Shown piece after piece: positions 1 through 64,000 of a stretch of 64,000 nt of DNA. The translations under genes and the position numbers were made by a program. The stretch is from Rhodocyclales bacterium (GTDB lineage Bacteria > Pseudomonadota > Gammaproteobacteria > Burkholderiales > Rhodocyclaceae). Positions within the stretch are counted from its first letter, which is position 1; each line of letters starts with the position of its first letter. The notes under the pieces are model-generated. The model was not told the DNA's origin and did no database searches. It saw only the letters and a program-made list of their open reading frames with translations. Location of the stretch: positions 62,001 through 126,000 of the forward strand of contig JACPUD010000007.1 of NCBI GenBank assembly GCA_016192435.1, read 5' to 3'.

Positions 1-3000
1 AGCACCGTGGCAAAGTTCTGCGCATCGACGGAACCAGCTGGCGCGGCATCTGCAGTGAGTAGGACATTCCAGTCCACTTCCCACTCCTGCGCCTGCTTCT
101 CTAGCTGGGTCAGTACGATCTCGTCAAAGTCGACAACCTTGAGGCCGAAGCGCCGTGCCAATTCGCGCTGTGCCACCGCGAGCCCCTTGGGATCGACCGA
201 CAAGGTCAGCAACTTGCCGCTGGCCAGTGCATGTCGGATGCGCTCGTCAATTTGAATCGCGGCCTGCACGTCAGGCGCAGTCGGTGGGCGCTGACGGTCA
301 TTGGTGGAGAATCTTGTGATCTGCGTGGTACCCGATATAACGCCCGCCGAGAATTGCATGACGAAGGCGCGCTTTGCGCCGTCCCATTTGACGTCCAGCC
401 CGGCATCCTTGAGTAGCGCTTCCAGTTCGGCTGGGCCGGGCAAAGGCGCGGCTTCCGGGTAGCGGGCAAAGATTCGACGACGGATGGTTTCCAAGTCGAA
501 CTGCCGCAGGCCCAGCAGAGACGTGGTGGCCAGCTTGACTGCGCGTGCAGCAGGCAATTGCCTCGGGTAGAACTCCAGGCGTGATGACAGCGCGGCCTGC
601 TGGGCACATGCGGCGGCCAGACGAATCAGTCTTTCCGAAGGCAAGGCGGTATCGCCAGCCGGTGGTGGAATGCGCGACAGGACGTCGGCTACTTGCTGGG
701 CCGATGGCAACGGGTCTTGCCGGGCGAGGCGATCGGCAGCCTCACCCAGTACAACCGCGTAGCTGGCGCGAACCTCGGGTGCGGACGGGAAAAGCCCCGA
801 GGCACCACTGCTCGCCAGGATCGAAACCACCAGATCGTCCGGTTGCGCGGGGCTCACCAGGGGGCGGGCGGCGGAGTCTCGTTGAACCAGTTGCCAGCGG
901 GACGACTGCTTGGTGCGCTCGACGGTAATGGCGGCCCGGGTGACAGCAAGGGCTTCATGATGCCGGGCGTCGCCTGTCTGCACGCTCCCCCGCCGTGCCA
1001 GCAATGCCGCTGCCACCTCGCTGACGGTGGCGATCCCGCCGAGCCCGGCGAGGATCAACGCCACGTCATCACGCAGATGGGTGATTTCCGGCTGGCGAGA
1101 CATTCGTTCCGACATGGACTGGAGCAGATCGTCCGGCAGCATGCTGGAGTCGGTACCGGTTTTCAAGCCGAGCCAGTTTTCCAGGACCTGGAGTTGCGCC
1201 TCGTCGCCCTTTTTGGGCACCAGCATGGCGGCGGCCGCATCCACGGAAAGCTTTGCGACGGTGGTGTCGGCCACCTGCTCCTCTGCAGCTGGCTCACCGC
1301 TGAATTGCTGGCGCAGGCGATCAGCAATCTGGTGCAGTTCACGAGCAACGGCTAGTGCAATGCCACGGTGACGATACAAACGGTTGCGTGGCAACTCGGC
1401 GAGATCGCCTGCTGTGGCCAATTCATCGTGGCCAATGCGCTCGATCAGTTCGAGATGGCGCGAGTCGAGTTCCAGGGACGCCAGCGGCGTGCTCGGTGTG
1501 ATGCCGCTTGCTGTAACCGCAGGTTCTTCGCCAAACGCCAACTGAGCCTGGGCGGTGGGCGCGGGGTGGGACGTAACCGGGCGGGAAACGTTTTCGAATA
1601 CCTTGCGCCAGGCATGCAGCATCTGCTCTGCGTTGTCGAAACGCTGACGCTGGTCGCGTGACAACGCGCGGCTGAAGAAATCGAGGGCTTGTTTACGGAT
1701 CGAGGCATCGAAGCGCTCGGAGTCCAGGATGATTTCGGATTTCAATGTGGCCGGGTCGGCGCTTCCGTCACCCCATTGGGGCAGGGTGCCGGTGGCCATC
1801 TCGTGCAGTGTCAATGCGCACGAGTAGCGCTCGGCGTAGCCGTCCCACATGCCACGTTTGCGCAGGAAGGGATCCATGTACACCCGCGTCCCCGCGTTGA
1901 GATCGGTCGCCGGTATGCCCGCCAGGGAGAAGTCAAACAAGGTCAGCGTCAATCGTTTGCCCGCCCCCGGCCGAATGCCGATGTTGTCTGGCTTGATGTC
2001 GCGATGCGGGATGCCCTCTCGCTCCAGGTATTCCACAACGGAAATCAGTTCTTCGCCGAAGCGCTGCAACAGATCGAGTCCCAGTCGTCCTTCTTGGCGC
2101 AGGCGCTCGCCCAGTGTCTCTTCTCCGGCGGAGGAAAGGAAGAGCGTAGTGAGCCCGGCAATTTCGAAGCGCTCGTGACATTGAACGATGTTCTGGTGCG
2201 GCTGCAGGCGGGCCAGGGTTTCGGCCTCGCGCTTGAGTCGTTCGTTGTATTCGGGTTCCAGAGCAATCTTGAGCACGCCTTGGCCGGGCTGGCCAGCGCC
2301 TTTGCGACGAACCTCCAATGCCAGACTGGTTCCACCCTTGCCCAAACGACGCACAACTTCAAACCCGTGAAGCACATTGCCGGTGTTGGCCTCCAATGGG
2401 GATACCAGGGGTGCCGCAGGGGCTGTCAGAGCGTCCTCAAGGGCTTCCTCTGCCTTATCCAGTGCCACGAGGAATTCGCCGGAGGAACCGAAGCGGTCTT
2501 CTGGTGATGGCCAGGTGGCAAATTGAATGAGGTCTTCAATCTCTGCCAGGCAGCCATTGACCATGGCAGAAAGCGTGAGGCCCGGCCCCTGTTCGCATTT
2601 GGTGACGAGCTCATCACCACTAACTGCCGGTGGCTCACCCGCCAGAACGAAATAGGCGATGGCGCCGAGCGAAAACAGGTCCAGCTTGATGGCGTCGGGT
2701 CGCGGGGCGATGCGTGCCTCGGGCGCCAGATAGATCTCCTGCGCCAGTCGATCTGAGAGCATCTCGACGTGAAGCGTGCCGGTGGTTTCGCCTTCGGCTT
2801 CCTGGAGTTGCCGCGTTGCGATTTGCCAATCGAACAACGTGACATCGAACGAGTTTGTGCCGATGGTTCTGACCAGAATGGTCTGTGGCGACAACCCTCG
2901 GTGATAGAGACGATAGCGGTGGGCGGCATCCAAGGCTTCAGCGATGGCGCGCACGAGCTTGAGCCGTTGCCATAGGTCGAGATGCTCGCCCTGAGCACGG

Positions 3001-3878
3001 ATGAAGTGGTCGAGACGCTGCAGGCCTTCGTCATACTCGAAGATCAGGGCCGGCCCGTGCTCGCTATCGATGAAGTCCGAAGCGCGCAGGATGCCGGGGT
3101 GACGAATGCCTTCCAGTAGCTGGAACTCACGACGTGCCGCATCGGCGAGCATGGCGCGTTGCGCAGTGGTGAGGGATCGTTTGGCAGTGTAGAGGCGCAC
3201 TCGTCGCTGAAGATTGCTCAGTGAGACGTGCTTGGCCAGCCAGTCCTGATGGAAATCGGTTTCCGCCAGTACCTGCTCGAGCTGGTAGTCACCGACACGC
3301 CGGCTCTGCTGCGGCGGGCGGATGCCGATCGCTTCCATCGCACGGTTGATGGAAGTAGCAAGATCACGATCGATGGGCTGGGCGCTGATGACCGGCGGCG
3401 TCTCATCGAAAAGCTTGCCGGCGATATCCGCCCGTAGATGCACGTTTTCCCGCGCGGGCCCAGTGAGCTTGCAGCGTTGCGCAGGATCCGAAAGAAACAC
3501 CAGCGATTGGATATACGGTGTGCGACGCTTCTGCAAGGTCAGCTGCTTGCGCAGCAATGAGGCGAGCTTCTTGGCTTTGCGGTTGGTGAGCAATAGCGGA
3601 TTGTCGTCGAAGTATTCACGGTCGCCATCTCGCCATATCCAAGTGTGCGTGTCCCCACCAACCTCACCCGGTCGGCTCTTTATCTCAATAAGGAAGACGG
3701 TGTACCGTGAGACAACCAGTAGATCGACCTCATTGATACTGCCATCTTCGGCGATGAACTCAAAATTGCTATAAGCCCGGAATGGTTCCCGGTTTGGCAT
3801 CGTGCGCTGGACAAAGTCGAGCGCATCCTGCTCCCAGGGAAATTGGGACGGTGAAATCGCCTTCCAACGACCGCTCAT
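1..3878 (-). CDS. pglW: PglW-like NERD-domain serine/threonine kinase, 3' end beyond window
   Basis: At least 1,292 residues are open from the ATG at 3878 to the window edge. Residues about 15-130 form a NERD nuclease-fold domain (NEVDLLV..., then EIK at 65-67). A first kinase-like domain (about 196-420) is degenerate: HRD is HRGLSPQT (326-333) and DFG is FDW (349-351). A second (about 503-760) looks active: GKGGTS loop (513), Lys537, HRDIKPDN (625-632), DFS (649). A long C-terminal helical region follows. This order is that of PglW, the kinase of type 2 BREX phage-defence systems. A related kinase occurs in the methylation-associated defence system (MADS). The partner methyltransferase and ATPase genes, if present, must lie left of the window. 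Kinase identity is secure; the system assignment is inference. Confidence 0.85.
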   Translation of the reverse strand, partial: MSGRWKAISPSQFPWEQDALDFVQRTMPNREPFRAYSNFEFIAEDGSINEVDLLVVSRYTVFLIEIKSRPGEVGGDTHTWIWRDGDREYFDDNPLLLTNRKAKKLASLLRKQLTLQKRRTPYIQSLVFLSDPAQRCKLTGPARENVHLRADIAGKLFDETPPVISAQPIDRDLATSINRAMEAIGIRPPQQSRRVGDYQLEQVLAETDFHQDWLAKHVSLSNLQRRVRLYTAKRSLTTAQRAMLADAARREFQLLEGIRHPGILRASDFIDSEHGPALIFEYDEGLQRLDHFIRAQGEHLDLWQRLKLVRAIAEALDAAHRYRLYHRGLSPQTILVRTIGTNSFDVTLFDWQIATRQLQEAEGETTGTLHVEMLSDRLAQEIYLAPEARIAPRPDAIKLDLFSLGAIAYFVLAGEPPAVSGDELVTKCEQGPGLTLSAMVNGCLAEIEDLIQFATWPSPEDRFGSSGEFLVALDKAEEALEDALTAPAAPLVSPLEANTGNVLHGFEVVRRLGKGGTSLALEVRRKGAGQPGQGVLKIALEPEYNERLKREAETLARLQPHQNIVQCHERFEIAGLTTLFLSSAGEETLGERLRQEGRLGLDLLQRFGEELISVVEYLEREGIPHRDIKPDNIGIRPGAGKRLTLTLFDFSLAGIPATDLNAGTRVYMDPFLRKRGMWDGYAERYSCALTLHEMATGTLPQWGDGSADPATLKSEIILDSERFDASIRKQALDFFSRALSRDQRQRFDNAEQMLHAWRKVFENVSRPVTSHPAPTAQAQLAFGEEPAVTASGITPSTPLASLELDSRHLELIERIGHDELATAGDLAELPRNRLYRHRGIALAVARELHQIADRLRQQFSGEPAAEEQVADTTVAKLSVDAAAAMLVPKKGDEAQLQVLENWLGLKTGTDSSMLPDDLLQSMSERMSRQPEITHLRDDVALILAGLGGIATVSEVAAALLARRGSVQTGDARHHEALAVTRAAITVERTKQSSRWQLVQRDSAARPLVSPAQPDDLVVSILASSGASGLFPSAPEVRASYAVVLGEAADRLARQDPLPSAQQVADVLSRIPPPAGDTALPSERLIRLAAACAQQAALSSRLEFYPRQLPAARAVKLATTSLLGLRQFDLETIRRRIFARYPEAAPLPGPAELEALLKDAGLDVKWDGAKRAFVMQFSAGVISGTTQITRFSTNDRQRPPTAPDVQAAIQIDERIRHALASGKLLTLSVDPKGLAVAQRELARRFGLKVVDFDEIVLTQLEKQAQEWEVDWNVLLTADAAPAGSVDAQNFATV

Positions 3879-3965
3879 GGACGGACTCCCCTCGCAGACG
3901 GGCATGAAATGCATAAGCCATCAGCGTCAACTCGGAAACAGACCAGAAGGAAATTGCAAACACAA

Positions 3966-4199
3966 TTAGTCGGCATCTGTATCCCCATCGTTGCCGACAA
4001 CACCAATTGGGGGTTCAGCTGTCTGCCGTTTGATCCATTGCTCAATCTCGGCCCTAGAGAAGCGCCAAGTGCCACCGACCTTGAATGCAGGGATCTTCTT
4101 TGCTGCCGCCAGGCGGTAGATGGTGCGTTCAGTGACCTTCAGGTACCCGGCAACTTCCTTGAGAGTGAGGATGTCGCCGACGGCAGCACTCTTTTTCAT
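3966..4199 (-). CDS. small excisionase-type helix-turn-helix protein (77 aa)
   Basis: This 77-residue protein carries a MerR/excisionase-type winged HTH: ILTLKEVAGYLKVTERTIYRLA, then KIPAFKVGGTWRF, then a short acidic tail. It begins with an ATG at 4199 and ends 87 bases before the PglW-like gene on the same strand, so the two are probably co-transcribed. Proteins of this kind act as small DNA-binding regulators or recombination directionality factors. An HTH protein heading a defence operon is known for MADS (MAD1), and similar small HTH genes are found at other defence loci. I infer a regulator of the adjacent kinase operon. It could also be an excisionase for the island. Confidence 0.8.
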   Translation of the reverse strand: MKKSAAVGDILTLKEVAGYLKVTERTIYRLAAAKKIPAFKVGGTWRFSRAEIEQWIKRQTAEPPIGVVGNDGDTDAD

Positions 4200-4624
4200 G
4201 TGGCATTCTGGGCTAAGGAAAACTCTGCAATCTAGTGCAAATTTTTCAAGGCAGCAAGAAATATTACCGAATCATAGCTTCTAGCAGGCTCATGGGATGA
4301 GCTACCGTTCTAACGGATATCAATGGCGTGTAGCTTCGTCACCGAGCTAGGCGAAGCCATAGACCACGATACGAGGCAATGTGGCTGTTAACTGCATTAT
4401 TGCCGCCTGATTCTCAGCACCGGCCTAAGGGCCGCTTCGGCCGACGACCAGTCCTCGGCCATATGGAAAACTTTGCATAATCGGGCAAAACGATCGATCT
4501 AACGGACCACGAGGTAGAGCAATCCGGCAAATGATGAGCCGGAGTTGATAGCCGGAGTTGATAGAGCCCGTGGAAGTGCGACGGCCGATCGGCGTCAGAT
4601 GCTGCTACCGCCCGCTCTATCCCG
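4200..4624. other. 425-base gene-free stretch with a 19-base repeat copy
   Basis: No credible coding frame. It must hold the promoter of the HTH-kinase operon near its left end. At 4474-4492 it carries a TGCATAATCGG-centred sequence that recurs with 17 of 19 matches, in the same orientation, at 23356-23374. No other structure is evident. Confidence 0.6.
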
Positions 4625-5053
4625 CTAGCTTCGCTCGGCTACCTGCGCATGCGCCTGGCGCTTGGTGAGGCTGCGCAGGTGCGCAATCATTTTGAGATGA
4701 TCCTTGCCTGGCCGAGTGCCAGATTCCCAGTTGTAGACGGTCTGGCCAGTGACGCCAAAGAGCCGACCGAACTTCTCGGCGGAGAGATCCAGGCGTTTAC
4801 GATGCCTTTGTAGCTTGGCCGGACTGAAACGATACTGAGCAGCGTCCACCGGAGCGGCTACCGGGCGCGCATGGTCATTGGCCTTGGTGACCAGCGCGAG
4901 CTGCTGACGCAGGGAAATCACCTCGCGTTTGAGTTCGGCAATCTGCGCGCGAAAGGTGGTGGACGCCTTCCTGAGCTTCTCTGTTTCCGAACGGACTTCA
5001 CGGCGGGCGACCCGCGCAATTTCTTGTTTCAGCAAGCTAGCAATATTGGCCAT
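4625..5053 (-). CDS. coiled-coil plus XRE-type HTH DNA-binding protein (142 aa)
   Basis: The protein starts MANIASLLKQEIARVARREV. Residues about 20-58 form a heptad-like coiled coil (RKASTTFRAQIAELKREVISLRQQL, quoted in part). The C-terminal half (about 78-125) is a Cro/CI-type HTH: LDLSAEKFGRLFGVTGQTVY, then NWESGTRPG. The layout is that of stand-alone bacterial regulators common in betaproteobacterial accessory regions. It is monocistronic, separated from the kinase operon by 425 bases. Its targets cannot be deduced here. Confidence 0.75.
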   Translation of the reverse strand: MANIASLLKQEIARVARREVRSETEKLRKASTTFRAQIAELKREVISLRQQLALVTKANDHARPVAAPVDAAQYRFSPAKLQRHRKRLDLSAEKFGRLFGVTGQTVYNWESGTRPGKDHLKMIAHLRSLTKRQAHAQVAERS

Positions 5054-5155
5054 GGTAAATTTGTGCCGAATTGGGGGTTCGAATTATAGGTGCGATACGC
5101 CAGAAGCTTAACGATGTACCTTGCTGATGGGGCGCCTGCGTGTGTCTATAGCACG

Positions 5156-5374
5156 TCAAGCCGAATGACAGGTAATGTCCCTCACACGTAGGTTCACCAG
5201 GTCGCAGCAGCGCAACCTGCTGTCGATCGCCAGATTGAACATAGCAAGGTCCCGAACGTGATGTTCGTTCTGGAGGTGAATTCGGATCGCCCAGATGTCC
5301 TTGGGCTTCAGGGGTGGCTTTTGGCCGACCAGTTTGCCTTTGTTCCAGGGTTCCCGGTGTTAAGTGGTTTCCAT
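5156..5374 (-). pseudogene. N-terminal remnant of a tyrosine recombinase/integrase
   Basis: From the ATG at 5374 the frame reads METT, a TAA stop, then HREPWNKGKLVG, QKPPLKPKDIWAIR, RDLAMFNLAIDSRLR, CDLVNLRVRDI, and stops at 5156-5158. The PWNKGK...LKPK..WAIR...DLA.FNLAIDS.LR..DLV.L.V.D pattern is the N-terminal, core-binding part of a widespread short site-specific integrase family. The copy has a nonsense codon at position 5 and ends after about 72 codons, before any catalytic residue (R-HxxR-Y), so it cannot be functional. It records an earlier mobile-element insertion in this region. Confidence 0.75.
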
Positions 5375-5407
5375 ATCAGACTCCGTCGTTGTTGATCGGA
5401 GTCTGAT
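5375..5407. repeat. 11-bp perfect inverted repeat abutting the integrase remnant
   Basis: Arms 5375-5385 and 5397-5407 are perfectly complementary, with an 11-base loop. The left arm directly touches the start codon of the integrase remnant. It could be a regulatory hairpin or part of an old recombination site. No T-tract follows, so an intrinsic terminator is unlikely. Confidence 0.65.
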
Positions 5408-5532
5408 TCTGAAGCGCTACCTGCTGCGGAACCCGTCGTACCCGTTTCCACGTGCCGGATCGTTTGTTAGCATCACGCCCTATCGGCGTGCCGACTGAAG
5501 CATCTGCGGGATACTTATCTGACTGAGGCGTG

Positions 5533-5967
5533 ATGGGATTCTCGAACCGCATGTTCTTGCTGGGTCAGAATGATGACTTGTATCGACTGCCGAACGCAAG
5601 ATTCGACAAGATGCTCCGGGATCCGAGCAGTCACGCTATCCCGCGCTTCGCCGGCGCTCGGCTGCGGATGGTTGATATGGTGGTTGAGATTCTTGATCGT
5701 CATCCGATTCGCGTTGTCTGGACCACTTTTGGCATTCTCGCATTCGACCAGGAAGGGTGCTTTGAGCTGAACGCATTCGATGTTCATCAACGAGCGCGTG
5801 CGGAACTGGCATTGGCGCCGATATTCCCGAAGCCTGACGGCAAGACGACTGTGGTCGATGCAGCAACGCGTTTCGTTGCCCAGGGTGGACTCTGGACGCC
5901 ATCTCGCGCGTTGGCGCGTCGTCTCGACGAGGCCGCACTGGGGCGAGGGGACTATGTGCGACTGTAG
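5533..5967 (+). CDS. uncharacterised protein (144 aa), first gene of a two-gene unit
   Basis: Starts with ATG at 5533; an in-frame GTG at 5530 is an alternative. The protein begins MGFSNRMFLLGQNDDLYRLP and ends with an alternating basic/acidic segment (ARRLDEAALGRGDYVRL). I recognise no domain. It is predicted soluble, with no signal peptide or membrane segment. It lies 40 bases upstream of the HEXXH metallopeptidase-like gene on the same strand, and the pair is probably one operon. I have the impression that this pair recurs in proteobacterial accessory regions but could not check. Function unknown. Confidence 0.65.
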   Translation: MGFSNRMFLLGQNDDLYRLPNARFDKMLRDPSSHAIPRFAGARLRMVDMVVEILDRHPIRVVWTTFGILAFDQEGCFELNAFDVHQRARAELALAPIFPKPDGKTTVVDAATRFVAQGGLWTPSRALARRLDEAALGRGDYVRL

Positions 5968-6007
5968 GCGTTTGGCTGTCGGCATGCGAATTGGTTGAGC
6001 GAATCCA

Positions 6008-6865
6008 ATGCAGGAATCTCCTGAACAAGCGATTGAACGTTACCTTCGTAGCGGTGATTACGATGCGGATTTTCGTGTGTGGCCTGGAGACAACTATATT
6101 GCCAACGCCCAGTACGGAAATGTCTCGCTGCGCAAAGCGCTGATCTCCGCGGTCCGGCGCCGAACCAAGAAGGTCAAACAACCCGATGCACTGGCCGAAA
6201 AGGATGTCGTTGCGTTTACGCATGAGAAGGTAGCTCCGCTGGTGAAGGGTCTGTTCCCACGCCACGAACGGGACGCCATCCACGACGGGCTCGCACACTC
6301 GGTCGTCGTTCTATCGCCGGCGACGATCGATGGGTTGCTTGAACAGACGCCGTGGCTTAGCACCGCCTGGGATCTGGCGAACCTGTATCTTGCCGGCGTC
6401 GACGCGGAACTCCTTGCCGAAGATGCTCCCAACCTTGTTGGCCTTAGCGAGGAGACGACCTGCTACCTGCCGGCAAATTACTTCGACGCGACGGGCCGCT
6501 TCGACGACTTTCTGGTCCACGAGGTGGCCCACATCTTTCACAACTGCAAACGTCAAACCTTCGGGTTGCGCGAAACCCGGCAGCGAGAGTGGTTGCTGGA
6601 GATAGACTTTTCCAAGCGCGAGACCTTCGCTTATGCCTGCGAGACCTATAGCCGCATTCACGAGCTCGGCAGAGGACTGCGGGCACGGCAATCACTTCTG
6701 GCGGAATATGCGCAGGGGCCGATGCCGGCGGACGATAGGGTTGAGGCGGGCGAGTACCTTGATATCCTGCGCGAGGCCGTTGTCGCTCGCAACGGATGGA
6801 AGCGGATCCTGGAGCGGTGTTCACCGCCACGTCAGGCTCGTCGTGGTGGAGTTGCATTGGCGTGA
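6008..6865 (+). CDS. HEXXH-motif putative zinc metallopeptidase (285 aa)
   Basis: This 285-residue protein carries FDDFLVHEVAHIFHNCKR at about residues 174-191, a canonical HEXXH zinc-binding motif (HEVAH). ETFAYACETYSRI at about 205-217 could supply the third, glutamate ligand of a gluzincin-type site. There is no signal peptide, so a cytoplasmic protease is expected. Upstream is the 144-aa gene of unknown function, probably co-transcribed. Metal-dependent hydrolase activity is inferred from the motif alone and the substrate is unknown. A toxin- or defence-associated role would fit the island setting but has no direct support. Confidence 0.7.
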   Translation: MQESPEQAIERYLRSGDYDADFRVWPGDNYIANAQYGNVSLRKALISAVRRRTKKVKQPDALAEKDVVAFTHEKVAPLVKGLFPRHERDAIHDGLAHSVVVLSPATIDGLLEQTPWLSTAWDLANLYLAGVDAELLAEDAPNLVGLSEETTCYLPANYFDATGRFDDFLVHEVAHIFHNCKRQTFGLRETRQREWLLEIDFSKRETFAYACETYSRIHELGRGLRARQSLLAEYAQGPMPADDRVEAGEYLDILREAVVARNGWKRILERCSPPRQARRGGVALA

Positions 6866-7276
6866 TGCGTGCTGCAAGTTGCCTGACGCTCACCGTGAGC
6901 GCCACCAAAGTCGGCTTAAGGGAAACGAGCCGAACCCTCGCTTTCGGCCATAAGCGGAAGTAGCCACCCGCCAATTTGGCTTTCAGTTACCTGTCGTTGG
7001 CGAATGCATCCTACGCTCCAAATCCGGCCCTTGGGTTTCTGGCCTTTATGTCAGCTCCGCTCCGGCACCTGCCGTTCACAATACAGTGCGCATATTCCTA
7101 TGCTTCAACCAACCGCTTTCCATTGCGAAGCACGCCTTAATCAAAATCAGTCAGGAACAACCTGCATGGATGTAGGTAATCATCCTGATTGTTTGGCAGT
7201 GTCTCCCGGTTTATTTTGGCGATGGTGGTGAACTATCTTTTGCCAACATATCCCCAGCGGGAGGAGGAAGCGATTC
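6866..7276. other. 411-base intergenic region upstream of gfa
   Basis: No convincing coding frame. It contains the putative operator at 7172-7191 and the gfa ribosome-binding region (GGGAGGAGG at 7259-7267, about 9 bases before the ATG). Nothing else stands out. Confidence 0.55.
7172..7191 (+). promoter_or_regulatory. putative regulator binding site upstream of gfa
   Basis: The core AGGTAATCATCCTGATTG (7174-7191) matches 17822-17839 at 16 of 18 positions and, less well, the reverse complement of 14809-14827. All three copies lie in front of genes of the formaldehyde/reductase/two-component block. This one sits about 85 bases before gfa. I infer an operator for the FixJ-like response regulator encoded at 15858-16466. 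Confidence 0.55.
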
Positions 7277-7846
7277 ATGAGCAATGCCGTAATGATTCAC
7301 CCGTCGATCGATGCCGGGATAAAGCCCGCCGCGCCTGGTTTTGCAGGAGGCAAGCTGTATTGCAGATGCCCTGACAACAAGGTCGAGGTGACCATCGGTG
7401 CGCAGACCGCGCACAATCATGCCTGCGGTTGCAGCAAGTGCTGGAAGCCAAACGGAGCCCTGTTCTCGCAGGTCGCCGTGGTCTCGCGCGACAAGCTGTC
7501 GGTCACTGCCCACGGCGAGAAACTGAAGATCGTCGATAGCGGCGCGGCCATTCAGCGTCATGCCTGCACCGGCTGCGGGGTGCATATGTTCGGTCGGATC
7601 GAGAACAAGGCTCATCCGTTCTATGGCCTCGACTTCGTGCATACCGAACTCTCGGATAGCCAGGGCTGGTCACCGCCGGAATTCGCGGCGTTTGTTTCAT
7701 CGATCATCGAAACGGGCACCGATCCCGCTCAAATGCCCGCCATCCGGGCGCGGCTGAAGCAACTCGGACTGGAACCGTATGACTGCCTGTCGCCGGCCCT
7801 GATGGATGCAATTTCGACACACGTCGCCAAAAGCAAAAAGGCGTAG
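7277..7846 (+). CDS. gfa: S-(hydroxymethyl)glutathione synthase
   Basis: This 189-residue protein matches the Gfa family in length and motif layout. Cysteine pairs [18 protein letters not shown] and [10 protein letters not shown] are the zinc ligands of the CENP-V/GFA fold. Gfa was described as accelerating condensation of formaldehyde with glutathione to S-hydroxymethylglutathione, the first step of the glutathione-dependent formaldehyde pathway in the cytoplasm. The next two enzymes, FrmA/AdhC and S-formylglutathione hydrolase, are encoded convergently just downstream. A strong ribosome-binding site precedes the ATG. The 18-bp motif about 85 bases upstream suggests control by the nearby two-component system. 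Confidence 0.93.
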
Positions 7847-7871
7847 GGTCGCCTTTCATCCCGACTATCGA

Positions 7872-7910
7872 CGGCCAGCCGCGCGTTTCGCGTGGCTGGC
7901 CGATTTTTTT
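7872..7910. terminator. intrinsic terminator between convergent gfa and fghA
   Basis: A GC-rich stem (7872-7885 with 7889-7902, one G-U pair, TTT loop) is followed on the + strand by a run of Ts at 7904-7910. It ends gfa and may also slow transcription from the opposite fghA side. Confidence 0.85.
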
Positions 7911-7917
7911 CCGGACG

Positions 7918-8802
7918 CTACGACAGCAGGGCAGCCTCGCGCGAACGAAGAGGCGCGGCGAGATTCCGCGCATGAAAGCGCAGATGGTCCTCGATGAAGC
8001 TGGCGATGAAGAAATAGCTGTGATCGTAACCCTCGCGCAGGCGCAGATCGAGCGCCACGCCGGCACGTTCGCACGCCTCGCGCAACAGTTCCGGCTTGAG
8101 CTGGGTTTCAAGAAACTGATCCTTCGTGCCCTGGTCGACCAGCAGCGGCGGCCCTTTCCAGCCACGCTCTTCGATCAGCGCGGTAGTGTCATATTTCCGC
8201 CAGGCGTCACGATCCGGACCGAGATATCCGCTCAGCGCTTTCTCGCCCCAGGGACAGCACATTGGCGAAGAGATAGGCGCAAATGCCGACACGGATTTAT
8301 AGGCCTTGGGGTTTTTCAAAGCCACGACAAGTGCCCCGTGGCCGCCCATCGAATGGCCAAAGATGCCGGCGCGAGAGGGATCGACCGGAAAGTTGGCGGC
8401 GATCAGCCACGGCAATTCCTGAGCGACATAGGAGTACATGCGATAGTTTTGCGCCCAGGGTGCCTCGGTCGCGTCGACATAGAATCCGGCGCCACTGCCG
8501 AAGTCGTAACTGTCCGCCTCGCCCGGTAGGCTGAGGCCGCGCGGGCTGGTGTCCGGGGTGACGATGGCCATGCCGAGTTCCGCGGCGATGCGCTGCGCCC
8601 CCGCCTTGATGATGAAATTTTCCTCGGTGCAGGTCAGCCCGGAAAGCCAGTAGAGCACCGGTACCGGAGTAGATCCGCCGTTTGCCTGGGGCGGCATGAA
8701 GACGCCAAAGCGCATGGTGCAGCTGGTCTCGGGCGAGACGTGGCTATACACCCCCTGCACGCCGCCGAAGCATTTGTTCTGCGTAATGGTGCTTATCGCC
8801 AT
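7918..8802 (-). CDS. fghA: S-formylglutathione hydrolase
   Basis: This 294-residue alpha/beta hydrolase of the esterase D family hydrolyses S-formylglutathione to formate and glutathione, the last step of the pathway. The nucleophile elbow GHSMGGHGAL is present at about residues 147-156. The oxyanion/N-terminal region MRFGVFMPP...YWLSGLTCTEENF and the late Asp/His regions (DQGTKDQF, GYDHSYFFI) complete the expected triad. The gene lies 10 bases downstream of adhC on the same strand and is certainly co-transcribed with it. Length is normal for the family. Confidence 0.95.
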   Translation of the reverse strand: MAISTITQNKCFGGVQGVYSHVSPETSCTMRFGVFMPPQANGGSTPVPVLYWLSGLTCTEENFIIKAGAQRIAAELGMAIVTPDTSPRGLSLPGEADSYDFGSGAGFYVDATEAPWAQNYRMYSYVAQELPWLIAANFPVDPSRAGIFGHSMGGHGALVVALKNPKAYKSVSAFAPISSPMCCPWGEKALSGYLGPDRDAWRKYDTTALIEERGWKGPPLLVDQGTKDQFLETQLKPELLREACERAGVALDLRLREGYDHSYFFIASFIEDHLRFHARNLAAPLRSREAALLS

Positions 8803-8812
8803 ATTCTGGGCT

Positions 8813-9922
<1,110 letters not shown>

Positions 9923-10040
9923 GTGTTACTCCTGTATTTTTGGGTATGTCATTGCCGGTGTCCTCCCGGCCATTGTGCAAGCACGGGACGAATTTACCCA
10001 GTCTCGTACCGCACGGAAATCGGGATCATTCCAGAGCACC

Positions 10041-12419
10041 CTAGGGGTTATCCCTTAAGCGGTGCAGCACGCTGCAGGGCTGTGGCAGGGGGGCAGCGCA
10101 GTTCGTCGGGTTGTCCGCGTCATCGCGCAGGATCGGTCGGGTGGCGTTCATTACCACCAACAGGCTGCTCGCTGCCATCGCCAGCGCGGCAAACAACGGA
10201 TTCAGGAATCCCGTCATCGCCAGTGGAATCGCAATCGCGTTGTACGCCAGAGCCCAGCCGAGGTTTTGCCGGATGCGGCGCCGGGTGGTGCCGATCAGCT
10301 CGAAGGCGTCGAAAACGCTCTCCAGCCGGTTGCCGGGTATGACAATGTCAGCCGCCTCCGCCGCCAGCGACGTGGGAGAGCCGAAAGCAATGCCGAGATC
10401 AGCTTCGGCCAGCGCCGGCGCGTCATTACTGCCGTCGCCGATCATGGCCACCGTGCCCCTGGCCTTCAGTCGCCGGATCACCGCCGCCTTGGCTTCGGGT
10501 GGAACGCCGGCATGGACTTCATCGACGTGTGCCTGGTAGCCGTTCGGATGCTCCGCACCCGTCAGCAGCACTACCCGGCTGGTATCGCGCAGTCGCTCGA
10601 CAAACTGCTCCCATTCGGGGCGGGACTCGTCGCGAGTGACGATGGCGCCCTGCGCGCAGCCATCCCAACCGACATAGGAAATCACGCTTTCGCCATGTGC
10701 GCCGCTCGCGACCTGCGCCACCAGCGACTCCGGGATAAGCCATCCCAGCGTTGCAAACAGCGTCTTGCTGCCGACCGCCACGCGCCGTCCGCCGACGCTG
10801 GCCAGCGCTCCTCTTCCCGGATGAATCTCGATATCGCTGGCGGTCTTCTGCGTATCCAGCCGCGCGATCGCCCTGGCCACCGGATGCGATGACGACCGCT
10901 CGACCGCCGCCGCGCGGGCGCCGACTTCGGGCGGACCGATCACCTCGACCACGGCCATGTGGCCGGTAGACAGCGTGCCCGTCTTGTCGATCGCGACGAT
11001 GTCGATGCGCGGCGCCTTCTCGAAAAGATCGGCACTTGTGATGATGATGCCCCGTCGCAGCGCCGAACTGATGGCGGCGGCAGTCGTCAAGGGGATTGCC
11101 AGTCCGAAGGTGCAGGGGCAGGTGACGATCAGGGTTGCCAGGCTCGCTAGCAGCGCCCTGTCGACAGGCGCGCCACCGATCATGAAGCTGAGCCCGACGA
11201 GAACAGCCAGAACGAGAACCAAGGGAACAAAAATTCGCGAGATGCGATCGACCCGTCCCTGGATGCCGGCAGTGGAACTCTGTGTGTTCCACAGAACTTG
11301 CGCCAGGTTCGCCATCCGGCTCTCGATGTGCGGGCCAGTTTCGATTTCCAGCTTGCCTTCGAGGAGTACGCTGCCGCCAAGCACTTTCTGCCCCGAACCG
11401 CGCGACACCGGGTACGGTTCCCCGGTCATGAGCGACTCATCGACCGCTCCATTCCCGTCGACGACGGTGCCGTCGACGGGAATGGATTCCCCCTCACGGA
11501 TGAATACACGTTCGTTCGACCCGAGCTGATCGATCGCGCACACCAGATACTTTCCCTCTCTCAACACGCATGCCTGCGGCGACCAGGCCTGCATGATGCT
11601 GTTCAACTCGCGCGTGGCGCGTACCCGCGCGCCGCGCTCAAGGAAGCGGCCGACCGTCACCACCGCGACGAGCGTGCCCACCACCTCGAAATACAAGTCG
11701 AGCGGATCGAGAAACAGCTGCATGACGCTATAGCCGTAGGTCGAGAGGATCGACAAGGCAAGCAGGCTGTCCATGTTCAGTATGCGAGCTCGAATACCGG
11801 TCGATGCTCCGCGCAGTATCGGCAAGCCGACATAGAAAACCAGGATCGAAGTCAAAACGAACAAGGCGATCGGCGTCAAAACGAAGGCCACCCAGCGGAT
11901 CGCTTCGAAATCGGCAGCAACCGCGAAGCCGCCATGAATCGGGTACACGAACAGCACGGTCAGCATCATCACGGCCGACGCCAGGCAAGCCCCGGCCAGT
12001 ACCCGCAGCAGATCCTGTCGCTCGTCGTATTCCGGCGCCATCTCACCACGCAGCCTGGCGCGATAGCCTGACTGGCTCAGGATCGCCGCCAATTCCTGCT
12101 CGCCAACCAGATTGGGGTCGTAGACGATTTTTGCCGTCGACGTGGCGTAGCTGGATACGGCCGCCAGAACGCCGCGGGTCTTCAGCGCGATTTTCTCGAT
12201 GAGGAATTCGCAAGAGGCGCAGTGCATCCCGTCGATCCACAGGTAGGCCTCTTTACCTTGCGGCGGAGGTACCATCTGGTGGGCCACCTCCCCGTCGGCG
12301 GCAAAGATATCATCGCCAAAGCAGCGATACACCTCGCGGCAGCCGTAGCAACAAAAGTCATGTCCATCATCCCGCAGCGACGGCGTGGGCGTGGGCAGGC
12401 CACATAGCTTGCAGTTCAT
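10041..12419 (-). CDS. copper-type P1B ATPase with N-terminal cysteine-rich metal-binding domain
   Basis: This protein of about 792 residues belongs to the CopA2/CcoI(FixI)-type exporters that deliver copper for oxidase assembly. The N-terminus has a cysteine cluster (CKLCGLPTP, FCCYGCREVYRCFG), then an HMA domain with MHCASC. The transmembrane core carries CPC (TLIVTCPCTFGLAIPL), with the phosphorylation motif DKTGTLS, the actuator TGEPYPV and the hinge GDGSNDAPAL. ATG at 12419 has a GAGG at suitable spacing; ATG at 12431 is an alternative. It lies downstream of, and on the same strand as, the two-subunit heme-copper reductase, which fits supply of copper for its CuA site. Confidence 0.9.
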   Translation of the reverse strand: MNCKLCGLPTPTPSLRDDGHDFCCYGCREVYRCFGDDIFAADGEVAHQMVPPPQGKEAYLWIDGMHCASCEFLIEKIALKTRGVLAAVSSYATSTAKIVYDPNLVGEQELAAILSQSGYRARLRGEMAPEYDERQDLLRVLAGACLASAVMMLTVLFVYPIHGGFAVAADFEAIRWVAFVLTPIALFVLTSILVFYVGLPILRGASTGIRARILNMDSLLALSILSTYGYSVMQLFLDPLDLYFEVVGTLVAVVTVGRFLERGARVRATRELNSIMQAWSPQACVLREGKYLVCAIDQLGSNERVFIREGESIPVDGTVVDGNGAVDESLMTGEPYPVSRGSGQKVLGGSVLLEGKLEIETGPHIESRMANLAQVLWNTQSSTAGIQGRVDRISRIFVPLVLVLAVLVGLSFMIGGAPVDRALLASLATLIVTCPCTFGLAIPLTTAAAISSALRRGIIITSADLFEKAPRIDIVAIDKTGTLSTGHMAVVEVIGPPEVGARAAAVERSSSHPVARAIARLDTQKTASDIEIHPGRGALASVGGRRVAVGSKTLFATLGWLIPESLVAQVASGAHGESVISYVGWDGCAQGAIVTRDESRPEWEQFVERLRDTSRVVLLTGAEHPNGYQAHVDEVHAGVPPEAKAAVIRRLKARGTVAMIGDGSNDAPALAEADLGIAFGSPTSLAAEAADIVIPGNRLESVFDAFELIGTTRRRIRQNLGWALAYNAIAIPLAMTGFLNPLFAALAMAASSLLVVMNATRPILRDDADNPTNCAAPLPQPCSVLHRLRDNP

Positions 12420-12551
12420 CGGGATCCTCATGCCATCCGTACATGCGCCAACGCGTTTGCATTGTCGCTAACCCGGATCATAGGCTTGCCTGAAATACAG
12501 AGGGGTGCCCACATACCGCGGACACCCCTCCTTGGGCACGCTGTCGGCGGA

Positions 12552-14084
12552 TTACGCTGCCGCTACCTGCCGACCGACGGGCGAGCTGATGTCGCGAGAT
12601 TTCATGAGACTGTAGGCATAGACAATGAAGGATGCGGCGATGATCAGGCCGAAAATCACCAGCAGGTTTCCGTAAAGCATCCACCCCTCTTGGTTCCACG
12701 CCGCATAGCGCCGCGGCATCCCGGCCGATCCGCCCGCCAGCATCACCAATGCCGCACCAATTCCGCCGATCGAGGCGAGACGTACGAACCATGCGCCGAG
12801 CACAGGATCAAGCTTGCGCCCAGTCATCACCGGATAGTGATGGTAGAACACGCCCATCCACATGAGAGACATCGAAAAGATTACGGTCATGAAATGGCCG
12901 CTTTGCCACATGGTGCCATGCAACACGTAAGCCCAAGCCACATTCGACGTAATGATCGCACTGGCACCGTCAAGAATGTAGAGCGTCCAGCCCATCAGAA
13001 CGGCGATGATGCCGGGTTCGGCCCGCAATCCATGCTGCCAGATCGTTGCAAAGACGGAGAAAATGGTGATCGCCGCACCGATGCCCGTGCCCCAGCTCAT
13101 GATGTTTCCCCAGTAGGAGAGCATTGCCGGCTGGCTGGGATACATCGTGATGAAGTGGTGCAGAAAGGATGTGATCGACGTCAGCAACAGCACCCATAGC
13201 GCGAGGTTGGCAAGTTTGTCGCTAAACAGCTTGCGAGTGCCGTCGGCCAGGTACAGGGGCAGGGTTGCATACATAGCGCTGGTTATCATCAGCGCCATCG
13301 CTTCCATCATGTTATGGGCGAAGATGTAGAAGGCGTACTGAAATACCACTGGCTCCAGAGCCCACGCCACCATGGACGCCGGAACGATGCCGTACAGCAC
13401 CCCCATGACGATGGTGCCGACGACCACCAGCGGCGCTCCCGCGATCAGCAGCGTGAGCGACGCGAGGATCATTCCCAGCATGCCGGGATCGTTAAGCGTA
13501 CGCTCCGAAAGCACAAGATCCTCCCGTTTCTTGCCAAAGAACATCATTTTGATGACCAGAATCGGGTACGCCAAAATCATCGACGCCAAGACGAGATAAA
13601 TACCGGTGAAGCCGAGCACCACTGAACTCATGCTCCACACGCCCATCTTCGCGCCCACTAGAGGCAGTGGATAAAAGACCACGGCACTGACGCTCAGACC
13701 CATCAGAACCGCCACCGTCAACAAGGCGGCTCCCAGATTCATGGTAATGAACGTGAGGGCAGGCAGCCATCCTGTGACGGGTTTGCCGACGCAACCTCCC
13801 GAGCGGTGCAGGCCGACTCCAACCATGAGCTGGAAACCAAAGGGAAATGAGAGTGCTGCACCATGCAGGGTAAGCGTCATGTAGAACCAACTCGTGTCGA
13901 GAGCAAAGAGCTGCGTGGCCGGCATAACAAGGCCGAGCAGGCCGGCGACAGCAAGCCAGACGAACGAGGCCATGATCATCAGCGCCGGCCAGGCGTTGAT
14001 CTCCTCCAGTCCGGTGCTCTTGTCGACACTAAACATCTTGCCGAAGATCGGCGTGTTTTGAACGATTGTGCTGGCGATACTCAT
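12552..14084 (-). CDS. heme-copper reductase catalytic subunit, probable NO reductase (helix-VI Tyr replaced by Glu)
   Basis: This 510-residue integral membrane protein has about 12-14 hydrophobic segments and the heme-copper oxidase core. It shows TLHGAALSF (low-spin heme His), AHNMMEAMAL (metal-B His), FLHHFITMYP (two metal-B His) and HGTMWQSGHFM. Canonical oxidases have HPEVY in helix VI; here the residue four after the histidine is Glu, as in cNOR's HLWVE. The usual HFH pair is HFM, so the distal low-spin heme ligand may be Met. Lack of the cross-linkable tyrosine argues against oxygen reduction. I infer a CuA-containing NO reductase of the B-family-derived type (eNOR and relatives, from memory). 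It pairs with the subunit II gene 28 bases upstream. A GGAGGAG site precedes the ATG. Confidence 0.8.
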   Translation of the reverse strand: MSIASTIVQNTPIFGKMFSVDKSTGLEEINAWPALMIMASFVWLAVAGLLGLVMPATQLFALDTSWFYMTLTLHGAALSFPFGFQLMVGVGLHRSGGCVGKPVTGWLPALTFITMNLGAALLTVAVLMGLSVSAVVFYPLPLVGAKMGVWSMSSVVLGFTGIYLVLASMILAYPILVIKMMFFGKKREDLVLSERTLNDPGMLGMILASLTLLIAGAPLVVVGTIVMGVLYGIVPASMVAWALEPVVFQYAFYIFAHNMMEAMALMITSAMYATLPLYLADGTRKLFSDKLANLALWVLLLTSITSFLHHFITMYPSQPAMLSYWGNIMSWGTGIGAAITIFSVFATIWQHGLRAEPGIIAVLMGWTLYILDGASAIITSNVAWAYVLHGTMWQSGHFMTVIFSMSLMWMGVFYHHYPVMTGRKLDPVLGAWFVRLASIGGIGAALVMLAGGSAGMPRRYAAWNQEGWMLYGNLLVIFGLIIAASFIVYAYSLMKSRDISSPVGRQVAAA

Positions 14085-14112
14085 GATCAGTTCTCCTCCG
14101 TGTCCGCTCGGC

Positions 14113-14676
14113 TTAGTTGCTTTTGACGACAGTCAGTTCATCCGCCATTGCATGGTGCGCGATGCCGCAGTATTCGAGGCAACGCACCTTGTAGGTGCCG
14201 GGATCCTTGAACGTATGAATGACCGTGGTGGACTTGGTGAGGCCGGGCATCATCAACATGGTGAACAGCAACCTGCCATCCGGGTGATACACCGCGAAAC
14301 CGTGCTGGGTGTCAAGGGCTTTGCCGGAGAAGCGAACCGGCTTTCCGGCTTCGATCTGACGGTTCGAAATGTCGTAGGCCCACGACGTTGCCGTCAGACT
14401 GATTTCCTGAAGAGGCTCACCGCTGGTAGAGGCATTTGCGGCGGCAATCAGGGGCATGAATTTCAGGCTGGCAAGGTTCACACCGACAAAGATGACGAAT
14501 GCCGCGCTCAGCCAATATCCCTCAAGCCGTGACAGCTTGCTGCGCGGAGTGGGACTCGGACCGCTGTCAACAACGCTCTTTCGATAAATGACGTAGTAGA
14601 ACATCAGGCCAAACGGGACGACCATGACCAGCATCATCCAGAACGCGCCCCAGCCGGTAAACAGAAAATCCAACAT
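14113..14676 (-). CDS. CuA-containing subunit II of the heme-copper reductase
   Basis: The protein has 187 residues. Two N-terminal membrane helices (about 8-30 and 53-75) are followed by a periplasmic cupredoxin domain. The CuA ligands are complete: HGFAVYHPD supplies the first His, and CLEYCGIAHHAM supplies C-x-E-x-C-x4-H-x2-M. This subunit takes electrons from a soluble donor and passes them to the catalytic subunit encoded just downstream. It is shorter than typical cytochrome c oxidase subunit II. The start is well supported by CTGGAGGAGACGAT before ATG 14676. It heads the minus-strand operon, which may include the copper ATPase. Confidence 0.88.
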   Translation of the reverse strand: MLDFLFTGWGAFWMMLVMVVPFGLMFYYVIYRKSVVDSGPSPTPRSKLSRLEGYWLSAAFVIFVGVNLASLKFMPLIAAANASTSGEPLQEISLTATSWAYDISNRQIEAGKPVRFSGKALDTQHGFAVYHPDGRLLFTMLMMPGLTKSTTVIHTFKDPGTYKVRCLEYCGIAHHAMADELTVVKSN

Positions 14677-14808
14677 ATCGTCTCCTCCAGTGATCGATCG
14701 GTACGGCCGGACCAGCCTGCCGCGCGAAGCTCCTAGGGCGCAGCCGTCGTCCGCCCGGAACCCACTTACTTGTTATGGCCGAACGATAGGCCGGTCGGTT
14801 TGGCTTGG

Positions 14809-14827
14809 CAATTAGGATGTCTACTTA
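14809..14827 (-). promoter_or_regulatory. putative regulator binding site between subunit II and ctaB genes
   Basis: Read on the minus strand this is an A-A-GTA-N2-CATCCTAATTG sequence. It matches the gfa-upstream and kinase-upstream motifs at the CAyCCTrATTG part and at 7 of the 10 preceding positions. It lies 133 bases before the reductase operon and 94 bases before ctaB, so it could serve either. Confidence 0.45.
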
Positions 14828-14920
14828 GTGGTACTGAGGTTGTTCCCGATTGATCGGCGGACCCCTGGGAAGCAGACTGTCTCCACTCATCGCTCATGTT
14901 ATGTCCTTGGAGGAGATGCA

Positions 14921-15817
14921 ATGATTGACACCATTTTTGTCAGTACCGGCACGGGCGAACGGATGCAGCGCTACTTGCGTCTGACCAAACCGCGCGTGAT
15001 ATCGCTCATCGTGTTCTGTGCCGTGATCGGCATGTTCCTCGCCACGCCCGGCGCGGTGCCGATGCAGATACTTGTGTTCGCTACGGTCGGTATCGCATTG
15101 GTGGCGGGAGCGGCGGCGGCAGTGAACTGCCTGATCGAACAGAAAATCGACGCCATCATGGCGCGCACCCGGGGACGCCCGCTGCCGCGCGGCGAAGTGA
15201 ACGCTACCGAGACCTTCATCCTCTCAGCCGTGATCGGCGGCGCCGGCCTGGCCTTACTGCATTCCTTCGTGAATCCGCTGACCATGTGGCTGACGCTGGC
15301 GACTTTCATCGGCTATGCCGTGATCTATACAGTGATTCTGAAGCCGCTCACACCGCAGAACATCGTCATCGGCGGCGCCTCGGGAGCGATGCCTCCGGTG
15401 CTGGGCTGGGCCGCGGTGACGGGGCAAATGCCGGAACAGGCCTGGCTGTTGTTCCTCATCATCTTCGTCTGGACGCCACCGCATTTCTGGTCGCTGGCAC
15501 TCTATCGCGCCGACGAGTACGCAGCCGCCAATCTGCCGATGCTGCCGGTGGTGCATGGGCGCGAATACACTCAGCGTAGTATCTTCGCCTATACGCTCGG
15601 CCTCGCGGTGGTGACGCTGATGCCCTTCTTCATCGGCATGAGCAGCTGGTTCTATCTGGCCGCGGCCGTGGTGCTGAACGCGATGTTTATCACCCACGCC
15701 TGGCAGATCTGGCGCAACTACAGCGACCGCACGGCACAAAGGACCTTCCGCTTTTCGATTCTGTACCTGTCGTTACTGTTCGCGGCGCTGCTGGTCGATC
15801 ACTATCTGCCCTGGTGA
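14921..15817 (+). CDS. ctaB: protoheme IX farnesyltransferase (heme O synthase)
   Basis: This 298-residue UbiA-family membrane prenyltransferase adds farnesyl to heme b to make heme o. Characteristic segments are [10 protein letters not shown] near the N-terminus, [21 protein letters not shown] (in part; the Asp-rich substrate site), and [17 protein letters not shown]. About nine membrane helices are visible. ATG 14921 follows CTTGGAGGAG, so this start is preferred over upstream alternatives. It is divergent from the reductase operon across a shared intergenic region, implying that reductase carries heme o or a rather than only heme b. That last step is inference. Confidence 0.93.
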
Positions 15818-15824
15818 AAACGAC

Positions 15825-15859
15825 AGTCTGACCGGCAAAGCAATGCGCCCGGTCAGACT
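15825..15859. terminator. hairpin between convergent ctaB and response-regulator genes
   Basis: Perfect 11-bp arms at 15825-15835 and 15849-15859 flank a 13-base loop and overlap the stop codon of the response regulator. There is no clear T-run. A bidirectional transcription barrier is plausible, as it sits exactly between two convergent genes. Confidence 0.5.
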
Positions 15860-16466
15860 ATGCCATATGATTCTGCATCGCCATTTTCACCAGATCGGAA
15901 ATCGAACGCGCATGCATTTTGTCCATGACCTTTGCGCGATGGACTTCAACGGTTTTCGCGCTCAGCCCGAGCGAGTTGGCGATGGCCTTGTTGGACATAC
16001 CTTCCACCACCAAGTCCAGCACCTCGCGTTCGCGCGGCGTCAGGCTGACGAACAGGGCGCGTAGCTGCGCACGCTGCGCATCTTTTCCCCGCTGATCGGC
16101 GTCGCGGGCGATGGCTTTCTGAATACGGTCGAGCAGATCCTGGTCGTTAAACGGCTTTTCGACGAAATCGAAGGCTCCAGCCTGGATGGCCCGCACCGCC
16201 ATTTGAACGTCGCCGTGCCCGGTGATGAAGATGATCGGCACATGGATCCGCTGTGCCGCCAGGCGTTCCTGCAAATCGAGGCCGCTCATGCCCGGCATGC
16301 GCACGTCGAGTACCAGGCAGCCCGAATTTGTCGCGTCGTAGCCGTCGAGAAAGGCCTGGGCCGAAGGGAATGTTTCTACCTTGAGACGAACGGATTCGAT
16401 CAGCCAGCGCAAACTGCGCGCGACCGCCTGATCATCGTCAACTATGAAGACTGTCGGCTCGCTCAT
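15858..16466 (-). CDS. FixJ/NarL-type two-component response regulator
   Basis: The 202-residue protein has an N-terminal receiver (VFIVDDDQAV; phosphoacceptor Asp in CLVLDVRMPG at about 56; conserved Lys in VEKPF) and a C-terminal LuxR-type HTH (LTPREREVLDLVVEGMSNKA, then TVEVHRAKVMDKM). Phosphorylated FixJ-type regulators activate promoters by direct DNA binding. The gene overlaps the 3' end of the sensor kinase gene by 29 bases, so the two form one operon. The shared 18-bp motif near this operon, gfa and ctaB is the natural candidate for its binding site. The exact signal is unknown. Confidence 0.9.
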   Translation of the reverse strand: MSEPTVFIVDDDQAVARSLRWLIESVRLKVETFPSAQAFLDGYDATNSGCLVLDVRMPGMSGLDLQERLAAQRIHVPIIFITGHGDVQMAVRAIQAGAFDFVEKPFNDQDLLDRIQKAIARDADQRGKDAQRAQLRALFVSLTPREREVLDLVVEGMSNKAIANSLGLSAKTVEVHRAKVMDKMHARSISDLVKMAMQNHMA

Positions 16467-17766
16467 GTCTGCTTGTTTGCTGCCCGCTAATCTTCAGGGT
16501 AAAGCGCAGGATCGTACCCCCACTCGACCCGGATTCTGCCCGCACCCGGCCACCGTGCGATTCCACGATGGACCGGCTGATGGACAGGCCCATGCCCACA
16601 CCTTCCGGCTTGGTCGTGAAGAACTGGTCAAACACCTGATCGATGACGGATCCGTCGATGCCCGGACCAGAGTCGCCGATCTCGATCTCGACTTCATCGA
16701 TGCCAAACATTCGGGTGCGAATCGTCACCTCGCGTTGCGGCGAGTTGGCCTCCGCCATAGCCTCGACCGCATTGCGCACCAAGTTGCAGATGACCTGCTC
16801 GATCATGATGGAGTCCACCAGCACTTTCGGCAAGTCGTTGCCGAGATGGAGTCGCACAATTGTTCGATGCTGACGGGCCTCAAGCTCGGTGAACTTGACC
16901 ACAGCGCGCACGATCTGATTTACATCGACGGGCTTGAGCTGCAGCTCGCTTTTCCGCACGAAGTCGCGTACATGGCGAAGAATTTCGCCAGCGCGCTCCG
17001 CTTCGTAGCAAACTTCTTCGAGAGGTTCCAGCAGTTCTTCGGACCTCAAGCCACCTGAGCGCAGCCGCCGGATGCAGCCGCGGGCGAAATTTGCGATCGC
17101 CGAAAGCGGCTGATTCAGCTCGTGGGCTATGCCGGTCGCCATCTCGCCCATGGTGGACAGGCGTGCCACACGCGCCAGTTCCGTCTGATGCCGGCGCGCC
17201 TGTTCTTCCGCCTGCTTGTGTTCGGTCATATCGCGTGTAATCCCGAGAAGCGCATAGATTTTGCCTCGGGCATCTCGCAGGGGCGCGGCATGGGTCTCCA
17301 TCCAGGCAATCCGGTTTTTGAGAGTGATCGCACGGAATTCGTAAACTACCGCCTCACCCAAAAATACGCGCCTCATGTTCTCGCGGTAGATATCGACATA
17401 CTCGGGAGCGACGATCGAGTAAATCTTTCTGCCGATAATGTCGGCAGGCTGGTTGGCATCGACGAGTCTGAGGCCTGCCGGATTGATCTCCAGAACGGTT
17501 CCGTCCTCGGCCTGCAATTTGACGCACTCGGGTTCGGACTCGATGATGGTGCGCAGGCGATATTCATTTTCCTTGAGGCGGTCGAGAACGCTCTCGTGGT
17601 TCGATTCCTTATCGAACAATTTCTGCTCCGCCTCGCGCAGACGAGCCATTGCCACGGCCAGACCAATGATGGTGCCCGCCAAAGTACCGCCGAGAACTAC
17701 AAACGCAAGCCACATCAAGTCGCTTCCGGAGATCATTTCGCGCGCATCACTCCATCCATTGTGCAT
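16438..17766 (-). CDS. PAS-domain sensor histidine kinase (FixL-like)
   Basis: This 442-residue protein has one N-terminal membrane helix (about 16-38), a short coiled coil, and a PAS domain (about 65-190, RTIIESEPECVKL...). The HisKA H-box is MATGIAHELNQPLSAI, followed by N-box VRNAVEA, G1 GDSGPGID and G2 GMGLSISRS. The catalytic region resembles the FixL/DctB class that signals to FixJ-like regulators. The absence of a periplasmic loop suggests a cytoplasmic signal such as redox state, oxygen or an aldehyde adduct; I see no clear heme-binding His. It is the first gene of the operon. An 8-bp inverted repeat directly abuts the start. Confidence 0.9.
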   Translation of the reverse strand: MHNGWSDAREMISGSDLMWLAFVVLGGTLAGTIIGLAVAMARLREAEQKLFDKESNHESVLDRLKENEYRLRTIIESEPECVKLQAEDGTVLEINPAGLRLVDANQPADIIGRKIYSIVAPEYVDIYRENMRRVFLGEAVVYEFRAITLKNRIAWMETHAAPLRDARGKIYALLGITRDMTEHKQAEEQARRHQTELARVARLSTMGEMATGIAHELNQPLSAIANFARGCIRRLRSGGLRSEELLEPLEEVCYEAERAGEILRHVRDFVRKSELQLKPVDVNQIVRAVVKFTELEARQHRTIVRLHLGNDLPKVLVDSIMIEQVICNLVRNAVEAMAEANSPQREVTIRTRMFGIDEVEIEIGDSGPGIDGSVIDQVFDQFFTTKPEGVGMGLSISRSIVESHGGRVRAESGSSGGTILRFTLKISGQQTSRHERADSLHS

Positions 17767-17767
17767 T

Positions 17768-17790
17768 GCAACTTTAGCAGGGAAAGTTGC
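17768..17790. repeat. 8-bp inverted repeat in the kinase 5' leader
   Basis: Arms 17768-17775 and 17783-17790 (GCAACTTT/AAAGTTGC) with a 7-base spacer lie immediately upstream of the ATG at 17766. It could sequester the ribosome-binding site (AGGG in the loop region) or be an operator. Confidence 0.5.
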
Positions 17791-17821
17791 AAGGTCAATC
17801 GGTAACAGTCTGCGGGTACAT

Positions 17822-17839
17822 AGGTAATCACCCTAATTG
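17822..17839 (+). promoter_or_regulatory. putative regulator binding site between kinase and DUF938 genes
   Basis: AGGTAATCACCCTAATTG differs from the gfa-upstream copy at only two positions. It is 56 bases before the kinase start and 49 bases before the methyltransferase start, consistent with autoregulation of the two-component operon. Confidence 0.55.
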
Positions 17840-17887
17840 TCAGCATCGATGGTTCGGCTAAATTCCACGGACAAATTGGACCCATGC

Positions 17888-18475
17888 ATGGAAAAACCCG
17901 ACGCACCTTCCTGCGCGCGCAACCGGGAGCCGATCCTGGCGGTGCTGCGCGAACATTTCGCGGATCGTCGCAGTGTGTTCGAAATCGGCAGCGGCACGGG
18001 TCAGCACGCGATTTTCTTTGCCGCCGCACTGCCCTATTTGACCTGGCAGACCTCGGAGCGCTCGGAGAATCTGGCCGGGATTCAGGCATGGCTGGACGAG
18101 GCGGGTCTGCCCAACACACCGGCTCCGCTCCTGCTCGATGTCAACCAGGTCTGGCCGACCGGGCATTTTGATGCAATCTTTGGCGCCAATATCCTGCATA
18201 TCATGCGCTGGGAGGAGGTCGAGCGCATGTTTGCCCACCTGCCCGAAGTCATGGCTGCCGACGCCAAGCTAATTGTTTACGGAGCGTTCAATTACGGCGG
18301 CCGGTTCATCAGCGAAAGCAACGCCGCCTTTGACGCATCGCTAAAGCGAAGATGCTCACACCAAGGCATACGTGATTTCGAGGCGGTAAACGCCCTGGCG
18401 GCTCGTGCTGGACTGAGACTAATCGAAGACCGCCCCATGCTGTCATACAATCGCTGCCTGGTCTGGCGTCGATAG
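17888..18475 (+). CDS. DUF938 SAM-dependent methyltransferase-like protein
   Basis: About 195 residues from ATG 17888 (MEKPDAPSCARNREPIL). A class I methyltransferase fold is indicated by VFEIGSGTGQHAIFFA (SAM-binding motif I) and DAIFGANILHIMRWEEVE (motif IV region). The family (DUF938) has no well-established substrate. An ATG at 17849 would add 13 residues but lies close to the shared regulatory motif, so the later start is preferred. It is divergent from the sensor kinase, sharing the region with the 18-bp motif, which suggests common control with the formaldehyde/reductase genes. Confidence 0.8.
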   Translation: MEKPDAPSCARNREPILAVLREHFADRRSVFEIGSGTGQHAIFFAAALPYLTWQTSERSENLAGIQAWLDEAGLPNTPAPLLLDVNQVWPTGHFDAIFGANILHIMRWEEVERMFAHLPEVMAADAKLIVYGAFNYGGRFISESNAAFDASLKRRCSHQGIRDFEAVNALAARAGLRLIEDRPMLSYNRCLVWRR

Positions 18476-18904
18476 ATCCCTGATTGAGTGCATAGCGACA
18501 GCTCAGATCGATTTGTCGCGCGAAGCTGATGAAGGTCCGGTCCACTCACTTTGCTGCCGCTCAGTTCGACAGTTCTGATTCCCGATTGCTGACATCCGCG
18601 AATGAGTACTCTGGGTCGAATTCCGCCCCGGTGAAAGTGAAAACCTGCCGTTCGGCACGGATTTTCTAGCCAGCGTCAGGTAACCGATACATTGCCGCAT
18701 TCTTGGTCCGGGATACTTCCCGGATGATGGTCACGTCCCGGCCTTCGGCAAACGTGCTCTTTCACGTTCCAGAGACCTGCTCATCATCGTAGGCGATCAT
18801 AATTTCTGCTATTACGTGCCGGGCGACAACCCGTTTCGGGCAGTGAACCCAATCTAAAGGTAGGGTGCTATTTTGCGTCGGTCACCATTGTGTTGGACGA
18901 ATGC
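18476..18904. other. 429-base gene-free stretch
   Basis: No convincing gene, RNA or strong repeat is visible on either strand. It separates the formaldehyde/reductase block from the SOS mutagenesis block and may be a recombination joint. Confidence 0.4.
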
Positions 18905-19093
18905 ATGACCCGAAAATTTCAGTATTCGGTATTTCCGGATGACAGCGTCTTCGCTGCCCGCTGCCTGAATATCGAGATCGCCAGTGACGGGGCGAGCGAA
19001 GCTGCGGCGGTCGCCAACTTGCACGAGGCGCTGGAATTCGATCCTGGATCGTCAGAATTCATCCTGAATAGCGTAACTACGGCAGACACCTGA
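18905..19093 (+). CDS. short HicB-like antitoxin-fold protein, no HicA partner seen
   Basis: This 62-residue ORF ([20 protein letters not shown], then [24 protein letters not shown]) follows the beta-beta-beta-alpha pattern of HicB-type domains. In these, a strand pair ending in ARC.(d/n) is followed by sG.s..eA..nl.eal.f. ATG 18905 is used; GTG 18890 and TTG 18893 lie upstream. Classical HicB proteins neutralise HicA mRNA interferases, but no HicA gene is adjacent. The ORF overlaps the 3' end of umuC on the other strand by 17 bases. It may be a solitary relative or the remains of a pair. Confidence 0.5.
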
Positions 19094-20351
19094 CACGCGG
19101 CACTTCCGCCCAGCGCGTCGTCCATCGGGGCGACATCCGCTTCCGTTTCATCCCCCACGCCCTGGTGATCCCTTCGGCTGCCGAGCGCAGCGTTCCGCGT
19201 CCCCAGATGCCATTGATGCGATCCATTACCGTCATCAGGGCATCGCTGTTCCTGGCGACGTAGAACATGTCCTGCTGGCGAATTTCCGCCGGCAGCAGGT
19301 TCATCAGCATCACCCCCGCCTTCTGATACTCGTAGCCGGCCCGGTAGATGCGCCTGAGGCCCCAGCGGGCGGCTCGCGTCAGGAGCAAGGTATCGTCGCT
19401 GGGTGTCGGCAGCGGAATCGTCACCGCCTGTGCGTACTGGGGAAGGTCCTGGCGAAACGGACTGGTGCGGATGAACACCTGCACCCGGCCGGCGATCGAG
19501 CCCTGCTGGCGCAACTTGGCGGCCGCGATGGCCACATAGCTCGCCACCGCTTCTTCCAGCGAAGCCAGATCGGACACGTACTGGCCGAAGGATCGGGAGG
19601 AGAGGATCTGCTGCTTGGCCGACGTCGCATCCTCCAGATCGACGCAGGAGTCTCCATTGAGTTCCGCAATGATCCGTTCCATCGTCACCGAGAATTCGCG
19701 CCGCAGTACCTTGGGGTCGGCCCGGCGTAATGCCTCGACAGTACCGATCCCCCGTGCCGTTAACTGCTGGGTCAGTTGGGGACCGACACCCCAGATCTCG
19801 CCGACCGCTATTTGGGAAAACAGGCTTGACCGGTCACCCGCCGACATCCGCCCGAAATCGCACACTCCATCCGTCCCGGCCAACCCCTTCTTGGCCACGT
19901 GGTTGGCCAGCTTGGCCAGGGTCTTGGTGGCGCCATAGCCCACGCATACGGGAATGCCGGTCCACTGTCCGACGCGGCGGCGGATTTGCTGTCCGTACTC
20001 GGCGAGATCGTGACGACCGAAGCCGTCCATCCCCAGGAAGCACTCGTCAATGCTGTAGATCTCCTGGTTGGGGGAGAACTGGGCCAGCACCGCCATCATG
20101 CGGCGGCTGATGTCGGCGTACAGGGCGTAGTTGGACGAGAGTGCGACGATGCCGTGCTTCCGGGCGAGATCCCGCATCTGGAACCAGGGCGCCCCCATCC
20201 GGACGCCGAGAGCCTTGGCTTCGTTGCTGCGGGAGACCGCACAGCCGTCGTTGTTCGACAGGACCACGACCGGCCGCTGCTCCAGCGTGGGATCAAATAT
20301 CCGTTCGCAAGACACGTAGAAGTTGTTGCCGTCGACCAGGGCGACGCTCAT
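19077..20351 (-). CDS. umuC: UmuC-type Y-family DNA polymerase (Pol V catalytic subunit)
   Basis: This 424-residue translesion polymerase starts [20 protein letters not shown] (catalytic Asp7 region). It has [12 protein letters not shown] (catalytic Asp-Glu), [19 protein letters not shown], the HhH segment [11 protein letters not shown], and a C-terminal little-finger region with the DUF4113-type tail seen in UmuC ([14 protein letters not shown]...SPRWTTRW). It is translationally coupled to umuD by a 4-base ATGA overlap. Expression is expected to be SOS-induced from the LexA box before umuD. Length is normal. Confidence 0.95.
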
Positions 20352-20755
20352 ACACGGTGGATCGCCCAGCGCACCACTCCCCAGACCGCCAGTTCCTGTT
20401 CGTCCGATACCAGGATGTCCCCCTTGCCCGAGCCATGGGAGCGCAGCAGGACCCCGTCCGGAATCCGGCACACCTGCTTTACCGTGAAGGCACCGTCGAT
20501 CACCGCGATGACGACCTGGCGGTCGGCCGGGGGATGGGCGCGATCCACCACCAGGAGGTCGCCATCGTGAATCCCGAACCCGGTCATCGAGTGACCGGTG
20601 ACGCGCACAAAGAATGTCGCCTCCTCGTGCTCGATCAGGTGCTCGTCGAGGCTGAGGCTTTCTTCCGTGAAATCGGTGGCCGGCGATGGAAATCCTGCCG
20701 GAACGGGTGCCGACAACAGGGGATAGCGGGGCAGGTTTCGGTGTCGGAAAGACAT
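20348..20755 (-). CDS. umuD: UmuD-type SOS mutagenesis protein, self-cleaving serine peptidase
   Basis: The protein has 135 residues from ATG 20755, or 138 from ATG 20764. The LexA-fold S24 peptidase has an Ala-Gly cleavage site in [11 protein letters not shown], catalytic Ser in [20 protein letters not shown] and catalytic Lys in GAFTVKQV. RecA-stimulated cleavage gives UmuD', which joins UmuC to form Pol V. The LexA-like operator covers the start-codon region, so the transcript has at most a very short leader. For that reason I prefer the inner ATG, though no clear ribosome-binding site precedes either. Coupled to umuC by ATGA overlap. Confidence 0.92.
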
Positions 20756-20775
20756 ACTGGACATATGACCAGTAT
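20754..20775. promoter_or_regulatory. LexA (SOS) box overlapping the umuD start
   Basis: Perfect 7-bp arms ATACTGG and CCAGTAT are separated by 8 bases, giving the CTG-N10-CAG core of a LexA operator. It overlaps both candidate umuD start codons, an unusual position; operators normally overlap the promoter. Confidence 0.85.
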
Positions 20776-20795
20776 GCGGCAGCGGCGGCAGCTCG

Positions 20796-21476
20796 TCAAG
20801 CCGAGGGCGAATCCTCTCCTGGGAACAGGCTCGGTGGCGAGGCCGGTTTGACTCGGGATGCCGGCCGAGGGTCGGCAACGGCGCGGAACCGGCCGGGAGC
20901 GAACTGTTGCAGGAAGCCACGGACCTGGTCTTCCCGATCGGAAGTGAGCCACGCCAGCCATGCATCGTCGTCAAGCACGACGACACTTCGTTTCTCGTCG
21001 CCGGGCTTGTGGAAGCGGTGCATCAGGGGATGTTCGTCGGCGTTGATGGTCAGCATCGTGAAGGACCAGGTTGTCTCCTCGTCTTTACCGCCTCTCGATT
21101 CCCACAGGCCGGCCAGGCCAAACGGCTTGCCATCCTCGCGCTCGATACGCCAGCGGACGGCCTTGCCGGATTCGTAGTTCGGCTCGAAGAACGCCTGGAC
21201 CGGGATCACGCAGAATTGGCAATGGCGCCAGGCATTGCGAAAGCTGGACTTCTCGGCCACGGTTTCCGACCTGGCGTTATAGGTCATCTTGGCAAGTTTG
21301 GGGTCAGCCCAATGGGGCAACAGACCGAAGGTGCCGGGCAGTCATGCGTCGGGCTTGATATTGGCGAGGACGGGGCCAATGGATCCCGGATAGCAATCGC
21401 TGAAGTCGAAGACCGGTGGATCGATGTCGAATCGGGCCAGAGCTTCAGATTTGGGCGGGCGGTAGTTGCTGCACAT
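20796..21476 (-). pseudogene. SRAP (YedK/HMCES-type) abasic-site protein gene with in-frame TGA
   Basis: The intact frame starts ATG 21476 with MCSNYRPP, giving the catalytic Cys2 that cross-links to abasic sites in single-stranded DNA. At codon 45 (21342-21344) a TGA interrupts, after which the same frame continues LPGTFGLLPHWAD, TYNARSETV, PVQAFFEPNYE (conserved Glu) and HPLMHRFHKPGDEKR (conserved His) to 20796. Nothing else is shifted or lost, so this is a single nonsense change (TGG to TGA is the simplest) or a sequencing error. A TTG at 21320 could restart the protein but without Cys2. It lies directly before umuDC, consistent with a DNA-damage cluster. Confidence 0.8.
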
Positions 21477-21555
21477 CGAGATATCTTATCCTTCAGGGAT
21501 TGGAATTCCGGGCCAGCCAGGAACAGCACCCACCGCAATCGGAGCAAGGAACACC

Positions 21556-21894
21556 ATGGCGACGAAGAAGATCAACTTCTGCAAACTCGCGGACCTGCGC
21601 ATTCGGCTGGGTCTGACCCAGGCTGAATTTTGGAACCGCTACGGAGTGAAGCAGTCAGCCGCCTCGCGCTATGAACGGGACGATGACCCGGTGCACGTAC
21701 CGCATGGCGTAGCCATGCTGATCTGGCTGCATCAAATAGGCGAATTGACAGAGGAACAGCTTGACCGAGCTGTGGCTGCGACGAAGTCGGTCGTCAGAAC
21801 TCGACCGGACCTGACCGGGGCAATGCTGAAGCCCAGGTCGACGCGATCGGACAAGGGAAAACCGGCAAAGCGTAGAGGGATTCGACGGGATTGA
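21556..21894 (+). CDS. XRE-type helix-turn-helix protein (112 aa)
   Basis: It starts MATKKINFCKLADLRIRLGL after AGGAAC at 21543-21548. The HTH covers residues about 11-45 (LRIRLGLTQAEFWNRYGVKQ, then SAASRYE), a Cro/CI-like fold of the kind that carries a W/F in the turn (TQ.EFW..(Y/V)GV.QS..SRYE). A basic, disordered tail follows (KPRSTRSDKGKPAKRRGIRRD, quoted in part). It is divergent from the SRAP gene. Role as transcriptional regulator inferred; targets unknown. Confidence 0.75.
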   Translation: MATKKINFCKLADLRIRLGLTQAEFWNRYGVKQSAASRYERDDDPVHVPHGVAMLIWLHQIGELTEEQLDRAVAATKSVVRTRPDLTGAMLKPRSTRSDKGKPAKRRGIRRD

Positions 21895-21898
21895 GCGT

Positions 21899-22021
21899 CT
21901 AGGATTCGGCGTGTTCGCGTTCGAAGTGCTTGATTTCGTCCGATACGGCCCTGAATGCGCCGACGAGCGGTGCGAAGTAGAGCCGCAAACTGCGTACAAA
22001 AATCCTCTCAATGTCAATCAT
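21899..22021 (-). CDS. small hypothetical protein (40 aa)
   Basis: ATG 22021 opens MIDIERIFVRSLRLYFAPLV, then GAFRAVSDEIKHFEREHAES. A GGATAGG sequence lies about 10 bases upstream. The composition is amphipathic-helical with a hydrophobic core (LRLYFAPLVGAF). It is convergent with the XRE gene and separated from it by 4 bases. Small proteins with an R.Y.APL.GA core seem familiar from other betaproteobacteria, but I could not check this. No function proposed. Confidence 0.45.
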   Translation of the reverse strand: MIDIERIFVRSLRLYFAPLVGAFRAVSDEIKHFEREHAES

Positions 22022-22289
22022 GGTTGATCATACCTATCCGAGGCTCAATGCTGGTCGCGAGCAGGGTGAGGAAGCATAGCACTCCAAGGTTTCAATGGGT
22101 CCGGGCATCGGACTTGGAAGCGCGATTGAGATAGCTACGAGACTTCTTGATCAGCGTTTGGCGTGCAGTCTGGTCAATTCGACGCGCGCATCAAGACGTA
22201 TAGCCCGCGGGCCAGATGACTGCTATTTTGCTCCGTCGTCGCAGGTCAATCCGCAGCGAGCAATCACCACTTAAGCATTCCTATTGGGT
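22022..22289. other. 268-base gene-free stretch
   Basis: No supported gene or strong secondary structure. It separates the 40-aa ORF from the antitoxin-like ORF, both on the minus strand. Confidence 0.35.
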
Positions 22290-22520
22290 CTACTCTCGGC
22301 CAACCGGATCAAAAGCCATCACCTCGCCACCGTGACGCTTAGGATCAAAGGAAGCCAGCATCGCGTCCGTCAGCGGAGTGCGCAGTTGCCTCCGATGGTC
22401 CAGAACGCTATTCGACTTCGAAACCAAGGCATTTGCTTTCGAGAGGGCGCGGGAAGCCCTGCGCGTGCTGAAGAGCAGCTTGGCAATGGTGGGCAACAGT
22501 TGTTTCTTGGCCTCCTTCAT
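22290..22520 (-). CDS. antitoxin-like small protein (76 aa), partner not found
   Basis: The ORF starts MKEAKKQLLPTIAKLLFSTR and ends FDPKRHGGEVMAFDPVGRE. The C-terminal FDP.(R)HGGEVMA..PVG.E pattern is one I associate with tails of type II antitoxins, where it contacts the toxin, but the family name is uncertain. The 5' flank contains a TTGAC-N11-GTCAA inverted repeat (22521-22541 region) overlapping a TATAAT-like element, as expected for an autoregulated antitoxin promoter. No toxin gene follows within 270 bases, so it is solitary or a remnant. Confidence 0.4.
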   Translation of the reverse strand: MKEAKKQLLPTIAKLLFSTRRASRALSKANALVSKSNSVLDHRRQLRTPLTDAMLASFDPKRHGGEVMAFDPVGRE

Positions 22521-22609
22521 ATTGACAATTATAGTCAGTCAAACTGTGCACGATTTGTACAAGATCAAATGAGCTCAGTTCGTTCAACATTAACGCCCGA
22601 ACGTCTGGC

Positions 22610-23176
22610 TCAGATTGAAAATCGCACTCTTTTCTCGATGTTCCCGCCGACTGCGATCCACCCCAATCGATTGGCCTTGGCGTCATCAAGCGCGTGATGC
22701 CGACGCAGCCCTTTGGCAAAGGCCTCTTCGACAGCCAAATTGAAGACTGGATCTTGTGCCAGGATCAGCGGCCTTCGGTCAAGGTTCGCAGGCCATATCT
22801 TGTTGCTGTAGAAAATTGCCTGAATCATCGGCCAGTCGTACTGCAAACTGTCGGTGGCCATTTGTACCGGCTCGTCGAATCCCGCCAACCAGCTCCCGAG
22901 CCGCTGCGTCAGCTCGATCGGCGCTATTTTTTCGCCATTGTCCAGTAGAGGCAGAACGTTCTCGCGCACCCATGGCGTGACATTCGGCAAGTAGCCCTCG
23001 GGCTCCAGCTCGGCGTAGAAATCCCGCAAGCCATCTTCAGATACCAATCCAATCGAAATCAGGCGCGGGTAGCGCTGGTCGATACCCGTGAATTCGGTAT
23101 CGAAAAACACGCGGAGGGAACCCGGAGTCTCGGAGTAACCTGGGTGCTCCAAATCATCAAAACTTGGGCGGCTCAT
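22610..23176 (-). CDS. DEDDh-type 3'-5' exoribonuclease of the Rv2179c/RNase-AS type
   Basis: The 188-residue protein shows the DEDDh exonuclease motifs: VFFDTEFTGID (Asp-x-Glu), SDSLQYDW-like MATDSLQYDW (second Asp) and RRHHALDDAKANR (His and last Asp). Family members degrade RNA from the 3' end; Rv2179c was characterised as an exoribonuclease. There is no fused domain. The gene stands alone within the accessory region. Exonucleases of this group are found in phages and islands, so transfer with the island is likely. Substrate is not deducible. Confidence 0.82.
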   Translation of the reverse strand: MSRPSFDDLEHPGYSETPGSLRVFFDTEFTGIDQRYPRLISIGLVSEDGLRDFYAELEPEGYLPNVTPWVRENVLPLLDNGEKIAPIELTQRLGSWLAGFDEPVQMATDSLQYDWPMIQAIFYSNKIWPANLDRRPLILAQDPVFNLAVEEAFAKGLRRHHALDDAKANRLGWIAVGGNIEKRVRFSI

Positions 23177-23485
23177 CGACCAATTATCTCTAGAACGCTG
23201 TGGTCCGACAATCCCCGGTCAGGTCACTACCGGGCGCCCAACACGCTGATCTTCTTCCTGAAGACACTGTTATGCGTAGGTTGAATTCGCGTTGATCGCC
23301 GCCAATCAACCGTTGGCGTGCGTTTCGTCCCACAACTTCACATAATCGACGACTGTGCATAATCGGCCAAAGCGGGCAATTATTGAAGTGGCCTATTAAG
23401 TCCCCCTTCGGTCGAGATCGGTCGTTGGGAGCGGATAGAGAGGCAACGCGTACGACATGGCGTCAGCAACGACAAAGCAGGCTCC
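23177..23485. other. 309-base gene-free stretch with CATAATCG repeats
   Basis: Contains two CATAATCG units 17 bases apart (23341-23348 and 23358-23365). The second belongs to the 19-base sequence 23356-23374 that is nearly repeated at 4474-4492. No gene is supported. Confidence 0.5.
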
Positions 23486-24301
23486 CTAGCTCTCTTTCTG
23501 GTCGTCCCATCTAGTCCACAGATCAATAAAGTGAAGTTTTAACCCTGGGAGCTCCACAGTGACTGAAATTGGTTCGGTATTGGATAGGACCATGCATTCT
23601 TCTTCGCGCAGAACCTCATGCATGCGTGAGATCACCTGCGAAACCGGCCCCACCTGACCGCGCACTCGCCTGAACTGCGCCCACGTTGCCAGTGACAAGT
23701 ATGGATTCGTGACGGGGAAACCGTATCCATTCGTTCGAGCGACATGTCGCGAAACGACGAACAGATAAACGGCCGTGACGCGTTGCGGTCCGCTCAGTTT
23801 TAGTCGCAATGCCTGCGCGACCTCAACCGGAGATGTGACGGCAATCCACTCGACCACTCTCTCAGCCCACGTTTCAACCTCCTCGGACAGATTTCGAGCC
23901 TTGCTCCGAAGCTCCCGGATAGAGTTTGTCGCGTAATCCTGCCATTTGAGCTGTATAAGAGCCAGCTCACCATTGGTTCGGTCAAAGATGGCAGCGTCAA
24001 CGTCAGTGAGTCGCTTCCCGTTCTTCCGAAGGATGATGCCGGTGTCCACGCATAGGTATCTCCTCCCGCCGAACACGCTATAAATCTCCTCACGGAACCA
24101 TGCCTCCCGCAAGGATGAAGCGATATTCCTAGAAGCAGAATTGCGCCACTGGGCAATCGTATGAAATCCGACAAGTGGATTCCTTGACAGGGATGAAACC
24201 GGCCTCAGAACAAATCCATTTCCTAAATCAATCAGCATTGGCAGCAGCGGCGTAGACAGCTTTCCAATGGACTCAGCATCCTCAGCCGTGATTGTTCTCA
24301 A
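23486..24301 (-). pseudogene. 5'-truncated gene with PD-(D/E)XK-like nuclease segment
   Basis: Up to 271 residues are open from a TTG at 24301; the first ATG is about 20 codons in, and an in-frame stop lies at 24350-24352. The segment REEIYSVFGGRRYLCVDTGI, then TDVDAAIFDRTNGELALIQL followed by KWQD, fits a restriction-endonuclease fold with Asp...Gln-x-Lys in place of (D/E)xK. A helical region and a C-terminal beta-rich part follow. The lack of a proper start and the abrupt junction with a fragment of another nuclease gene suggest the 5' part was lost. It may still be expressed. The family is not recognised by name. Confidence 0.55.
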
Positions 24302-24554
24302 GCATGCGCTCGGATTGGCGACGAATGAGAAGGGGCGCTTTTCTGTTTGCTACCTTTACTACGACTGGCCGTGTCCTGAATCCGAGATCCACCATCTTGA
24401 GGTGGGTCGGTTTGGGAGCCGCATCGGAAGCGAGCTGAGGTTTCGCGCCATGACCTACCAGGATCTTTTCCGTCGACTGATGAGTAGCTGCAGTTCCGCC
24501 GACAAGAAATACCTTGAGTATCTTCGCGACAGATATTTCGGGGATGCTGCATGA
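24267..24554 (+). pseudogene. 3' fragment of a PGN_0703-type putative restriction endonuclease
   Basis: The 95 codons read VLKHALGLATNEKGRFSVCY, LYYDWPCPESEIHHLEVGRF, MTYQDLFRRLMSS, then YLEYLRDRYF. The pattern (LYLYYD...E...H..E...F..RI..(E/D).(R)F..(M)TYQ(D/E)LF..L....Y..YL..RYF) is the C-terminal end of PGN_0703-family putative restriction endonucleases, as I recall them. The N-terminal catalytic part is missing and its place is taken by the oppositely oriented nuclease-like gene, with which it overlaps by 35 bases. I read this as a deletion scar. Confidence 0.55.
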
Positions 24555-24853
24555 CTGGCTATCGAGTTGCGGCTACCAAGTGACCGCATTGAGAACCAGG
24601 CGATCATCTAAGAAATGCAATGATGAATTTATGACCGGCAATTCCAGTGGCAGCCCGCCGTCAGGATCATTCCTGAAAGAAACTTGAGGAGAAAATCATA
24701 ATTGTCGCCGTCCTACCTGCGGGTGCAATGGTCGCCGGACAGTCTTGTCGCACATTCTCGGTCGAATTTGCGAACTCCAATGCTTTTAAAGTTTCATCTT
24801 TCAGAGCTGCATGGTTGCGTTGACAACGTGCAAGGGTGATTTTTTGCAGGACA
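24555..24853. other. 299-base gene-free stretch
   Basis: Short open frames here have no coding character. It is downstream of the two-gene recombinase operon and might contain its terminator, but no clear hairpin with a T-run was seen. Confidence 0.35.
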
Positions 24854-25870
24854 TTATTCACTCTGACTCTCTTCCAAGAACTCAAGCCGATCACGCGCCC
24901 CTGCAACAATCTCAGGGCGATTGTGTACAACGAGAGGGACCAACTTGCGACGTTTTGTCCCGGCCCTTTCGGCTAGGCAAACATCGACGTCAACCAGGGA
25001 GTGCGATGCTAGGGCATACCCTAGTAGCTGCATGGCCACACCATCCTTATCACCGCTAAGAAGAAACTCGGAGGAGGAGTCGTCTGTAAGTCGCTGCCAC
25101 TCAGGATCATCATCCTTTCCCGCCAAGAGAAAACTTCCATCCCGCCCCCCTGGCGTCAGTTGGCAGCGCCGCAGTTTGAAGGTATTGATCGAGTGAAGTT
25201 CGGCAGGAACTTTACGACCACCACCTAGTTCCCGCTCCCCCAATGATGAGTAGGTGATTGTTTGGGCCGCCCCTCCAGCGCGAGCATAAGTTCTTCTTGA
25301 AACGAGCTCGTCTGGGCTTTTAGCAAATGCCGTTAACGCCTCCTCGAGAGTAATGCCGCGCTCCTCCGCCGTTCTTACCATGCTGTTTCCCGCGTCGACT
25401 GCGGCCATCGAAATCTTGGCGGTTGCTGTGGCAATTTGTCCGGCCTCTAAAAGTGCAGTAGCTTCAATTGAGGGAGCAGGATTTGCGATTTGTCGGGACT
25501 TGTCAGTGGAACCATTAGAATCGGTTTCCGAGCGGCTCTGTCCGGTACTGGCGACTCCTTCAGGAGAGAAGGCTGATGCAGTTTCGCTCTCGATGTTGGT
25601 TATCAGCGATCCTTGTGCGGTTCCTGCGACGACAAGCTTCAAGATCGTGTTCAACGAGAAATCGATGACAAGCTCGCAGTGGCTGCCATCCGGCTGTACT
25701 TTTCTGAGGTCCGACGCAGCCTGCCGCAATCGGTGTATCCCGGTTGAAAATTTCACGGGATGGCCGGGCCAGGCAATTGCAGTGGATCCAACGACACCGT
25801 ACCGATTGGCCGCAAGACATTCCAAATCGAGATGTCTTTTCTTGATGTTGCTTTTTGGTTGTTTCCTCAT
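24854..25870 (-). CDS. unrecognised 338-aa protein, partner of the giant recombinase
   Basis: It starts MRKQPKSNIKKRHLDLECLA and overlaps the stop region of the giant recombinase gene by 4 bases, so the two are translationally coupled. A basic N-terminus is followed by a compact segment (to about 85), a low-complexity Ser/Thr/Glu linker (about 95-130), then an Ala-rich helical region (SIEATALLEAGQIATATAKIS) and a C-terminal mixed domain with TFKLRRCQLTPGGRDGSFLL. No domain I know is visible. The architecture (globular, linker, helical, globular) fits an accessory DNA-binding or co-recombinase protein. Compare the small third proteins of recombinase-trio systems. Confidence 0.7.
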   Translation of the reverse strand: MRKQPKSNIKKRHLDLECLAANRYGVVGSTAIAWPGHPVKFSTGIHRLRQAASDLRKVQPDGSHCELVIDFSLNTILKLVVAGTAQGSLITNIESETASAFSPEGVASTGQSRSETDSNGSTDKSRQIANPAPSIEATALLEAGQIATATAKISMAAVDAGNSMVRTAEERGITLEEALTAFAKSPDELVSRRTYARAGGAAQTITYSSLGERELGGGRKVPAELHSINTFKLRRCQLTPGGRDGSFLLAGKDDDPEWQRLTDDSSSEFLLSGDKDGVAMQLLGYALASHSLVDVDVCLAERAGTKRRKLVPLVVHNRPEIVAGARDRLEFLEESQSE

Positions 25871-28800
25871 CGTGTTACTCCTTGGTTCAAAAGCAGTAGT
25901 GAAAGAACGCAGACACCCACGGAAAACGAGACCTGGGGTGATGCCCGTGGACTACTTCGATATGTCCTATTTCTGGCAGGAATAAATCGGAGAATTGCTC
26001 GACTGCCGCGTGGAAAATGGCGGTCCGGGATGCCGCGGCATTTAGTGATGCCTGATGCGTTCAATCGATCGATCAAGTAGCTATCAACCGCGGAACTGAT
26101 GCCATGTTTCAGCACAATCTCGGTGTCGATGCCATTGGCCTTCCAAACACCAATCCAAGGTTCCATTTCCAAGATATCCTCCGGATTCGAAAAGTTCCAC
26201 ACGTCACCAATGGAAGAGAGAGATGCAACGATGCGACTGAGCGCCATATAGGGTGGCGATACCGCATGCATTGCAATCACAAGGCCGGTGGAGGATATCG
26301 AGTCAGCGAAAATTCTCCGACTGACGTCCTTTCTCCCCCTCAAAGGCATGGGACGACGGCGATTGACCAGATTCATTCCGCTTTCTAGCTGACGTGCGAA
26401 TGCCCCAGGTAGTCGAGAAGCCATGAGTGATTTCTGTTCTGATTCGCCGAGAAGTCGCAAGCCAACATAAAATGCCGTACTCGCCAAAGGCACCCCTGCG
26501 CTGCCGTTAGGACGCCAGGGAATGTGGTCAAGCTCTTCAGTAACGAGGCTGGACAAGTCTATGACCTTGGCTCCCGAATCCAGCTCGGATCTGTCTGTAA
26601 AATTCTCAAAGAGATCCGGAATGTAGGATTTCTGGCGGCTGCATCGCTTTCGATATGTTGCGTCAGGTACACCCGTCACTTTCGCGAAAAATGTTGTCGA
26701 TCGTGAGCAGTTCATTGCGTCGTTGATTTTCGTAACCCAGTTACGTCGGGGCACGTCAAAGTCGTGGCAATAATTCTCCATTGAGATGTCAGGAGCGCTT
26801 TGTCCGGCTTGGACGCAGATATGGAATATTCCTTGCCGCAACTCAAGTGTCTTGCCGGCTCGATCTTGAAAATCCGGGTCCAGCAGCGCGTGGATGTCGC
26901 GCGATATGACTGTGTCACGAGTGTCATGTGGTCGAATGACCGGAGAGCCGGTGGCGTGCCAAAGCGCTTCTGTGATCAAGGTGTGAATTCTTCGGGCGGC
27001 ATCATTGTTCCGCGGATCATGGTCATCACCGAACAGCGGAACAAGTTTGTCATTTTGAAAGCGTGCGGCACGCAGCGCGCAAATGGCACGAAGATTGTCA
27101 GTGAGTTCCGGATCTTTAATGAGGAGCACCCGCAAGGCATTGTCACTTTTCAGGTTTGCGCCGGCTCCCCAGGTAATCGCAAGATGCGCATCCGCGACAT
27201 CAAGTGCCATGTCGCCAAGGCGCAGGCATGCTATGGCATCCCACCGATGCGGCTGTTCGAGGATTAGCCTCAACGCAGTGGCGGCGAGATGCCAATCATC
27301 CCCCGGCGTGGCTTGCATTGCTGAGAGGAGGCTTATCGCAGTGCTCACTTCACGGGCAGAGGGCATTTCCGCATACTGCAGGGCGGCGGGGGGTGGACCG
27401 GCTCGACGATGGGTCCGCACATCTAGTCCCATCCATTGCAGAGCGTGGTTAACGGCTGTTCGCGCCGGAGAATCACTGCGGGATCCATCGTCGTCAGTGA
27501 GGCAGGAAACAACGAGAGCCCGCCAATTCACTTGATCAAAGCCGATTTCTGCAATCGCGATAGAAGCTTTGCTGAAAAACTCACGTGCGCCGGCTTCATA
27601 TCGCATCACAGTCGAAACATTCTCCTGCAATGTGCATAAATGCATCAGATAGCCGACTGAAAGTGCGTCGGGGCTGGATCTCTCCAAGTCAGCGTATACA
27701 ATCTTGAGATACCCCAATAGCCACGAGAGCACGGCTTTGTGGGAAGCGCCCCTTTGGACTTTTCGGCCCGCTTTACGAAGCACACGCCGTATGACGTTGA
27801 GGCTACGCAAGCGCCTTTGGCGCGGGCGTGTATCGAACTTGGGAGGCTCAATGACGCCAATAAGGTGACGAGCAGCGGTCTCCGGGCGCGATGTTCGCGC
27901 AAAGCGGAATGCGCGGATCCACCCAAATAGCAGTCCCGGTATTCGAAGTGACAGATAGGCTGCTGTGCAATCCATGATGAAGCGGAGCCCTCGCCCTCGC
28001 GCTTGCGGAACGGCAACCGACAAGAATCGATCTACTTCTTTGTTGATACGATCACAGTCAACCAGCGCACCCGGCGTACGCTTTAACTGATAAAGAAGCC
28101 GGACGGTAATGCTAGACATCCAAACTCGACGAATCCCTAAGCTCGGAGATATGCAATCAACGAAGAATTTGTTCTGATGCCGGTAGACAGCTCCGTGCTG
28201 CAACGCGTGAATAAATCCATCGAGTTCCGCCGGAACAACCACTCCGTCCTCGAGAATCAAACTCAGCGCTACACCAAGCCATCCGTTGGGAGGGGCATGG
28301 CTGCGCCACATCCTGAAGATGTCAGGGAGGAAGGACGCCAAGAGGAGCGTGTTGTCTTTGAATGGGCAGGGCTCGGAAGCGAATTTTTTGCGAAAGGTCC
28401 AATGCGGGCGCGTCTGCAGGAGTTTGGGTATGTAGATGGGCATGTTCGTATTGATCGATCGCGCCGGCAGCGCCCGCGGATTTAATGCAGGTGGTGCTGG
28501 CAGAGATAGCGTCATCAGCCAGTCATTTGTGACAGCAGAACAGGCTGTGAGAGACTCCAGCGGAACCACTGCGCTCCAACTGCCGAACGTTTCCTGGCCA
28601 TGGTTCCCGCGACCCATGCTGCCCATGATGTCTGCGCTGTCGAGACCCACGCTTCGGCACAGCCAGTCGAGAAAATGGCGCCCACCGTTGTTCTTGATTC
28701 CATAGGCGGTATAGACCACGGACAGGTCATCAGAGCCTAAGGCCACGACCTGATTGCCATCGTCGAATCTGAAGAACAATGGCTGGCGGTCCCCATCAAC

Positions 28801-30714
28801 ACGGCGATCGAGAGTAGTCACGACAGCATCAGACAGAGCGCGATCCTCCCCGTGCAGACGGTAGGCAACAAGCTGGAGCCAAGATAAATAAGTCAAAATC
28901 CAGCCGCGCACCAGGTCAGGAACGCAAACAGGTCTACGCTCGTGATAGGGCGCAATGCGCTTGTCTGTGCAGATCAGGCATCCTGCAACAGGGTCGATCC
29001 TAGACCGGGTGATCGTTTCCTCAATCAGTTCTCGTCCGGCAACCAGAAACTTCAGCACGGCATAAACTCGCACTGCAATCTTGTTGTGGGTAGATAGCAG
29101 TTTCTTCTTGTTAGCTCGTTTAGGCAGGCTGCGAATCAACTGGCCGGCTTCGCTCAAAGCGGCGTGGAGGAAACCAGCAACTTGGACTGAATCCGGAAGC
29201 CACAGTGAGCCGATGTCAGGAACGACTTCTGCTGCCAGCTCGCCTGACAGACCAATTTGCTGGTATGCAGTCCTGAGAATTTCGCTCATACGGGAACCAA
29301 GCAGCATTAGGTAGTTGAAATTGGCACTGGTCCCGACGGTGAAGTCAATTCCGGCAGCTGACGCATAACCTTCGTCATTGCATATTGAAAGAACAAATCG
29401 CGCCCACGTGTTGGACAGGTGCGTGAGTGTTGGCCGGTGTGAAGTTAAAGCCAGCGCTCTGAGCATTACGCCGGTACTTTTTGCGAGACCTTCCAGATCC
29501 CGTGAAAACAGCTGGCGAAGAGACTCAGGAGCGCCGACGATGGCGGCACGTCGGCGCAGGTCTTCGCCAACTTCGTGGGGAAGAGGAATGCTTACGTAAC
29601 GATCCTTGGAAGATCGTTTGTAAGGTTCGTCGTCGTTGCCCGCAATTACCTCATCAAGGTTCCAGCAGACAAGCCCTGCCGCCACGTCAATCCAAAGTCC
29701 GGCACCGTCGTTGGCCGAAAGCGGGACCTGACTATACCCAGAAGGAAGCACCCGGGTAAACATGGTCAGCAGCGCCACAATCCCTTCGTCGCTGGCAATG
29801 GTTCGCCAGCGCTGAATGATCGCCGGGCCAATAAGCTTTAGCTCAAAGGGCTGCATGCCTTCGTACAGAGGTACCCCGGAAAAGACTCGGACTCCTGCAT
29901 TGCCAGTATCGGCAAGAAACCCTCGCAAGGGATCTTGCGGGACCTTTTCATGCCCCGATCTACGTTGATCCTCTTCGGAACTGATGGCAGCCTCCTGTTG
30001 AAAGGTCGTAGAGGACACAAAGGAGTGGGGCCTGCCTACCGAAGCAAAAGGATCCGCAAATTTGGATTCAAGTGCCGAAATTACGAAGGTCAGCAGCCGT
30101 GCAGTAGTTGAATCAACGGGATAGTTCTTTCGTATCTGCAATAGTTTCTGTGTCTGAATGTCGTGCAGTGACAGTCCGGCAGGACCCTTGCCAGCAAGCC
30201 AGCGCCTTTGCTCCTCGGAGAGAGCAAACGAGATTTGTTCCCTTCCCGAAAGCAGTCTTAGGCTCACCAAGCCGCGCGCAGCGCGAATCGCGCGCTGCTG
30301 GTCTGGAGGTAGCTTTACATCAAGTGGTCCAAGAAAGCCGCGCAGAGGGTTTTTGGGTTGACTTCGGAGGGAGGCCAGATCGCGGGCTGGATCTCCACAA
30401 AATTTTGTGGAAACGGCGATGCGCAGTTTTTCCAATGCATCGGTCCACTCTGGCACCTCGAAAACTTTGCCTAGGGCAACCAAGTCAGTCTTGATTTCCG
30501 AGAGCAACGCCAAAGTGCCAATCCCTGATTCAGGGATTGCGAACGCTTCAACCAAGCGAGATTGCGTCATCGCCGGGAGGAAATCAAAATATGCTGTCGA
30601 AGCGCTGACAGAGGTTTCCCCGGGTTTGGTGGCCTGATTCAGACGAGCGGATCCCTCGCCCGAAGGCGATTCATGGACGGCGTCGATGAATTGTGTCTGC
30701 ATGGCGATACCCAT
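25867..30714 (-). CDS. giant protein with two tandem tyrosine-recombinase-like domains
   Basis: Numbering from the TTG at 30798 (1,643 codons); ATG 30714 (codon 29) or 30702 (codon 33) are likelier starts. Region about 565-745 resembles the catalytic part of large integrase-like proteins: HNKIAVRVYAVLKFLVAGRE, GCLICTDKRIAPYHERRPVC, RHFLDWL, MGRGNHGQETFGSW. However, HxxR is HFLD, the second-box His is Arg and the Tyr is Trp, so it looks inactive. Region about 1150-1350 keeps the set: Arg1185 (HRWDAIACLRLGDM), Lys1217, HDTR 1291-1294, Gln1333 for the box-III His, Tyr1343 (MENYCHD). It starts about 500 bases from the tRNA-Arg scar, the usual place for an island integrase. Function as integrase is inference. 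Confidence 0.75.
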   Translation of the reverse strand: MGIAMQTQFIDAVHESPSGEGSARLNQATKPGETSVSASTAYFDFLPAMTQSRLVEAFAIPESGIGTLALLSEIKTDLVALGKVFEVPEWTDALEKLRIAVSTKFCGDPARDLASLRSQPKNPLRGFLGPLDVKLPPDQQRAIRAARGLVSLRLLSGREQISFALSEEQRRWLAGKGPAGLSLHDIQTQKLLQIRKNYPVDSTTARLLTFVISALESKFADPFASVGRPHSFVSSTTFQQEAAISSEEDQRRSGHEKVPQDPLRGFLADTGNAGVRVFSGVPLYEGMQPFELKLIGPAIIQRWRTIASDEGIVALLTMFTRVLPSGYSQVPLSANDGAGLWIDVAAGLVCWNLDEVIAGNDDEPYKRSSKDRYVSIPLPHEVGEDLRRRAAIVGAPESLRQLFSRDLEGLAKSTGVMLRALALTSHRPTLTHLSNTWARFVLSICNDEGYASAAGIDFTVGTSANFNYLMLLGSRMSEILRTAYQQIGLSGELAAEVVPDIGSLWLPDSVQVAGFLHAALSEAGQLIRSLPKRANKKKLLSTHNKIAVRVYAVLKFLVAGRELIEETITRSRIDPVAGCLICTDKRIAPYHERRPVCVPDLVRGWILTYLSWLQLVAYRLHGEDRALSDAVVTTLDRRVDGDRQPLFFRFDDGNQVVALGSDDLSVVYTAYGIKNNGGRHFLDWLCRSVGLDSADIMGSMGRGNHGQETFGSWSAVVPLESLTACSAVTNDWLMTLSLPAPPALNPRALPARSINTNMPIYIPKLLQTRPHWTFRKKFASEPCPFKDNTLLLASFLPDIFRMWRSHAPPNGWLGVALSLILEDGVVVPAELDGFIHALQHGAVYRHQNKFFVDCISPSLGIRRVWMSSITVRLLYQLKRTPGALVDCDRINKEVDRFLSVAVPQARGRGLRFIMDCTAAYLSLRIPGLLFGWIRAFRFARTSRPETAARHLIGVIEPPKFDTRPRQRRLRSLNVIRRVLRKAGRKVQRGASHKAVLSWLLGYLKIVYADLERSSPDALSVGYLMHLCTLQENVSTVMRYEAGAREFFSKASIAIAEIGFDQVNWRALVVSCLTDDDGSRSDSPARTAVNHALQWMGLDVRTHRRAGPPPAALQYAEMPSAREVSTAISLLSAMQATPGDDWHLAATALRLILEQPHRWDAIACLRLGDMALDVADAHLAITWGAGANLKSDNALRVLLIKDPELTDNLRAICALRAARFQNDKLVPLFGDDHDPRNNDAARRIHTLITEALWHATGSPVIRPHDTRDTVISRDIHALLDPDFQDRAGKTLELRQGIFHICVQAGQSAPDISMENYCHDFDVPRRNWVTKINDAMNCSRSTTFFAKVTGVPDATYRKRCSRQKSYIPDLFENFTDRSELDSGAKVIDLSSLVTEELDHIPWRPNGSAGVPLASTAFYVGLRLLGESEQKSLMASRLPGAFARQLESGMNLVNRRRPMPLRGRKDVSRRIFADSISSTGLVIAMHAVSPPYMALSRIVASLSSIGDVWNFSNPEDILEMEPWIGVWKANGIDTEIVLKHGISSAVDSYLIDRLNASGITKCRGIPDRHFPRGSRAILRFIPARNRTYRSSPRASPQVSFSVGVCVLSLLLLNQGVTR

Positions 30715-30798
30715 AATGAGGACGACAAAAAACCCGCAACGTCGAAATGACGACGCACGAATGACGAAGGCGTTTTGCTTGGAAATGCCCTTGCGCAA

Positions 30799-31319
30799 AC
30801 GCGCTGGGCTAGTGGCTTGAAAGACTCACAATGACAATAGTCATGCCAAGCGATCCGTCAGGAGTACTTTTTTGAGAGGGAATTTTGGGCGCACTTCGCC
30901 TGTCCGCGTGGAAGCTGGGCGCCCCACAGTGCCAAAACAGACGCCTTTAATGGCGCAGTGAACGCCAAAACTGACGTTCGTTTTATGTGCAGCTCAGTGC
31001 TGCCTCGCGGTAGAACATTTATCCGCGAATCGTGACCAGTTTGCTACTGACAACGCCCGCATCATAAATCAACTTGCGAGAAATTTTCAATACTTATATG
31101 AGAGCAGTAGTCATATTTCCGGTTCTCAGAACCCGAACTGCATTTTATATTCGTTGCATTGTTTGTGACATAGCTGCCTCGAAATCGTGATCTGACGTTG
31201 TTAGCTGTCACAAAGTGGGCAACGGATTTTCTTAGTGCAATCAGGTAGATCAAGTATGGTGCGCGCTTTCATATCTCTGATGGTCTCTCAATAACTGTCA
31301 GAAACTACTATCTGCTGTT
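30799..31319. other. 521-base element end between recombinase gene and tRNA scar
   Basis: AT-richer than its surroundings, with no supported gene. It contains an ATGAC-N4-GTCAT palindrome at about 30831-30845, close upstream of the recombinase gene. Accessory arm-type recombinase sites would be expected here but I could not identify a convincing repeat family. Confidence 0.5.
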
Positions 31320-31366
31320 GCCTCCGAAGCCAGGGGTTGTGGGTTCGATCCCCGCCGAGCGCGCCA
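31320..31366 (+). other. attachment-site scar: 3' part of tRNA-Arg(CCG)
   Basis: From the anticodon loop (CTCCGAA at 31322-31328, anticodon CCG) through the T-arm (GGGTTCGATCCCC) to the acceptor strand and encoded CCA, this is the 3' portion of a tRNA-Arg(CCG). The sequence before it does not form the D-arm or the 5' acceptor strand and cannot pair with the anticodon-stem 3' strand beyond two bases. Integrases that use tRNA 3' ends leave exactly such a duplicate. The intact copy is expected at the other element end, left of this window. Confidence 0.85.
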
Positions 31367-31538
31367 AATTCCCTATTTGAAACTGACCTCCCGAGAGCCG
31401 GTGCTGGCTTTGGCCGGCAAGGCATTGCCTTGTCATTTTGGCCAGGGATCGCATTTCACTCCAACCTGGGTACAGGCCGGCGGCCGTGGCGGACGAGGCG
31501 CATAATCGAGCCATTCGCTTGTCCGGTACCAGTCGGCC

Positions 31539-32477
31539 ATGCCGCAAATCTTCTACTTTTCCGCGAATCGAACGGTCGAGGCGACGACCACCGAGACGAT
31601 TCTCCATGCCTCGCTTCGATCGGGAATTCCGCACACGCACGAGTGCGGCGGCGAGGCCCGCTGTTCCACATGTCGCGTCGTGATCCTCGACGGGCTTGAG
31701 CATTGCGAAGCGCGCAATGCGAAAGAACAGTCGATGGCCGAGCGCCTGCATTTTGGCCCGGAAATCCGCTTGGCCTGCCAGACCAGAATATCCGGAGACA
31801 TAAAGCTGCGGCGTCTGGTCCTCGACTCCGACGATGTCCTGATTACCGATCAGCGTGGCGCCGGCGCGACCCCCGGTATCGCAGGGCAAGAAAAGACGGT
31901 CGCCATAATGTTTGTCGACGTGCGCGGCTTCACGACATTTGCGGAGGCACTGCCCGCCTACGATGTCATCCATGCCCTGAATCGAATTTTTTGCAGCATC
32001 GGGCCGGCTATCGCTCGTCATGGAGGCCACATCGACAACTACATGGGCGATGGTCTGATGGCGTTGTTCGACGCTGGAAGCGCCGCCACAACGGCAGTCC
32101 AGGCCATCAACTCCGGACTCGAGATGCTCGATGCCGTGGAAAAGCTGCAACCGTATTTCCACGACAATTATGGCAAGGCATTGCGCATCGGGATAGGCGT
32201 ACATTGCGGTGACGTGGTGATTGGCAGCATCGGTGCGCCAGGAACGAAGAGAACCACGGCAATCGGGGATGCCGTCAATCGGGCCAGCCGTATTGAGAGC
32301 GCGAACAAGTTTCTGGTCAGCTCATTCCTGATTTCCGATGACGTTTATGCCCATGTCAAAGACATTGTCTTGGCCAGCAGGCACGAGGGAGTTCGCCTGC
32401 CCGGAAAATTGGGGACCTATACCCTCCATGAGGTAACTGGCCTGCGGCAACCCCTTGACGACCTTCAGCGCAGGTAG
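31539..32477 (+). CDS. adenylate/guanylate cyclase with N-terminal [2Fe-2S] ferredoxin domain
   Basis: The protein has 312 residues. Residues 1-92 are a plant-type ferredoxin domain with cluster cysteines in HTHECGGEARCSTCRVVILD and LACQTR. Residues about 118-300 are a class III nucleotide cyclase: VAIMFVDVRGFTTFAEAL (metal-binding Asp), HIDNYMGDGLMALFD (second Asp), TTAIGDAVNRASRIE (transition-state Asn/Arg). It is cytosolic. The fusion suggests cyclic-nucleotide synthesis gated by redox state or cluster integrity. It is the first chromosomal gene right of the tRNA scar. Its 3' end overlaps the HIT-like ORF on the other strand. Confidence 0.9.
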   Translation: MPQIFYFSANRTVEATTTETILHASLRSGIPHTHECGGEARCSTCRVVILDGLEHCEARNAKEQSMAERLHFGPEIRLACQTRISGDIKLRRLVLDSDDVLITDQRGAGATPGIAGQEKTVAIMFVDVRGFTTFAEALPAYDVIHALNRIFCSIGPAIARHGGHIDNYMGDGLMALFDAGSAATTAVQAINSGLEMLDAVEKLQPYFHDNYGKALRIGIGVHCGDVVIGSIGAPGTKRTTAIGDAVNRASRIESANKFLVSSFLISDDVYAHVKDIVLASRHEGVRLPGKLGTYTLHEVTGLRQPLDDLQRR

Positions 32478-32650
32478 TCGCCGGCATAGCGCGGGATCAG
32501 GTGGATATGCAGGTGGGGCACGGTCTGGCCGGCGGCGCGGCCGTCGTTGATGCCGATATTGCAGGCGTCGGGCTGGAACTCGGCGTCGATCATGGCTTTG
32601 GCCTGGTCGAGCAGTTGCAGCAGGCTGGCCGGTTGCGGGCTGCGGCTCAT
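32465..32650 (-). CDS. short HIT-domain protein (61 aa), N-terminal half missing
   Basis: [20 protein letters not shown] is followed by [28 protein letters not shown] (in part), the C-terminal half of a HIT nucleotide hydrolase/transferase, including the His triad HLHIHLIPR. Family members are normally 105-150 residues; the first half with the nucleotide-base pocket is absent. ATG 32650 overlaps the dtd stop by 4 bases, so it is translated as a coupled second gene. It may be a degenerate enzyme. A frameshift inside dtd is unlikely because Dtd is complete. Confidence 0.7.
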
Positions 32651-33099
32651 TCGGGATTCCTCGAATCGATGGCGAGGGTGACGGGGCCGTCATTGACCAG
32701 GCTGACCTGCATGTCGGCGCCGAAGACGCCGCTGGCCACGGGGCGCCCCAGTTCCGCCGCCAGCCGGGAGAGGAAGCGCTCGAACAGCGGCTGCGAAACT
32801 TCGCCGCGCGCGGCGCGTCCCCAGGAGGGCCGGTTACCCTTCCGGGTCGAGGCGTAGAGGGTGAACTGCGACACGGCGAGGATTTCGCCGCCGGTTTCCG
32901 CCACGCTGCGGTTCATGACGCCGGCGGCGTCGGCAAAGATGCGCAGGCGCAGCAGCTTTTGCACCATCCAGTCGATGTCGCCGTCGCCGTCGGCATCCTC
33001 GAAGCCGGCCAGCACCAGCAGGCCGGGACCGATCCTGCCGCTGACTGCGCCGCCGGTGCTGACGGCGGCCTGGCTGACGCGCTGGACGATGATTCTCAT
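32647..33099 (-). CDS. dtd: D-aminoacyl-tRNA deacylase
   Basis: This 150-residue protein starts [20 protein letters not shown] and hydrolyses D-aminoacyl-tRNA (and mischarged Gly-tRNA-Ala) to keep D-amino acids out of protein. The two signature motifs are intact: SQFTLYA and the cross-subunit NDGPVT (the usual Nx GP(V/F)T loop). Length is normal. The ATG at 33099 is fixed by homology to the MR.(V/I)(V/I)QRV start. It is followed by the truncated HIT ORF with a 4-base overlap. Confidence 0.95.
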
Positions 33100-33192
33100 G
33101 CGCGCAGGATACGGCAAGTGGTCGCCGGCCGCGCTGCGCGTTCGCGGCGGCGTCGATTTCTGCGATGATTTGCTCTGCTCCGGACCCACCTC

Positions 33193-33315
33193 GTGAAATA
33201 TTCCGCCCTCCTCCTGCTGCTGGGTCGGCTGACGCGACGCTCGGCGCAGCGGCTTGACCTCGCCCCGGGGCGCCAGGTCTGGGTGCAGATCAAGGCCGTG
33301 GCGCTGATCGGCTGA
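33193..33315 (+). pseudogene. 3' remnant of a molybdate ABC transporter ATPase gene (TOBE end)
   Basis: A GTG-initiated 40-codon frame ends [20 protein letters not shown], then IKAVALIG and a stop. The L.R.S...L.LAPG..VW.QIK.VAL sequence is the TOBE-domain end of ModC. Only this tail is present; no ATPase domain precedes it. It lies between dtd and panE on the opposite strand. Confidence 0.5.
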
Positions 33316-33355
33316 AAGTAGGCGCTGGCGCCACGGCGCCGGCCGGGGTGCCGAC

Positions 33356-34258
33356 TCAGGCGGGCCGGGCGTTGCGCTCTTCCAGCAGCCGCACCAGGGC
33401 ATGCACCGTGCGATTCACCGGCGTGGCGATACCATGCGCCGCGCCGCGTTTCAGCACGTAGCCGTTGATGTGGTCGATCTCGCTTTTCCGGCCGCGCGCC
33501 ACGTCGTGCGCGGTGGAGGATTTCTGCGTCGCCATCGAGCGCGGGATGCCGGCCACCGCGGCGCGGATGTCGCCCGGCACGTCGACGCCGTCGGCGGCCG
33601 CCACCGCCAGGCACTCGGCGACGATGTCCTCCATCACGCCGGCAATGCCCTCGCCCGGCGCGATCTCGCCATAGGGCAGCTGGGTGATCGCCGAGAGTCC
33701 GTTGTACACGCAATTGATGATCAGCTTGGCCCACAACTGGCCGGAGACATTGTCCGCGACCTGCACCGGCACGCCGGCCAGGGCAAACTCGGCCACCACG
33801 ACGTCGCTGCCGGCAAAGGGGCCGATCACCAGCTCGCCGCGGCCATGGTGGCGCAGGTGGCCGGGGCCGGCCATCTCGGTGGCGACATACACCACCGCCG
33901 CATGCACCGGCCGGCCCAGCGCCGCCGCGAGGCGCGCCGCGTTGTCGTAGCCGTTCTGCAGACTCAGCACGATGGCGTCGGGTGCCAGGTGCGGCGCCAT
34001 TTCGGCGGCCGCCTGCAGGCTGTCGGTGGATTTCACGCAGCACAGGACCATGTCGGCGCCGGCAATGGCGTCCGCGGAGGTGCTGGCGTCGACGCGCACG
34101 TGTTCCTTGAAGCCGAGGGTGTCCAGGTAGAGGCCGTCGCGTTCGATCGCCGCCACGTGCAGCGGGCGGCCGATCAGAACCACCTCGCGCCCGGCACGCG
34201 CCAGCATGCCGCCAAAGTAACAGCCGACGGCGCCGGCACCGAGTACAGCAGTCTTCAT
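33356..34258 (-). CDS. panE: 2-dehydropantoate 2-reductase (ketopantoate reductase)
   Basis: This 300-residue NADPH-dependent reductase makes pantoate for pantothenate/CoA. The N-terminal Rossmann motif is [20 protein letters not shown]. The catalytic Lys lies in [20 protein letters not shown], and the late E-x-D/N segment in [20 protein letters not shown] 34258 overlaps the stop of the photolyase gene by 4 bases, so phrB-panE are co-transcribed. Related dehydropantoate reductase-like enzymes of other specificity exist, but the motifs are standard. Confidence 0.88.
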
Positions 34259-35694
34259 GATCTGGGATCTCCATGAGAGTGGATGGATTTGTAACGCTGC
34301 AGCGTACGCTCGCGGGCGACGGCGTGGTTCACCACCGGCGCCGGATAGTCGCGGCCGACGACCACGCCGCAGGCGGCCTGCTGCTGCGCGCTCATTTTCC
34401 ACGGGGCATGGATGAACTTCGCCGGCACGTTTGCCAATTCCGGCACATGGCGGCGGATGAAGCGGCCCTCGGCGTCGAATTTTTCGGACTGCGTCACCGG
34501 GTTGAAAATGCGGAACCAGGGTTGCGCATCGCAGCCGGTGGAAGCGGCCCACTGCCAGCCGCCGTTGTTGGCGGCGAGGTCGAAGTCGAGCAGCTTTGCG
34601 GCGAACCAGGCTTCGCCCAGCCGCCAGTCGAGGCCCAGGTCCTTGGCCAGAAAGGAGGCGGTGACCATGCGCAGGCGGTTGTGCATCCAGCCCGCCTGCA
34701 AGAGCTGGCGCATCCCGGCATCGACCAGCGGGTAGCCGGTGCGGCCTTCGCACCAAGCGGCGAACAGCTCCGGCGCGACATCCCAGCGCAGGGCGTCGCA
34801 GGCCGGCTTGAAGCAGCGGCTGGCGACGTGCGGGTGGTGCCACAGGATGGCGTGGTAGAAGTCGCGCCAGATCAGTTCGGCGAGCCAGGCCGCGGCGCCC
34901 GCGCCGGGCTGAGCCTGGGCAAACGCGGCGAGCTGGCGGATCGAGATGGTGCCGTGGCGCAGATGTGCCGACAGGTAGGAGGTGCCCCTGACGGCAGGGA
35001 AATCCCGCGTGGCGGCATAGTCGTCGATGCGCCCGATGAAGTCGCGGAACAGGGCTTGCGCGCCGCTCATGCCGGTTGGCACGCCCAACCGGCCCAGATC
35101 GGTGGCTTCGAAGCCCAGGTCCTGCAGCGTCGGCAGCGCTGCGTCGTCACGCGGCGGCGCAAGCTGCGCGGCATATTCCTCGACGGGCCAGGCGCATAGA
35201 GCGGCGGCCGTCAGGTTTTTGAGCCAGGCGTTTTTGTAGGGCGTGAATACCGAGAAGGCCTTGCCGCCCTGGGTCATCAGTTCGTCGCGCGCGAAGATCA
35301 CCTGGTCCTTGAAGTCGAGGAAGTTGATGCCGGGTTTGCCACCCTGGAGACGGCGCATGACTTCCACATCGCGGGCGATCGCCGCCGGTTCGTAATCGCG
35401 GTTGGCGAATACCGCGGCGACGCCGAGCTGCGCCGCGAGGCGCGGAATTTCGACGACCGGATCGCCGTGGCGCACGATCAGCGCCCCGCCCATGGCGCGC
35501 AGCGCGGCGGCAACTTCCTCCACCGCGCGCAGGATGAACTCGACGCGCCGGTCGCGACGCGGCAGGCGTTCGAGCAGCGTGGTGTCGAAGACGAAGACGC
35601 AATGCACCGGCGCGTGCAGGCGCAGCGCGTGATGCAGGGCGGCGTGGTCGTGCACGCGCAGATCGCGACGGAACCAGACGAGGGCGGCGGACAT
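34255..35694 (-). CDS. phrB: deoxyribodipyrimidine photolyase
   Basis: A 479-residue class I CPD photolyase. The N-terminal antenna Rossmann domain starts [16 protein letters not shown]. The FAD-binding C-terminal domain has [40 protein letters not shown] and [20 protein letters not shown], including the tryptophan electron-transfer and Asp/Asn FAD contacts. It repairs cyclobutane dimers using blue light. First gene of the phrB-panE operon, divergent from yqgE. Confidence 0.95.
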
Positions 35695-35753
35695 GGGATG
35701 ATCGAACGGGGATACTCGGGAAGGTACTGACAGATTACAATGGCGCCAGATCC

Positions 35754-36326
35754 ATGGAAACCGTCAGTCTCGCCAACCACTTTCTGATCGCCATGCCCGC
35801 CATGGCCGACCCGAATTTTTCCCGCACCCTGACCTACATCTGCGAGCACAACGCCGATGGCGCGATCGGCATCATCGTCAATCGGCCGATGGACATGAAC
35901 CTCGCCGGACTGTTCGACCGCGTCAGCATTCCGCTCGACGACGAGCAGGCCGAATCCCGCTTCGCCGCGCTGCCGGTGTATTTCGGCGGCCCGGTGCAGA
36001 CCGATCGCGGCTTCGTGCTGCACAGGCCGGCCGGGCAATGGCAGTCTTCGCTCAACATCAGCGACAGCATCGCGCTGACCAGCTCGCGCGACATCCTGCA
36101 GTCCATGGGCAGCACCGGCGAACCGTCGCAGGTGCTGGTCAGCCTCGGCTACGCCGGCTGGACCGCCGGACAGCTGGAATGGGAGCTGTCGCAGAACGCC
36201 TGGCTGACGGTCGAGGCCGACGTCGGCATCATTTTCGATCTGCCGGCCGAGGAGCGCCTGCCCGCGGCGATGCAACTGCTCGGCGTGGATTTCGCCAACC
36301 TCTCCGAAGTGGCCGGGCATGCCTGA
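35754..36326 (+). CDS. yqgE: YqgE/AlgH family (UPF0301) protein
   Basis: The 190-residue protein starts [20 protein letters not shown], followed by [20 protein letters not shown] and NRPMD, then [13 protein letters not shown], all signature blocks of UPF0301. The biochemical role is not established; AlgH was linked to alginate regulation. The family is almost always next to ruvX, as here, with an 8-base overlap. It heads the yqgE-ruvX-pyrR-pyrB-pyrX operon. Confidence 0.93.
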
Positions 36327-36774
36327 GGCCAGCGGTTCGGTGCTGGCCTTCGATTTCGGCACCAAACGCATCGGCGTCGCCATCGGTACCCTGCTCGCCG
36401 CGGGTCGCTCGTTTGCGGCGCGGCCGCTGACCACGATCGATGCCGAAGGCAACGCGGCGCGCTTCGATGCCATCGCCCGCCTCATCGCCGAATGGCAGCC
36501 GGTGCAGTTGCTGGTGGGCCGGCCGCTCAATGAGGACGGCACGCCGCACGAAATGACGGCGCGCTCCACGCGCTTCGCCAACCAGCTGCGCGGGCGTTTC
36601 CGCCTGCCGGTCGATGAAGTCGACGAGCGCTTCAGCTCCACCGCGGCCGAGGCGAATCTGCGCGAGCGCGGGCTGTCCTGGCAGCAACGCAAGCTGCAGG
36701 TCGATGCCGAAGCCGCCTGCATCATTCTCCAAACCTGGTTCGACACCCATGCCGCAACGCCTGCCACTGCCTGA
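36319..36774 (+). CDS. ruvX: RuvX/YqgF putative Holliday junction resolvase / pre-16S rRNA nuclease
   Basis: The 151-residue RNase H-fold protein shows [16 protein letters not shown] (first catalytic Asp), [15 protein letters not shown] (Glu region) and [14 protein letters not shown] (late Asp-Glu). In Escherichia coli the homologue takes part in 5'-end maturation of 16S rRNA; Holliday-junction activity was inferred by fold. It overlaps yqgE and also pyrR (26 bases), indicating tight coupling. Confidence 0.93.
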
Positions 36775-37258
36775 CGCCGAAGCGCTCTGCGCCGCCCTTG
36801 CCGAGGCCATGCGGCCCCACGTCGATCGCGCCGCGACGGCGCTGGTGGGCATCCACACCGGCGGCGTCTGGGTTGCCGAACGCCTGCATGCGGCGCTGGG
36901 CCTGAAGCTGCCGCCCGGCTCGATGGATGTCTCGTTCTATCGCGACGACTTCCATCAGCGCGGCCTGCATGCCAACGCCAAGACTTCGCAGATTCCCTTC
37001 GAGGTCGACGGCGCGCACATCGTGATCGTCGATGACGTGCTGCATACCGGCCGCACCATCCGCGCGGCCATGAACGAACTGTTCGACTACGGCCGTCCGG
37101 CGAGGATAGACCTCGCCGTGCTGGTCGATCGCGGCGGCCGCGAGCTGCCCATCGCCCCCACTTTCTGCGCCCATGCACTGAGCCTGCCTGCCGCGCAGAT
37201 GCTGGCGCTGGAGCAGGCCGCAGACGGCGGACTTTCCTTCCGGGTAATCGAGAAATGA
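36749..37258 (+). CDS. pyrR: PyrR bifunctional regulator / uracil phosphoribosyltransferase
   Basis: A 169-residue type I phosphoribosyltransferase. The PRPP motif is [20 protein letters not shown], preceded by [14 protein letters not shown] (flexible loop). In Bacillus PyrR binds pyr mRNA to cause attenuation. In proteobacteria the RNA role is uncertain and it may act only as an enzyme. The gene sits directly before pyrB with a 4-base overlap, and starts within the end of ruvX. Confidence 0.9.
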
Positions 37259-38232
37259 GCTTCATGAACGGCGGCGGCAACCCGCAACTCAACCGGCACG
37301 GCGAACTCAACCACCTGCTGACCATCGAAGGCCTGCCGCGCGAAGTGCTCGAGCGCATCCTCGACACCGCCGCGCCTTTCACCGAGGTCGCCGAGCGCGA
37401 GGTGAAGAAGGTGCCGTTGCTGCGCGGCAAGAGCGTGTTCAACCTGTTCTTCGAGAACTCGACGCGCACCCGCACCACCTTCGAGATCGCCGCCAAGCGG
37501 CTTTCCGCCGACGTCATCAATCTCAACATCAACACCTCGTCGGCGAGCAAGGGCGAGACCCTGCTCGACACCGCCGACAATCTCGCGGCGATGCAGGCCG
37601 ACATGTTCGTGGTGCGCCACGCCTCCAGCGGCGCGCCCTACCTGATCGCGCAGCACCTGCGCGCCACCGGGCGCGACCACATCCACGTGGTGAATGCCGG
37701 CGACGGCCGCCATGCGCATCCGACGCAGGGCCTGCTCGACATGTACACCGTGCGCCACTACAAGAAGGACTTGACCCAGCTCACCGTGGCCATCGTCGGC
37801 GATGTGCTGCATTCGCGCGTGGCGCGCAGCCAGATCCACGCCCTGACCACGCTGGGCGTGCCCGAAGTGCGCGTGATCGGGCCCAAGACCCTGCTACCGA
37901 CCGGCGTCGAACGCCTCGGCGTGCGGGTGTTCAACGACATGCGCGAAGGCCTGCGCGGCGTCGATGTGGTGATGATGCTGCGCTTGCAGAACGAACGCAT
38001 GCAGGGCGCGCTGCTGCCCTCGACCCAGGAATATTTCAAGTCCTACGGCCTGACCCCGGAAAAGCTCGCGCTGGCCAAGCCCGACGCCATCGTCATGCAT
38101 CCGGGGCCGATGAACCGCGGCGTCGAAATCGATTCCGCCGTCGCCGACGGCGGCCAGGCCGTGATCCTGCCGCAGGTGACCTTCGGCATCGCGGTACGCA
38201 TGGCCGTCATGGCCATGCTCGCCGGAAACTGA
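37255..38232 (+). CDS. pyrB: aspartate carbamoyltransferase catalytic subunit
   Basis: The 325-residue enzyme forms N-carbamoyl-L-aspartate, the committed step of pyrimidine synthesis. The carbamoyl-phosphate site is [54 protein letters not shown] and [13 protein letters not shown] complete the signature. No regulatory PyrI gene is nearby. Instead a PyrX-type dihydroorotase homologue follows, which suggests the class A dodecameric complex known from Pseudomonas. Confidence 0.96.
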
Positions 38233-38347
38233 TGAGAGCCCACCCCCCTTCCCCCGCCCCGTGGGCAGGGGTGACTTTGGTTCGCGGGCAATGCCCGCTT
38301 CGTATTGCTGGCTTGCTGCCTCCTTGGGGCGGCCCGGCGGAGGCAGC

Positions 38348-39640
38348 ATGAAAATCCACATCAAGAACGGTCGCCTGATCGACCCGGCGAGCAAGACCGA
38401 CAAGGCGCTCGACCTGTTCATCGGCGCCGGACGCATAGTTGGCGTTGGCAACCCGCCGCCGGGCTGGGGGGTCGATGGCGCCAACAGCGTGCTCGACGCC
38501 ACCGGCTGCATCGTCTGCCCCGGCCTGGTCGATCTGGCGGCGCGGCTGCGCGAGCCGGGCTTCGAATACCGCGCCACGCTGGAATCCGAAATGGCCGCGG
38601 CGGCGGCCGGCGGCGTGACGCGGCTGGCCTGTCCGCCCGACACCGATCCAGTGCTGGACGAACCGGGCCTGGTGGAAATGCTGACCCATCGCGCACGCCT
38701 GCCCGATTTCGCCCACGTCCATCCGGTCGGCGCCCTGACAACGCAACTCGAAGGCCAGGCGCTGACCGAAATGGCAGAGCTCAGCGAGGCCGGTTGCGTC
38801 GCCTTCGGCCAGGCCAATCGCGCCATCGTCGACACCCAGGTGCTGCTGCGCGCCATGATGTACGCGGCGACCTTCGATTTCCCGGTCTGGCTGCAGGCGC
38901 AGGACCCCTTCCTGGCCAGGAAGGGCGTCGCCCATGACGGCGAAGTCGCGGCCCGCCTGGGCCTGGCCGGCATTCCGGTGGCGGCCGAAACCATCGCCCT
39001 GGCGACCATCCTGCACCTGGCGCGCGAAACCGGCGCGCGGGTTCATGTGACGCGGATTTCGTCGGCGGCCGGCGTGGACATGATCGTCGCCGCGCGCGCC
39101 GCCGGCATCGCGGTGACCTGCGACGTCGGCGTCCATCACCTGCACCTGTGCGAAATGGACGTCGGGTTTTTCAACGCCCACGCCCGGCTCGACCCGCCGC
39201 TGCGTTCGCAGCGCGATCGCGACGCCCTGCGCGCCGGGCTGGCCTCGGGCGCGATCAACGCGCTGTGTTCGGACCACACCCCGGTCGATGACGACGGCAA
39301 GCAGATGCCGTTCGAGGAAGCCGAGATCGGCGCCACCGGACTGGAACTGCTGCTGCCGCTGACGCTGAAATGGGCCCGGGAAGTCAAGCTGCCGCTGGTC
39401 ACCGCCCTGGCGCGCGTGACTTCCGACCCGGCGCGCATACTCGGCGTCAAGGCCGGCAGCCTGGACCCCGGCAGCGCCGCCGACATCTGCGTCTTCGATC
39501 CGCTGGCCGAATACCGCGTGACGCGCGAAAACCTCCGCAGCCAGGGCAAGAACACGCCCTTCCTCGGCATGGAGTTTCCCGGCCGCGTGCGCTATACGCT
39601 GATCGACGGCCACCTGGCCTTCGACGGTACGCTCGGCTAG
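38348..39640 (+). CDS. pyrX: dihydroorotase-like PyrX, metal ligands missing
   Basis: A 430-residue amidohydrolase-fold protein of the dihydroorotase family. Active enzymes have DxHxHLREPG after strand 1; here it reads GLVDLAARLREPGFEY, so both zinc-binding histidines are gone. The carboxylated-Lys and other His positions are also poorly kept, while ALCSDHTPVDDDGKQMPFEE remains. This is the pattern of pyrC'/PyrX pseudo-enzymes that assemble with PyrB and are needed for its activity. An active PyrC must be encoded elsewhere. It lies 115 bases after pyrB; start ATG 38348. Confidence 0.88.
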   Translation: MKIHIKNGRLIDPASKTDKALDLFIGAGRIVGVGNPPPGWGVDGANSVLDATGCIVCPGLVDLAARLREPGFEYRATLESEMAAAAAGGVTRLACPPDTDPVLDEPGLVEMLTHRARLPDFAHVHPVGALTTQLEGQALTEMAELSEAGCVAFGQANRAIVDTQVLLRAMMYAATFDFPVWLQAQDPFLARKGVAHDGEVAARLGLAGIPVAAETIALATILHLARETGARVHVTRISSAAGVDMIVAARAAGIAVTCDVGVHHLHLCEMDVGFFNAHARLDPPLRSQRDRDALRAGLASGAINALCSDHTPVDDDGKQMPFEEAEIGATGLELLLPLTLKWAREVKLPLVTALARVTSDPARILGVKAGSLDPGSAADICVFDPLAEYRVTRENLRSQGKNTPFLGMEFPGRVRYTLIDGHLAFDGTLG

Positions 39641-39727
39641 GCGAACCCGCGCCGCCGGCGGATCCGGGACAAACTTCCCGGGGGCATATCCCGCCAGGGG
39701 ATATGGTCCGCACATTCAGCGCGGACA

Positions 39728-39757
39728 AAAAAAGCCAGCCCCGCGGGGCTGGCTTTT
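39728..39757. terminator. bidirectional intrinsic terminator between pyrX and actP
   Basis: A-tract, GC stem (AGCCAGCCCC / GGGGCTGGCT) and T-tract are symmetric, so it works for both convergent operons. Confidence 0.92.
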
Positions 39758-39781
39758 TGTTGCCTTGCTGCTCAGTGGCGC

Positions 39782-41464
39782 TCAGTGACCCGAAGCGCTG
39801 GAGCTGCCGACGCCGGTTTCCGAGCGGATCAGCTGCGCCGGGAACAGGGCGCGTTCCTTGGCCGCCTGGGCGCTGCGGTCGAGCAGGGAAACGATCCAGA
39901 TCACCGCGAAGGCCGCGGTCATCGAGAAGATCGCCGGCGAGGCGTAGGGGAACAGCGCCGAGCCCTTGGGGTTGCCGAGGGTGGCTTCCCATACCGCCGG
40001 GGAGACGATGGTCAGCGCCACGGAGAGGATCAGACCCACGGTACCGCCGGCGACCGCACCCTTGGTGGTGCAATCCTTCCACAGCACGGACATGAACAGC
40101 ACCGGGAAGTTGGCCGAGCAGGCCACGGCGAAGGCCAGCATCACCATGAAGGCCACGTTCTGCTTCTCGAAAATGATGCCGAGCAGCACGGCGAGGATGC
40201 CGAGGCAGACCGTGGTGATCTTCGAAACGCGCAGTTCGGTCGCGGAATCGACCTTGCCCTTGCGCCACACCGAAGCGTAGAGGTCATGCGACACGGCCGA
40301 GGCGCCGGACAGCGTGAGGCCGGCCACCACCGCCAGGATCGTGGCGAAGGCCACGGCGGAGATGAAGCCCATGAACAGGTCGCCGCCGACCGCCTTCGAC
40401 AGATGCACGGCCGCCATGTTGCCGCCGCCCTTGAGGCCCTTGGCGAGTTCGCCGCCGACGAAATAGTCCGCCGGGTTGGGGATCAGGTTGGTGATGGCGC
40501 CAAAGCCGATGATGAAGGTCAGGATGTAGAAATAGCCGATCCAGGTCGTCGCCCAGGCCACCGACTTGCGGGCTTCCTTGGCGCTGGGCACGGTGAAGAA
40601 GCGCATCAGGATGTGCGGCAGGCCGGCGGTGCCGAACATCAGCGCCATGCCGACCGAGATCGCCGACACCGGATCGGTGATCAGCGCGCCCGGACCCATG
40701 ATGGCATCCTGCTTGGCATGCACCTCGACCGCCTTGGCGAACATCGCCTCGGGGCTGAAGCCGAACTGGAACATCACCGCCAGGGCCATGAAGGTGGCAC
40801 CGGTGAGCAGCATCACGGCCTTGATGATCTGCACCCAGGTGGTCGCCGTCATGCCGCCGAACAGCACGTAGATCATCATGATGGCGCCGACCATGACCAC
40901 CGCCAGCGTGTACTCGAGACCGAACAGCAGCTTGATCAGTTGACCGGCACCGACCATCTGCGCGATCAGGTAGAAAGCCACCACGACCAGCGAACCCATG
41001 GCCGCGAAGCTGCGGATGGGACCCGGATCGAAGCGATAACCGGCGACGTCGGCGAAGGTGAACTTGCCGAGGTTGCGCAGGCGCTCCGCCATCAGGAAGG
41101 TGATCACCGGCCAGCCGACCAGCCAGCCGATCGAGAAGATCAGGCCGTCGAAGCCGGAAGCGAAGACCAGTCCGGAAATGCCCAGGAAGGAAGCCGCCGA
41201 CATGTAGTCGCCGGCGATCGCCAGGCCGTTCTGGAAACCGGTGATGCCGCCGCCGGCGGTGTAGAAGTCGGCCGCCGTCTTGGTCTTGGCCGCCGCCCAC
41301 TTGGTGATCCACAGCGTGATACCGACGAAGATCGCGAACATCGTGATCGCGGTCCAGTTGGTCGCCTGCTTCTGCGCCTGACCGAGGTCGGCGCCGGCGG
41401 CCAGGACGAATCCGGCCGCGAGGAGGGCGGTCGCGCCGCCGAGAATGTGCCTGAGCTTGATCAC
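39782..41464 (-). CDS. actP: cation/acetate symporter
   Basis: The 560-residue sodium:solute symporter family protein begins with a hydrophobic signal-like helix and has about 13 further membrane helices. [20 protein letters not shown], then [20 protein letters not shown], is the ActP/SSS signature, and [18 protein letters not shown] is the later conserved loop. It imports acetate and possibly other short monocarboxylates. It overlaps by 4 bases with the upstream DUF485 gene, the standard yjcH-actP arrangement. Confidence 0.94.
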
Positions 41465-41772
41465 TTGGAAGCCTCCTTGACGATCTCGTCCTTCATCGCG
41501 TCGAACTCGGTGTTGGCGCGGCGAACGTAAATCGCGGTGATGATGATGGTGAATACGAGCACGCCGAGACCCAGCGGGATGCCGACGGAAATCACCGAAC
41601 CGGCGCCGATCTTGGTCGCCAGGAAAGGCTTGTTGAAGGCGATCAGCAGGATGTAGCCGAAGTACACGATCATCATCAGGATGGACATGATGATCGAATA
41701 ATTGTTGCGGGTGCTGACCATTTTCAGGAACTTCGGATTCTTCTGAATCCGTTCGACTACGTCGTCTTTCAT
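41461..41772 (-). CDS. yjcH: DUF485 membrane protein accompanying ActP
   Basis: The 103-residue protein starts [20 protein letters not shown]; two membrane helices follow (about 24-48 and 59-83), the DUF485 layout. It is always linked to actP-type symporters and is presumed an accessory subunit. ATG 41772 is preferred over an upstream in-frame start because MKDDVV precedes the conserved region closely. Confidence 0.9.
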
Positions 41773-41957
41773 GCTTGCTCCACAGTACGGAAGGGATACC
41801 AACGATCGCGTTTTATTGCGGTGCGGCATTCTCGGCCCGGGGTCTTACGCCGCACTTACGCGACGTGTAAGCCGGCCGTCAGCAAAGGCCCATGGCCCGG
41901 CAGGCTCAGAGACCTTTGACGTCCGGGCATCGAAACCCTATAATTCGCCCCCTTTGC

Positions 41958-42033
41958 GGCTAGGTAGCTCAGTTGGTAGAGCAACGGATTGAAAATCCGT
42001 GTGTCGGCAGTTCGATTCTGCCCCTGGCCACCA
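41958..42033 (+). tRNA. tRNA-Phe (GAA)
   Basis: A 76-base cloverleaf: acceptor GGCTAGG/CCTGGCC (one G-U), anticodon stem ACGGA/TCCGT with loop TTGAAAA (anticodon GAA), T-arm GTTCGATTC, encoded CCA. Confidence 0.97.
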
Positions 42034-42158
42034 ACATCAGCACGGGGGTTCTGCGGAACCCCCGTGCTTGTTTGCAGATCCGCCTGCCGGCCTGCGCGGC
42101 CCGATTCTGCCAGCGGGCACTGCTCCGCCCGAGGCGACAGCCCGGATACAATCGCCGC

Positions 42159-42935
42159 ATGACTTCCGTTGCCGATCACCAGCGCCGCTTCGGCGGCATC
42201 GAGCGCCTGTACGGGGCCGGCGCGCTGGCGCGCGCGGCGGCCGCGCATGTCGTGGTGGTGGGCATCGGCGGCGTCGGTTCGTGGGCGGCGGAGGCGCTGG
42301 CGCGTTCGGCAATCGGGCAACTGACGCTGATCGATCTCGACCACGTCGCCGAATCCAACATCAACCGTCAGATTCACGCCCTCGATTCGACGCTGGGCGC
42401 GGCCAAGACCGCGGCGATGCAGCAGCGCATCGCGCAGATCAATCCGGCCTGCGTGGTCAATACGATCGAGGAGTTCATCGACGAGCGCAATCCGGCGCGC
42501 CTGATCCCGCCCTGCAGCGCGGTGCTCGACGCGATCGACCATGTGCGCGCCAAGGCGGCCCTGATCGCCTGGTGCCACCAGGCCGGGATCCGCGTGGTGA
42601 CCACCGGCGCCGCCGGCGGCCGCAGCGATCCGACGCGGGTCGAGGTCATCGACCTGTCGCGCACCACGCAGGATGCGCTGGCCTCCAAGGTCCGCGCGCA
42701 ACTGCGCAAGGACTACGGTTTCCCGCGCGAGCCGAAGCAGAAGTTCGGCGTCGATTGCGTGTATTCGCCCGAGCAAAGCCGCCGTCCCACCAGCGCCAAC
42801 TCTTGCGCGGTCGACGCGGAATTCGATGCCGGCGCCGGCTTGAATTGCGCCGGTTACGGTTCCGCGGTGGCGGTCACGGCAAGTTTCGGCTTCGCCGCGG
42901 CGGCACGGGTTCTCGCCGGTATACTTTCGGCATGA
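42159..42935 (+). CDS. tcdA: tRNA threonylcarbamoyladenosine dehydratase
   Basis: The 258-residue E1-like enzyme starts MTSVADHQRRFGGIERLYG and cyclises t6A37 to ct6A in tRNA using ATP. The nucleotide motif is VVVVGIGGVGSWAAEALARS; DLDHVAESNINRQIHA follows with the Arg finger region, and the later NSCAVDAEF and GSAVAVTASFGFAAA segments match CsdL/TcdA. It is the first gene of a long forward operon, 126 bases after tRNA-Phe, and overlaps the next gene by 4 bases. Confidence 0.93.
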   Translation: MTSVADHQRRFGGIERLYGAGALARAAAAHVVVVGIGGVGSWAAEALARSAIGQLTLIDLDHVAESNINRQIHALDSTLGAAKTAAMQQRIAQINPACVVNTIEEFIDERNPARLIPPCSAVLDAIDHVRAKAALIAWCHQAGIRVVTTGAAGGRSDPTRVEVIDLSRTTQDALASKVRAQLRKDYGFPREPKQKFGVDCVYSPEQSRRPTSANSCAVDAEFDAGAGLNCAGYGSAVAVTASFGFAAAARVLAGILSA

Positions 42936-43696
42936 CGAATCCGCCCGTGGTCCCAGTGGTCCTGGTTACCGGCGCCGCGCGTCGCGTGGGTGCCGAGATC
43001 GCGCGCGGCCTGCACGCCGCGGGCGCCTGCGTGGCGATTCACTATCGCGCCAGTGCCGCCGCAGCGGAGGCACTGGCCGCGACGCTGAACGCGGCGCGCC
43101 CGGATGCGGCGGGCGAATCCGCCGCCTGCTTCGCCGCCGACCTGCTCGACAGCGCCGCCCTGCCGGCCCTGGTGGCCGCCGTGGTGGCACGCTTCGGCCG
43201 GCTCGATGCGCTGGTGAACAACGCCTCCTCGTTCTATGCCACGCCGCTCGATGGCGTCGACGCGGCCGCCTGGGATGACCTGATCGGCACCAACCTCAAG
43301 GCCCCGCTGTTCCTCGCCCAAGCCGCGGCGCCGCATCTCGAAAGCAGCGGCGGCTGCATCGTCAATATCACCGACATCCACGCCGAGCGCCCGCTCCGGG
43401 GCTATCCGCTGTACTGCGCAGCCAAGGCCGGCCTGCTCGGCCTGACCCGCGCCCTGGCGCTGGAACTCGGACCGCGGGTCAGGGTGAATGCGGTGGCGCC
43501 CGGCGCCATCGAATGGCCCCAGGGCACGCATGACTTTCCGCCGCAGGTGCGCGCGGCTATTATTGAGAACACGCTGCTGAAGCGGGTCGGCTCGCCCGCC
43601 GACATCGCGCGCGCCGTGAAATTCCTTGTCTTCGATGCACCCTATGTCACCGGGCAGGTGATCAATGTCGACGGCGGCCGGACCGCCCATCTATGA
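42932..43696 (+). CDS. pteridine reductase-type short-chain dehydrogenase
   Basis: The 254-residue protein carries [20 protein letters not shown], with the TGxxxRxG signature that separates pteridine reductases (PTR1/FolM-like) from ordinary SDRs. Catalytic SDR residues lie in [20 protein letters not shown] (Tyr-x3-Lys). The NASSFY segment is also typical. NADPH-dependent reduction of dihydrobiopterin or dihydrofolate-like pterins is expected. Coupled by 4-base overlaps to tcdA and ttcA. Confidence 0.87.
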
Positions 43697-44616
43697 ACGC
43701 TCCGCTGACCGCAAGCACCGCCCCGACCGCCCGCCAGGCCCAGAAATCAGCCTTCGAGGCAAACAAGCTGGCCAAGCGCCTGCGCCGCGAGGTGGGCCAG
43801 GCGATCGCCGACTTCAACATGATCGAGGCCGGCGACAAGGTCATGGTCTGCCTCTCCGGCGGCAAGGATTCCTTCGCCCTGCTCGACGTGCTGCTGTTCC
43901 TGCGCGAGCATGCGCCGATCGGCTTCGACATCGTCGCCGTCAATCTCGACCAGAAGCAGCCCGGCTTTCCCGCCGAGGTGCTGCCCGACTATCTGCGCAG
44001 CATCGATGTGCCCTTCCACATCGAGAACGAGGACACCTATTCCATCGTCAAGCGCGTGATTCCGGAGGGCAAGACGACCTGTTCGCTGTGTTCGCGCCTG
44101 CGCCGCGGCGTGCTTTACCGCGTCGCCGGCGAACTGGGGGCGACCAAGATCGCGCTCGGCCATCATCGCGACGACATCCTGCAGACGCTGCTGCTCAACA
44201 TGTTCTTCGCCGGCAAGCTGAAGTCGATGCCGCCCAAGCTGGTGTCGGACGACGGCCGCAACATCGTGATCCGGCCGCTGGCCTATTGCCGCGAGAGCGA
44301 TCTCGAAGCCTGGGCCGCGCTGCGCGAGTTCCCGATCATTCCCTGTAACCTTTGCGGTTCGCAGCCCAACCTGCAGCGCCAGCAGGTCAAGCAGATGCTG
44401 AACGACTGGGACAGGCGCTTTCCGGGGCGCATCGAGACCATGTTCAGGAGCCTGGCCAACGTCGTGCCCTCGCATCTGCTCGATGCCCGCCTGTTCGATT
44501 TTGCCGGCCTCGCGGCGAGCGGCACGCCCGATCCGGAAGGCGACATTGCCTTCGATCCGCCGGCCCTGCCGCCTGAATCGGCGCAGCCCGTCGGCTTTAT
44601 GGCAAGCGACGACTGA
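43693..44616 (+). CDS. ttcA: tRNA 2-thiocytidine(32) synthetase
   Basis: The 307-residue PP-loop ATPase with iron-sulfur cluster thiolates C32 of certain tRNAs. The PP-loop is [20 protein letters not shown]. The central CxxC is [14 protein letters not shown] and a further Cys lies in [15 protein letters not shown], which together hold the [4Fe-4S] cluster. [17 protein letters not shown] is also conserved. It lies within the tcdA-rng operon and shares one base with the next start. Confidence 0.95.
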
Positions 44617-45398
44617 TGGACGCCCGCCGCCTCCCCGCGCGCCACGGCGTACTCTGGCTGCTGGCCGGCTTCGCCCTGTTCCGCCGCCATCCGCCGCTGA
44701 TGACGGCGCTGACCTTCGTCTACCTGCTGACCGTGGTCGTGGTCAATCTGATTCCGAAAATCGGCCCCTTCCTGTTGCCGCTGCTGCTGCCGACCCTGAC
44801 CGTGCTGCTGGCCAACGGCAGCCGCGCCATCGAACGCGGCCAGGCCTTCGACGGCAACACCCTGGGCTTTGGCATAAGCGCCCAGCGCGCCGGCCTGCTG
44901 CGCCTCGGCGGCCTGCACCTGGTGGGTTCCAGCCTGCTGGTGCTGGGCGGCGCGGCGCTGGGCGAACCGATCAACATCAGCGACGGCATGGATCAGGAAG
45001 AAGCACTGGCGCTCGCCACCGATCTCGGCATCCTGCTGGTGCTGGCCTCGCCGCTGTTGATGGCCTTCTGGTTCGCGCCCTTGCTGACCGCCTGGAACGG
45101 CGTCGGCGCCGGCAAATCGCTGTTCTTCAGCTTCGTCGCCAGTTGGCGCAACTGGCGTGCCTTTGCCATGTACGGGCTGGCCCTGGTCCTGGTCGGCGCC
45201 CTGGTGCCGGGCCTGATCCTGATCGTCGCCGGCCTGCTGTCGCAGACCCTGCTCGACATCCTCTCGGTGGCGCTGCGCATGCTGCTGATCTTCGTGCTGG
45301 CGCCGACCATGGTGGCCAGCGTGTATCTGTCCTATCGCGATGTGTTCGCGGCGCCCGTGACCGTGCCCACGTCCGTGCCGGCCCAGGCCGATGAGTGA
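44616..45398 (+). CDS. BPSS1780-type multispanning membrane protein
   Basis: The 260-residue protein has about six hydrophobic segments and begins [20 protein letters not shown], then LFRRHPPLM, the pattern of the BPSS1780 family of betaproteobacterial inner-membrane proteins. No catalytic motif is evident and the family function is unknown. Position inside a tRNA/ribosome-maintenance operon is conserved by chance or by co-expression; I draw no functional conclusion. It overlaps nadD by 8 bases. Confidence 0.75.
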   Translation: MDARRLPARHGVLWLLAGFALFRRHPPLMTALTFVYLLTVVVVNLIPKIGPFLLPLLLPTLTVLLANGSRAIERGQAFDGNTLGFGISAQRAGLLRLGGLHLVGSSLLVLGGAALGEPINISDGMDQEEALALATDLGILLVLASPLLMAFWFAPLLTAWNGVGAGKSLFFSFVASWRNWRAFAMYGLALVLVGALVPGLILIVAGLLSQTLLDILSVALRMLLIFVLAPTMVASVYLSYRDVFAAPVTVPTSVPAQADE

Positions 45399-46095
45399 GC
45401 CCGGCGCGGGACTGCTCGGCCTGTTCGGCGGCACCTTCGATCCGCTGCACGTCGGGCACCTGCGCCTGGCCCTGGAAGCGCGCGAGGCCCTCGGGCTGGC
45501 CGAGGTCTGCCTGATTCCGGCGGGCAAGCCGGCCTTGCGCGAGACGCCGCAATGCGCCGCCGCCGATCGCCTGGCGATGGTCGAGCGGGCGCTGGCCGAG
45601 CTGCCGGGATTCAGTGTCGACGCGGGCGAAGTGCTGCAGGCAACGGTACCGGCGACAGGCGCGGCAACCAGCGCGGCGCCGAGCTACACGGTCGACACCC
45701 TGGAGCGCCAGCGCCGCCTGCACGGTCCGCAGCGGCCGCTGGTGCTGCTGCTCGGCGCCGATGCCTTCGCCCGCATCGAAGCCTGGCACCGCTGGCGCGA
45801 GCTGTTCGGCCTGGCGCATGTCGCGGTGGCGACGCGGCCGGGGCACGAATTGAGAGTAGGTGCTGGCGCGACGGCGCTGGATGCCGAATTTACCGCGCGC
45901 CGGGGCGTCGCCGGCGATCTCGCCGGTGCCCCGGCGGGGCGCATCGTGCCCTTCGCCATCACCGCCCTGGAAATTTCCGCCAGCGCCGTGCGCCGGCGCC
46001 TGGCAGGCGGCCTCAGCGTGCGCTATCTGGTTCCCGAGGCCGTTCTCGACTATATTGATTCCCATCAGCTCTACCGGACTTCGCATGGACATTAG
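45391..46095 (+). CDS. nadD: nicotinate-nucleotide adenylyltransferase
   Basis: The 234-residue nucleotidyltransferase carries LFGGTFDPLHVGHLRLALEA ((T/H)xGH site) and the C-terminal ISASAVRRRLAGG (SxTxxR-like ISAS..R). It makes deamido-NAD from nicotinate mononucleotide and ATP. It is followed by rsfS with an 11-base overlap, the common nadD-rsfS-rlmH order. Confidence 0.95.
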   Translation: MSEPGAGLLGLFGGTFDPLHVGHLRLALEAREALGLAEVCLIPAGKPALRETPQCAAADRLAMVERALAELPGFSVDAGEVLQATVPATGAATSAAPSYTVDTLERQRRLHGPQRPLVLLLGADAFARIEAWHRWRELFGLAHVAVATRPGHELRVGAGATALDAEFTARRGVAGDLAGAPAGRIVPFAITALEISASAVRRRLAGGLSVRYLVPEAVLDYIDSHQLYRTSHGH

Positions 46096-46453
46096 AAAAC
46101 TTCAGAAAATCGCCGTCGCCGCCCTTGAGGACATCAAGGCCAAGGACATCGAGGTGCTCAACACGAGCAAAATCTCGGCCCTGTTCGACCGCGTGATCAT
46201 CGCCACTGGCGATTCCAATCGCCACGTCAGGTCGCTGGCGCGCAACGTCCATGACAAGGTCAAGGAGGCCGGCGGCGAGGTGATCGGCATCGAGGGCGAG
46301 GAGACCGGCGAATGGGTGCTGGTCGACCTCGGCGACATCGTGGTGCATGTCATGCAGCCCGCGGTGCGCGTCTATTACAACCTCGAAGAGTTGTGGAAGG
46401 TGGTGCCCAAGCGCCCGCGCAAGAAGGTCGACAGCGACGCCGGCGACGAATGA
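46085..46453 (+). CDS. rsfS: ribosomal silencing factor RsfS
   Basis: The 122-residue protein starts [40 protein letters not shown]-like and [20 protein letters not shown] segments match RsfS. It binds ribosomal protein uL14 and blocks subunit joining in starvation. A short lysine/aspartate-rich tail follows the domain. Overlaps nadD and rlmH. Confidence 0.95.
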
Positions 46454-46920
46454 AACTGATCGTCGCGGCCGTGTCCGCGCGGCCGCCGGAATGGGTCGCG
46501 GCGGGCTGGACCGAATACGCCAGACGCATGCCGCGCGAACTGCCGCTGGAACTGCTGGAGATCAAACCCGAGCCGCGCAGTTCGGGCAAGAGCGCGGAAG
46601 CCATGATGGCGCTGGAGGCGGCGCGGATCGACGCGCAACTGCCGGCCGGCTGCCGCCGCATCGCGCTCGACGAGCGCGGCGAGGCGCCGACCACGCGGCA
46701 ACTGGCCGAGCGTCTGGCAAAATGGATGGCCGGCGGCGATCAGGTGGCCTTCATCATCGGCGGCCCCGACGGACTCGACCCGCGGATCAAGAACAGCGCC
46801 GACGAAACCCTGCGCCTTTCCAGCCTGACCTTGCCCCACGCCCTGGTGCGGGTGATCCTGGCCGAGGCGCTGTACCGTGCCGCGAGCGTGATAAAGGGCC
46901 ACCCTTATCATCGCGACTGA
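46450..46920 (+). CDS. rlmH: 23S rRNA (pseudouridine1915-N3)-methyltransferase
   Basis: The 156-residue SPOUT methyltransferase has [20 protein letters not shown] and [14 protein letters not shown], the SAM-binding trefoil knot, and ends [18 protein letters not shown]. It methylates pseudouridine 1915 in helix 69 of 23S rRNA. ATG 46450 overlaps the rsfS stop by 4 bases. Confidence 0.96.
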
Positions 46921-46961
46921 TTTATGCTTGAACGATTTATCGCCAACACTGCCCAAGAACC

Positions 46962-47570
46962 ATGGATCCGCGCATCTACCTTGCCTCCAGAAGTCCGCGC
47001 CGCCGCGAGTTGCTGACCCAGATCGGCGTACGCTTCGACCTGCTGCTGTTCCGCGGCGGACCGCGCGAGGACGAGGAAGTCAACGAAGACTGGTTGCCCG
47101 GCGAGGCGCCGGACCAGTACGTGCTGCGCGTGGCGCGAGCCAAGGCGGTGTTCGGCGCCGCCCTCCTGGCGCGGCGGCCGCTGGTGGTGCACCCGGTACT
47201 GGCGGCCGACACCACGCTCGACCTGGATGGCGAGATCATCGGCAAGCCGCGGGACGAAGCCGACGCGGCGGATATCCTGGCGCGGCTCTCCGGCCGCAGC
47301 CATCGCGTGCTGACCGCCGTCGCGATGGCCAAGTACGAGCGCGTCGAGCACTGCCTGTCGGTCAGCGAAGTGCGCTTTCGGGCGCTGAGTGCCAAGGAAA
47401 TCGGGCGTTACGTGCGCAGCGGCGAACCGATGGACAAGGCCGGCGCCTACGGCATCCAGGGCCGCGCCGCGGTGTTCATCGAAGAAATACGCGGCTCGCA
47501 TTCCGGCATCGTCGGCCTGCCGCTGTGCGAAACCGCGCTGCTGCTGCGCGACTTCGGTTATCCGCTGTGA
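46962..47570 (+). CDS. maf: Maf-type nucleoside triphosphate pyrophosphatase
   Basis: The 202-residue protein starts MDPRIYLASRSPRRRELLTQ, the Maf P-loop-like motif SRSPRR. LAADTTLDLDGEIIGKPRDE supplies the catalytic Asp region and YGIQGRAAVFIEEIRGSHSG the C-terminal signature. Maf enzymes hydrolyse non-canonical NTPs such as dTTP/UTP analogues and influence septation. It stands 41 bases after rlmH and 43 before rng. Confidence 0.94.
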   Translation: MDPRIYLASRSPRRRELLTQIGVRFDLLLFRGGPREDEEVNEDWLPGEAPDQYVLRVARAKAVFGAALLARRPLVVHPVLAADTTLDLDGEIIGKPRDEADAADILARLSGRSHRVLTAVAMAKYERVEHCLSVSEVRFRALSAKEIGRYVRSGEPMDKAGAYGIQGRAAVFIEEIRGSHSGIVGLPLCETALLLRDFGYPL

Positions 47571-47613
47571 CGGCGCCGCCGCGCCAGCGCCGCGAGGAGG
47601 ACAGAAGCCCGTG

Positions 47614-49083
47614 ATGACCGAACAGTTCCTGATCAATTTCACGCCGCAGGAAACCCGCGTCGCCCTGCTGCAGCAGGGCGTGGTGCAGGAACTGCACATC
47701 GAGCGCACCGACGGCCGCGGCATCGTCGGCAACGTCTATCTCGGCCGCGTCGTGCGCGTGCTGCCCGGCATGCAGTCGGCATTCATCGAAATCGGCCTGG
47801 AGCGCACCGCCTTCCTGCACGTGGCCGACATCTGGAGCGAACGCCCGGCCGGCAACGGCCATGGCAACCACGAAACGCGCCCGATCGAACGCATCCTCAG
47901 CGAGGGGCAATCGCTGATGGTGCAGGTGCAGAAGGACCCGATCGGCACCAAGGGCGCACGGCTGACCACGCAGATCTCCATCGCCGGGCGCCTGCTGGTG
48001 CACCTGCCGCAGGACACCCACATCGGCATCTCGCAACGCATCGGCGAGGAAGCCGAGCGCGAGCGGCTGCGCGCCCGGATCCAGGCCCTGCTGCCGGCCG
48101 ACCAGCCCGGCGGCTACATCCTGCGCACCGTCGCCGCCGATGCCGGCGACGACGACCTGGCAGCCGACATCGCCTACCTGCGCCGCATCTGGCGCGAGAT
48201 CAAGAGCCGCAGCATCGGCGCTCTGCCGCCGATGCTGCTGCACCACGACCTGACCCTGGCGCAGCGCGTGCTGCGCGACCTGGTCAGCAGCGAAACCAGC
48301 GGCGTCATCATCGATTCGCGCGAGAACTTCCAGAAGCTGCAGAACTTCGCCCACGAATACGTGCCGCAGGTCGCCGACCGCCTGACGCACTACACCGGCG
48401 AGCGGCCGCTGTTCGACCTGCACGGCGTCGAGGATGAAATCCAGAAGGCGCTGGCGCGCCGCGTCGATCTCAAGTCGGGCGGCTACCTGATCTTCGACCA
48501 GACCGAGGCGATGACCACGGTCGACGTGAATACCGGCGGCTATGTCGGCTCGCGCAATTTCGACGACACGATTTTCAAGACCAATCTCGAAGCGGCGCAG
48601 ACCATCGCGCGCCAGCTCAGGCTGCGCAACCTGGGCGGCATCATCATCGCCGACTTCATCGACATGGAAGACGAGGAACACAAGGCAGCGGTGCTGGCCG
48701 AATTCAACAAGGCGCTGACGCGCGACCACACCCGCATCACGGTGTCCGGCTTCACCCAGCTCGGCCTGGTCGAGATGACCAGGAAGCGCACCCGCGAGAG
48801 CCTCGCCCACATCCTCTGCGAACCCTGCCCCACCTGCGGCGGGCGCGGCGAGGTGAAGACCGCGCAGACCGTCTGCTACGAAGTGCTGCGCGAACTGCTG
48901 CGCGAGGCACGGCAATTCACCGCGCGCGAAATGCGCGTGCTCGCCGCGCCGGCCGTGATCGACCTGTTTCTCGATGAAGAATCGCAGGCGCTGGCCATGC
49001 TGTCCGAGTTCATCGGCCTACCGATTTCGCTGCACGCGGAGAGCGGCTACACCCAGGAGCAGTTCGACATCGTATTGATGTAG
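47614..49083 (+). CDS. rng: ribonuclease G
   Basis: The 489-residue RNase E/G family protein starts MTEQFLINFTPQETRVALLQ. It contains an N-terminal S1 domain with GIVGNVYLGRVVRVLPGMQS. The catalytic DNase I-like part has MTTVDVNTGGYVG (metal Asp) and IIIADFIDMEDEEHK. The Zn-link Cys pair is CEPCPTCGGRGEV. It matures 16S rRNA and turns over mRNA. No RNase E-type C-terminal scaffold is present. Last gene of the operon. Confidence 0.95.
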   Translation: MTEQFLINFTPQETRVALLQQGVVQELHIERTDGRGIVGNVYLGRVVRVLPGMQSAFIEIGLERTAFLHVADIWSERPAGNGHGNHETRPIERILSEGQSLMVQVQKDPIGTKGARLTTQISIAGRLLVHLPQDTHIGISQRIGEEAERERLRARIQALLPADQPGGYILRTVAADAGDDDLAADIAYLRRIWREIKSRSIGALPPMLLHHDLTLAQRVLRDLVSSETSGVIIDSRENFQKLQNFAHEYVPQVADRLTHYTGERPLFDLHGVEDEIQKALARRVDLKSGGYLIFDQTEAMTTVDVNTGGYVGSRNFDDTIFKTNLEAAQTIARQLRLRNLGGIIIADFIDMEDEEHKAAVLAEFNKALTRDHTRITVSGFTQLGLVEMTRKRTRESLAHILCEPCPTCGGRGEVKTAQTVCYEVLRELLREARQFTAREMRVLAAPAVIDLFLDEESQALAMLSEFIGLPISLHAESGYTQEQFDIVLM

Positions 49084-49140
49084 CGTTAGCTTTCACGATG
49101 CGAGAAGCATCACCCCGCATCGTGAAAGCTAACGCCTTTT
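49083..49140 (+). terminator. strong intrinsic terminator of the rng operon
   Basis: Perfect 20-bp arms at 49083-49102 and 49116-49135 with a 13-base loop are followed by a short T-run (49137-49141). The left arm begins right at the rng stop codon. Confidence 0.9.
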
Positions 49141-49252
49141 TCAAACACCCGCCCCCCTTCGCCCCCCTCGCGGGGGTTCCTGGTTGGCTCGCTGCGCTCG
49201 AATGTCACAGGGCGCACTCATTTGTGTCTTTCACGTTAAAATCCGTCGCGAC

Positions 49253-49326
49253 GCGGGTGTCGTATAACGGCATTACCTCAGCTTCCCAAGCTGATGAAGA
49301 GGGTTCGACTCCCTTCACCCGCTCCA
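49253..49326 (+). tRNA. tRNA-Gly (CCC)
   Basis: A 74-base cloverleaf: acceptor GCGGGTG/CACCCGC, anticodon stem TCAGC/GCTGA with loop TTCCCAA, T-arm GGTTCGACTCC, encoded CCA. Confidence 0.95.
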
Positions 49327-49380
49327 GAAAAATCATCCCGGCCGGCCGCTGCGCCGGCGCGTCTTTCCAGCGAAATTCCG

Positions 49381-49815
49381 ATGGCGATCTGGCATACCAG
49401 CTTTCCCCTCGACGAGGCCAACCGGCGCGGCCAGGGCTGCGCCAACGGCCATCTCGGCATCGAGCTGATCGAGGCCGGCGAGGATTACCTGAAAGGGCGC
49501 ATGCCGGTCGACCAGCGCACCCGGCAGCCCGCGGGCGTGCTCCACGGCGGCGTCTCGCTGGTGCTGGCGGAGACCCTGACCTCCTGGGCCGCGGCTTTCG
49601 TCGTCGATCCCGAAAAATTCCACTGCGTCGGACAGGAAATCAACGCCAACCATGTGCGCGCCGCGGCAAGCGGCTGGGTCTATGGCGTGGCGCGGCCCTT
49701 GCATCTGGGACGCAGCAGCCACGTCTGGGATGTGCGCATCCATGACGAAGCGCAACGGCTGGTCTGCGTATCGCGCGTCACCATGGCCGTGCTGGCGACG
49801 CCGAACCGCTACTGA
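49381..49815 (+). CDS. hotdog-fold acyl-CoA thioesterase (YdiI/PaaI type)
   Basis: The 144-residue protein carries QPAGVLHGGVSLVLAETLTS with the catalytic Glu of the YdiI/MenI subfamily, then GQEINANHVRAAASGWVYGV and a terminal R.T.AVL. A cytosolic thioesterase on aryl- or acyl-CoA is expected; exact substrate unknown. ATG 49381 lies 54 bases after tRNA-Gly. It is monocistronic and convergent with the FecR-domain gene. Confidence 0.87.
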   Translation: MAIWHTSFPLDEANRRGQGCANGHLGIELIEAGEDYLKGRMPVDQRTRQPAGVLHGGVSLVLAETLTSWAAAFVVDPEKFHCVGQEINANHVRAAASGWVYGVARPLHLGRSSHVWDVRIHDEAQRLVCVSRVTMAVLATPNRY

Positions 49816-49857
49816 GAAGCGGGACGGGCACCGGCCCATCCCGCCGATCCGGGGCTG

Positions 49858-51093
49858 TTACTGCTGCGTGGTTTCGGCCTTGACCGCGATCCACTTGCCG
49901 GCGCGCAGTTCAATCGAGTACTGCTCCAGCGATTCGAAGCGATAGGGCTTGCCGGACATCTTGCCCTGCTCCACCACCACCGACCTCAGGCTGATGCGGT
50001 CGCAGGTCGTGCCGCCGGAGAGATCGGTCAGGCGCGCATCGGTCCACACGCGGCGCTGCTTGTAGTCCTTGAGCGCCTTCATGGCGGCGATGGTGCTCTG
50101 GGCCAGTTCGTCGCGCAGCAGATCGACGCTGGTCGTCTTGCCGTCCTTGTCCTTCACCGTGGCGCGTACCGCGGCGTCGGGCGCGAACATGGCGATGATC
50201 GCCTGCGCATCGCCTCTGGCGATCGCGCCGTCGAGTTGCGCCAGCCAGGTCTTGGCGACATCGGTCGGCGCACAGGCCGCCGCGGCGGCGGCGGCAGCGG
50301 GCGACTGGCGCCTTAGCTCAAGCTGCTTTTTGCTTTCCTGGTCGGCGGTCTGCGAATAACGATCGAGTTCGGGGTCGAATTCGCCGGGAACGTAGAAACT
50401 CGGCACCTTGTCGAGCAACACCGGCAACAGGATGGTCAGCAGCGCCCGCTCCTTGGTCTTGGCCGGCGCGCGCACGAAGCCGACCTTGCCCGGATCGATA
50501 TCAAGCGTGTTGTCGCCGACCTTCATGGTGGTTCCGCCGCGATTCACCTTGTCGTAGGTACCCTCCGGGTTGGAGGTCTCCCTGGCCAGTTCCGGCGACA
50601 GCACGTAGGGCTCATGGTCGGTGCCGCGAATGCCGATGGTGGCCGAAGCGGTAACAATGTTGTGCCCGGAACGGTTGGTCTGGGCAATCCAGCCGCTGAT
50701 CACGCGCAGCGAGCCGGTGACGAGCCGCATCGTGAAGCCGTCGGATGGCTTGTCCTCGGCGGCGAATTTTTCGGCGATGAATTCGGTGCCGGGACGCACC
50801 GCGACCACGCCTGCATCTTCGGTTCGCAGCACGGCCTCGGCCTGCGATGCGGCGCGCACGCGCTCGCCGACATAGACCGGGTCGCCCTCGCGCAGTTTCC
50901 TGCTGGCGTTGCCGTGTACCGCGGTGACCTCACCGCGCATGCGCCAGACCGTGGCGAAGCGGGTGGCGCCGGCCGCGGCCACGGCGGCAGCGGGATTCGA
51001 TATCGGCGCAGCCTGGCCCGGCGATGCCGCGCCCAAGAGCAAAAAACAAAGGCCCAGTACGCCAAACCCGGCGCGATTGAAAGTCCATTCCAT
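49858..51093 (-). CDS. exported FecR-domain protein with C-terminal SnoaL/NTF2-like domain
   Basis: The 411-residue protein has a signal peptide (GVLGLCFLLLGAASPGQAA). Residues about 45-190 are a FecR-type beta domain (GEVTAVHGNASRKLREGDPV...VGERV; ATIGIRGTDHEPYV). A middle region follows, with an Ala run (PAAAAAAAAC), and a C-terminal NTF2-like fold (VAKTWLAQLDGAIARGDAQA...). FecR domains outside iron signalling bind peptidoglycan- or cell-surface-associated ligands. ATG 51093 is chosen because AGGGAG lies just upstream. Function unknown. Confidence 0.75.
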   Translation of the reverse strand: MEWTFNRAGFGVLGLCFLLLGAASPGQAAPISNPAAAVAAAGATRFATVWRMRGEVTAVHGNASRKLREGDPVYVGERVRAASQAEAVLRTEDAGVVAVRPGTEFIAEKFAAEDKPSDGFTMRLVTGSLRVISGWIAQTNRSGHNIVTASATIGIRGTDHEPYVLSPELARETSNPEGTYDKVNRGGTTMKVGDNTLDIDPGKVGFVRAPAKTKERALLTILLPVLLDKVPSFYVPGEFDPELDRYSQTADQESKKQLELRRQSPAAAAAAAACAPTDVAKTWLAQLDGAIARGDAQAIIAMFAPDAAVRATVKDKDGKTTSVDLLRDELAQSTIAAMKALKDYKQRRVWTDARLTDLSGGTTCDRISLRSVVVEQGKMSGKPYRFESLEQYSIELRAGKWIAVKAETTQQ

Positions 51094-51308
51094 GATGCGC
51101 TCCCTAAGTGTCCGAAAATTCACGACTCATATTTTCATGAAAGCATACTTGCGGATCGACCGCCATGCAATTCTTGGCATCGCCCGCAAAATACCTGGCC
51201 CCGCCAACGGCCGCCGCGACCACCCGGCCGCCGGCCATATCCCATTTACAATCAACGGCCTGGGCGTCGGTCACGGTGCCAGCCCGGCACGACCGGGATT
51301 GCGCGGCT
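51094..51308. other. intergenic region (215 bases)
   Basis: Separates the FecR-domain gene from the zinc-ribbon gene. It contains the former's promoter and ribosome-binding site; nothing else is seen. Confidence 0.35.
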
Positions 51309-52034
51309 TCAGCGCCGCACCAGATTCCAGACCATCGCCACGCCGTCCAGCAGCAGGTCGCCGATGTCGGCATCGAGGGCGCCGCTGCGTTCACGCCGCT
51401 GCCGGCTGCGTTCGCGTTCGCTGAACAGGATCGCCTCGGCCAGCAGCGCCGGGGCCGGCGCGGCAGCCTGCTTCTGCGCAAGCTGCTGGTAGCCGGCCAG
51501 GGCCTGTTCGACCGCCTGCGGGTCGAGGATCGCGATCGGCGCGCGGCAGTGGCCGCAGGCGCTTTCCTTGCGGATATCCACCGCCGCGCCGCAACCGGTG
51601 CAGTGCACCACGCCGATGCGGGCGCTGATTTCCTTGATTTCGGCGCCGCTCAACTGGCGCACGAAGCCCTTCTCGATCATGAACTGGCCAAAACTGATGA
51701 AGCGGCCGTGCTGGCCGCAGCGCAGGTAGTTGAACAGGCCGCTCTTGACCCGGTCCTGCGAATGGATCAGGCGCTCGCCGCAGCGTGGGCAGCGCAAGGG
51801 ATTCGCCAGCGGCAGGCGCTGGTCGTCGCGGTGCTGGTGGATCAGGCGGAACAGTTCGACGACGCCGGCCGGCGCGAGCTGCAGGCTCTCGTAGTCGTCG
51901 AACCAGATGCCCTGGCAGGCGAAGCAGAGGTCGAGCTCGACGTTGCCGTTGAGCTTGCGCGGGAAGCGCTGTGCGCTCATCGGCGCGCGGCAGGAGGGGC
52001 AGGCGCTGGGGACGGGCGACGGCATGGCATTCAT
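51309..52034 (-). CDS. multi-zinc-ribbon protein (TFIIB-type ribbon)
   Basis: About 241 residues from ATG 52034 (MNAMPSPVPSACPSCRAPMS). Four Cys pairs are visible: CPSCRAPM with LCFACQGIWFDDYE (zf-TFIIB ribbon, the G(I/V)WFD motif), CPRCGERL, then CTGCGAAVD with CGHCRAPI. A C-terminal charged region follows, with the segment IGDLLLDGVAMVWNLVRR. No enzymatic motif. Family function unknown; soluble, cytoplasmic. Confidence 0.75.
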   Translation of the reverse strand: MNAMPSPVPSACPSCRAPMSAQRFPRKLNGNVELDLCFACQGIWFDDYESLQLAPAGVVELFRLIHQHRDDQRLPLANPLRCPRCGERLIHSQDRVKSGLFNYLRCGQHGRFISFGQFMIEKGFVRQLSGAEIKEISARIGVVHCTGCGAAVDIRKESACGHCRAPIAILDPQAVEQALAGYQQLAQKQAAAPAPALLAEAILFSERERSRQRRERSGALDADIGDLLLDGVAMVWNLVRR

Positions 52035-52098
52035 CAGGGCATGGTCCGCGACGACTGCGTCGCCCGCGCCGGATCGAGCCTGCGCTGCATCGACGCAG

Positions 52099-52734
52099 TC
52101 AGTACCCGCTTCTGCCGCTGCCCGTGCTGCCGCCGCTGTCGGCGGCAAGGGGACGGATGACGCCGCAGGCCACGCGCTTGCCCGAATTGCCGGCCGGCTG
52201 CGACCGGTAGTCGTCGGGATCGGCATGGACCACCACGCTGCGCTGGAGAATGCCGCCGGGTCCCTGGGTCAGCGACAGCATATCCACCTCGGCGGATAGT
52301 GTCGCCTTGCCGCTAGCGTCGGCTACCAGATTAGGCATGTCGCCGGCATGACGGTCATTGCCGCCGTGATGGCCGTGCGGCCTGCCGGCGGGGTTGAAGT
52401 GGCCCTTGGCGCTGCTGGCATCGGGCGCGCTGCAATCGCCGGCTTCGTGCACGTGGAAGCCGTGCTGGCCCGGCGTCAGACCGGCAACGCGGGCTTCGAC
52501 GCGCAGTTTCTGGCCGACGGCATGGAAGTCGACCGTGCCGCTGACGCTGCTGCCGGAGCGCGGCTCAAGCGTCGCGCTGGCCTTCGGCCCGGCGGCTTCC
52601 ATGCCGGCGCAGGCGGTGAGCAGGCTGCCCGCCGCGGCGAGGGCGGCGATGCGCTTGATGGTGTCGATGCTGGCGTAAATCGTGGCGTAATGGGTGACCA
52701 AATTGCTCTGCAGAAAGCTGCGGTGCGTTGTCAT
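52099..52734 (-). CDS. sodC: Cu/Zn superoxide dismutase, lipoprotein
   Basis: The 211-residue protein has a lipobox (GSLLTACAG) after an N-terminal hydrophobic segment, so it is anchored in the periplasm. Metal-binding residues are in HGFHVHEAGDCSAPDA, GHFNPAGRPHGHHGG, HAGDMPNLVAD and VVVHADPDDY; the disulfide Cys pair is in GDC and VACGVI. It dismutates superoxide. The start ATG 52734 follows GAGGAGCTAATC. Lies just downstream of the selC gene on the same strand. Confidence 0.94.
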   Translation of the reverse strand: MTTHRSFLQSNLVTHYATIYASIDTIKRIAALAAAGSLLTACAGMEAAGPKASATLEPRSGSSVSGTVDFHAVGQKLRVEARVAGLTPGQHGFHVHEAGDCSAPDASSAKGHFNPAGRPHGHHGGNDRHAGDMPNLVADASGKATLSAEVDMLSLTQGPGGILQRSVVVHADPDDYRSQPAGNSGKRVACGVIRPLAADSGGSTGSGRSGY

Positions 52735-52754
52735 GATTAGCTCCTCGCGTCGGG

Positions 52755-52850
52755 TGGCGGAAAAGAGCGGGAGTCGAACCCACCCGGGACCGCATGGCGA
52801 CCCCTGCCGGTTTTGAAGACCGGCCATCCCACCGGGGAACCTTCTCTTCC
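52755..52850 (-). tRNA. selC: tRNA-Sec (selenocysteine, UCA)
   Basis: About 96 bases including CCA. Read on the minus strand it begins GGAAGAGAAGG and has the long acceptor arm, anticodon loop CTTCAAA (UCA), a long variable arm (GGGGTCGCCATGCGGTCCC) and T-loop GGTTCGACTCC. This is the bacterial SelC form. It lies 7 bases after the selB stop. Confidence 0.96.
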
Positions 52851-52857
52851 GTGTTGT

Positions 52858-54801
52858 CTAGTTATTTAGCCATGCGTGGGTGGCAACGGTGCTGCGCAAT
52901 ACGTGTTCGTCACGCACGCGACGAGTGTAGCCGATGCGGTCGAAGAATTCGAGGATGTGGATCGCCACCTTGCGTCCGCCGCCGATGCGGTCGCGCAGAT
53001 CGGCGGCGCGTGCCGCGCCCTGCGCCGCATCGAGCTCGGCGACGACGGCAGCCAGTTGCGCCACGGCCTGCGCGGTGAAGTAGTGGTCGTGCGCCACCGG
53101 GTAGAGTTCGCCGGCGCGCGCCAGGCGGCGGAACAGCTGGCGCACCTCTTCCTCGGCGGTGCACGAGTCGCGCGCCACGTCGCGCACGCGCGGCGGGCCG
53201 AAAGGCTGCGCGGCGAGCAGCGGCTGCAGCGCGGCGAACAGCTCGCTGTCGCCGGCGTTGAGGCTGGCCCGGTGCGCCGGCAGGTGCAGCCAGGCGCGCG
53301 TCGCGGCGAGGCGGCCGGCCGCCAGCAGTTCGGCCGCCAGCGCGTCGAAGGCGGCACGCGCCAGCGTCGGCAGGGTCAGCCGGCGCAGGCGCTCGCGCTC
53401 GACCCCGACCATGTCCGGCGCACGCAGGTGCTCGGTGGCGAGCGCTGCCAGCAGACGCTCGCCCAGCGCCTGCCAGCCAGCGGCGGAAAAGCCGATCAGG
53501 TCTTCGCTGCTGCGCACCAGGCGCAGGCCGGCGGCTCGCCACAGCGCCGCGGCCGCATCCTCGGCCAGATTCCAGTTGGCGGCGAAGCGGTCGAGATCGA
53601 CGCCCGTCGCCGCCTGCCCGGCCTGCAGCTGCAGACTGAGCGCCGGATCGTCGTCGCGCAGGGCGGCGAGCAGCGCCAGCCGGGCCGGACTGCGCTTGTG
53701 GCGCGCGGGCGGAAAGCAGTCGAGCACGCGCCCGCCGGCGACGTTGCGCCGGGCCGCTGCGTCGCGCAGCACGAAGCGGTCGCCGCGCACCGCGAGGGTC
53801 TCGCGATCGAGCAGGATTTCGGCCAGCGCCGTGGCGCCGGGCGCGATCTGCGCGCCCTCCAGCAGCGCGACGCGGGCGGTGATGTCGGCCGCGCCCAGAT
53901 GCAGATGCACCGGCGTCCAGTGGCGCAGCGCCGGCTGCGTCGGCGGCACCCGCAGCTCGGCCTGGAACCGTTTCAGCGGACTCGCCGCGGCGGGTTCGAC
54001 GACCCACATGCCGCGCTCTATGTCCTTCTTCTCGAAATCGCCGGCGAGCGCCAGCGCACAGCGCTCGCCGGCCTGGCCATGCTGCGCCGGGCGGTCCTGC
54101 ACGTGCAGGCTTTTGACCCGCGCCCTGATTCCGCCATAATTGCCGCGTTGCGTGGGGGCGATGACCACCGTGTCGCCAGCGCCAACTCTTCCCGCGCCGG
54201 CCGTGCCGGTGACCACCGAGCCGATGCCCGGGAGCGTGAAGCAGCGATCGATGGCGAGGCGGAAGCGGCCGGGGCTGGAAGCATCGGCGCTGCGCGCCTG
54301 GTGCGCCGCCGCCGTGTCGAGGTGGGCGCGCAACTCGGCGACGCCGGCGCCGTTCGTCGCCGACAGCGCGAACACCGGGCTGCCCTGCAGGCGCGTGGCA
54401 GCCAGCAGGGCGTCGATCTCCTCGCGCGCCGCGGCAATGCGCGCCGCATCCACCGCATCGCACTTGGTCAGCGCCACCGCGCCGCGATCGAGACCGAGCA
54501 GGTCGAGCAGTTCCAGGTGCTCGCGCGTCTGCGGCATCGGGCCGTCGTCGGCGGCGACCACCAGCAGCACGAAGTCGATGCCGGTGGCGCCGGCCAGCAT
54601 GTTGTGGATCAGCTTCTCGTGGCCGGGCACGTCGATGAAACCGAGCACCGATCCATCGGCCTGCGGCACGTAGGCGTAGCCGAGGTCGAGCGTTATGCCG
54701 CGCGCCTTCTCCTGCGGCAGGCGGTCGGCATCGACGCCGGTGAGCGCCTTGACCAGCGTGGTCTTGCCGTGGTCGATGTGGCCCGCGGTGCCGATAATCA
54801 T
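52858..54801 (-). CDS. selB: selenocysteine-specific elongation factor
   Basis: The 647-residue GTPase has [20 protein letters not shown] (G1), a [21 protein letters not shown]3 block and LTKCD (G4), followed by beta-barrel domains and C-terminal winged helices that bind SECIS mRNA hairpins. It delivers Sec-tRNA to recoded UGA. selC lies directly downstream, and selA about 1.65 kb upstream on the same strand, with two unrelated genes between them. Confidence 0.96.
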
Positions 54802-54811
54802 TTGCCGATAA

Positions 54812-55912
54812 TCATGTGGCAGTGGTTTCCTTCGAACTCAGCTTGTACACGAAGCTCGCCGGGTCGAGGCTGTCGAGCCGGCCCGTCTCGTTCTCGGCCT
54901 GGGGATACATCAGGAAGGGAAGCTTCGCACCGCGCGAACCCGGCAGCTTGAGGTCGTGGGCAAAGTTGTAGGCCAGCCAGTTCATCTCCCAGGCGCCGAA
55001 AAGTTTTTGCCGCGCGGCGACCACGATCTCGTCCTTCAGGCTGAGTCCCGGCTTTTCCTCGAGCACCACCTTGCGCACGTCGGCCGGGTCCACCGGCACC
55101 CAGCCGAAGTGCGCCAGCCAGACTTCCGCCCGGCAGTGCTGGGCGCGGCTGATGTCGCCGCTCTTGCCCAGGCTCTTGTAGCCGAAGCGCGAATCGGCGA
55201 CGCGCACGCCATACACGTCGCGCGCCGGCAGGCCGATGGCGCGGGCCAGGCCGACGTAGAGCGCGTTCAAATCGGCGCACTTGCCGGAAAGATTGCCTGT
55301 TTCGAGCATGCCGCGGATGTCGCCGGTGCCGCAGCCGCGCGTCTTCGGATTGCGCTCGGTATTGTCCACCACCCACTCGTAGATGGCGCGGGCCTGGTCG
55401 AGATCGCTCCTGGCACCCCTGGTGATTTCGACCGCAGTCTTGCGCACGATGCCGCCGGTCGGCAGCAGTTCGGTGGCGCGCGTATAGAGCGCGCGGCTGG
55501 CGCGGTCGAGGTCGGCGACCTTGCCCGGCCGGGCCAGATCGATGGCGCGGTCGCGCGCGGCAAAGCGGCTCACGACTTCCAACACCGGCGCCGGCTCGCC
55601 GGCGTCCCATTGCGCGACCAGCATCTGCGCGCCATAGATCGGGTCGCGCACTTGCTGCACGGCGGCGGCGTTGCCCTGCCAGAGGTTGCCCATGGGCTGT
55701 ATCCAGGCTGCATCGTCCACGGCAGGCAGCGGCAGCCAGGCGCGCGGCGCACCGCTGGCGGCCGAGAGTTCGAGGCGGCTGGTGACTTCGAACACGCGCC
55801 AGCCGTGGGCGGGGTCGGGATTGAAGCCGCCTGCGGCGGCGAAAGAGAAACGCGGTGCGGCCAGCGCCGCGGCAGACAGCGAAGCGGTCTTGATGAAAGT
55901 GCGACGGTCCAT
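54812..55912 (-). CDS. exported transglutaminase-like cysteine protease-fold protein
   Basis: The 366-residue protein starts MDRRTFIKTASLSAAALAAP, a signal of twin-arginine-like type (RRTFIK). The transglutaminase core has GNLSGKCADLNALYVGLARA (catalytic Cys), RAQHCRAEVWLAHFGWVPVD (His and Asp). Such domains act as peptidases or in peptide cross-linking in the periplasm; substrate unknown. It lies 10 bases upstream of selB and 15 bases downstream of the TlpA-like gene, so it is in the selA-selB transcription unit. Confidence 0.85.
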   Translation of the reverse strand: MDRRTFIKTASLSAAALAAPRFSFAAAGGFNPDPAHGWRVFEVTSRLELSAASGAPRAWLPLPAVDDAAWIQPMGNLWQGNAAAVQQVRDPIYGAQMLVAQWDAGEPAPVLEVVSRFAARDRAIDLARPGKVADLDRASRALYTRATELLPTGGIVRKTAVEITRGARSDLDQARAIYEWVVDNTERNPKTRGCGTGDIRGMLETGNLSGKCADLNALYVGLARAIGLPARDVYGVRVADSRFGYKSLGKSGDISRAQHCRAEVWLAHFGWVPVDPADVRKVVLEEKPGLSLKDEIVVAARQKLFGAWEMNWLAYNFAHDLKLPGSRGAKLPFLMYPQAENETGRLDSLDPASFVYKLSSKETTAT

Positions 55913-55927
55913 GGTTATCTCCGGGGG

Positions 55928-56455
55928 TTAGTTGATGAGTCTAGTTATTTGTCTGTCGATGACGGGCGCATCCCAGTCGATGGCGCCCGTGCCGCGCAAG
56001 ACGACGCGATGGCGGCGATCGAGGACGACGGAAGTCGGCAGCACGCGTGCGTCCCAGGCGCGGCTGATGGTTTGCTCGCGGTCGTGCAGCACCGGCAGGG
56101 CCTGCTTCTCGGGCAGGGTTTCCCAGAGGAAGTCATCTACCCGTTTGGCATTGTCGGCGACGGCGACCGTCAGCACGACGAGGCCCCGCGCCTGCCAGCG
56201 CGTGGCGAGACGCGCCAGCGAGGGCATTTCCTCGCGACAGGGTTCGCACCAGGTGGCCCAGAAGTTGATCACCACGGGCTGGCCCTTGTGCTGCGCCAGC
56301 AACTGCGCAAGGCGCCGGTCCGCGCCGGCCGGCGCGCCGCGCGGCGCGACCGGCTTGAGCACGGCGCCGTCGGCGGCGGCGAACAGCGGCAACTGCGGCA
56401 GCAGCCAGAGCGGCGGCAGCGCCGCCGCCAGCCTGAAGAAGTCGCGGCGCCTCAT
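55928..56455 (-). CDS. TlpA/ResA-like thioredoxin-fold exported protein
   Basis: The 175-residue protein starts [20 protein letters not shown] (possible Tat signal). The thioredoxin fold contains [20 protein letters not shown], with the CEPC active site, and a cis-Pro region in [17 protein letters not shown]. It is a periplasmic thiol-disulfide oxidoreductase, perhaps for cytochrome c or CuA-site maturation. The ATG overlaps the selA stop by 4 bases, which suggests coupling; a role in handling selenoprotein or periplasmic thiols is speculation. Confidence 0.9.
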
Positions 56456-57882
56456 GCTGGCGCCTGTCCGCCCAGCGCCGCGGGCAGTCCCGCCAGCGTC
56501 GCGGCGAATTCGTCTTCCTCGCGCGCTTCCAGGCAGCGCAGGTCGAGCAGCAGCGCGCCGTCCTCGATGCGGCCGATCAGCGGCTTGGGCAGGGCGCGCA
56601 GGCTCCGCTCGATGCGATTCAGCACGCCGCCGCGCCGCGCCTGCGGCCGGATCGCGAAGCCGGCCGAGGGCAGGCGGTCGACCGGCAGGGAACCGGCGCC
56701 GATCTGCGAATTGAGGGCGACGATTTCCACGCTCACCGGCTGTCCCTGCAATGCCGCCTGCAGCGCCGGCAGCAGGCGCGCGGCCTGGGCCTCGATTTCG
56801 GCCGCGGGACGCGTCAGTTGGCGCAGCGCGGTGAGGCGCAGGTGCAGGCGGTCGGGGTCGCGGTAGAGGCCGAGCACGGCTTCGAGCGCCGCCAGCGTCA
56901 GCTTGCCGACGCGCAGCACGCGCTTCAGCGGATTTTTCTTTATTTTCGCGATGAGGTCCTTGCGCCCTACCAGCAGGCCGGCCTGCGGCCCGCCCAGCAG
57001 CTTGTCGCCGGAGAAGCAGACCAGGTCGGCGCCGGCGGCGATCGCCTCGGCCGGTGTCGGCTCGTGCGGCAGGCGGTAGGCGGCCAGATCGACCAGCGTG
57101 CCGCTGCCCAGATCGACCACGAAGGGAAGATTGTGCTGGTGCGCCAGCGCGGCGAGTTCGGCCTGCGGCACGGCGTGGGTGTAACCGTGGATCGCATAGT
57201 TGCTGGCGTGCACCTTCATCAGCAGCGCCGTGCGCGCGCCGGCGATCGCCTCGGCGAAATCCGCCAGGTGGGTGCGGTTGGTGGTGCCGACTTCGACCAG
57301 CTTCGCTCCGGCGCGGCTCATGATGTCGGGCAGGCGGAAGGCGCCGCCGATTTCGATCAGCTCGCCGCGCGAAACGATCACCTGCTTCTTCTGCGCCAGG
57401 GTGTTGAGCAGCAGGAACACCGCCGCGGCATTGTTGTTCACCACCGTCGCGGCTGCGGCGCCGGTAAGTTCGCAAAGCAGGTCCTCGACCACGCCGTCGC
57501 GGTCGCCGCGAGCGCCGGATTCGAGGTCGTATTCCAGCGCGCAGGGCCAGCGCGCGGCAACGATCAGCGCCTGCACGGCTTCCTCGGGCAGCGGCGCGCG
57601 ACCGAGGTTGGTGTGCAGCACGGTGCCGCTCAAGTTGAACACGGGGCGCAGTCTGGGGCGCATCCTCGCCGTGACGCCAGCGCCAACCTCATTGATCAAT
57701 GCGGCACTCAGCGCCGCGTCGTCGGGCAGCGGCGCGCCCTGCCTGAGCTCGCTGCGCGCCGCGGCCAGCACCGCGCGAATGCCGCCGGCGACCACGGCGT
57801 GGCCGTGCACGTCGACCAGCGCGGCAAGCGCCGGCGCGGACAACAGGCGGTCGACGGAAGGAAGTTGCGACAGTGGATTCAT
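56452..57882 (-). CDS. selA: L-seryl-tRNA(Sec) selenium transferase
   Basis: The 476-residue PLP enzyme converts Ser-tRNA(Sec) to Sec-tRNA(Sec) using selenophosphate. The catalytic Lys lies in [40 protein letters not shown], then [15 protein letters not shown], are family blocks. ATG 57882 ([14 protein letters not shown]) is preferred to an upstream start. It is the first gene of the selA-tlpA-like-transglutaminase-selB-selC unit. selD is not in the window. Confidence 0.96.
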
Positions 57883-58066
57883 GATTTCACCCGAACCGGG
57901 CAGAAACAAGATAGTTTGATTCTAAAGCTTCCGGCGTCGTTGCGCAGCGGAATTGGCCCGCGATAACCGCGCTTGATGCCGGCCATGCCATTTTTGCTGG
58001 CCGCAGCGCGGCGATTATTTATAGTGGGCGGTCGCCCGCAGCCAAGGGCCCGATCGGGGAAGGAAA

Positions 58067-58813
58067 ATGAATTCACGCAATCCGGAGGCGCAATCGCCCT
58101 GGCAAAAAATTCTGGGCATCGAACTGAGCCCGGTCAGTCACCGCGAACGGCTGATATCGGCGCTCGGCGGCTTTATCGGCCTGCTGCTGGTATTTGCCCT
58201 GAGCCGCTCGCTGCTCGACCCCGGCGCGGGACCCATCCTGATGCTGTCGATCGCCTCCTCGGCCGTGCTGCTGTTCGCGGTGCCGCACGGCGCCCTGTCG
58301 CAACCCTGGCCGGTGCTGGGCGGCCATCTGGTGGCGGCGGCGATCGGCGTCGCCTGCGCCCGCCACGTGCCTGACCCGCTGCTGGCGGCAAGCCTCGCCA
58401 CGGGTCTGGCGATCGGCGCCATGCACTACCTGCGCTGCATCCATCCGCCGGCCGCGGCCACGGCGCTGGCGGCGGTGCTGGGCAACGAGCAGGTGCGCGC
58501 CCTCGGCTACGGCTTCCTGGTGGCGCCGGTGCTGCTCAACGTGCTGATCATCCTGGCCGTCGCGGTGGCCTTCAACGCCCTGTTTCCCTGGCGCCGCTAC
58601 CCGGCCTTCCTGGGCCGCCGGGCCGCCCCCGCGGCTCCCGCGGCAACCGGCTACGAAGCGATTTCGCACGAGGACTTCGTCTTCGCGCTGACCCAGATGG
58701 ATTCCTTCATCGACGTGTCCGAGGAGGATCTGCTGCGCATCTACAGCCTGGCCACCGGCCGCCACCGCGAAGTGGCGGCGGCACAGGTCGCTGCCGCCGG
58801 GCTGCCAGCCTGA
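58067..58813 (+). CDS. HPP-family membrane protein
   Basis: The 248-residue protein has four to five membrane helices and the HPP signature in MHYLRCIHPPAAATALAAVL. Plant members include a chloroplast nitrite transporter, but bacterial substrates are mostly unknown. A soluble C-terminal tail (about 190-248) contains FVFALTQMDSFIDVSEEDLL. It is convergent with the sigma54 activator gene of the second reductase locus; a link to nitrogen-oxide physiology is possible but not shown. Confidence 0.8.
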   Translation: MNSRNPEAQSPWQKILGIELSPVSHRERLISALGGFIGLLLVFALSRSLLDPGAGPILMLSIASSAVLLFAVPHGALSQPWPVLGGHLVAAAIGVACARHVPDPLLAASLATGLAIGAMHYLRCIHPPAAATALAAVLGNEQVRALGYGFLVAPVLLNVLIILAVAVAFNALFPWRRYPAFLGRRAAPAAPAATGYEAISHEDFVFALTQMDSFIDVSEEDLLRIYSLATGRHREVAAAQVAAAGLPA

Positions 58814-58845
58814 AGCCGCAGCCCGCGTAAATCCGCCTGCCGCGT

Positions 58846-60195
<1,350 letters not shown>

Positions 60196-60243
60196 CGGGG
60201 ATGTCCTCCTGGCTTGCCTGTCGGAATGCAATGGGTGTTCAGA

Positions 60244-60267
60244 ATGAACGTTCAGCAGAACGTTCAT
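60244..60267. promoter_or_regulatory. perfect inverted repeat, putative activator or regulator site
   Basis: 10-bp arms ATGAACGTTC / GAACGTTCAT with a 4-base spacer lie 49 bases upstream of the sigma54-activator start and about 70 bases upstream of the second repeat pair's right arm. Confidence 0.6.
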
Positions 60268-60274
60268 GAACGGC

Positions 60275-60320
60275 ATGAAACATATATCACATCCCCAACA
60301 AAATACGAAATATGTTTCAT
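60275..60320. promoter_or_regulatory. 11-bp perfect inverted repeat, candidate upstream activating sequence
   Basis: ATGAAACATAT (60275-60285) and ATATGTTTCAT (60310-60320) are separated by 24 bases. The right arm ends 20 bases before the sigma54-like promoter, a plausible enhancer arrangement for the divergent activator. Confidence 0.65.
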
Positions 60321-60339
60321 ATCAAGCGACTGGCCAGTC

Positions 60340-60354
60340 TGGCATGGCGCTCGC
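60340..60354 (+). promoter_or_regulatory. sigma54-type -24/-12 promoter of the reductase operon
   Basis: TGGCATG-N4-TCGC matches the consensus TGGCACG-N4-TTGC at all but one base in each element, with exact spacing. It lies 58 bases before the first gene's ATG. Confidence 0.65.
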
Positions 60355-60412
60355 TAACTGTTGGATGCGTATCGGGAAATTGCCCGCAAACGATAAAACA
60401 GGAGGATACGAA

Positions 60413-60694
60413 ATGAACGTCAAAAAATGCCTTGTCCCGCTGCTGTTTGGCGGCCTGCTCGCTGCGGCGGCCCATGCCGAACCCGTGGCGACGCCGGATC
60501 CGCTGCTTGCCAGCTTCCAGCGCCTGCTCGATCACCAGCCGGCACAAAGCGCCCCGGCAGTCCCGCCCGGCCTCGGCGCGGACCCGCTGCGCAACAGCGT
60601 GAGCTTGGTGCTCTGGGAAAAGCCGGAGCGGTCCTTCCACCTCCTGGCGAAACTCGGCCCGAATCTCGGCCGCCTGCTCGCGCCGCGCCGCTGA
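60413..60694 (+). CDS. small exported protein (93 aa) of the reductase operon
   Basis: ATG 60413 follows AGGAGG at ideal spacing. A clear signal peptide, MNVKKCLVPLLFGGLLAAAA followed by HAEP, precedes about 70 periplasmic residues rich in Pro, Leu and Arg (PPGLGADPLRNSVSLVLWEK). I recognise no domain. As the first gene after the sigma54 promoter it is likely part of the reductase system, for example a maturation factor or donor-docking protein. No cofactor motif is seen. Confidence 0.7.
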   Translation: MNVKKCLVPLLFGGLLAAAAHAEPVATPDPLLASFQRLLDHQPAQSAPAVPPGLGADPLRNSVSLVLWEKPERSFHLLAKLGPNLGRLLAPRR

Positions 60695-60758
60695 CCCAGC
60701 CGTCCCGACTGCGGCCGCCGGCCGCAGCGCCATCGGCCGCCCACCAACAAAGGAAGAC

Positions 60759-61292
60759 ATGATGCAAGAAATCGCCTGGCAGCTTTCCCTGGTACTCATG
60801 ACGCTGGTCGCGTTCGGCTTCGGCTTCGTCGCCATCAACTCCGGCGTCCGCGAGGAAGACTACACGCCGCTGCAAAAGCGCGGCTACCGGATCCGCAGCA
60901 AGCTGTTCTGGACGCTGGTGGCGGTGCTCGGGCCGGCGATGATCTACACCCTGCTCGACCTGCCCTACGGCGCCAGCCGCACCGGCAACCAGGCCGGCCC
61001 GGCGCAGGTGGTCGAGGCCACCGGCCACCAGTGGCGCTGGGAACTCAGCCGCGACCGCGTCGTCAAGGACCAGCCGGTGGAGTTCCGCGTCACCAGCGCC
61101 GACATCAACCACGGCTTCGGCATCTACGACGCCGAGATGCACCTGGTGGCGCAGACCCAGGCGATGCCCGGCTACACCAACACGATCCGCCACACCTTCA
61201 CCGCGGAAGGCACCTACCGCATCCTGTGCATGGAGTACTGCGGCATCGCGCACCACAACATGATGTCCGAAATCAAAGTCGGCAGCCTGTAA
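60759..61292 (+). CDS. CuA-containing subunit II of the second heme-copper reductase
   Basis: 177 residues from ATG 60759 (or 60762) after AGGAAG. Membrane segments at about 8-26 and 46-66 precede a cupredoxin domain. CuA ligands are complete in NHGFGIYDAEMHL and CMEYCGIAHHNM. HQWRWELS corresponds to the electron-entry aromatic region of subunit II. It is very similar in plan to the 14113-14676 protein but clearly divergent in sequence. It precedes the catalytic subunit gene by 14 bases. Confidence 0.9.
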   Translation: MMQEIAWQLSLVLMTLVAFGFGFVAINSGVREEDYTPLQKRGYRIRSKLFWTLVAVLGPAMIYTLLDLPYGASRTGNQAGPAQVVEATGHQWRWELSRDRVVKDQPVEFRVTSADINHGFGIYDAEMHLVAQTQAMPGYTNTIRHTFTAEGTYRILCMEYCGIAHHNMMSEIKVGSL

Positions 61293-61306
61293 ACGAGGAA
61301 ACCAAC

Positions 61307-62794
61307 ATGGCGAATTACACCTACGAGCACACTCCCGATCGCGGGGCCACGGCCGGCGTGCTGGCCTACCTGGGCACCGCCTGCGCCGTGCTGCTGCTGA
61401 TGATGCTGGTCGGCCTGCTGATGCGGCTGGAACAGGCGCAGATCATCGACCTCGGCGCCAACTGGTTCTACGAACTGATGACCCTGCACGGCGCCGGCAT
61501 GGTCGGCATCGCCGGCATCGCCGGGGCCGCCGTGATGTGGCATTTCCTGCGCCAGTACGTGGATTTGTCGCCCGGCATCTTCCTCGCCAACCTGGCGCTG
61601 TTCCTGGTCGGCGTGGTGATGATCATCGGCAGCATCGTGTTCGGGCATTTCCACGCCGCCTGGACCTTCCTCTACCCGATGCCGTCCCAATCGATGGGCA
61701 TGTGGAGCCAGGAAGCGGCGGCCCTGTTCATGGGCGGGCTGCTGGTGATCGGCGTCGGCTTCCTGCTGCTGCACCTCGACATCGCCCGCGCCATCGTCGC
61801 CCGCTACGGCAACTTCGCCCGTGCCCTAGGCTGGCCGCAGCTGTTCGGCCATGACGACGGCAACGCACCGCCGCCGACCGTGGTGGCGAGCACCATGGTC
61901 ACCATCGTCAACATCGTCGGCCTGGTGGTCGGCGCCAGCATCCTGACCATGATGCTGTTGAACCTCTACCTGCCCGAGTTCACCATCGACGCCATGCTGG
62001 CCAAGGGCATGATCTACTTCTTCGGCCACGTCTTCATCAACGCCACGATCTACATGGCGGTGATCGCGGTGTACGAAATCCTGCCGCGCTACACCCAGCG
62101 CCCGTGGAAAGCCAACAAGGTCTTCCTCGCCTCGTGGAGCGCATCGACGCTGATGGTGATGTTCATCTTCCCGCACCACCTGCTGATGGATTTCGCCTTC
62201 CCGCAATGGATGCTGATCATGGGCCACATCATCGGCTACCTGAACACGGTGCCGATCCTGGTGGTCACCGGCTACGGCGCGCTGATGATCGTGTTCCGCT
62301 CCGGCATCCGCTGGGACATGGCCTCGCGCCTGCTCTTCCTCTCGCTGTTCGGCTGGGCCGCAGGCGCCATGCCGGCCTTTATCGACGGCACGATCACGGT
62401 CAATTACGTGATGCACAACACGCTGTGGGTGCCGGGGCATTTCCATACCTACCTGCTGCTGGGCATGGTGGCGATGGTCTTCGGCTTCATCTACTACCTC
62501 GGCAAGCCCGGGCAAAACGCGGCCGAGGGCTGGCTCGACCGCGCCGCCTTCTGGGGCTTCAGCAGCGGCGCGCTTGGCTTCACGCTGAGCTTCCTCTATG
62601 CCGGCAAGGAAAGTGTGGCGCGCCGCTATGCGGTGCACCTGCCCGAGTGGCTGCCCTACGACCGCGTCGGCTCGGTGTTCGCGGCGCTGGTGGTCGCCTC
62701 CTCGCTGCTCTTCGTGCTGCGTTTCTTCAGCCGCCTCGGCGCGGCCGGCCGCGACTACGCGCGGGCCCCGCTGGCGCAGGGCGCGGCGGCATGA
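61307..62794 (+). CDS. heme-copper reductase catalytic subunit, probable NO reductase (helix-VI Tyr replaced by Asn)
   Basis: 495 residues, about 12-13 membrane helices. Core histidines: MTLHGAGMVGI (low-spin heme), FFGHVFINATIYM (metal-B His, helix VI), FIFPHHLLMD (two metal-B His), MHNTLWVPGHFHTYLL (both heme ligands, HFH intact). The residue four after the helix-VI His, Tyr in oxygen-reducing HPEVY enzymes, is Asn. Without that tyrosine oxygen reduction is doubtful; I infer a CuA-type NO reductase of the B-family-derived group (nNOR/sNOR/gNOR-like, from memory). Operon and sigma54 control support a conditional, NO-linked role. Coupled to the SCO gene by ATGA overlap. Confidence 0.82.
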   Translation: MANYTYEHTPDRGATAGVLAYLGTACAVLLLMMLVGLLMRLEQAQIIDLGANWFYELMTLHGAGMVGIAGIAGAAVMWHFLRQYVDLSPGIFLANLALFLVGVVMIIGSIVFGHFHAAWTFLYPMPSQSMGMWSQEAAALFMGGLLVIGVGFLLLHLDIARAIVARYGNFARALGWPQLFGHDDGNAPPPTVVASTMVTIVNIVGLVVGASILTMMLLNLYLPEFTIDAMLAKGMIYFFGHVFINATIYMAVIAVYEILPRYTQRPWKANKVFLASWSASTLMVMFIFPHHLLMDFAFPQWMLIMGHIIGYLNTVPILVVTGYGALMIVFRSGIRWDMASRLLFLSLFGWAAGAMPAFIDGTITVNYVMHNTLWVPGHFHTYLLLGMVAMVFGFIYYLGKPGQNAAEGWLDRAAFWGFSSGALGFTLSFLYAGKESVARRYAVHLPEWLPYDRVGSVFAALVVASSLLFVLRFFSRLGAAGRDYARAPLAQGAAA

Positions 62795-63405
62795 AAGCGG
62801 GCAGGGCCGGCCTGGTCGCCGGCGGCCTGGTGGCCCTGCTCGGCTTCGGCGTGTTCTGGTCGGCCACCGACGGCTTCACCGCCTTCACCGCCGAAACCGC
62901 GCGCCGCGCCGAGATCCTGCGCAGCCCGCGCAGCCTGCCCGCCGTGGCATTGGAAGACCAGGACGGCCGCCGCTTCAGCCTGCAGGATTACCGGGGCAGG
63001 CTGCTCGCGGTGGAGTTCATCTACACCCGCTGCACCACGATCTGCCGCAGCCTCGGCATGGCCTTCCGCCAGGTCCGCGAGCGTTTGCCGGCGCAGGCCC
63101 TGGGGCACGAGGTGGCGCTGCTCAGCATCAGCTTCGACGCTGCGCGCGACGACCCGGCCAGCCTCAAGGCCTACGGCCAGGCCTTCGGCGCCGACGGCGC
63201 GCACTGGCGCATCGCGCGCATCCACAGCCCGGCCGAGGTCGCGCCGCTGCTGGCCGCCTTCGGCGTCGTCGTGATCCCGGACGGGATGGGCGGCTTCGAG
63301 CACAACGCCGCGATCCATCTGCTCGGCCGTGACGGCAAACTGACGCAGATCAGCGACATCGACCAGCCCGTCGAGTTCGCCGACCGCATCGCGAGCTCGC
63401 TATGA
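62791..63405 (+). CDS. SCO1/SenC-type copper chaperone
   Basis: The 204-residue protein has an N-terminal membrane anchor (GLVAGGLVALLGFGVFW) and a thioredoxin-like domain with YTRCTTICRSLG, a CxxxC copper site, plus the distal His in FEHNAAIHLLGRDGK. SCO proteins insert copper into CuA, so a role in maturing the subunit II encoded two genes upstream is well founded. It overlaps both neighbours by 4 bases. Confidence 0.9.
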   Translation: MKAGRAGLVAGGLVALLGFGVFWSATDGFTAFTAETARRAEILRSPRSLPAVALEDQDGRRFSLQDYRGRLLAVEFIYTRCTTICRSLGMAFRQVRERLPAQALGHEVALLSISFDAARDDPASLKAYGQAFGADGAHWRIARIHSPAEVAPLLAAFGVVVIPDGMGGFEHNAAIHLLGRDGKLTQISDIDQPVEFADRIASSL

Positions 63406-64000
63406 ACCTGCACGCCCGCATCAGCCTCGGCGCCTGCTATCTGTTCCTCGCCACACCGGTGGCGCGCAGCGCGCTGGAAGCCGCAATGAGCACCCACATG
63501 CTGCTGCAGATTCCGCTCTTGGCAGCCGCCGGCGTGCTGCTCGCGCGCCTGCTGCCGGTAGCCCGTCAGGATGCACTGCTGACGGCCTGCGGCGGCGCGC
63601 TGCCCCTGGTCGTGCTGGCGCTGTTCGCCTCCAGCTACTGGATGCTGCCGCGCGCGCTGGATGCCGCGCTCGGCGACCCGCTGACCGAGGCCGCCAAATT
63701 CATCAGCCTGCCGCTGCTGGTCGGCCTGCCGCTGGCACTGGCCTGGCGCCAGCTCACGGCCATCGGCCGCGGCTTCGTCTGGACCAATTTCATCAGCATG
63801 CTGGCCGTACTCGGCTGGCTCTACATCGCCGCGCCGGTGCGGGTCTGCAATAACTACCTGGTCGACGAACAGGGCAGCACCGGCTGGCTCATGGTCAAGC
63901 TCGCGCTGCTGCTCTTCGCCGGCTGGCTGGGCACCCTGTTCGTCGGCGGCAATGTCGCGCCCGTCGCCGTGCCAGCGTCGAGCCGCGACGACGCGCGGCA
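63402..64000 (+). CDS. multispanning membrane protein of the reductase operon, 3' end beyond window
   Basis: At least 199 residues from ATG 63402 (MNLHARISLGACYLFLATPV). Six hydrophobic segments are visible, with a periplasmic-looking loop containing CNNYLVDEQGSTGW. No cofactor ligand pattern or known family is recognised. The 4-base overlap with the SCO gene places it firmly in the operon, so a role in reductase assembly or electron/proton supply is likely. The true length is unknown. Confidence 0.7.
   Translation, partial: MNLHARISLGACYLFLATPVARSALEAAMSTHMLLQIPLLAAAGVLLARLLPVARQDALLTACGGALPLVVLALFASSYWMLPRALDAALGDPLTEAAKFISLPLLVGLPLALAWRQLTAIGRGFVWTNFISMLAVLGWLYIAAPVRVCNNYLVDEQGSTGWLMVKLALLLFAGWLGTLFVGGNVAPVAVPASSRDDAR

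Follow-up and report, generated by a model that had tools for sequence, protein, structure and literature searches.

A giant protein joining a pseudo-recombinase to an apparently catalytic tyrosine recombinase lies opposite the integrase of a tRNA-Arg island

Direct repeats of a tRNA 3' end are typical of islands with Arm-type tRNA-targeting integrases. Other mobile elements carry several recombinase-like proteins, not all of them with a complete active site. GInts are genomic islands with several recombinases, encoded by ginABCD, and variable cargo; one of these proteins, GinC, has a recombinase fold with part of the catalytic motif missing and is described as essential for excision and integration (PMC5385486). 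The strand-biased circularizing integrative elements (SEs) are described with the gene order intA-tfp-intB-srap, in which Tfp, a recombinase fold without the catalytic motif, is encoded between two active recombinases (PMC10214605). In SGI1, the recombinase-like MpsA has been proposed to work with MpsB, which resembles the DNA-binding domain of a recombinase, as a relaxase module with an oriT (PMC6414798). A catalytically impaired recombinase is hence already known as needed by GInts and present in SEs, as far as these sources describe them (PMC5385486, PMC10214605). Our search of the open-licence literature found no description of an Arm-type-integrase island whose distal end carries a second recombinase of giant size.

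The window, by which we mean the whole stretch of 64,000 nucleotides analyzed here, covers the right part of such an island (Table 1). The island is bounded by direct repeats of a tRNA: the attachment scar proposed in an earlier note on this DNA is an exact 48-bp copy from the 3' portion of an intact tRNA-Arg(CCG), found beyond the window at 39305-39380 of contig C5, 54 kb left of the scar. With these repeats, an integrase and an empty tRNA-Arg site in 3/5 relatives fetched, the element belongs with the tRNA-integrated genomic islands. It differs in one respect from what the note had supposed, namely that the giant sits where the island integrase should be. An ordinary Arm-type (PF12167) integrase, hereafter Int, adjoins the intact tRNA-Arg at the opposite end, about 46 kb from the giant, and makes the island alike to those with Arm-type tRNA-targeting integrases; it was missed at first because it lies outside the window.

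Table 1. Positions of the features discussed, numbered from the first letter of the window.
Feature	Position	Strand	Remarks
Giant tandem tyrosine-recombinase gene	25867..30798	-	1,643 codons from the listed start; ATG 30702 or 30714 is the likelier start
338-aa ORF	24854..25870	-	overlaps the stop of the giant (ATGA); AAGGAG precedes its start
TR1, pseudo-recombinase domain	28483..29217	-	residues about 528-772; R589, K613, R707 kept; HxxR His = Asn704; usual Tyr position = Gly739
TR2, apparently catalytic recombinase domain	26737..27663	-	residues about 1046-1354; R1185, K1217, H1291, R1294, Q1333, Y1343
attR scar	31320..31367	+	exact copy of tRNA-Arg(CCG) positions 30-76 and one further base (48 bp)
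Non-coding stretch from giant to scar	30799..31319		putative arm of attP
14-bp element GAGAGCAGTAGTCA	31100..31113		has an inverted copy across the att core, on the Int side
Right part of the 54-kb island	1..31367		left part, ordinary integrase and intact tRNA-Arg beyond the window, contig C5 39305-62000
Island cargo	19077..21320	-	UmuC-type polymerase, UmuD-like ORF, SRAP; UmuD by reading of the sequence only

The frame of the giant is uninterrupted, and we consider it a real gene because the same genus holds a full-length relative at 52% identity. Since an ATG of this relative lines up with Met33 (30702), the TTG start listed for the giant is probably too early, Met29 (30714) being the alternative candidate. 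The protein apparently belongs to a family that has no name so far. Scans of the window giant against Pfam, NCBIfam, PHROGs, PADLOC and PDB sequences gave nothing useful. A first scan of genome contigs, a tblastn of plasmids and two scans of viral contigs yielded no relative, and a second scan of genome contigs yielded four loci. The 338-aa ORF that follows has a relative at the same place in genome G027 (45% identity) and positional counterparts in G128 and G247.

The stretch between the giant and the scar would form one arm of attP. Its sequence from about 30871 up to and including the scar shares about 79% identity with the G027 counterpart (524 columns, tRNA part included); it holds inverted repeats, and 10 bp of the 14-bp element GAGAGCAGTAGTCA are also found in G027. 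An Rfam scan of this stretch found no RNA. This conservation and the inverted repeats also speak for a rival reading in which the giant would be an atypical relaxase, with TR2 nicking an oriT in this att-side stretch to start helper-driven conjugative mobilization and TR1 acting as the DNA-binding half. There is precedent for this in the tyrosine-recombinase-fold relaxase with a non-catalytic partner proposed for MpsA and MpsB, although these are separate proteins of a proposed module with an oriT (PMC6414798). A second enzyme with a different job would also be plausible on an island that already has Int. However, the giant adjoins att wherever a scar was found, the inverted repeat spanning the att core fits attP arms, and the scanned part of the cargo yielded neither an oriT nor a transfer gene. 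SGI1, for its part, has its own Int, and MpsA and MpsB are not located at its att site. We regard a relaxase as unlikely.

That the giant is a single polypeptide with two recombinase-like domains, as first proposed, is borne out by its open frame and by the identification of both. Structure prediction of the two regions had been set beforehand as a possible refutation; according to the AlphaFold2 model of residues 515-785 (mean pLDDT 62), TR1 has the tyrosine-recombinase fold. Searched with Foldseek, the model retrieved tyrosine recombinases at ranks 1-5 (probability 0.93-1.00); with VIA-align the best Z was 10.7, and going by their titles all 50 rows listed belong to tyrosine recombinases, type IB topoisomerases or the phage repressor SroF. 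The model is partial, with 48/271 residues at pLDDT of at least 90 and 103/271 below 50, and it is unreliable in its C-terminal part, since residues about 722-785, which contain the second-His and Tyr positions, have low pLDDT. In profile-profile comparison, the relation of TR1 to Int (probability 32%) and to TR2 (16%) was in both cases too weak to be relied upon.

In the window protein, TR1 has the first Arg and the Lys, and its HxxR box retains Arg and has lost His (Asn704-x-x-Arg707); Arg730 is aligned to the second His, and Gly739, not Trp741, to the usual Tyr position, so that both the nucleophilic Tyr and the HxxR His are missing. The same holds across the family: in the 26 aligned members, window included, the Arg, Lys and Arg are conserved, while the HxxR His is found in 1/25 (G578) and G, S, D, N or L, never Tyr, occupies the usual Tyr position in 25/25. 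A Tyr lies two residues past this position in 5/25 and one residue before it in 1/25 (again G578). The earlier note was right about the kept fold, as judged from the model, and about the loss of catalytic positions, here His and Tyr. The residues it named (HFLD, Gly-Arg, Trp) are one box off: HFLD begins directly past Arg707 and is not the HxxR box itself.

TR2, on the other hand, is apparently catalytic, judging from its residues. Arg1185, Lys1217, HDTR 1291-1294 and Tyr1343 are all present, as had been claimed, and Gln1333 replaces the second catalytic His, so that the window protein reads R, K, H, R, Q, Y and was accepted as having the R-K-H-R-(H/W)-Y set. Among aligned members, the first and second Arg are found in 26/26, the Lys in 25/26 and the Tyr in 25/25; the first His position is H in 21/26, Y in 3/26 and R in 2/26, and the second is H in 21/25, Q in 3/25 and R in 1/25. 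Of 12 members scanned with Pfam Phage_integrase (PF00589), six match above the cut-off at TR2 (G064, G318, G258, G309, G322a and G411) and three below it (G128, G381 and G183b); the best stretch of G322b falls in TR1, and the window giant and the G027 member gave no match. Profile-profile comparison of TR2 with Int reached 96%. The predicted model of the window TR2 has a mean pLDDT of 38, too low to show a fold.

These residue counts bear on the idea of the giant as a regulator without enzymatic activity or as a recombination directionality factor, in which both domains would bind att DNA and block or remodel Int complexes and would so decide between excision and integration, or control tandem arrays or superinfection. 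Entry titles indicate that a tyrosine-recombinase-like fold acts as a phage repressor in SroF; the stretch upstream of the giant is a putative attP arm, and tandem-looking arrangements occur in G318 and G064. Yet the TR2 Tyr and both Arg are kept throughout, although our first alignment had nine further fused proteins of which eight share just 16-17% identity with that of the window, and a pure binder would not need such residues. We consider this alternative rather improbable.

TR1 and TR2 lie in one ORF in 16/26 members and are encoded as adjacent genes in 10/26. The 26 leave aside further matches, such as extra copies in G187, G318 and G289, and others in G304, G445, G604, G365 and G432. 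The split versions lend support to the proposal of the earlier note that the giant is an intramolecular form of a heteromeric recombinase pair, a pseudo domain being fused to an apparently catalytic one.

Compared by description and not by sequence, the nearest precedents for the giant are the dead recombinases GinC and Tfp. The islands resemble GInts in having several recombinases, one of them with an impaired catalytic motif, and variable cargo; they differ in that GInt recombinases form one operon at one end, whereas here the two ends are divided between Int and the TR1-TR2 pair, and in that the GInt insertion sites named are protein genes, whereas tRNA targets are used in part of our cases (PMC5385486). 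The window island does not have three recombinase genes and ginD contiguous at one end, its Int being at the opposite end from the giant. Tfp is, like TR1, a recombinase fold without the catalytic motif, but SEs are described as having separate genes in one operon at their left end, with terminal inverted repeats and no empty site produced (PMC10214605), while the giant islands often fuse the dead and active domains, place Int at the far end and, in the window case, have empty sites in relatives. Nor does the window show the intA-tfp-intB-srap operon or terminal inverted repeats: a fused ORF is followed by the 338-aa ORF, between direct repeats of a tRNA. The likeness to GMT elements lies in mobility with rich defence cargo (PMC12715929) and, going by model names, in recombinase-like proteins. 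Membership in GMT was rejected: GmtX, GmtY and GmtZ are other families, since NF040692, NF040693 and NF047926 match the GMT trio present in G467 and neither the window protein, its partner nor the other members scanned, and the profiles of the giant family do not match that trio.

We studied the distribution of the giant and Int in two samples. Among 300 genomes of the order, 13 have the giant, 16 have Int (cut-off 1e-60) and 12 have both, so that Int is found in 12/13 giant-bearing genomes. Among 368 genomes of the class, own genome excluded and at least three belonging to the order of the window, the figures are 12, 12 (cut-off 1e-50) and 9, that is, Int in 9/12. Some matches were dropped after the data had been seen. 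In the order sample, this concerned G272, whose match is an ordinary integrase of 299 aa missed by the wider profile; keeping it gives an overlap of 12/14 (p = 2e-16, phylogeny ignored). In the class sample, it concerned 16/28 non-own rows, namely 14 frames of 301-392 aa resembling ordinary integrases and two genomes (G638 and G513) in which the second half alone matched; keeping all 28 gives p = 4e-9 for the overlap of 9, a value that, like all our co-occurrence p-values, ignores phylogeny. G304 was left out of the overlap, its partial giant having been found only by searching chosen genomes. The giant occurs without Int in G128 (order sample) and in G604, G365 and G432 (class sample), and Int occurs without a convincing giant in G113, G215 and G248 (order sample) and without a giant in G588, G624 and G671 (class sample). 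When both are on one contig they point inward in 16/17 pairs, one of which involves a giant remnant (G064), or in 14/17 if the nearest Int is strictly required. G411 and G467 have hardly anything between Int and the TR1-TR2 pair. Overall, the two-ended layout is found in a few percent of the sampled bacteria of one large class.

The island of the window also has defence genes matching PADLOC PglX, BrxC-PglY, PglZ, MkoA, MkoB and Orf5/HEC-06, presumably BREX- and Mokosh-type genes, and the giant could itself be cargo, a defence or exclusion gene with a recombinase fold by chance. We find this highly improbable, because the giant itself gave no PADLOC match at E 1, and because it keeps the same orientation relative to a single Int subfamily from case to case and is retained even where hardly anything separates the two. 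Co-occurrence with Int, the inward orientation of the pair and its near isolation in two genomes make the giant look instead like core mobility machinery. That it is the core mobility protein of an island family carrying a recombination gene towards each of its two ends is a proposal for which we see about equal grounds for belief and doubt.

In this island family, a good part of which would be inserted into tRNA genes, Int would lie by the restored tRNA and the giant by the distal att, both facing inward. Upon excision, which we infer, the island would close to a circle in which Int and the giant stand back to back, flanking attP. TR1 may then bind a core-type or arm site through its conserved Arg, Lys and Arg as a non-cleaving protomer, TR2 would be able to cleave, and the giant could work with Int at att, determining how excision and integration are assembled, in which direction they run or which strand is chosen. 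More speculatively, and with doubts that outweigh our confidence, these might be a distinct class of islands moving by a mixed complex, made of a classical Arm-type Int from one side of attP and linked non-cleaving and cleaving protomers from the other. The linkage would hard-wire half-of-sites reactivity, keeping one side of the synapse always inactive and making strand exchange inherently asymmetric (single-strand or directional).

The giant family may thus belong to the little-known machinery by which such islands move. Its dead and live domains are often in one chain and have natural split versions; with these, and with almost nothing between Int and TR1-TR2 in G411 and G467, the role of a dead recombinase becomes directly testable by point mutation. 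Moreover, Int at one end and the giant at the other provide a marker by which a class of mobile islands can be delimited, and this marker may aid the discovery of new defence systems.

Homologues found consistently away from element ends would argue against such a role, and this is not the pattern among the relatives surveyed. A tRNA 3'-end signature lies upstream of the giant, on the opposite strand and within a limit of 1,300 bp, in 10/26 loci versus 17/504 control frames (of at least 200 codons, some of them not genes); two of the ten matches are more than 1 kb upstream, and the gene start used for L081 is the point where its match begins. The signature is absent in 16/26 loci, three of which have under 350 bp of flank, and no other att repeat was found in six loci searched for one (L094, L095, L096, L098, L102 and L030). 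At L097, there is a 23-bp direct repeat that lies outside the tRNA. An earlier scan of 15 loci under looser rules gave five upstream matches and, in L032, an intact tRNA downstream.

The frame of the giant (features are located in the table) comprises 1,643 open codons and probably starts at Met33 or Met29. Since G027, a relative of the same genus, encodes a protein 52% identical to it across its length, we take this frame to be a real gene. The 338-aa ORF that overlaps its stop has a 45%-identical relative at the equivalent position in G027. Searches of Pfam, NCBIfam and PADLOC (to E 1) and of PDB sequences (to E 10) returned nothing for the giant, and its only match in PHROGs was not significant. 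Near its operon, a 271-aa ORF weakly matches NucC and a 188-aa ORF resembles DEDDh exonucleases. The window also holds a selenocysteine tRNA gene, with a counterpart in G027.

The earlier note had seen in this protein a degraded recombinase domain followed by an intact one, and both parts of that description are borne out, the fold of the first domain by structure prediction and the catalytic residues of both by alignment. The model of the first domain (TR1, residues ~528-772), built from the window sequence and four relatives, has a mean pLDDT of 62 and a pTM of 0.63, with pLDDT of 90 or more in 48 of 271 residues and below 50 in 103, and is unreliable beyond residue ~721. Its top five Foldseek matches are tyrosine recombinases (best E 1.6e-3, none passing 0.001), and VIA-align lists 50 matches whose titles name recombinases, type IB topoisomerases and SroF; the best reaches Z 10.7 over 146 residues. 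Among the aligned family members, TR1 conserves Arg (25/25), Lys (26/26) and Arg (25/25), while the HxxR His is present in 1/25 and Tyr is absent from the aligned position in 25/25. A Tyr is found two residues later in five members and one residue earlier in another, and in these six the nucleophile may, judging from the alignment, have shifted. The second, apparently catalytic domain (TR2, ~1046-1354) has Arg in 26/26, Lys in 25/26, Arg in 26/26 and Tyr in 25/25. In a Pfam scan of 12 members, TR2 reached the Phage_integrase cut-off in six and fell below it in three; the giants of the window and G027 gave no match to this model. In G322b the best stretch is TR1, and the whole protein scores 27.2 bits against a cut-off of 27.1, with no single stretch passing alone.

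A three-member profile gave matches in 14 of the 300 order genomes sampled, own genome included; one of these is an ordinary integrase, which leaves 13 genomes counted as giant-bearing. A ten-member profile matched 28 of 368 other genomes sampled across the class, 12 of which were counted, namely those whose match covers the TR1 region. In the first alignment of fused members, the window protein is only 16-17% identical to eight of the nine others. TR1 and TR2 share a single ORF in 16 of 26 aligned members, window included, and occupy two adjacent ORFs in the other 10. Immediately upstream of split TR1 genes we noticed small ORFs, several with a common ParB/Srx-like pattern by eye (PxxV...Y.LV.G.R...); BLAST among five of them gave no match at E 0.1. 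G064 carries a 5.66-kb duplication (98% identity) of an RHS-like gene and a giant start, truncated in the second copy.

In the window, the scar is a 48-bp repeat of an intact tRNA-Arg(CCG), which adjoins an ordinary integrase (Int) with Arm-DNA-bind_2 and Phage_integrase domains. The site is empty in three of the five relatives fetched, where left markers, tRNA and right markers follow each other with no island between: a photolyase match lies 23 bp past the tRNA in G001 and ~50 bp past it in G004, and is preceded by two other right-flank genes in G017. Of the remaining two, the G018 contig stops shortly past the tRNA and 10 kb of G007 hold no right marker. The outer right flank itself varies: a DNA search of the other 30 genus members for the gene next to the scar on that side recovered nothing but the tRNA part and two 23-bp matches. 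Matches in the part of the cargo that was scanned include PglX, BrxC-PglY, PglZ, MkoA, MkoB and Orf5/HEC-06, together with UmuC, SRAP, a metal P-type ATPase, a COX1-type oxidase and a two-component pair. Two loci, one of them in G018, show a 5' fragment of the same tRNA-Arg just ahead of the intact gene. Just beyond the G027 scar, a stretch resembles the tRNA-to-integrase segment of the window's island and could mark the left end of a second one.

The island integrases of six genomes (seven sequences, 49-84% identity) group in a single subfamily, much tighter than the giants. At E 1e-60 or better, this subfamily is present in 16 of the 300 order genomes, among them 12 of the 13 giant-bearing ones (p ~3e-17); at 1e-50 or better, it is present in 12 of the 368 class genomes, own genome excluded, among them 9 of the 12 giant-bearing ones (p ~2e-13). 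On shared contigs the two genes face inward in 16 of 17 cases, all but G219; if only the nearest integrase counts, the figure is 14 of 17, because G318 and G064, with their tandem-looking arrays, become exceptions too. G318 shows the same layout, closed over 39 kb by an intact tRNA-Pro(CGG) with a 48-bp repeat of 97.9% identity. In two genomes almost nothing lies between the two genes: ~60 bp separate the integrase from the split TR1/TR2 pair in G411, and a single 281-aa ORF does so in G467; a search for the outer ends of both elements found none. In 10 of 26 loci the opposite strand upstream of the giant carries a tRNA 3'-end signature, compared with 17 of 504 control frames (p = 6e-8); on the same strand it occurs in 0 of 26. 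Co-occurrence with Int, inward layout, the near-empty intervals and the tRNA signature together assign the giant to the core mobility genes, not to the cargo.

From ~30871 through the scar, window and G027 are ~79% identical. Copies of a short inverted repeat, 14 bp long in the window's island and 10 bp in G027, sit ~220-260 bp each side of the att core and would suit candidate arm-type binding sites. With the core-mobility placement, this conserved stretch and the repeat lead us to favor a joint action of Int and giant at att, with TR1 presumably a non-cleaving DNA-binding protomer and TR2 the cleaving one. In an excised circle the two genes would flank attP, back to back. Alternatively, the giant may be a relaxase, as is proposed for MpsA/MpsB of SGI1 (PMC6414798), or its role may be purely regulatory.

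The nearest precedents are GInts, which require GinC, a recombinase-like protein missing part of the motif (PMC5385486), and SEs (strand-biased circularizing integrative elements), whose Tfp has the recombinase fold without the catalytic motif (PMC10214605). In both, however, the recombinase genes are described as one operon at one end, whereas Int here lies opposite the giant. We rate these as multi-recombinase islands with a dead recombinase, a known kind, the novelty being that it is often fused and opposite an ordinary integrase. The gamma-mobile-trio (GMT), which the earlier note named, is another set of proteins: GMT models match a trio in G467 that the giant-family profiles miss. That trio is complete (GmtY, GmtZ, GmtX), and the two-ended element of G467 is on another contig.

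Location of the features discussed
Feature	Sequence	Coordinates
Giant ORF (- strand)	window	25867-30798
271-aa ORF	window	23486-24301
188-aa ORF	window	22610-23176
tRNA scar (attR)	window	31320-31367
Selenocysteine tRNA gene	window	52755-52850
Intact tRNA-Arg(CCG)	C5 (window's contig)	39305-39380
tRNA-Arg 5' fragment, ~47 bp	L007	17198-17245
tRNA-Arg 5' fragment, G018	L118	5117-5163
Stretch beyond G027 scar	L004	8004-8300
GMT trio, G467	L106	5518-10172
Small ORF upstream of split TR1	L095	14542-15018
Small ORF upstream of split TR1	L102	4383-5069
Small ORF upstream of split TR1	L036	13100-13768
Small ORF upstream of split TR1	L040	5859-6359
Small ORF upstream of split TR1	L094	12589-13734
G064 duplication	L005	3138-8797
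G064 duplication	L043	4233-9888
ORF ahead of integrase	L096	6174-6413
ORF ahead of integrase	L098	14517-14753
ORF ahead of integrase	L035	5038-5313
Repeated peptide	L097	15329-16630

Directly ahead of the island integrase, three genomes have a 78-91-aa ORF, similar by eye and perhaps excisionase-like; the L096 copy has no family match. Beside a small two-ended element, a repeated in-frame peptide (NSLALRQGLIEA) looks like a CRISPR-type repeat array. G219 has at least 81 Phage_integrase matches in its genome, and its contig C1 carries many repeated pairs of 256-aa and 75-aa frames with identical Phage_integrase scores, a high-copy recombinase element that may be frameshifted.
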